From positions 1 through 24,158 of the forward strand of contig CAMYZK010000006.1 in NCBI GenBank assembly GCA_947303825.1: a stretch of DNA of 24,158 nt, read 5' to 3'. The stretch comes from an uncultured Prevotella sp. GTDB taxonomy: Bacteria; Bacteroidota; Bacteroidia; Bacteroidales; Bacteroidaceae. The position numbers and the translations under genes were made by a program. Shown in pieces: positions 1 through 24,158 of the stretch (positions are counted from its first letter, which is position 1; every line of letters begins with the position of its first letter). Under the pieces are notes generated by a model that saw only the letters and a program-made list of their open reading frames with translations, made no database searches and had not been told where the DNA came from.

Positions 1-387
1 TCTTGCCTGGTGTGGAAGGAAGACAACATAGGATGCCTTAACAACTATGCCTACTACCTCAGCCTGAAGGGGAACAGGCTCGACGAGGCTGAGCAGATGA
101 GCTATATCACCGTGAAGGCCGAACCCGACAACACCACTTATCTTGACACTTACGCCTGGATACTCTTCATGCAGAAGAGATATGCAGAGGCAAAGATATA
201 TATTGACCAGGCCATAAAGAACGCACAGCAGCCCGAAGCCGTCATACTGGAGCATGCGGGAGACATACATGCGCTGTGCGGAGACACTACAGCGGCACTG
301 GGCTTCTGGCAGCAGTCGCTGGCTGAAGACCCTGCCAACAAAACAGTGAAAAAGAAAATCAAACTTAAAAAATATGTAAAGAAATGA
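1..387 (+). CDS. TPR-repeat protein, C-terminal part (5' truncated)
   Basis: The reading frame is open from base 1, so the gene starts outside the window. A GTG at position 10 is in frame but is unlikely to be the true start, because it falls inside the first repeat. The visible 128 residues are helical and contain about three tetratricopeptide-like repeats, recognisable from the pattern N-YAYYLSLKG--LDEAE, TYAWILFMQKRYAEA and EHAGDIHALCGDTTAAL-FW-QSL. The tail is very lysine-rich. TPR arrays mediate protein-protein contacts. In Bacteroidetes a TPR protein commonly precedes a DUF4292 lipoprotein and an M23/EnvC-like gene, as it does here, which suggests an envelope role (inference). The stop overlaps the next start by 4 nt (ATGA), indicating translational coupling. 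Confidence 0.85.
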   Translation, partial: SCLVWKEDNIGCLNNYAYYLSLKGNRLDEAEQMSYITVKAEPDNTTYLDTYAWILFMQKRYAEAKIYIDQAIKNAQQPEAVILEHAGDIHALCGDTTAALGFWQQSLAEDPANKTVKKKIKLKKYVKK

Positions 388-1253
388 AAACAACTAGTGT
401 ACTGAAGATTGCAGTTCTGGCATCTACGCTCACCATCGCAGCATGCCGCTCGCACAAGCAGGTGGTGGAAGAGACTCCTGTGGTAATGAGTCCCGAACAG
501 ACTGACTTGCTGAGCAAGGTAGACAGCCATGCCCAGAAGAATGCCACTTTCGTGGGGGGAAAACTCAAATTCTCTGTCGCTGTGGGAGACCAGCAACTCT
601 CACTTACGGGAAACCTGCGCATGAAACGCGACGATGTGATACGCCTGCAGCTCATGGCCTTCGGCTTTGTTGAGGCAGCAAGGATTGAGTTCACACAAGA
701 CTATGTGCTCTTCATCGACCGTATCAACAAGCAGTATCTTAAGGCTCCTTACTACTACGTAGACTTCCTGCGCAACAGCGGGATAAACTTCAACACCCTG
801 CAGGCACTCTTCTGGAATGAACTCTTCCAGCCAGGAAAGAAAGAGCTTACCGAGGAAGACATGAGCAAATTCACCTCCAGCTCTATTGGCGACGGAGAGG
901 CTCTCATCAACTTTGAGGATGGCGACGGAGAGAACGTCAAGAGCAAGATGTTCTACAGCTGGCTTGTCAACGAGCAGTCGGGAAGGATAAGGATGGCAAA
1001 CATCATGTACCGCGACCCACGACAGGGAAACACCCAGCTCAACTGGGACTACAAGGAGTTTAAGAAGCTGGGACAGAAACTCTTCCCCAGCGACATGGGC
1101 ATCACACTCACCACTCCTAACAAGGAGGTGAAGCTGGGAGTGAAACTCAACTACCTGAACAACGACAGCGACTGGGAGACACGCACCAGAGTGAGCGACA
1201 AGTATCGCGAGGTGAACATCGACGAGATTCTCAGGCGCTTCATGGCTCTCTAA
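384..1253 (+). CDS. DUF4292 family lipoprotein
   Basis: The protein has 289 residues. It begins with a lipoprotein signal peptide whose lipobox is I-A-A-C, with the lipidated cysteine at residue 21. The body matches the DUF4292 pattern I know from Bacteroidetes: a conserved stretch around 'LRMKRDDVIRLQLMAFGFVE' (about residues 78-97), followed by 'EAARIEFTQDYVLFIDRINKQYL'. As I recall, the family is grouped with LolA/LolB-like folds, which would suit binding of a lipidic or hydrophobic ligand, but no function is established. It overlaps the TPR gene by 4 nt and sits about 40 nt before the EnvC-like gene, so the three probably form one transcript. The family call is firm; the function is unknown. 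Confidence 0.85.
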   Translation: MKTTSVLKIAVLASTLTIAACRSHKQVVEETPVVMSPEQTDLLSKVDSHAQKNATFVGGKLKFSVAVGDQQLSLTGNLRMKRDDVIRLQLMAFGFVEAARIEFTQDYVLFIDRINKQYLKAPYYYVDFLRNSGINFNTLQALFWNELFQPGKKELTEEDMSKFTSSSIGDGEALINFEDGDGENVKSKMFYSWLVNEQSGRIRMANIMYRDPRQGNTQLNWDYKEFKKLGQKLFPSDMGITLTTPNKEVKLGVKLNYLNNDSDWETRTRVSDKYREVNIDEILRRFMAL

Positions 1254-1292
1254 GCCGTCGCCCTTCTGCTCGCTTCTCACGTGGAACCATCC

Positions 1293-2852
1293 ATGAGTAG
1301 GATAGTGAACCTTTTGTTAGTGTTGCTCTTCTGCACGGCTATGTCGGCGCAGAAGAGCAACACTAGGTTGCAACGTACCCCTGCCAAGGAAGCGAAAGCA
1401 CAAACCACCAAGAAATCTTCCCAAACGACCAAGAAATCTCCCCAAACCACCAAACGACCAGTCTCCCAAACGACCAAACGACCAGTCTCCCAAACGACCA
1501 AACGACCAGCCCCCCAAACCACCAAACAACAGCTGCAGGAGAAAAAGAAGGAGGTGGCCCATCAGCAGCAGGTTGCCAAGAAACGCCAGGTTGAGCTGGA
1601 GAGCCAGGTAAAGAAACGTATACAGGATGTGGAGGCACTGGGCAGTGAGATTGACGACAAGGCTTCTACAATAAAAGCCCTGAAGACACAGATTAGCGGA
1701 GTGAGTAGCGACATCGCTGTGCTCGACTCGCAGCTCGTGGGGCTCAGGAGTGAACTTGAAAACCGCCGCAAGCACTATATCCGCTCGGTAAGGTATATGT
1801 ACCGCAACAGGAGCATTGACAATCAGGTGGCCTTCGTGCTCAGTGCGAAGAGCTTTAACCAGATGTACCGCCGTGCCAGGTTTGTGGGCCAGTATGCCGG
1901 ATATCAGAAAAAACAGGCCGAGGCAGTAAAGGAGAAGAGTAAGCAGGTAGAGGCCAAGCTGGCTGAGCTGGGACATGCACACTCTAGTCTTGACAGCCTG
2001 CTGGCAAAAGGCAAGGAACAGCAAATACAGCTGCAGCAGAAACGACAGCAGCAACAGCTGATGGTAGAGTCGCTCAAAAAAGAGCAGGCCACGGTGAAGA
2101 GCCTCATCCTACAACAGCAGCAGCAGGAGGCAGCTCTCGACCGACAGATAGACCGCATAGTGGAGCAGGAGCTGGAAAGGGCTCGTAAGGCCGAGGAAGA
2201 GCGGCTGCGCAAACTGGCAGAACAGAGAAAGAGGGAACAGGAAAGGAAGGCTGCAGCAGCTGCTGCCAGGGAAAAGGCCCAAACAGCCAAACGACTGGCC
2301 GCCCAAACGACCAAACGACTGGCCGACCAAACAACCAAACGCCCAAACGCCCAAACAACCAAACGCCCAAACGCCCAAACAACCAAACGACCAACCGACC
2401 AAACGACCAACCGACCAACTGCTCAAACATCCTTCATGCCGTTGGATGCCGACAAGAAGCTTACGGGTGGATTTGTAGCCAACAAGGGGCGTCTGCCCAT
2501 GCCCATCACTGGCAGCTACCGGGTGATACGCCAGTTCGGGGCATATAACCTTGGAGGTGCCACCCTGGTGAGCAACGGCATACAGCTCGAAGGAAAGGCC
2601 GGTGCGAAGGCACGCTGTGTCTTCGACGGAGAGGTGAGCAGTGTGCTCAATCCTGGAGGTGGCTATGTGGTGATGGTGCGCCATGGCCGATATATCACCG
2701 TTTACGGCAACTTGTCGTCGGTAAGCGTCAGCAAGGGGCAGAAGGTACGCACCAACCAGACGCTGGGAACGGTAGGCACAGGATGTGTGCTGGTGTTCCG
2801 CCTGCAGAACTGGCGCGACCCCATCAACCCCAAGCCGTGGCTTGGACGGTGA
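1293..2852 (+). CDS. EnvC-like murein hydrolase activator (degenerate LytM/M23)
   Basis: A 519-residue protein is predicted from the ATG at 1293. The in-frame GTG at 1281 would put four residues in front of a standard signal peptide (SRIVNLLLVLLFCTAMSAQ), so it is rejected. Order: signal peptide; repeat block 1 (37-78, QTTK[KR]xx units); long coiled coil rich in Gln, Lys and Glu (about 80-325); repeat block 2 (329-380, six and a half 8-residue units); LytM/M23 domain (399-519) ending in NPKPWLGR, very close to the end of E. coli EnvC. The catalytic M23 zinc ligands are missing: the HxxxD site reads SNGIQ and the HxH site reads VLVFR. It should therefore be a regulator of a cell-wall amidase at the division site rather than an enzyme (EnvC precedent). 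The repeat blocks are absent from typical EnvC proteins. Confidence 0.88.
   Translation: MSRIVNLLLVLLFCTAMSAQKSNTRLQRTPAKEAKAQTTKKSSQTTKKSPQTTKRPVSQTTKRPVSQTTKRPAPQTTKQQLQEKKKEVAHQQQVAKKRQVELESQVKKRIQDVEALGSEIDDKASTIKALKTQISGVSSDIAVLDSQLVGLRSELENRRKHYIRSVRYMYRNRSIDNQVAFVLSAKSFNQMYRRARFVGQYAGYQKKQAEAVKEKSKQVEAKLAELGHAHSSLDSLLAKGKEQQIQLQQKRQQQQLMVESLKKEQATVKSLILQQQQQEAALDRQIDRIVEQELERARKAEEERLRKLAEQRKREQERKAAAAAAREKAQTAKRLAAQTTKRLADQTTKRPNAQTTKRPNAQTTKRPTDQTTNRPTAQTSFMPLDADKKLTGGFVANKGRLPMPITGSYRVIRQFGAYNLGGATLVSNGIQLEGKAGAKARCVFDGEVSSVLNPGGGYVVMVRHGRYITVYGNLSSVSVSKGQKVRTNQTLGTVGTGCVLVFRLQNWRDPINPKPWLGR
1401..1530 (+). repeat. In-frame tandem repeat block 1 (8-nt core, 24-nt unit)
   Basis: The core is CCAAACGA repeated with period 8, organised into 24-nt units that end in AGTCTC or AGCCCC. 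The last three units are nearly identical. Translation gives QTTKKSS, QTTKKSP, QTTKRPVS, QTTKRPVS, QTTKRPAP and QTTKQQ. The block lies between the signal peptide and the coiled coil of the EnvC-like protein. Confidence 0.9.
2277..2432 (+). repeat. In-frame tandem repeat block 2 (24-nt unit)
   Basis: Six 24-nt units plus a partial one encode xQTTKRLx, xQTTKRPN and xQTTKRPT octapeptides. The DNA core is again CCAAACGA/CCAAACGC. The block joins the coiled coil to the LytM domain. The repeat length is a multiple of three, so gain or loss of whole units keeps the reading frame. Confidence 0.9.
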
Positions 2853-2914
2853 ACGCCGGGCACTGAAGTGTACTGATTTAGGTTGACAAATATGTTATAA
2901 GCCACTAGTAGCAC

Positions 2915-2936
2915 TACTCGTGCTACTGGTGCTACT
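2915..2936 (+). repeat. Long-range inverted repeat, left arm
   Basis: This 22-nt segment, built of GTGCTACTGGTGCTACT-like sequence, is the exact reverse complement of 3407-3428. Just inside the left arm, at 2942-2951, CTGATAATCA occurs; the same ten bases are at 3391-3400 inside the right arm, where they form part of a near-palindrome. Confidence 0.85.
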
Positions 2937-3082
2937 GACCACTGATAATCAAAGAGTTAGCAGTAGCATTAAGGTATACATCGTGCTACCGATGGTGCTA
3001 CTGGCCCAAACATCGTTTTTTAGGAGTGTAGAAGTGTAGGAGTATAGACATTTGTTCTGCTGATGCATCCATCATAGGGCAA

Positions 3083-3187
3083 GCTTCTTTCGGAAAAAGG
3101 GGTGCTTCTTTCGGAAAAAGGGGTGCTTCTTTCGGAAAAAGGGGTGCTCCTGTCGGAAAAAGGGGTGCTCCTGTCGGAAAAAGGGGT
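3083..3187. repeat. Five tandem 21-nt units
   Basis: Five head-to-tail units share the core TCGGAAAAAGGGGTGCT. The first three begin GCTTCTT and the last two GCTCCTG. The array stops inside a sixth unit (GCTC at 3188). On the minus strand it could read as APLFPKE/APLFPTG heptads, but there is no credible gene around it and the two variants differ at non-synonymous positions, so it is treated as non-coding. Confidence 0.9.
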
Positions 3188-3197
3188 GCTCTTTTTC

Positions 3198-3219
3198 GTT
3201 GCTGACCTAGGTCGGCAAC
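3198..3219. repeat. 22-nt near-perfect palindrome centred on ACCTAGGT
   Basis: The two 11-nt halves, GTTGCTGACCT and AGGTCGGCAAC, are reverse complements except for one position. There is no loop, so it looks more like a protein-binding palindrome or recombination scar than an RNA hairpin. It follows the 21-nt array directly. Confidence 0.55.
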
Positions 3220-3296
3220 ACTTTTCCGCCCTACCCTGAAAGTATATCGCGTTAAAGAAAAAAAATACGCATGGTACATTTAACAATGTAGGCGAC

Positions 3297-3344
3297 CAAA
3301 CGACTAATCCCCCAAACAACCAAACGACTAATCCCCCAAACAAC
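3297..3344. repeat. Two perfect 24-nt repeats of the CCAAACGA family
   Basis: Two identical 24-nt units (3297-3320 and 3321-3344) contain CAAACGACTAATCCCCC followed by AAACAAC. Core and period match the in-frame repeats of the EnvC-like gene upstream, although this stretch is intergenic. Confidence 0.85.
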
Positions 3345-3406
3345 CAATACCAGTAGCACCAGTAGTAGTATGTTGCACCAACCTAACCATCTGATAATCA
3401 GATGCG

Positions 3407-3428
3407 AGTAGCACCAGTAGCACGAGTA
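3407..3428 (-). repeat. Long-range inverted repeat, right arm
   Basis: This is the exact reverse complement (22 of 22) of 2915-2936, about 470 nt away. A second, weaker inverted pair of 11 nt lies inside the first: GGTGCTACTGG at 2994-3004 against CCAGTAGCACC at 3350-3360. The arrangement resembles a small non-autonomous foldback element, but no target-site duplication is evident. Confidence 0.8.
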
Positions 3429-3429
3429 T

Positions 3430-3448
3430 CGGCTGCGCACAGATTTCT
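3430..3448 (+). repeat. 19-nt direct repeat, copy 1
   Basis: CGGCTGCGCACAGATTTCT occurs here and, identically, at 3734-3752. The first copy abuts the right arm of the long inverted repeat; the second abuts the G/C-rich foldback. Confidence 0.85.
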
Positions 3449-3629
3449 CAGTCAATGTCGCGTACCTAAAGGCACACCCGTTACCATCACCAACATAACA
3501 GCCATTGAAACGGCAGGCTATCCTTGTCTGATGCCAATGGTATCTGATGCGCAGAACTTCCGGGAGTTGGATACATATCTGAGTCTACTTTAAATAGTCC
3601 GCCACCGTCAACTAACGATCCGCATGGCA

Positions 3630-3733
3630 CTCCCCTCCCTTGTAGGTGAGGGGCAGGGGTGGGGTGACAGACTCATTCAGCGGCAGAGAGATACCTACCC
3701 CACCCCCGACCCCTCCCCTTAAGGGGCGGGGAG
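3630..3733. repeat. G/C-rich foldback with quadruplex-type G-runs
   Basis: Two arms of about 40 nt (3630-3668 and 3693-3733) are imperfect inverted copies around a 24-nt spacer. On the minus strand the right arm has four runs of at least four G separated by 1-2 nt (3698-3718: CCCC A CCCCC GA CCCC T CCCC on the plus strand), the standard G-quadruplex pattern. The left arm has three G4 runs on the plus strand. A CCCCTTAAGGGG palindrome lies at 3715-3726. A shortened relative occurs at 18911-18943 inside the Sus operon. Confidence 0.8.
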
Positions 3734-3752
3734 CGGCTGCGCACAGATTTCT
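3734..3752 (+). repeat. 19-nt direct repeat, copy 2
   Basis: This is identical to 3430-3448 and directly follows the right arm of the G/C-rich foldback at 3693-3733. The two copies bracket the foldback and the possible coding remnant. Confidence 0.85.
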
Positions 3753-3856
3753 TCACCCCTGCCTGTGATATGTCGCCCCTTCGGGACTTAACTCTTCACT
3801 CTTAACTCTTAACTCCTTTGTGTTGCTTTAAAACTTAAAAAATATTAAAAAATTTC

Positions 3857-3887
3857 TTGCATAATTCATTTTTATTGTGTAACTTTG
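3857..3887 (+). promoter_or_regulatory. Bacteroidetes-type promoter of the DUF3575-like remnant
   Basis: A -33 TTG (3857-3859) and a -7 TAACTTTG (3880-3887) are separated by 20 nt, matching the TTG/TAnnTTTG consensus used by the Bacteroidetes primary sigma factor. The surroundings are strongly AT-rich. Transcription would start near 3894, leaving a leader of about 155 nt. Confidence 0.75.
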
Positions 3888-3914
3888 CAAATTAATACTC
3901 AAAAACGGAACAAA

Positions 3915-3980
3915 ATGGGCTATTCAAGCGTACATTATATAGATAATGTTCGCACATGCGCGCGTAAGCGTGCACAATAA
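3915..3980 (+). CDS. Possible 21-residue leader peptide
   Basis: A short frame, MGYSSVHYIDNVRTCARKRA plus Q and a TAA stop, lies in the leader between the promoter (start near 3894) and the DUF3575-like start at 4051. Its 3' half coincides with a compact hairpin (3957-3974). It is preceded by AACAAA, an A-rich start context typical of Bacteroidetes. It could be a translated leader peptide or just part of a structured 5' untranslated region. I do not know a named family for it. Confidence 0.3.
   Translation: MGYSSVHYIDNVRTCARKRAQ
3957..3974 (+). promoter_or_regulatory. Leader hairpin with a GTAA tetraloop
   Basis: TGCGCGC-GTAA-GCGTGCA forms a 7-bp stem (one G-U pair) closed by a GNRA-type tetraloop. 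It overlaps the end of the possible leader peptide and precedes the downstream start by about 75 nt. Confidence 0.5.
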
Positions 3981-4050
3981 TTTTTAAGGTTGAATCTATC
4001 TATTCTGCTACTGCATGGTTCTGACTACCAATTATAGTAAGATACCCTGT

Positions 4051-4206
4051 ATGTTAAGAGCACTATTCTTAGCATTGCTTCTATCATATAATATTGCAGA
4101 CACTTTTGCTCAACAGGTCACCATCAGCAATAACCTTTTGTATGACGCGTGGCTTACCCCCAACTACGTCTACCAGCCTGCCAACTATCCCAAACTAAAT
4201 GAGTGA
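4051..4206 (+). pseudogene. Truncated DUF3575-like outer-membrane protein
   Basis: From the ATG at 4051 the frame gives a clear signal peptide (MLRALFLALLLSYNIADTFA) followed by QQVTISNNLLYDAWLTPN. This matches the N-terminal signature of DUF3575 proteins (KTNLLYDAxxTPN), which are normally around 180-200 residues. After TPN the similarity ends and the frame stops 14 codons later, in TGAGT-rich simple sequence, so about three quarters of the protein is missing. A second upstream ATG at 4015 adds 12 residues that do not look like a signal peptide. DUF3575 genes often accompany fimbrial loci in Bacteroidales. The promoter and leader are intact, so the fragment may still be transcribed. Confidence 0.55.
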
Positions 4207-4236
4207 TGTGAGTTTATGAGTTATGTGAGTAATCAC

Positions 4237-4287
4237 ATCTACCATCTATCATTTTTCATCTTTCATCTGAAAAATGGCGTGGTAGAT
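4237..4287. terminator. Nested hairpin at the end of the M20 gene
   Basis: An outer 8-bp stem (ATCTACCA 4237-4244 with TGGTAGAT 4280-4287) and an inner 8-bp stem (CATTTTTC 4250-4257 with GAAAAATG 4269-4276) are nested. The structure spans the stop codon of the minus-strand M20 gene and could end transcription from both converging sides. Confidence 0.45.
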
Positions 4288-5319
4288 GTCAAGGGCATGC
4301 TCCATCTCACTCAGGCAGATGAACTCGTCGGCCGAATGTGAGCGTGACGACTCGCCAGGCCCCAGCTTCAGCGAGGGGAACGGCATGAGTGCCTGGTCGC
4401 TCAGCGTGGGCGAACCGAAGGGAAGGAGCCCCAGCTCCAGACAGCGGCGTACCAGCGGATGGTCGAGGGCTATGGCCGACGAGTGCAGCCTGAAGGAGCG
4501 TGCCTCCAGTCGGCATCGTTTCATGTTCTTTTGCAGGAAGTCAAACACCTCCTCATTGGTGTAAAGCTCGTTGGTGCGCACGTCGAGCACGAAGTGCAGG
4601 TGGTCGGGCACCACGTTGTGCTGCGTGCCGCTCTCTATCACCGTCACCGTCATCTTCGTGGGGCCCAGCAGCTCGCTGTTCCGGCCGTAGCGGTAGTCAC
4701 GCAACCACACCAGATCGTCGAGGGCCTCATAGATGGCATTCACCCCCTCGTTGCGGGCAGCATGTCCACTCACACCGTCGGCATAACCGTCAACAACCAT
4801 CAGGCCGCGCTCGGCCACGGCAGGCTGCATGCCTGTGGGCTCGCCAACGATGGCGACGCTGATGGCAGGCAGGTGCTTCAGGGCCAGGGCTATACCGTTT
4901 TGTCCAGACACCTCTTCCTCGCACGATGCCAGGTATACGATGTTGTACGGGCGCGCAGCAGGGCTATCCACCATTTGCCTGTAGGCAGCCAGCAGTGTTA
5001 CCAGACCGCCGCCGCAGTCGTTGCTGCCAAGGCCGTAGAGACGGTCGCCGTCTATGCGGGGCTCCAATGGAGGCATTGTCCAGCTGGCAACAGCCCTCAC
5101 GGTATCTATATGAGCGTTGAGCAGTAGGGTGGGGAGCTTCCCATCGTAGTCGGGACATACGCTCCATACGTTGTTTCCCACACGCTGAGGTGCCAGGCCC
5201 CAGTCACGCATCTGTTGCTCCAGCAGGTCGGCGGCAGCCTGCTCCTCACGGCTTACGCGTGGCACTGCTATCAGTTGCTTCAGCAGCCCTACGGCGTCAT
5301 TCATATATGCTCTTTCCAT
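4249..5319 (-). CDS. argE: M20 metallo-hydrolase, acetyl/succinyl-ornithine deacetylase type
   Basis: The protein has 356 residues, is cytoplasmic and has no signal peptide. M20 metal and catalytic residues are visible: H70 and D72 in NAHIDT, D101 in GSNDCGGG, E134/E135 in CEEE, E160 in VGEP and H328 in SRSHSADE. The dimerisation-domain histidine H186 is in SGHAARNEG. In Bacteroidetes this family removes the acyl group from N-acetyl- or, in species with the succinylated pathway such as B. fragilis, N-succinyl-ornithine in arginine biosynthesis. The best alternative is a related DapE-like amino-acid deacylase; no other arg gene is nearby to confirm. The start is the first ATG; a second ATG five codons in is possible. 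Its own promoter lies at 5380-5409. Confidence 0.8.
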   Translation of the reverse strand: MERAYMNDAVGLLKQLIAVPRVSREEQAAADLLEQQMRDWGLAPQRVGNNVWSVCPDYDGKLPTLLLNAHIDTVRAVASWTMPPLEPRIDGDRLYGLGSNDCGGGLVTLLAAYRQMVDSPAARPYNIVYLASCEEEVSGQNGIALALKHLPAISVAIVGEPTGMQPAVAERGLMVVDGYADGVSGHAARNEGVNAIYEALDDLVWLRDYRYGRNSELLGPTKMTVTVIESGTQHNVVPDHLHFVLDVRTNELYTNEEVFDFLQKNMKRCRLEARSFRLHSSAIALDHPLVRRCLELGLLPFGSPTLSDQALMPFPSLKLGPGESSRSHSADEFICLSEMEHALDIYHAIFQMKDEK

Positions 5320-5339
5320 TATTTTTAAGTTTTGGAGTT

Positions 5340-5371
5340 TTTAACCATTAACCTTTTAACCCTTTAACCTA
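5340..5371 (-). repeat. GGTTAAA-type simple repeat in the argE leader
   Basis: On the minus strand AGGTTAAAGGGTTAAAAGG followed by TTAATGGTTAAAAA gives about four degenerate 7-8 nt units, all inside the transcribed leader of the M20 gene. It resembles the other short repeats found between genes in this window. Confidence 0.6.
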
Positions 5372-5379
5372 ATACATTG

Positions 5380-5409
5380 CAAAGATATAAATAAGTGGCG
5401 ATATGGCAA
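5380..5409 (-). promoter_or_regulatory. Promoter of the M20 deacylase gene
   Basis: Reading on the minus strand, TTG (5407-5409), a 19-nt spacer and TATCTTTG (5380-5387) match the Bacteroidetes promoter consensus. Transcription would start near 5374, giving a leader of about 55 nt that consists largely of GGTTAAA-type repeats (5340-5371). Confidence 0.75.
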
Positions 5410-5468
5410 AGGGTTTATTGAAAAACAACTTAAAAGAACTGATTAATTATTAGAAAAACGGCAGAAAA

Positions 5469-5499
5469 TTGGCCAAACCACTTTTTTGTTATACCTTTG
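5469..5499 (+). promoter_or_regulatory. Promoter of the ABC exporter gene
   Basis: TTG (5469-5471), a 20-nt spacer and TACCTTTG (5492-5499) form a full Bacteroidetes promoter. Transcription would start near 5506, only about 14 nt before the ATG at 5520. The upstream in-frame TTG at 5469 is therefore the -33 box, not a start codon. Confidence 0.8.
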
Positions 5500-5519
5500 C
5501 AGGCAAAAATCATTTGTCG

Positions 5520-7487
5520 ATGAAAGAGTTCCTTCAAGTACTCAGGAGATTTGTGCCTCCCTATAAGAAATACCTTGTGCTGTCGGTGGTGTTCAATATC
5601 CTCTCTGCCCTGCTCAACATCTTCTCCTTTGCTGCCCTTATTCCCATATTGCAGATACTCTTCGAGACAGGCGACGCTGAGGCCGCCACACATTGGATGA
5701 GCTGGGACTGGGGCAACGTGCAGGACGTGCTGATGAACAATCTGAACTACACGGTGAACAGCCTCATAGCCAGCTATGGCAAGATCACCACACTGCTCTT
5801 CATTGGCATCTTCCTTGCAGTCACCACGGCCATGAAGACGGGAGCCTACTTCCTCTCTTCGGCCACCATTATCCCCATACGCACGGGTGTGGTGCGCGAC
5901 ATACGCAACCAGCTCTATCGCAAGATAACATCGTTGCCGCTGGGCTTCTTCAGTGAGGAGCGCAAGGGCGACATCATAGCGCGAATGAGCGGCGACGTGC
6001 AGGAGGTGGAGTCGAGCATCATGTCGAGCCTCGACATGCTCTTCAAGAATCCCATACTCATCTTTGTCTATTTTGCCACACTCCTCTTCGTCTCGTGGCA
6101 GCTCACACTCTTCACCATCGTCTTCGTGCCCGTATTCGGATGGTTCATGGGGCTGGTGGGACGCAAGCTTAAGCGCCGCAGCATAGAGGCACAGGCACTG
6201 TGGAGCGACACCATGAGCCAGGTGGAGGAGACACTGGGCGGACTGCGCATCATCAAGGCGTTCTGTGCAGAGAAGACCATGAACGGCCGTTTCGACGAGG
6301 TTAACTCGCACTATCGCAACGACATCATGCGCGTCAACATACGCCAGTCCATGGCCCATCCCATGAGCGAGTTCCTCGGCACTGTAATGATTATCATCGT
6401 GCTCTGGTTCGGAGGCATCCTCGTCATCAACAACCATGCTATCACAGGACCGTCGTTCATATACTATATGGTGATACTGTACAGCATCATACAGCCGTTG
6501 AAAGACTTCTCCAAGGCAGGCTACAACATTCCCAAGGGACTGGCATCGATGGAGCGAATAGACAAGATACTCATGGCCGAGAACAATATCAAGGAGCCCG
6601 AACATCCCAGACATATCAGCTCGTTTGAGCACCAGATAGAGTTCCGCCATGTGTGGTTTGGGTATAGGGAGGAGACCCATGAGTCCTATGGGCCCAATGA
6701 GGCCAATAAGCCCCGTGAGGCCCATGAGTCCCATGATATTATCTGGGTGCTCAAGGACATCAACCTTGTCATTCCCAAGGGAAAGACCATTGCACTGGTG
6801 GGGCAGAGCGGCGGAGGCAAGTCTACGCTGGTAGATCTCATACCACGCTACTATGACGTGCAGAAGGGCGAAGTGCTCATTGACGGCATCAACGTCAGAG
6901 ACCTGAGCCTCCACGACCTGCGCTCGCTCATCGGCAATGTCAACCAGGAGGCCATACTCTTCAACGACTCTTTCAGAAACAATATTGCTTTCGGAACGGC
7001 CTCCCTGTCGTCGCCCGAGGGAGATTCCATCTCTGGCAAGCAGACAACAGAAGCACCTTCAGGAGAAGTAGGGGAGGATTTGGGACCTGTTATTGATGCC
7101 GCACGCATTGCCAATGCCTACGACTTTATCATGCAGTCGGAGAAAGGCTTTGACACGAACATTGGCGACCGTGGAGGAAGGCTGTCGGGAGGTCAGCGGC
7201 AGCGTGTGTCCATAGCACGTGCCATACTTAAGAACCCCCCGATACTCATCCTTGACGAGGCTACCAGTGCCCTCGATACAGAGAGCGAGCGCCTGGTGCA
7301 GGATGCCCTGGAGCGGCTCATGAAGACACGCACCACGGTGGCCATTGCCCACCGACTGTCTACTATCAAGAATGCCGACGAGATATGCGTGTTGCACGAG
7401 GGGCAGATAGTGGAGCGTGGCACCCACGACCAGCTGCTTGCCATTGACGGTTACTACAAGAAGCTGCACGACATGCAGCAGGTGTAG
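5520..7487 (+). CDS. MsbA-like ABC exporter (permease-ATPase fusion)
   Basis: The protein has 655 residues from the ATG at 5520. An N-terminal six-helix exporter domain (about 15-330) is followed by a nucleotide-binding domain with Walker A GQSGGGKS (428-435), Q-loop Q476, signature LSGGQ (555-559), Walker B ILILDEA (575-581) and the H-loop histidine H611. The family moves lipids, lipid A precursors or other hydrophobic compounds across the inner membrane as a homodimer. MsbA-like is the best label, but the substrate is not determined by sequence. Two stretches are unusual: a 3-residue-period insertion (about 384-406, HES/NEA/REA units) just before Walker A, and about 30 extra residues (about 492-523) between the Q-loop and the signature. 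All catalytic motifs are intact. Confidence 0.9.
   Translation: MKEFLQVLRRFVPPYKKYLVLSVVFNILSALLNIFSFAALIPILQILFETGDAEAATHWMSWDWGNVQDVLMNNLNYTVNSLIASYGKITTLLFIGIFLAVTTAMKTGAYFLSSATIIPIRTGVVRDIRNQLYRKITSLPLGFFSEERKGDIIARMSGDVQEVESSIMSSLDMLFKNPILIFVYFATLLFVSWQLTLFTIVFVPVFGWFMGLVGRKLKRRSIEAQALWSDTMSQVEETLGGLRIIKAFCAEKTMNGRFDEVNSHYRNDIMRVNIRQSMAHPMSEFLGTVMIIIVLWFGGILVINNHAITGPSFIYYMVILYSIIQPLKDFSKAGYNIPKGLASMERIDKILMAENNIKEPEHPRHISSFEHQIEFRHVWFGYREETHESYGPNEANKPREAHESHDIIWVLKDINLVIPKGKTIALVGQSGGGKSTLVDLIPRYYDVQKGEVLIDGINVRDLSLHDLRSLIGNVNQEAILFNDSFRNNIAFGTASLSSPEGDSISGKQTTEAPSGEVGEDLGPVIDAARIANAYDFIMQSEKGFDTNIGDRGGRLSGGQRQRVSIARAILKNPPILILDEATSALDTESERLVQDALERLMKTRTTVAIAHRLSTIKNADEICVLHEGQIVERGTHDQLLAIDGYYKKLHDMQQV
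6676..6738 (+). repeat. Seven 9-nt units inside the ABC exporter gene
   Basis: Seven consecutive 9-nt units (CCCATGAGT, CCTATGGGC, CCAATGAGG, CCAATAAGC, CCCGTGAGG, CCCATGAGT, CCCATGATA) encode a three-residue periodic stretch. The unit length keeps the frame. The insertion sits in a surface loop of the ATPase domain, before the strand that leads into Walker A. Confidence 0.85.
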
Positions 7488-7520
7488 TGACTGAAACAAA
7501 TCGAAACAGCTCCGTTCAAC

Positions 7521-7548
7521 GTTGAACGTTCACTTTTCAACGTTCAAC
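7521..7548. terminator. Hairpin between convergent genes
   Basis: GTTGAACGTT (7521-7530) and AACGTTCAAC (7539-7548) form a perfect 10-bp stem with an 8-nt loop, overlapping the stop codon of the Omp28-like gene. A 14-nt palindrome, GTTCAACGTTGAAC, lies at 7514-7527. The position between converging genes fits a bidirectional terminator, though no strong T-tract follows. Confidence 0.5.
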
Positions 7549-9375
7549 ATTCACCTTGCGCGTTGTGCCGTCGGCCATCTTTAAGATGGTCAGTCCACGG
7601 CTGTTGCCGCTGACGCGACGCCCGTCTATGCTGTAGCGCAGGACAGGGCAGGAAGCGGAGGTGGCGGCGGTGGTGATGGCCGACTGTATTGCGGGAGTTA
7701 CCACAGCACAGTTCTCTACAATGCAGTTGGTGGGGTTGCTGCTATCGTAGGGCGCGATGAAGGCTACTACCTTCAGGTCGTCTTTCTTCCACTCGGGGAG
7801 CAGGCTGAAGGTGTATGTATATTGGGCTGTGTTGTCTTCTTCCCACTCAATGGGCTCACCCCAGGTGGCGTTGACGGCACGCAGCACATGCTGATGAATG
7901 AACTGTCCGGAGGCTCCACTCTGCGAATGGGCTTTGACGTTGTCTTCGGTAAGAAAGAGCGTAATGCGTGGCGGCAGGCTACTGAACTCCCATCCCTGCT
8001 CGCAGAGGGCAGTGACATCGATGGCCGTGCCCTCGGCGTTGAACTCGGCCTGGAGGTCGATGTTTACATAAGCCGGTTCGCCAAGGAAGCTCTCCACTCT
8101 TGACTTATAGCCTGCAGCAGAACCCTGACGGCTCTCTACGGGAGTGTGGCCGTCGAAGGCGTAGCGGTTGTACATGAAAGCAGGTGCGTAGGTGCCGCCA
8201 CCGTCGTTATAGAACCATGTGTACTGGTTGGAGGCATCGATGGTGAGCCAGTCGGTGCCGAAGCCAGCATGATGGCAGGCTACGGCCACACGGCTTGCCT
8301 CGTTGGGATAGGTAGAGAAGAACGATGCCAGGCCTGCTGCAGCCTCTGGGCAGTAGCCGCAATACTCGGTGGTGAACTCCTCGATGAGCACGTTGCGCGG
8401 CCAGCTCTTCAGCGTGGCCACCGTTGTCAGGGTGCCCCTGGCACTGTTGGCGGGCGAGGTGTTCTCGTTGCCGTTAACGCGGGTGATGGTGATAACTCTC
8501 TCCGACGTACCTGGCGCGGCATCGGACTCCATGGGGAAGGCTACGGAGGCAGTCTCCTGGTACATGATGCCGGCGGTGGATATGGTCTTCTCGCTAGTGG
8601 TGACACCAGCCGTAGTGACGGTATAAGACAGGCTGGTGATATTGTCCTTGCCGCCGTTGGTGATACTCACGGGCACATCGACAGTCTTGCCAAGCTCGAC
8701 AACGGCAGGCTCGAAGTCGTGGGGTGTAACGATGTTCTGGGGATAGGTGCCCCCGTCGAGCAGTACCTGAAGGGCAAGCTTGCCATAGCCGTCTAGGGGC
8801 TGCCACTGGGGTACGCTGTTGGAAGTCTTTAGGAAGAGGGAGTTTTCTGCATAATCACCACCCACGGGGATGCAGTAGTCGGCTCGCTTGATGGTAATGG
8901 TGAAGCCCACATACACAGCCTCGTTGTTTATTTCGGAGGGAGTCTTGAGCTGGATGTCGTTGGCTCCGTTGCTGAGGTTCTTTACTGTGATGCTCTGATA
9001 GTAGTCGGCTTTGCTGGCTGCCGACGGCAGCTGCTTGGATATCCATACGCTGGCACCGCTGATGATGGTTGCCTTGTTCAGGTGGAAGCGTATGGCCTTG
9101 ATGGTGCTAGGGCCAGCCAGCTCATGATTGGCGGGTATGAGGATGGCGCAGTCGAATGTCTCTGCCTGCTGCGTACCAAGATATGACACACTCTCGTTGC
9201 CTACGAAATATCCCCACCACATCTGGCTGCTGGTGGGATTGATGGTGGCTGTCATCTGGATGCCGGAGGGGGATGCTGCCTGATGCCTCTCTGCACGCGG
9301 CTCTGCCTGTAGCACCTGGGCCTGCAGGCCTAATGTCAAAAACAATGAAATGGTAAGAAGTAAATACTTTTTCAT
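7537..9375 (-). CDS. Omp28-related secreted protein with a CGYC thioredoxin-like motif
   Basis: The 612-residue protein is read from the ATG at 9375. The longer frame begins at 9441, at the predicted transcription start, and lacks a signal peptide. Signal peptide MKKYLLLTISLFLTLGLQAQ; an N-terminal beta-rich region (about 30-330); then an Omp28-type domain starting at WPRNVLIEEFT with CGYC at 339-342, a thioredoxin-like redox motif; finally a short C-terminal tail, YSIDGRRVSG then GLTILKMADGTTRKVNV. This resembles the cell-surface sorting tails common on Prevotella secreted proteins. The Omp28 family was named from a Porphyromonas outer-membrane protein; its role is unclear. The gene is monocistronic, with a good promoter at 9450-9480. 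Confidence 0.8.
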   Translation of the reverse strand: MKKYLLLTISLFLTLGLQAQVLQAEPRAERHQAASPSGIQMTATINPTSSQMWWGYFVGNESVSYLGTQQAETFDCAILIPANHELAGPSTIKAIRFHLNKATIISGASVWISKQLPSAASKADYYQSITVKNLSNGANDIQLKTPSEINNEAVYVGFTITIKRADYCIPVGGDYAENSLFLKTSNSVPQWQPLDGYGKLALQVLLDGGTYPQNIVTPHDFEPAVVELGKTVDVPVSITNGGKDNITSLSYTVTTAGVTTSEKTISTAGIMYQETASVAFPMESDAAPGTSERVITITRVNGNENTSPANSARGTLTTVATLKSWPRNVLIEEFTTEYCGYCPEAAAGLASFFSTYPNEASRVAVACHHAGFGTDWLTIDASNQYTWFYNDGGGTYAPAFMYNRYAFDGHTPVESRQGSAAGYKSRVESFLGEPAYVNIDLQAEFNAEGTAIDVTALCEQGWEFSSLPPRITLFLTEDNVKAHSQSGASGQFIHQHVLRAVNATWGEPIEWEEDNTAQYTYTFSLLPEWKKDDLKVVAFIAPYDSSNPTNCIVENCAVVTPAIQSAITTAATSASCPVLRYSIDGRRVSGNSRGLTILKMADGTTRKVNVER

Positions 9376-9449
9376 ATATCGGTGTTTTTTGTGTTTATCT
9401 TCTGAGGGTTCCATATACAGGGAGTAGAGGGGAAAATGCAATCACTCGG

Positions 9450-9480
9450 CAAAGGTAGGTATTTCTTCTGATATGAGCAA
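9450..9480 (-). promoter_or_regulatory. Promoter of the Omp28-like gene
   Basis: On the minus strand TTG (9478-9480), 20 nt and TACCTTTG (9450-9457) match the Bacteroidetes consensus. Transcription would start near 9443, leaving a leader of about 68 nt to the ATG at 9375. Confidence 0.75.
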
Positions 9481-9504
9481 GGAAATGTAAAGAAAAGATG
9501 GGTG

Positions 9505-9617
9505 TAAAGAAAAGATGCTTGCGCGAACTCACTTCGGACAAGCATCTTATAGAAAAAATGTACTAAAAGCAAACAATAACCTAAAACAAATCTAACTAAC
9601 TCTATGAAACACTTTTC
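9505..9617 (-). ncRNA. Candidate small RNA or attenuated leader
   Basis: A complete promoter (9624-9653) predicts a start near 9617. About 70 nt downstream a strong hairpin follows: a 10-bp outer stem (9539-9548 with 9512-9521), a small internal loop and an inner CGAA/TTCG stem with a GTGAG loop, then a T-rich stretch (TTTTCTTTAC). The predicted transcript is about 110 nt. It holds only trivial reading frames (MKSVS at its start). It may be an independent small RNA, or an upstream leader of the Omp28-like gene where the hairpin acts as an attenuator. No known RNA family was recognised. Confidence 0.45.
9512..9548 (-). terminator. Hairpin ending the candidate small RNA
   Basis: AAGATGCTTG pairs with CAAGCATCTT over 10 bp, and an inner 4-bp CGAA/TTCG stem extends it. 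On the minus strand it is followed by TTCTTTACACC, a moderate T-tract. Confidence 0.6.
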
Positions 9618-9623
9618 ATGTTG

Positions 9624-9653
9624 CAAAGGTAGCTCATTTCAATTGTCCCACAA
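9624..9653 (-). promoter_or_regulatory. Promoter of the candidate small RNA
   Basis: On the minus strand TTG (9651-9653, within TTTTG), 19 nt and TACCTTTG (9624-9631) form a consensus promoter that lies about 250 nt before any start codon. Confidence 0.7.
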
Positions 9654-9674
9654 AAGGTTTCTCCCTAAACAAGA

Positions 9675-9710
9675 GGGGGATTTTCCCTATTGTTTTAAGG
9701 AAAATCCCCC
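9675..9710 (-). terminator. Terminator of the SusC/SusD-fasciclin operon
   Basis: GGGGGATTTTCC (9675-9686) and GGAAAATCCCCC (9699-9710) form a perfect 12-bp stem with a 12-nt loop, 26 nt after the susD2 stop codon. On the minus strand TCTTGTTT follows. It is the strongest hairpin of the window and marks the operon end. Confidence 0.8.
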
Positions 9711-9735
9711 CTGTGGTATTGCCTAGGCTGAAGTG

Positions 9736-11610
9736 CTAGTAGCCTACAGCCCCATTGTGCCAGCGTAGGTACCAGTTGCGCGGGTCGGCAATAATGTTGC
9801 CGATGGCACTCATGCTGCTGCTGTTGAAATAGCCGTTGCGGGCCGTGATGAATCGTTTCATGTAAGCTCCTGGGTCGTCTCTGCGCAGGGCAAAGCGCAT
9901 GAGGTCGTAGAAGCGTGTTCCCTCGAAGGCGAGTTCCAGGGCTCCCTCGTCGTTAAGCATGTCGTCGACTACTTCCTGCTGCTCCTTGATGAGCTGTGCG
10001 CGCTTGGCGGCATCGGGCTCTATGGTGTCGTTGGGCAGGCGGTAGTACTCGTTGAGCGGTGTCCAGCCTGAGCCACGGCTGTGTATGCCGAGGGTGTTGC
10101 CTTTCTTGGTGCTTGTCCCGATGAGCTGCTCAACATCGTATATGACATAGCGGTCGGAGCTGGCGGGGAAGTCGAACTGGTTGAAGTAAAGCGAGTCGGC
10201 AACGGTGTTGTAGTAGGGGCGTACCTCCTCATTGATGACGGTGTTGTTGAGGCCGTTTGACAGTATCATAAATGCCATGCGAGGGTAACCGGCCATGTTG
10301 AGGGCCTCGGCCATGCGCAGGTAGACCATCTGGCGACGCAGGATGGGCACGTTGCGTGACGAGCTGTTCCACTTGTAGATGGACTGGTAGTTGTCTATGC
10401 GCTCTGAAGTGCCGTTGGAGTAAGTTACCGTTACGTTCTCAAGGTTGTCCCATACTTGCGACAGGCGCAGGTCGCCGCTGAGGTTGTTGGTAAGGCCATG
10501 AGGGGCATAGCTCACAGTGGAGCCGTTGCTCGACACAAGGCAGTTGTACTGGGCTTCAGAGATTTCCTTCAGGCCTGTAGAAGGAACGATGGTTGCCTTG
10601 TAGTCGTTTTCCTCCCTACTGTTGAAGAGCAGGCGCAGCTGGCTGTAGTTGGGCTCTGAAGGCAGAGAGTCGCCTGCTATGACGGTGATGAGCTCGCTGT
10701 TGGCGGTGTAGTTGCCTTCGTTGCCGCCCGAGAAGGAAGAGCTCCACTCGTCACGGGGACGGTTGTAAGAGCTGGTGTTCAAGGGCCAGTAGGTACGAGC
10801 CACGCCTGTAGGATAGCTGGAGTTGTTGCCGTTGCGCTCATTGATGTAGTTGTAGTAGCACAGTGCTGCCTCGCGATAGTTGGACTCGCTGCCGCCCGCC
10901 CACAGGTAGAGGTCGCCCAGGATGACCCATAGCGGATAGTAGAAGTAGCGCGAGTCTACGCTCTGCACTTTGCCAATGAGCGGGATGTCGTGGCCATAGA
11001 GGGTGGTGAGAGGCTTGAGGTCGTTGATGAAGTAGCTGCAGATGTCTTGCAGCTCATACATGCTGTACTTCTTCTCTGCGTCCTCCTCGCTGAGAATAGG
11101 GTCGGTGACGAAAGGCACACGCCCGTAGTTGATAACCAGCTGCAGGTATGTCCATGCACGTATGGCCTTGATAACGGTGTACTCACGCATGAAGATATAC
11201 TCGTTGCGATTGTTCTTCAGGGCAGTGTCGGCATGGGCAATGTAGTAGTTGCAGTTGTTGATGACGGCGTAGTAGTCTTTGGGCGAGTTGTAGATGTTGT
11301 CGTCGCTGATGTTGAACGATGCAATCTCACGCAGGTTAGCATCGGCCTCATCGGTAAGGCTCACCAGGTCGCCGCGCAGCTCACCCAGCAGGATGGTGCG
11401 GTCGCCAAGGGCTTCCAGCTTGGAGAGGATGCCCGTTAGCGAGTAGATGGTGTCTACGGCGTTGTTGAGATGCTCATTGTCATAGTAGATGACGTGCTCT
11501 GACTCCTGCTCAAAGAAGTCCTCGCATGACACGAGCGAAACGCTGAATGACAGATAACCAATGATAAAGGCGAAGCCTACCAGAAGTTGTTTTCTTATCT
11601 TAGTAACCAT
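9736..11610 (-). CDS. SusD/RagB-family surface lipoprotein (susD2)
   Basis: The 624-residue protein has a lipoprotein signal with the cysteine at residue 29 (SLVSC). It continues C-E-D, the kind of acidic sequence that sends Bacteroidetes lipoproteins to the cell surface. SusD family features include an N-terminal helical region (DTIYSLTGILSKL), TPR-like helices (REYTVIKAIRAWTYLQLVINYGRVPFVTDPIL) and the C-terminal signature ELAFEGTRFYDLMR (559-572). SusD proteins form the lid over the SusC channel and bind the ligand. It pairs with susC2, 34 nt upstream, and is the last gene of the operon. The ligand is not deducible. Confidence 0.92.
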   Translation of the reverse strand: MVTKIRKQLLVGFAFIIGYLSFSVSLVSCEDFFEQESEHVIYYDNEHLNNAVDTIYSLTGILSKLEALGDRTILLGELRGDLVSLTDEADANLREIASFNISDDNIYNSPKDYYAVINNCNYYIAHADTALKNNRNEYIFMREYTVIKAIRAWTYLQLVINYGRVPFVTDPILSEEDAEKKYSMYELQDICSYFINDLKPLTTLYGHDIPLIGKVQSVDSRYFYYPLWVILGDLYLWAGGSESNYREAALCYYNYINERNGNNSSYPTGVARTYWPLNTSSYNRPRDEWSSSFSGGNEGNYTANSELITVIAGDSLPSEPNYSQLRLLFNSREENDYKATIVPSTGLKEISEAQYNCLVSSNGSTVSYAPHGLTNNLSGDLRLSQVWDNLENVTVTYSNGTSERIDNYQSIYKWNSSSRNVPILRRQMVYLRMAEALNMAGYPRMAFMILSNGLNNTVINEEVRPYYNTVADSLYFNQFDFPASSDRYVIYDVEQLIGTSTKKGNTLGIHSRGSGWTPLNEYYRLPNDTIEPDAAKRAQLIKEQQEVVDDMLNDEGALELAFEGTRFYDLMRFALRRDDPGAYMKRFITARNGYFNSSSMSAIGNIIADPRNWYLRWHNGAVGY

Positions 11611-11644
11611 AATGTTAAATATTCAATGTTCAAGGTTCAATATT

Positions 11645-14600
11645 TTACAGGTTAATCTTCACACCGGCCACTATGCTGCGGCTCTGTGGCAGCTGACCCA
11701 GGTCTATGCCCTGTCCTAGGACACTGTTGGTCATGGAGAACTCGGGGTCGCTTCCCAGATACTTGGTGAAGGTGAGCAGGTTGTTGCCTCTAATCCAGAA
11801 CTGCATTCCCTGTATGTACTCAGACTTCATGGGAAGGTCGTAACTTAGTGTTACAGACTTCAGACGCAGGTATGAGCCGTCTTCTATCCAGCGGTCGCTG
11901 AAGCGTGCGTTGCCCATGGGGTCTTGGAAGGTGATGCGTGGAATGTCGGTCTGCATGCCCTCTGACTGCCAGCGGCGCTGCAAGGCTGTGGTCTGGTTCA
12001 TGAAACGCTGTCCGCCCTCCAGCTGCGAGCGCATGTAGTTGTACACATCGTTGCCCAGCGAATAGTTGAAGTTGACGTCGAGCTTCAGACGCTTCCATGC
12101 CACTGTGGTGAAGATGTTGCCGTAGATGTCGGGGTTGGGGTCGCCAATGATGGTCATGTCTTTCTCATCGATGACACCATCGCGCTGCAGGTCAACGAAC
12201 TGCATGTCGCCTGCACCGAAGTAGTGCCGGTCCACACCATTTTCGTCTACTATGTACAGGGGCTTGCCGCCCAGACCGGCTTTGATGGCATCGCCGCTGG
12301 TGGCATAGACGCCAGCAGTCTTGTAGCCGTAGAACAGGTTGGCTGCCTGGCCTACCTGAGTGCGTATGGTGGCACCGTAGATCTGGGTGTCAAGATGGTC
12401 GGCACCGTCGGACAGCTGAGTAATCTTGTTCTTGTAGTGGCCGACGGTGGCACCTACCTGCCAGAGCCAGTCTTTGGCTGCGATAACCTTCACGCGGGCT
12501 GTGACGTCAAATCCTTCATTCTCCAGCTTGCCGCCGTTTGACCAGTTCTGGTCTATTCCAGAGAGGAATCCGAGGGCACGGTGCTGAAGCAGGTTGCTGG
12601 TCTTGGAACGGAAGTAGTTGATGCCAAGGCTCAGACGGTTGTTCAAGAACGTTGACTCCATGCCTACATTGAAGCGGCGGGTGGTCTCCCACTGCACATT
12701 GTTGTTGCCAATGCCCTCAAAGGCGAGAGCAGTGACAGAGTGCAGGAACTGTGTTGAGCTGAAATAGCTGCTGGCGGCATAGATGTCGATGTCGTCGTTG
12801 CCACTGATATCATAGCCGGCAGTAAGGCGCAGATAGTCGATGCCGTTGATGCCTGCCATCCAAGGCTCGTTGGTAACTACCCACGATGCCTGAACTCCAG
12901 GGAACACGCCCCAGGCCACGCCGCCCAGCTTCAGGCCGTCGGCATCCTTGCCGAAGCGTGAAGAGCCGTCAACGGCTACGCTGGCCTGCAGGTAGTAGCG
13001 ACCCTTATAGCTGTACTCGCCCTGAGCATACCACGACATGTTGTTCCAGTTCTCGTTGATGCCCAAGTCGGTAGCATTGCGCAATGACGACGACATGAAC
13101 GGTGTCTTATCGTTGCCGGTGTTGTAGCCTAGCTGAGAGTTCATTGTGTAGCTCTCCCAGTTGATGCGTACTCCGCCGAAGGCCTTTATGGCATGTGCGC
13201 CGAAGCGGTTGTGCCAGTCCAGACGGGTGTCGCTCTGCACGGAGTTCTGCTTGGAGGCCAGCGAACGTACCTCGTTGTCTACAAACTCATTGACGTTGGT
13301 AACGAAATACGAGGGAACGCCGTTGATGGGCACATAGAACTTCTCGTTGGTGTTCACCAGGTTGTAGCTGAAGTGCTCTGACAGTGACAGATGGGGGTTG
13401 AAAGTGTACTTCGGCGTGATGGTGAGGTTGAGCATGGAGTTCTCGAAGCGGTTCTTGATGTCTCCGTCGGCATACTCGTTGATGGCGGCAGGGTTGGCCA
13501 GCTGCCAGTTGTAGCGGGTATAGGTGGAGAGGGCCTCGCTGAGGTAGTCTTCTGATTCTACGTCGTAGTGGTCGCTGTTAAGGCCGCCGCGTGAATAGGT
13601 GTAGGGGCTGAGGAACGGACTCTTGACGTAGGCCAGGAAAGCCGGGCTGGTAGGCGTTCCTGCATCGTAACCCTCAGGAGCACCGTCGTTGCGCAGGTTG
13701 CGTGTGGTGTTGCCGAAGGATGCATCGAAGCGCACTGCAAGGTTCTTGGTGAGCTCAATGTCGGTGTTGAATCTTATGTTCAAGCGGTTCATGCCATTGT
13801 CCTTCAGGGTGCTCTGCGCCGAGGTGTAGCCTACGGAGAGGTTGTAGTTGGCCACATCGTCACCGCCCTCCACGTTGATACCGTAGTTCTGTGAGAAGGC
13901 CGTGCGGTAGATAAGGTCTTTCCAGTCGGTGTTCTGATGGTACTTGGTATACCAGTAGTAGTTGGGATCGGAGTTGAGGAAGGTGAACTCGCTGAGCAGT
14001 GTCTTGGTGCTCTTGAGCATCTCACTGGCGTAGTTGCGGTATTCTTCTGCTCCCATCACGGAGATGTATTTTGGCTCCAGTGTCACACCGGCCGATACAT
14101 TGGCGGTGATGCGCGTAGCCATCGACTTATTGCGCTTTGTCTGTATGAGAATGACACCGTTTGCACCCTTTGAGCCGTAGAGGGCGGTGCCGTTGCGCAG
14201 CACTGTGACCTTCTCTATGTCGGCAGGGTTCAGGTTACTGAGGATGTCGTTGTAGAATCCCTCGTGCAGCAGCTCGCGTCCGTATTGCTGGTCTATGATG
14301 ACATCGTCGATGACAACCAGTGGCTGTGCGTTGACGTTGAGCGAGTTAAGACCTTGTACAAACATGACGCTGCCCACGCCGGGAGTGCCGTTATGACTTA
14401 TGGTGTGTACCACTCCTCCCAGCTGGTTCTGTATCTCGTCTTTGATATTGATGGCACTGGTGTACTTGAAGTCGGTAGCCCACTGCTCGTTGCGGATGTT
14501 GGTCTGCTGACTATGCTCGGCAGTAAAGGCTGTGGGATAGAGCATTACGGTCTTCTGACCCTCTGCGCTGACAAGTCCCAGCCTTACGGGATTGTAGTCG

Positions 14601-14908
14601 GGAGTGGAGATGACGAGTGCAGACGCAAAGACAGGAACCTTCACCTGGTACGTGCCGTCGTCTTCGGTGAGTACACTGTAGCCGTCAATCTCTGCTGCAC
14701 GCACTATGGCACCGGAAACGGGCTTCTGTGTGGTGGCATCTACGACGCGTCCGCTGACGGTACGCGTCTCATAGTTCTTCTGCTTGATGGTGAAGGTTTT
14801 CTTCACAACAGCTTCTTCTTCGTTGTCGTCGTCGCTGTCATCCTGAGCCATGACACCCAGGGGGAAGGCCATCAGCATGGTAAGTCCAAATAATATATAT
14901 CGCTTCAT
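11645..14908 (-). CDS. SusC/RagA-family TonB-dependent transporter (susC2)
   Basis: The 1087-residue protein starts at the ATG at 14908, which opens directly into a signal peptide (MKRYILFGLTMLMAFPLGVMA). An in-frame ATG at 14926 would add MKIHIN and cannot be excluded. Order: signal peptide; an unusual acidic stretch DDSDDDNEEE (23-32); a carboxypeptidase-regulatory-like beta domain (about 51-130, TVSGRVVDATTQKPVSGAIV); a plug domain (about 160-260, ending DIEKVTVLRNGTALYGSKGANGVI as two adjoining motifs); and a C-terminal beta-barrel closing with VKINL. SusC proteins import SusD-captured nutrients through the outer membrane using TonB energy. The plug lacks the usual ALQGRxxG motif and has QNQLGGVV instead, so it belongs to a divergent branch. 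Confidence 0.92.
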   Translation of the reverse strand: MKRYILFGLTMLMAFPLGVMAQDDSDDDNEEEAVVKKTFTIKQKNYETRTVSGRVVDATTQKPVSGAIVRAAEIDGYSVLTEDDGTYQVKVPVFASALVISTPDYNPVRLGLVSAEGQKTVMLYPTAFTAEHSQQTNIRNEQWATDFKYTSAINIKDEIQNQLGGVVHTISHNGTPGVGSVMFVQGLNSLNVNAQPLVVIDDVIIDQQYGRELLHEGFYNDILSNLNPADIEKVTVLRNGTALYGSKGANGVILIQTKRNKSMATRITANVSAGVTLEPKYISVMGAEEYRNYASEMLKSTKTLLSEFTFLNSDPNYYWYTKYHQNTDWKDLIYRTAFSQNYGINVEGGDDVANYNLSVGYTSAQSTLKDNGMNRLNIRFNTDIELTKNLAVRFDASFGNTTRNLRNDGAPEGYDAGTPTSPAFLAYVKSPFLSPYTYSRGGLNSDHYDVESEDYLSEALSTYTRYNWQLANPAAINEYADGDIKNRFENSMLNLTITPKYTFNPHLSLSEHFSYNLVNTNEKFYVPINGVPSYFVTNVNEFVDNEVRSLASKQNSVQSDTRLDWHNRFGAHAIKAFGGVRINWESYTMNSQLGYNTGNDKTPFMSSSLRNATDLGINENWNNMSWYAQGEYSYKGRYYLQASVAVDGSSRFGKDADGLKLGGVAWGVFPGVQASWVVTNEPWMAGINGIDYLRLTAGYDISGNDDIDIYAASSYFSSTQFLHSVTALAFEGIGNNNVQWETTRRFNVGMESTFLNNRLSLGINYFRSKTSNLLQHRALGFLSGIDQNWSNGGKLENEGFDVTARVKVIAAKDWLWQVGATVGHYKNKITQLSDGADHLDTQIYGATIRTQVGQAANLFYGYKTAGVYATSGDAIKAGLGGKPLYIVDENGVDRHYFGAGDMQFVDLQRDGVIDEKDMTIIGDPNPDIYGNIFTTVAWKRLKLDVNFNYSLGNDVYNYMRSQLEGGQRFMNQTTALQRRWQSEGMQTDIPRITFQDPMGNARFSDRWIEDGSYLRLKSVTLSYDLPMKSEYIQGMQFWIRGNNLLTFTKYLGSDPEFSMTNSVLGQGIDLGQLPQSRSIVAGVKINL

Positions 14909-14935
14909 ATTGATATGTATTTTCATGATTGATGA

Positions 14936-16669
14936 TTATTCTTCATGCGGTTTAAGGACAATACGGTCAACTCGCATCGTTCGCTGATAGTCGCCAGAGG
15001 AGTATTGGCGGCTGGTGACACGCGTCTCCACCTTAAGCGTGGCCTGAGGCTCTGCCTCGGTGACGCCGTATGAGCAGACGGGGAACTTGAAGTTCTCGGC
15101 CACCAGGACCCAGTCAACCTTTGATGGGTCGCTGTCTACGCTCGACACTGTCTGCTGGGTCTGGGCCTTGCCGTTGACATCGTGATAGCCCATGGTGAAG
15201 CGCATCTTTACCGGGGTAAGGTCGCGTCCGCGGGCTAGTGTGTCGCCGGCAATGGCAGGCACCATGACGAAGTAGATGTCGTAGCCTACATTAGAGAGCA
15301 CATCGGTGATGTTGAACAGGATGGTGTGGTTGCCCGTTGCAATATTCTCCTCGAACTCTATATATTTGTTTCCAGATATCTGTCCGTAGAATGGATTGTC
15401 GGGGGTCACTTCAACCTGCTTGATATTTGTAGTCTCTATTTCTTTGTTGTTTTGCATGGCAGTACCGCGTTCTTTCACGGCTTTCTCTATCTCGATGATA
15501 ATCTCTCTTGCGAAAGTCTGAGTCTTGTCAATCTTCCACTGTGGAGCTTTCATCACGATGCCGTTGCTGCACTCAATGTTCTCGGTGCCTGTCATCACGC
15601 CGTCGGGAGCAGCAAGGGGCTTCATGTACTGGTAGTAGGCCAGCGAGTCGGCTCCCCATTTGTTTTCACGTCGGGTGTAGTCGAGGACGGCAGATGTGGA
15701 CATGGCTGAGTCGGCAAGCATCTTGTCGGTATTGGTGGTACGGCTGAAGATGGTACCTTCGACGATGGCGCGGCGCACGCTGGTATAGAGCAGCGAGTCG
15801 CGGTCGCCCACTGTGAGGAGGTCGCTCACCTGAGGCTCATAGTTGAAGTACTTGGTGTACTCTTCAACCAGGCTGTTCCACACATCGTTGGTGGGTGCTA
15901 TCATCCAGTAGGTACTGTCCTCGGCGTTGAGCTTGGCGTTGAGGATGGAGAAGAGCTCGTTCTTCTGAATGAAGACAGAGTCGAGGTACACTGTGCGTCC
16001 CAGACTGTCAAGACCTCCGCTGACACTCTGCGACTCCTGGAACTCGTTGCGGTAGAACAGGTCGTTGTACAGGAACGAGCGGAGGCTGTCGAGGTCATTG
16101 TCCTTGGTGAGGTATTCGAAGATGTTGGGGAAGAAGGGAACCTGCTTGCTGATGGTGAACAGCACGCCGTTACCATAGAGGGCGTTGCTGCTCAGCAGGC
16201 TCTGCCCGCCGAAGGTGCTGCTACCCAAGGCCTGGTATTTGCCGTTCATCATCACGATGTCTTCGATAGGCAGGTCTTCAGATACAGAGTAGTTGTAGAG
16301 GGCGATATGGTTCTGTAGGAACTCTTTTATCACCGTGTTGTTCTCGTCTTTCACGTTCTTCCCCTTCTGCGCGTTGTATTCGCTGATAAGGGCGTTGGCG
16401 TCGGCCTGCGAGAACTGGCTGTTGACAGGTGCAAAGACCGAAAACATCTGCGATCCGTTGAGACGGACGTCGTATCCGCATGCTTTTACCACACTGGCGA
16501 AGTTGGACAGCTCAGGGTTGCTGCTGATGGCCTGCCAGAGTGTTCCCTCGTTGATGCCATTAGCAACGTTGCCGTCGTAGTGTTCGTCCCACGTGTCGGA
16601 GCATGCGGTGAGGGTGAGGGCTGCAAGTGCCAGCCCCACCACATTATTTAATATCTTGTTACGAATCAT
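14936..16669 (-). CDS. Fasciclin (FAS1)-domain surface lipoprotein B
   Basis: The 577-residue protein has a lipoprotein signal with lipobox LTAC, cysteine at residue 23. Two FAS1-like modules are visible. The first (about 43-190) has the H1 box FSVFAPVNSQF (76-86) and the H2-type EFLQNHIA with H121. The second (about 195-400) has the H1-like YWMIAPTNDVW (254-264). A C-terminal beta-rich domain (about 420-577) begins near YGQISGNKYIEFEEN and ends RIVLKP. FAS1 domains mediate adhesion or ligand binding in many phyla. Between two SusC/SusD pairs it is probably an accessory surface binding protein (inference). Spacing is 24 nt from the previous gene and 27 nt to susC2. Confidence 0.82.
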   Translation of the reverse strand: MIRNKILNNVVGLALAALTLTACSDTWDEHYDGNVANGINEGTLWQAISSNPELSNFASVVKACGYDVRLNGSQMFSVFAPVNSQFSQADANALISEYNAQKGKNVKDENNTVIKEFLQNHIALYNYSVSEDLPIEDIVMMNGKYQALGSSTFGGQSLLSSNALYGNGVLFTISKQVPFFPNIFEYLTKDNDLDSLRSFLYNDLFYRNEFQESQSVSGGLDSLGRTVYLDSVFIQKNELFSILNAKLNAEDSTYWMIAPTNDVWNSLVEEYTKYFNYEPQVSDLLTVGDRDSLLYTSVRRAIVEGTIFSRTTNTDKMLADSAMSTSAVLDYTRRENKWGADSLAYYQYMKPLAAPDGVMTGTENIECSNGIVMKAPQWKIDKTQTFAREIIIEIEKAVKERGTAMQNNKEIETTNIKQVEVTPDNPFYGQISGNKYIEFEENIATGNHTILFNITDVLSNVGYDIYFVMVPAIAGDTLARGRDLTPVKMRFTMGYHDVNGKAQTQQTVSSVDSDPSKVDWVLVAENFKFPVCSYGVTEAEPQATLKVETRVTSRQYSSGDYQRTMRVDRIVLKPHEE

Positions 16670-16693
16670 AATTCAGGTAAGCTTTAATGTGAA

Positions 16694-18874
16694 TTAATAG
16701 TCGTCCTCGGCCAGGCCGGTACCTTCTACGCCATAGACGCTCTTAGGTACAATCTCCAAGTAGTCGAGCATGAAGAGGTTGTTCTCGCCGGTCTTACTCT
16801 CAGAGGCAACACGGAAGCGGATGTAGTGATCCTGTGTGGCATCCATGCGCTGCTGGCTGACGATGCGGCGATAGGTGCGCCAGTTGCCCACCCAGGGTGA
16901 TGCATAGCCCGAGTTGGGGTCTACGTGGTTACTGGCGTAGGGGCCGCGATAGACACCGAGGTTACGCAGGGCTTTCTGGTTTTCGGCTAGTAGCTCCGGG
17001 TTTTTGCGCACTTCCTCGTATGCCGCGATGTTGGTGTTCTCGTCTTCCGAAGGCATCACGTCTGATATACCCAGCAACTGCGGGTCGGTCAAATAGAGAC
17101 GCATGTCGATGGGTATGCCCTGAGGCTTGCCGTCGAGGTATACCTGTGCGATGCCTCGTCCGCCAAGGGCACAGAATCCGAGTCGCACCTGCCACTCACC
17201 CGTGAAGGGCACAGGAGGCAGCTTGAACTCTATGTCGTAGTCACCGAAGAGGTTCCACTCGTCGCCCTCGAAGCTCCAGAAGTTGGTGTGTGGACGGCGA
17301 AGCACCAGCTTGCAGGTGTTGTCGTTGAACTTCACGTTCTTCAGGTAGCCCATAGGGAAGTAATAGTCTTTGCCGTACTTCGGGTTCGGGTCTTCGTCGC
17401 GGTTGCGCTGGTCGTGCAGCCAGTCGCCCATTTGACGCAGGTCGTTGGTCATCACTTCGGGGAAGATGGTAGAGAAGTCCATGCGTATGCGCATGTTCTG
17501 TATCTTCTGTTGCACGTCTTCTGAGAAGGCCACGAGGTCATCTACATAGAAGTAGTGTCCGTTGAGGGCATCCTGGTCGTATTCCTTCTCTACGGTGTCG
17601 AAGATGCGCTGGCCCTTGTTCCATTGCTCCTCCACGGGATAGATATTGTCTACGCGGCGGTTGATGTAACGCTCGTTGAGAACGGCATGCTGCAGGAAGT
17701 TGATGCCGTAGTCGGGATTGGTCTGCACGGTGAGCTGCTCAACCTTTATCATGGTGTGGGGCAGCATGGTCTCATACCAGTCCACGGGGTTCATGCGCTT
17801 GGTGTCAAATCCCAGGGCACCGTCATAGCTACCCACCTTCAGTATCTTCGGGGTGAGTTTGTCGCTTCCCGGCACGTAGCGTGTCAGTATGTGGTACTGC
17901 ACGAATCGGCGCAGGGGGTTGATGTCACTCTTCAGATTGTCATAGCTATGGCCTTCCTTCCCTACGTCGCCGGGATATACGGGGTCGTAGATGCTGCATG
18001 CCAAGTCGTAGAGAGCCTTCATGTCGCCTTTGGGAATGTTATACTTCGTCTCTAGCAGCGAGTCGGTCTCTACAAAGATGGTGAAGCCGGTCTTCTTTGT
18101 CTCAGGCACCCATCCTCTTTCCTGCCATCCGTCACTGCTGTAGTCGTAGTAAGGATAGTCGTTCGGGTCCCAGTTGGGGTCTTCATATTCGGTGTTGTCG
18201 ATGTCGTCCTTCACTCCCGTCACCTCCATAGCCTTATAGAAAGTGCTGATGCGCTTGTTGGCACGTACGATGTCGTTGATGTATCCGTTCGACGTTTCGA
18301 GCACCTGGCTTATGGGCTGCACGATACCGTTCTCTACAGAGTCATCCTTAAGCTCATGGATGATGTATGCTCCACGGGTGTTGAGGTAGATGACGGCATT
18401 GCTGTCGGCATCAAAACCCTGTATCGTGGGGATATATCTCCTGTTCATGTTTGCCGTATGCACTTCCTTGCCGTTCATGTCGAAGGTTGAGTACATGTTG
18501 GTAACGATGTGTGTCTTGGCAATGGTGTCGCAGTCGGCCTTTGTGAGCTGGTCGATACTGCTTATTCCTCTGCCGGCAAGGTACTCCTTCACGGCATCGT
18601 TGTTGGGAACGAAGCAAGTGTACTGCCCGTAGGTGGAGAGCAGGTCCATCAGTCCAGCCCTTTCCACAATAGATGTGAAGTCGCTGTACTGTGGCCTTGT
18701 CTTCAGGTAGTCGCTCATCATCTCGCCGGTAAAGGTGTAGAAGTGGTCGCTATCCGGCTCGTCGGAGCAGGCCGTGAAGAGTCCGCTGCCGATGCCTCCC
18801 CAGAGGAGCGGAGCCATGACAGCTCCAATGCCAAAGAGTGCCTTCTTAACTTTTATTGCTATTGTCTTTTTCAT
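16694..18874 (-). CDS. Fasciclin (FAS1)-domain surface lipoprotein A
   Basis: The 726-residue protein has its lipoprotein cysteine at residue 36 (GLFTAC), followed by SDEPDSD, an acidic surface-export type sequence. FAS1 module 1 (about 48-205) has H1 YTCFVPNNDAV (85-95) and H2 KTHIV (120-124). Module 2 (about 208-455) is expanded by an insertion rich in Asp and Tyr (about 226-250). It keeps the H1-like FTIFVETDS (264-272) and the H2-like RRFVQYHIL (322-330). The C-terminal region (about 515-726) looks like a beta-sandwich (DYDIEFKLPPVPFTGEWQVR, AQVYLDGKPQGIPID) ending DYLEIVPK, similar in layout to the C-terminus of lipoprotein B. The role is inferred from context: surface ligand binding with the SusC/SusD pairs. 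Confidence 0.82.
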   Translation of the reverse strand: MKKTIAIKVKKALFGIGAVMAPLLWGGIGSGLFTACSDEPDSDHFYTFTGEMMSDYLKTRPQYSDFTSIVERAGLMDLLSTYGQYTCFVPNNDAVKEYLAGRGISSIDQLTKADCDTIAKTHIVTNMYSTFDMNGKEVHTANMNRRYIPTIQGFDADSNAVIYLNTRGAYIIHELKDDSVENGIVQPISQVLETSNGYINDIVRANKRISTFYKAMEVTGVKDDIDNTEYEDPNWDPNDYPYYDYSSDGWQERGWVPETKKTGFTIFVETDSLLETKYNIPKGDMKALYDLACSIYDPVYPGDVGKEGHSYDNLKSDINPLRRFVQYHILTRYVPGSDKLTPKILKVGSYDGALGFDTKRMNPVDWYETMLPHTMIKVEQLTVQTNPDYGINFLQHAVLNERYINRRVDNIYPVEEQWNKGQRIFDTVEKEYDQDALNGHYFYVDDLVAFSEDVQQKIQNMRIRMDFSTIFPEVMTNDLRQMGDWLHDQRNRDEDPNPKYGKDYYFPMGYLKNVKFNDNTCKLVLRRPHTNFWSFEGDEWNLFGDYDIEFKLPPVPFTGEWQVRLGFCALGGRGIAQVYLDGKPQGIPIDMRLYLTDPQLLGISDVMPSEDENTNIAAYEEVRKNPELLAENQKALRNLGVYRGPYASNHVDPNSGYASPWVGNWRTYRRIVSQQRMDATQDHYIRFRVASESKTGENNLFMLDYLEIVPKSVYGVEGTGLAEDDY

Positions 18875-18910
18875 TTTGATTTCTTGTTTTGGTTACATTA
18901 TCAAGTCTGG

Positions 18911-18943
18911 CCTCCACCCCTTGTGCAGGGGCGGTGTGACAGG
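18911..18943. repeat. Short copy of the G/C-rich repeat inside the operon
   Basis: Read on the minus strand it begins CTGTCACACCGCCCCTGC, and the left arm of the foldback near 3650 reads CTGTCACCCCACCCCTGC. Both continue into CAAGGGG or CAAGGGA followed by GGAG. The copy folds into a small hairpin (about 18914-18934) between susD1 and fasciclin gene A and may affect stability of the operon transcript. Confidence 0.6.
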
Positions 18944-18946
18944 CAT

Positions 18947-20689
18947 TTATTTAGCCTTCTCGTAGCTCTCGTTCTCACCGCTGCCGAAGGCGGGGTTCTG
19001 AACGAGGTTCTTGTTCACTTTTATCTCGTCGAGATTGTATGGCCAGTAGATGGCATCCATCTTGGAGAGCTTGTTGCGCACATAGCCGCCGCCGCTCGAC
19101 TGCTTGGACGAAACAGTGGTAGCCAGTGTCTGGCTGCTATTCAGGCGTCGTGCCTGTCTCACCAGGTCGTAGTATCTCTTTCCCTCAAACATCAGCTCGC
19201 GCTGGCGCTCAAGCATTACCAGCTTCTGCATGGCCTGCTTGGTGCGGTAGTCGTTGGCGCGGAGCGTGTCAACCAGCGGGGTCTCGCAAACGGAGCGTTT
19301 GTTGATGGCATTCACCAGCGAGAAAGCCTCACTCAGCTGGGGTGCGTCGCTCTCGGTGTTCTCCTCGCTCACCAGCTCGGCAATAGCCTCGGCCTTCATC
19401 AGCATGATGTCGCTCAAGCGGTAGATAACCCAGTTGCTCTTGTTCTTGTCGCGTGCATAGCTGTTAATGTATGATACCTGTGGGTCGGTGTTGCGGTCCT
19501 TGGCAGAAATCTGTATGCCTTCCCACACATACTTCCTTATCGACTGGTCGGAAGAGTTCATTGCCTCGTAGCGGCGTGAGTCATACTTTGAAGTGTATGG
19601 CGTGGTGGACTCCTCAAGCAGAACCGGTGATGGAGAGGTGAGTCCGATGGTAGTGCCATAGCCGAAGAAGTCGTTGATGGCTGCGTTAGACATCATGTTG
19701 TCATCGTCCATGAATACCAGCTCGAAGATGCTCTCAGTGCTGTTTCCGTTACCGAATATTGACGAATAGGCTGCACCGTAGATGTCATTGCCCTTGAGGT
19801 TGTTTACCAGCGGGTAGCCGTTAAGCCTGGTAAGGTTGTCGGCTTGCGATACAACAGAAACAGTAGAAAGGTTGGAACGTTCGTTCTGGCTGTCTTCCTT
19901 CTTCGACTGTATCAGCTCGTCGGCATACTTTATGCAGTTCTTGTAGTCGCCCTGCCACAGGTACATCTCGCACAGCATGGCCTTGATGGCATCCTGGGTG
20001 ATGCGTCCCCTCTGGTAGTATGTCTTAGTCTTGGGATACTTCTTCTGGGCATCGTTCTTTACCTTCTCCAAGTCAAGGATGAGGTTGTCCAGCACTTTTT
20101 CAAACGGCGTTGCAGGCAGGTCGAATGTCTGGTTGTCGTCGATAAAAGCCTCGGTGGAGTAGGGTACGTCGCGGAAAGTGCGTATCAGGTAGAAGTAGCA
20201 CAGGTCGCGCAGTGCCGATACTTCGGCTATGGTGGCCCTAAGCTCCTCCTCCGTGAAGGCAGGGTCTATCTCTGCCACCTTCGGAGCATAGAGCAGCACG
20301 GTGTTGCATCGGTTGATAACATTATAGAATCCGTCCCATGTGGTGTAGGCGTTGGAGGCGTCGATACTCTCGTTGAGCACTTTCTCCAGGTTCTGGTCGT
20401 TCTGGATGTTGTTGCCTATTCCGACGTTGTCGCTTCTGAATTCGCCCCATATCATCATTCGCTTGATGATGTCTGAACTCTGCAGTCGAGAGTAGCATCC
20501 AGCCACTACTGCGTCTACGTCGGCCTTCTCATTCCAGAAGTCCTCAAGTACGATTTCATTCGGCGACTTGATTTCCAGGAAGTCTGAGCAGGATGTCAGG
20601 AGGGTTCCGCCTCCGACCCCCACTACGGGGAAGGCGAAAGCCATGAAGCCTCTCAATATGGCGTTGCAGATATTACTTGTTGTCTTCAT
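18947..20689 (-). CDS. SusD/RagB-family surface lipoprotein (susD1)
   Basis: The 580-residue protein is read from the ATG at 20689. An in-frame ATG at 20755 would put 22 charged residues before the signal peptide and is rejected. The lipobox is LTSC with cysteine at residue 34, followed by SDFLEIKSPNEI, typical of SusD. Other family features include WDGFYNVINRCNTVL, ALRDLCYFYLIRTFRDVPY and the C-terminal signature RELMFEGKRYYDLVR (about 497-511). It binds the substrate at the cell surface and caps the SusC1 barrel. It lies 67 nt downstream of susC1 and 72 nt upstream of fasciclin gene A. Confidence 0.92.
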   Translation of the reverse strand: MKTTSNICNAILRGFMAFAFPVVGVGGGTLLTSCSDFLEIKSPNEIVLEDFWNEKADVDAVVAGCYSRLQSSDIIKRMMIWGEFRSDNVGIGNNIQNDQNLEKVLNESIDASNAYTTWDGFYNVINRCNTVLLYAPKVAEIDPAFTEEELRATIAEVSALRDLCYFYLIRTFRDVPYSTEAFIDDNQTFDLPATPFEKVLDNLILDLEKVKNDAQKKYPKTKTYYQRGRITQDAIKAMLCEMYLWQGDYKNCIKYADELIQSKKEDSQNERSNLSTVSVVSQADNLTRLNGYPLVNNLKGNDIYGAAYSSIFGNGNSTESIFELVFMDDDNMMSNAAINDFFGYGTTIGLTSPSPVLLEESTTPYTSKYDSRRYEAMNSSDQSIRKYVWEGIQISAKDRNTDPQVSYINSYARDKNKSNWVIYRLSDIMLMKAEAIAELVSEENTESDAPQLSEAFSLVNAINKRSVCETPLVDTLRANDYRTKQAMQKLVMLERQRELMFEGKRYYDLVRQARRLNSSQTLATTVSSKQSSGGGYVRNKLSKMDAIYWPYNLDEIKVNKNLVQNPAFGSGENESYEKAK

Positions 20690-20756
20690 ATTCTTAAGAT
20701 GTTTTATGTCATTCTTGTCACTCGTTGTCGTTATGTTAACTGTTGAGTGGAGCATG

Positions 20757-23700
20757 TTAGAAGTCTACTGTCACGCCCAGGGTGTACGAGCGCGAGCGTG
20801 GTGTCTGCGAATTGTCGATGGCAGGTGCGTATCCGCCCTGTACGATGTCGGGGTCAACACCCGAGTACTTTGTAAGGACAAACGGGTTGTTGATACTGGC
20901 GTAAAGGTTGATGCGGTTCAGTCCTATCCATGTGAGGTATTTCTTCTTGATGGCGTAGTTGAGCTGTGCATAGCCCATGCGCAGGTACGTGCCGTCTTCC
21001 ACGAATCGGTCGCTGACAAGCGTGTTGTACTGGGTGTTGCCGTACATGGCACGTGGAATGACCGTCACGTCGCCGTCCTTGCGCCAGCGATAGTTCACGG
21101 CCTGACTCTGGTTGTTGTTGCCTGTCATGGACTCTGCATTGAGTCGGGCCATGTTCAGAATCTTGTTGCCCACGCGGTATGTGAACTGTGTGGTGAGGCG
21201 CCAGTCGCCATAGCGGAAGGTGAAGCCGAAACCACCGGTGAGCTTGGGAAGCGAGCTGCCCAGGTACATGATGTCGAGTGCGTTGATCTGTCCGTCGTGG
21301 TTCACGTCCTCATACATGGCATCGCCACCGGCAAAGTCGTAGTTGCGGCCCTGGCGTCCGGCAGCACCCTCGATGGTGTAGTCGAACATCATTCGCACCG
21401 GCGTTCCGTCGTTGTTGTATACTGGCTTGCCGTCGGCGTTGAGCACTATAGGAGCGGTCTTTCCTGAAGCCAGGAAATCGTTCTCCAGCCAGTTGTGATA
21501 CTCCTCGGTGGTCATCTTGTTGTTGCGGCCATACTCGGAGACGTAGGTGTAGCCATACTGGTAGACACCCTTGTAGTGGAAGCCGTAGATGGCACCCAGC
21601 GGGTTGCGCAGCTGTACGCGCTGCAGTGTCTCGCCGTTGTTGTATGAGTATTCCGAGTTGAGGTTGTTCAGGATGTACTCATCCATCTCAAGTATCTCAT
21701 TGCGGTTGTTACCGAAGTTCACGTTCATGTCAACCACAAACTTTCCTGCTTTTACCAGCTCGTTGGTGTTGATGTGGAACTCCCATCCGGTGTTCCTCAT
21801 CTTACCGCTGTTGCGGTAGGCCAGTGTTGTGAAACCGGCGTTGGAAGGAATCCTGTAGTTGGACATCAGCATGTTTGTGGTGGTAGAGCGGTATCCCTCA
21901 ACGGTAAGGCTCAGCCTGTTGTTTAGGAATGCGAGGTCAAGACCGAGGTTGTAAGATGATACTATCTGCCACTTGAGGTCGGTCAGTCGGATATTGTCCG
22001 GGCGTATACTCGTCATGTCGATATATCTGTCGGTCGTCACGTATTTCGACGTGTAGAGATAGTTCTGGTTAGGCTGGTTGCCCACGCGTCCCCAGCTAGG
22101 CCTTACGGCGAGCATAGAGAGTGTAGGCTTCAGTTTCTCCATCCAAGGCTCGTCACTGACAATCCACTTCAGCGATACAGAGGGGAAGTAACCCCACCTG
22201 CTGCTGGGTCCGAACTTTGTCGTTCCGTCGGCTCTTACAGTGAAGTCGGCCACATAGCGTCCCTTGTAGGCGTAGTGCGTTGAGAAAGTATAGTACATGG
22301 AGCGCCACTGGTTGTACCATGAAGAGAGTCCTGTAGGTATGCCGGCCGAGGGGTCTTCGATGCCGCCTGAAGGCAGGTTCTTGGCATCGGCACTCTGGCC
22401 GTTACTTGAGCCGCTGGTCAGCTCAAAGCGTCCCATCATCATCATGGAGTGGTCTTTGTTCTTAAATGCGGGAATGAGGGTCAGCGTCTGCTTGGTGTTG
22501 AACGACACACTCTTCGATGCGCTGGTGCCGGCATTGTTCACTCCCTGGGCCCATGACCATGTGCGCAGGGCCTGTGGCAGGAAGGAATCGTCATATTGGT
22601 TGTAGATGTTCATATACACCGAACCTCTCCAGTTCAGCTGCCAGTGCTCTTCGTCGGTTCCCAGCAGCTGGTAGTTGATAACCAGCTCAGGGCTCATGTC
22701 GTAGGTGCGCCTCTGCTTCTTTGCGAGGTTGGCGCTTGCCACGGGGTTCACCTGGTCTTTCTGGTTTCCGTCGAAGATGCTTGTCGCAGTTTGCAGCATG
22801 GTGTAGTATTTGTCGGTATTCTCACCCGTCAGCGGGTCCTGCTCGTAGATGGTCATGTTTGGCATCCTGGTGAGGGCAATACCCAGCAGACCGTGGTAGT
22901 TCATGTCGTTCTTGGTGTAGGTCAGCGCGAAGTTGGTCTGTACGCGAATGCGTTCCGAGACATTGTAGTCGAGTGCGACACGCGTAGAGAATCGGTTCAG
23001 CTTCTGCTTGATCATCGTACCTGTCTCATGGTCGAAGCCGCCGCCAATGCGGAAGGAAGCTTTCTCACCGCCACCACTCACGGTAACGTAGTGGTTCTGG
23101 CGTAGACCCCACTGTGTCACGGCGTCGCGCCAGTCGGTGTTGTTGTTGTACTGCTCGTACTCCGAGAAGTTCGGGTCGTAGTTAAGCTCGGGAATGTTCG
23201 ATGCGTTGTCATCCTGTGCGGGGTTGAAACGGCTCTCCTTAAGCAGCATGGTGTAGTCGTCGCCGTTGAGCAGCTTGTATCCCTTTGGCTGATAGGTTCC
23301 TGTGAGCTTGAGCGAGTAGGTGAGCTTTGGTTTACCCCTTGCGCCGCGCTTTGTGGTAAGCTCGATGACACCGTTACCACCCTGTGAGCCGTAGACGGCA
23401 GTTGCGGCAGCGTCTTTCAGCACGTTGATGGTGGCAATGTCTTCAGGGTTGATGTTGAGCAGCTCGGCAAACTTCTCGTTGTTGGCCGATGCCATGTCAA
23501 AGTTGTCAAGGTTCACCTCGCGAATGTTGCCGTCTACCACTATAAGCGGGTTGGCATCGGTGAGTGTGGACAGTGAGCTGGCACCACGCAGCCTCATGGT
23601 GGAGCCTGCACCCAGGTCACCCGAGTTACCGATAATGTCGAGGCCGGCGATACGTCCCTGGAGTGCCTCGTCGATGGTTGTCATTCCCAGACCCTCGAAC

Positions 23701-24113
23701 TCTTTCATCGAGATAGACTGTGACGAGTAGGAAATCTCTCGCTCAGGGATGGGCAGGCCGTTGCCCTGTGCGCGTTTCTTCGACTTAATCACCACCTCCT
23801 TGATGGTTGTGGTGCTCTTCATGTGCACGTTGAACGTGGTCTTGTTGATAGGCATCACTTGGGGACTCATTCCCACGTAGGTAAAGCGGATTTTGTCCTT
23901 TGGGTTCTTTACCTTCATGGTGAAGTTACCGTTGAGGTCGGTGACGGCTGAGTTGATGATACGCCCCGTGCCATCAACCTCGCACACCGTGGCTCCCATC
24001 AGTCCGCCCATTTCGTCGCTCACCGTGCCGTGTACCGACGTGATGTCCTGTGCGCTAGCCGTATAGGACAGCAGTAGCGCAAAGGCCATTATAATATATC
24101 TTATTTGTTTCAT
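20757..24113 (-). CDS. SusC/RagA-family TonB-dependent transporter (susC1)
   Basis: The 1118-residue protein has a signal peptide (residues 1-21, ending TASA). A carboxypeptidase-regulatory-like beta domain covers about 27-100. The plug contains the SusC signatures ALQGRIAGLDI (150-160), TMRLRGASS (172-180) and PLIVVDGNIREV. The large C-terminal beta-barrel ends in TLGVTVDF, with the terminal aromatic residue expected for outer-membrane insertion. It forms the TonB-powered channel of the first SusCD complex. Only 3 nt separate its start from the stop of the apparent preceding gene, so the operon probably begins outside the window. No promoter motif is seen directly in front. Confidence 0.95.
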   Translation of the reverse strand: MKQIRYIIMAFALLLSYTASAQDITSVHGTVSDEMGGLMGATVCEVDGTGRIINSAVTDLNGNFTMKVKNPKDKIRFTYVGMSPQVMPINKTTFNVHMKSTTTIKEVVIKSKKRAQGNGLPIPEREISYSSQSISMKEFEGLGMTTIDEALQGRIAGLDIIGNSGDLGAGSTMRLRGASSLSTLTDANPLIVVDGNIREVNLDNFDMASANNEKFAELLNINPEDIATINVLKDAAATAVYGSQGGNGVIELTTKRGARGKPKLTYSLKLTGTYQPKGYKLLNGDDYTMLLKESRFNPAQDDNASNIPELNYDPNFSEYEQYNNNTDWRDAVTQWGLRQNHYVTVSGGGEKASFRIGGGFDHETGTMIKQKLNRFSTRVALDYNVSERIRVQTNFALTYTKNDMNYHGLLGIALTRMPNMTIYEQDPLTGENTDKYYTMLQTATSIFDGNQKDQVNPVASANLAKKQRRTYDMSPELVINYQLLGTDEEHWQLNWRGSVYMNIYNQYDDSFLPQALRTWSWAQGVNNAGTSASKSVSFNTKQTLTLIPAFKNKDHSMMMMGRFELTSGSSNGQSADAKNLPSGGIEDPSAGIPTGLSSWYNQWRSMYYTFSTHYAYKGRYVADFTVRADGTTKFGPSSRWGYFPSVSLKWIVSDEPWMEKLKPTLSMLAVRPSWGRVGNQPNQNYLYTSKYVTTDRYIDMTSIRPDNIRLTDLKWQIVSSYNLGLDLAFLNNRLSLTVEGYRSTTTNMLMSNYRIPSNAGFTTLAYRNSGKMRNTGWEFHINTNELVKAGKFVVDMNVNFGNNRNEILEMDEYILNNLNSEYSYNNGETLQRVQLRNPLGAIYGFHYKGVYQYGYTYVSEYGRNNKMTTEEYHNWLENDFLASGKTAPIVLNADGKPVYNNDGTPVRMMFDYTIEGAAGRQGRNYDFAGGDAMYEDVNHDGQINALDIMYLGSSLPKLTGGFGFTFRYGDWRLTTQFTYRVGNKILNMARLNAESMTGNNNQSQAVNYRWRKDGDVTVIPRAMYGNTQYNTLVSDRFVEDGTYLRMGYAQLNYAIKKKYLTWIGLNRINLYASINNPFVLTKYSGVDPDIVQGGYAPAIDNSQTPRSRSYTLGVTVDF

Positions 24114-24116
24114 ATC

Positions 24117-24158
24117 TTAGTTGTTCTTTAAGTATTCTTCCACTACCTGCCTCCAAGG
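24117..24158 (-). CDS. Tail of the preceding gene (partial)
   Basis: On the minus strand the window begins with an open frame encoding PWRQVVEEYLKNN followed by TAA at 24117-24119, 3 nt before the susC1 start. The composition looks like a real C-terminus and the tight spacing fits an operon neighbour, but 13 residues do not allow identification, and one other frame is also open. Confidence 0.4.
   Translation of the reverse strand, partial: PWRQVVEEYLKNN

Follow-up and report, generated by a model that had tools for sequence, protein, structure and literature searches.

What does a gene cluster with two SusC/SusD pairs and two fasciclin (FAS1) lipoproteins import when no glycan enzyme stands beside it, and are both of its pairs importers in their own right? 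SusCD systems are major glycan importers of gut Bacteroidota. The initial annotation of this locus had offered two answers, a two-channel importer whose fasciclin subunits hand one ligand to both channels, or the import of a non-glycan ligand such as a peptide or glycoprotein. The window analyzed here, 24158 nt long, is an entire contig (G000:C6); the genome to which it belongs has 385 contigs and a completeness of 70.7%.

Six minus-strand ORFs were typed with Pfam and NCBIfam as SusC, SusD, Fasciclin, Fasciclin, SusC and SusD (Table 1). They lie on one strand in the order first described, but the unit to which they belong has seven genes. SusC1 and SusC2 both exceed the cut-off of TIGR04056 (368.25); for the TIGR04057 signature (cut-off 46.2), SusC1 is above and SusC2 below. 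Both SusD proteins exceed the PF07980 cut-off of 23.1. The gaps of 24-72 nt given initially vary with the choice of start codon, and the longest ORFs leave 1, 72, 24, 9 and 34 nt from susC1 to susD2. The strong terminator placed after susD2 holds as far as its hairpin of 16 pairs is concerned: the fold of positions 9660-9735 reaches -35.1 kcal/mol (z -5.3), and 0/200 shuffles were equally good. Its T-tract, however, is weak, and terminator-like sites across the region number 16, near the shuffled mean of 13.9. Promoter-like sites occur at chance (9 versus 9.0 expected) and no promoter is claimed. Searches of the window for tRNA and Rfam families gave no matches.

Table 1. Features of the window, numbered from its first nucleotide
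Feature	Position	Strand	Basis
fas0, 3' end (13 codons + stop)	24117..24158	-	sequence, cut at contig end
susC1	20757..24113	-	TIGR04056 665.4 bits, TIGR04057 51.0; plug motif ALQGRIAG
susD1, SusD lipoprotein	18947..20755	-	PF07980 80.7 bits, PF14322 45.9 bits
fasA, FAS1 lipoprotein	16694..18874	-	Pfam Fasciclin, predicted fold
fasB, FAS1 lipoprotein	14936..16669	-	Pfam Fasciclin, predicted fold
susC2, divergent SusC, acidic N-terminus	11645..14926	-	TIGR04056 578.8 bits, TIGR04057 39.7
susD2, divergent SusD lipoprotein	9736..11610	-	PF07980 33.3 bits
Terminator-like hairpin, 16 pairs, weak T-tract	9674..9711	-	24 nt past susD2; fold z -5.3

The seventh gene is found at the very end of the contig. 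There, the terminal 42 nt encode, on the minus strand, PWRQVVEEYLKNN followed by a stop codon, 3 nt ahead of susC1. PWRQVVEEYLKNN resembles the C-termini of fas0 in relatives (...KPWRQVVRSYLNIN in L016 and ...RPWRQVVSDYLKQN in L017), where fas0 is a FAS1 protein of ~900 aa directly 5' of susC1. Among the 70 loci paired by a simple gene caller, the fas0-susC1 gap is -4 to +30 nt in 68, and Pfam Fasciclin was matched in fas0 of L015 and L086. The six genes of the window are thus the visible portion of a unit of seven that is interrupted where the contig stops. Fas0 was invisible to the initial annotation because it is cut there, together with anything farther upstream. Upstream of fas0, relatives carry a gene of ~1180 aa (U1180), for which no Pfam family was matched in five members (L112, L128, L132, L146 and L152); its modules and tail were assessed by visual inspection.

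Genome contigs were searched with FasA, which returned 154 relatives, and the best 80 were kept for six-frame profile searches. The exact order fas0-susC1-susD1-fasA-fasB-susC2-susD2 was present in 64 of these best 80 loci. In nine of the remaining 16 the order is identical but cut by the end of the locus (L022, L030, L046, L051, L054, L071, L075, L082 and L089), in three a gene is repeated or split (L027, L043 and L065), and in four only fasA was found (L036, L085, L087 and L094). Chance clustering of the cassette genes is ruled out by the exact order in 64 of the best 80 of 154. Many of the relatives are Prevotella-type genomes of ruminant or other herbivore origin. Xylanibacter muris, X. 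rodentium, X. brevis and Marseilla massiliensis are represented among the loci.

Beyond these relatives, a cross-family fas0 profile gave full-length matches in 10/395 genomes sampled from the class. Eight of the ten have the complete seven-gene order (G412, G285, G069, G144, G334, G414, G099 and G233; the G233 contig is apparently that of L080). The ninth, G074 (L195), has the cassette without fasB, and in the last of the ten, the genome of the window itself, these matches lie on other contigs. Cassette genomes were placed in families f1 (that of the window), f12, f47 and f66, the form without fasB in f52; a reduced form in L199 holds susC1-susD1-fasA only. The initial annotation had proposed that the six-gene order be sought in related genomes, where its absence would count against the idea. 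It was found, contained in the exact seven-gene order, in the 64 loci among the best 80 of 154 and in three other families, so the order is not missing from relatives.

The distribution of the cassette is nevertheless patchy even among close kin, because only 7/20 relatives (own genome counted) have a FasA match, four of them strong (G000, G016, G022 and G024). The window's genome holds further fragments on contigs C113 (fasA-fasB-susC2), C129 (fas0-susC1) and C54 (fas0-susC1-susD1); C251, C295, C191 and C236 carry diverged forms. FAS1 matches numbered 3 to 20 per genome in all 15 genomes probed via loci; several FAS1 loci per genome are thus frequent in Prevotella-type genomes.

The two SusC/SusD pairs were compared by phylogeny. 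In a midpoint-rooted SusC tree of 36 rows, 15/15 SusC1 form one clade and 15/15 SusC2 a second, each supported at 100/100; the six remaining SusC fall outside both. In the SusD tree (33 rows), 14 SusD1 and 15 SusD2 fall on opposite sides at 100/100. Because the SusD1 side also takes in four generic SusD, at an unresolved fork, this tree does not show SusD1 to be a clade. Within each set, Prevotella-type rows stand apart from those of other families. Because the separate 100/100 clades of SusC1 and SusC2 span families, their split predates these lineages, and both genes have been carried together since. Recent duplication of the SusC genes is ruled out by the SusC tree. The view that the two transporters are not close copies is confirmed, the proteins of the window being 25% identical and members of separate clades.

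One reading of such a locus is that two independent TonB-driven importers share FAS1 glycan-binding proteins, each taking a different product of one polysaccharide. Both SusCD pairs are full, both SusCs are above the SusC family cut-off, and SusC2 carries NTE-type and plug domains in Pfam searches, all in line with that reading. The plug motif ALQGRIAG is, as first noted, present in SusC1 and absent from SusC2 of the window. When a loose pattern was applied to the aligned plug region, the motif was matched in 71/76 Prevotella-type and 7/7 other-family SusC1 and in 10/13 generic SusC. SusC2 of other families keeps it as well (7/7), which favors two importers, while Prevotella-type SusC2, window included, has it in 0/71 rows, which does not. 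Loss of the plug motif as a general mark of SusC2 was rejected, the loose pattern confining the loss to the Prevotella type. A narrow pattern (61/73 SusC1 and 0/68 SusC2; in other families, 2/7 SusC1 and 5/7 SusC2) is no measure, because it misses most generic SusC rows (3/17 matched).

The TonB box speaks against a second energized channel. Between its NTE and plug, SusC1 of the window has a TonB-box-like EVVIKS from residue 106; in the alignment, Prevotella-type SusC2 is without the stretch that holds this EVVxxS-type box in SusC1. A box pattern shaped on the SusC1 rows matched 64/76 SusC1 plus 7/7 from other families, versus 3/71 plus 0/7 SusC2, with 7/17 generic rows also failing it. Scores against a generic TonB-box consensus lay above 95% of shuffles for 15/16 generic SusC rows (17 rows in the set, four proteins twice and thus 13 distinct, one row too short to score). 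The same level was reached by 13/76 Prevotella-type and 4/7 other-family SusC1, and by 0/71 Prevotella-type and 0/7 other-family SusC2, which is thus at chance level. The box of SusC1 therefore reads as degenerate itself, a point in favor of two importers, as is the faintly box-like EPVVTPTG in SusC2 of L193; a divergent TonB box in SusC2 is possible. The box is unrecognizable in both SusC2 groups, and Prevotella-type SusC2 has eroded further, because the plug motif is lost there too (0/71 versus 7/7). In the SusC Bt1763, deletion of the TonB box or its replacement by alanine results in growth defects like those of SusD loss, as stated in one report (PMC7782687), which again speaks against an independent importer with no such box. 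We regard two independent importers as a somewhat unlikely arrangement.

FasA and FasB exceed the PF02469 cut-off of 22 (51.6 and 27.3 bits), and FAS1 folds were predicted for both. The FasA model (pLDDT 86.8) has a FAS1 domain at ~47-196, a second at ~200-455 and a jelly-roll at 460-711; that of FasB (pLDDT 87.6) has FAS1 domains at ~39-180 and ~190-383 and a jelly-roll at 386-577. Both predicted jelly-rolls resemble carbohydrate-binding modules (CBMs). Such domains were absent from the account given in the initial annotation. As lipoproteins encoded with SusCD and with a CBM-like predicted fold, FasA and FasB would match the profile of a surface glycan-binding protein (SGBP) by position and fold. 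Among solved relatives the best are periostin and TGFBIp, two matrix proteins of animals, which, together with insect fasciclin I, have FAS1 domains and domain pairs as in FasA and FasB. However, all three are extracellular proteins of animals with no SusCD encoded alongside, and the matches exclude the C-terminal jelly-roll of FasA and FasB. Such relatives, and a report in which a bacterial FAS1 protein is read as a sign of adhesion (PMC10199937), could suggest that the lipoproteins are adhesins to plant fiber or matrix that are merely co-expressed with importers. Given their fixed place inside a two-SusCD unit across several families, and a CBM-like domain on the same chain as FAS1, we consider this improbable.

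No glycan enzyme adjoins the cassette in the window, where Pfam was run on the six genes and an Omp28-family gene. The flanks of relatives differ. In Prevotella-type loci, 57 of 65 selected same-strand genes were scanned. The 28 upstream genes gave GH51-type arabinofuranosidase domains (4), CBM_4_9 (5), rhamnogalacturonan lyase 11 (3), GH43 (2), GH2 (1) and GH98 (1); the 29 downstream genes gave GH30, GH43, Glyco_hydro_cc, GDSL and hybrid two-component regulators (2 each), and GH35, rhamnogalacturonan lyase 11 and melibiase (1 each). Single loci have GH127, a rhamnogalacturonan-lyase-like PcRGLX protein, DUF6055 and GH28/GH88, or GH43, DUF2264/GH88 and GH26/GH59. In other families, 95 flanking genes (ORFs <150 aa and SusC/SusD-like ORFs excluded) gave GH2 (6), GDSL (5), and GH95, GH88, GH106 and GH28 (2 each). 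Single scans in these families placed GH115 next to L196 and GH78 next to L199, the reduced form, while L193 is flanked by GH2, a sugar kinase and an isomerase-like gene. GH51, GH43, PL11, GH2, GH28, GH88 and GH106 are among the plant-wall glycan enzymes near the relatives' cassettes.

As a control, 93 genes were scanned from 12 hand-chosen 20-kb stretches of Prevotella-type genomes, a control for the Prevotella-type flanks and not for the cross-family ones (148 ORFs were reduced to 106 by script, and 13 more were dropped without a fixed rule). No glycoside-hydrolase or lyase family had at least two matches among the 25 commonest families listed; flank and control counts were both taken from such lists, and single matches may be missing from both. 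Some neighbors run counter to a link with enzymes: a glutamate-dehydrogenase-type gene follows the L021 cassette, housekeeping-type genes adjoin L018 and L019, and in each of L015, L018 and L101 a scanned neighbor had no family match. In the nearest whole locus found in the genus (G024:C13), U1180 and a lectin-like protein lie upstream in the orientation of the cassette, a Glyco_hydro_cc protein is divergent, and starch enzymes lie downstream on the opposite strand.

The statement that no glycan enzymes are visible thus holds beside the cassette in the window but not in relatives, some of which have plant-wall enzymes around theirs, and the suggestion drawn from it, no enzymes and perhaps no glycan, is mainly an effect of the contig end. 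It had also been held that enzyme genes just upstream would mark an ordinary glycan locus. This is the case in some relatives, such as L116, L122 and L146, where a GH51-type enzyme immediately precedes the cassette. Import of a peptide, glycoprotein or cofactor has in its favor that some SusCD systems import peptides, e.g. RagAB, that RagA and BT_2264 are among the solved matches of SusC2 and that no enzyme stands beside the cassette within the window, but with glycan-active enzymes and sugar-catabolism-type genes flanking relatives in several families, and CBM-like domains predicted in FasA and FasB, it is very improbable and was set aside.

We believe that the seven-gene cassette provides plant cell-wall glycan utilization loci with their outer-membrane machinery for capture and import, with a probability of about 0.65. 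This reading draws on gene content, order, conservation, separate SusC orthology, predicted folds and the enzyme neighbors of relatives; the tie to plant-glycan loci is made because plant-wall enzymes flank relatives and, in the families listed, no glycoside hydrolase or lyase recurs among the control genes. Fas0, FasA and FasB would sit on the cell surface and hold polysaccharide through their CBM-like, and perhaps their FAS1, domains while enzymes of the surrounding locus cut it. They would then present oligosaccharides to the SusCD core in place of SusE/F-type surface glycan-binding proteins, and the SusD lids would hand these on to the SusC core. SusC1-SusD1 would be the TonB-driven channel and lid, and SusC2-SusD2 its unequal partner. 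With no recognizable TonB box in its SusC, SusC2-SusD2 is nevertheless kept in every one of the 64 complete loci, as it is in other families' cassettes, and is therefore probably a partner within the same complex; SusC2 may accordingly be an unequal partner and not a second independent importer. That fasciclin subunits and both SusCD pairs belong to a single import machine, as first proposed, is supported by the fixed gene order and co-inherited pairs. The lack of a TonB box scoring above chance in SusC2, however, casts doubt on delivery to both channels. Paralogous copies beside different enzymes imply a different glycan for each copy.

A more specific arrangement, tentative and in our view rather unlikely, is an asymmetric heterodimer of SusC1-SusD1 with SusC2-SusD2 in which only SusC1 is TonB-coupled. 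The second pair would be a pseudo-transporter half, most eroded in the Prevotella type, that serves in docking, gating or relay for the three FAS1-CBM lipoproteins.

Polysaccharide utilization loci (PULs) with two SusC/SusD pairs exist, e.g. the Prevotella xylan system xusA-xusD. Like that system, the cassette has two SusCD pairs per locus and relatives with plant-wall enzymes nearby; unlike it, by description, it has FAS1 lipoproteins before and between the pairs and a seven-gene order fixed over several families. In the levan and dextran utilisomes of Bacteroides thetaiotaomicron, as described in the relevant passages of PMC7618045, SusC2D2 is joined by a surface glycan-binding protein and a glycoside hydrolase. 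The cassette likewise encodes a SusC barrel, a SusD lid and accessory surface lipoproteins together, and among solved sequences the best match of SusC2 is the SusC homologue 8aa4, with RagA and BT_2264 also among the matches. Those utilisomes have one SusCD pair as a homodimer, one kind of SGBP and one enzyme (PMC7618045), whereas the cassette has two unequal pairs, three FAS1 lipoproteins, no internal enzyme and one SusC without a recognizable TonB box. A mixed SusC dimer would be new, because the utilisomes described there are SusC2D2 homodimers (PMC7618045). In Gramella, a FAS1 gene is marked, as an abbreviation, in the legend of a PUL figure (PMC4891872); a FAS1 gene in a PUL context is common to both, and the passage around that figure describes no cassette or function.

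The component families are known. Searches of open-licence PMC literature turned up no description of the fixed FAS1-double-SusCD combination, of its FAS1-CBM accessory proteins or of a box-less SusC2, a result that holds for that literature and not for all print. With a conserved FAS1-CBM cassette of two unequal pairs, the SusCD picture would gain a new fold among accessory proteins and perhaps a pseudo-SusC as well. If the heterodimer is true, it would stand as a separate class of utilisome, old enough for several families of Bacteroidia to share it.

Upstream of the FAS1 lipoprotein gene fas0, several related loci encode a protein of ~1180 aa, U1180. A Pfam search with five members (those of L112, L128, L132, L146 and L152) returned zero matches. 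Judged by eye, U1180 carries NPxFxxxGWxG-type modules in repeated copies, and its C-terminal tail resembles type IX secretion signals. DUF6055 proteins, which recur near the cassette, belong to a family of unknown function and are candidates for a glycan-related role. The Omp28-family gene downstream of the cassette in the window was, by protein comparison, the best match of none of the ORFs across the 80 related loci (the best 80 of 154 relatives). Two of the three period-24 tandem repeats in the window (QTTKRP-type) are held by the ORF at 1281-2852, with the third falling outside it.

Coordinates of neighbouring genes and repeats
Feature	Location	Remark
U1180	L128:1217-4753; L152:14673-18236	also in relatives
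Omp28-family gene	window 7537-9441	same strand as cassette, beyond terminator-like hairpin
DUF6055 proteins (PF19527)	L155:7933-9192; L155:10693-12912; L070:19283-20953	
Tandem repeats, period 24	window 1401-1527; 2273-2429; 3295-3347	units share ACCAAACGA-type stretches
21-nt repeat	window 3083-3194	5.4 copies, 94% match; no assigned gene

At four loci (L036, L085, L087 and L094) fasA had no SusC or SusD matches within the available stretch, and these lone genes may be orphan copies or the products of short contigs or assembly artefacts. Reduced forms consisted of susC1-susD1-fasA only (L199, genome G209) or of a cassette without fasB (L195, genome G074). These two forms are possibly intermediates toward the origin of the seven-gene form.
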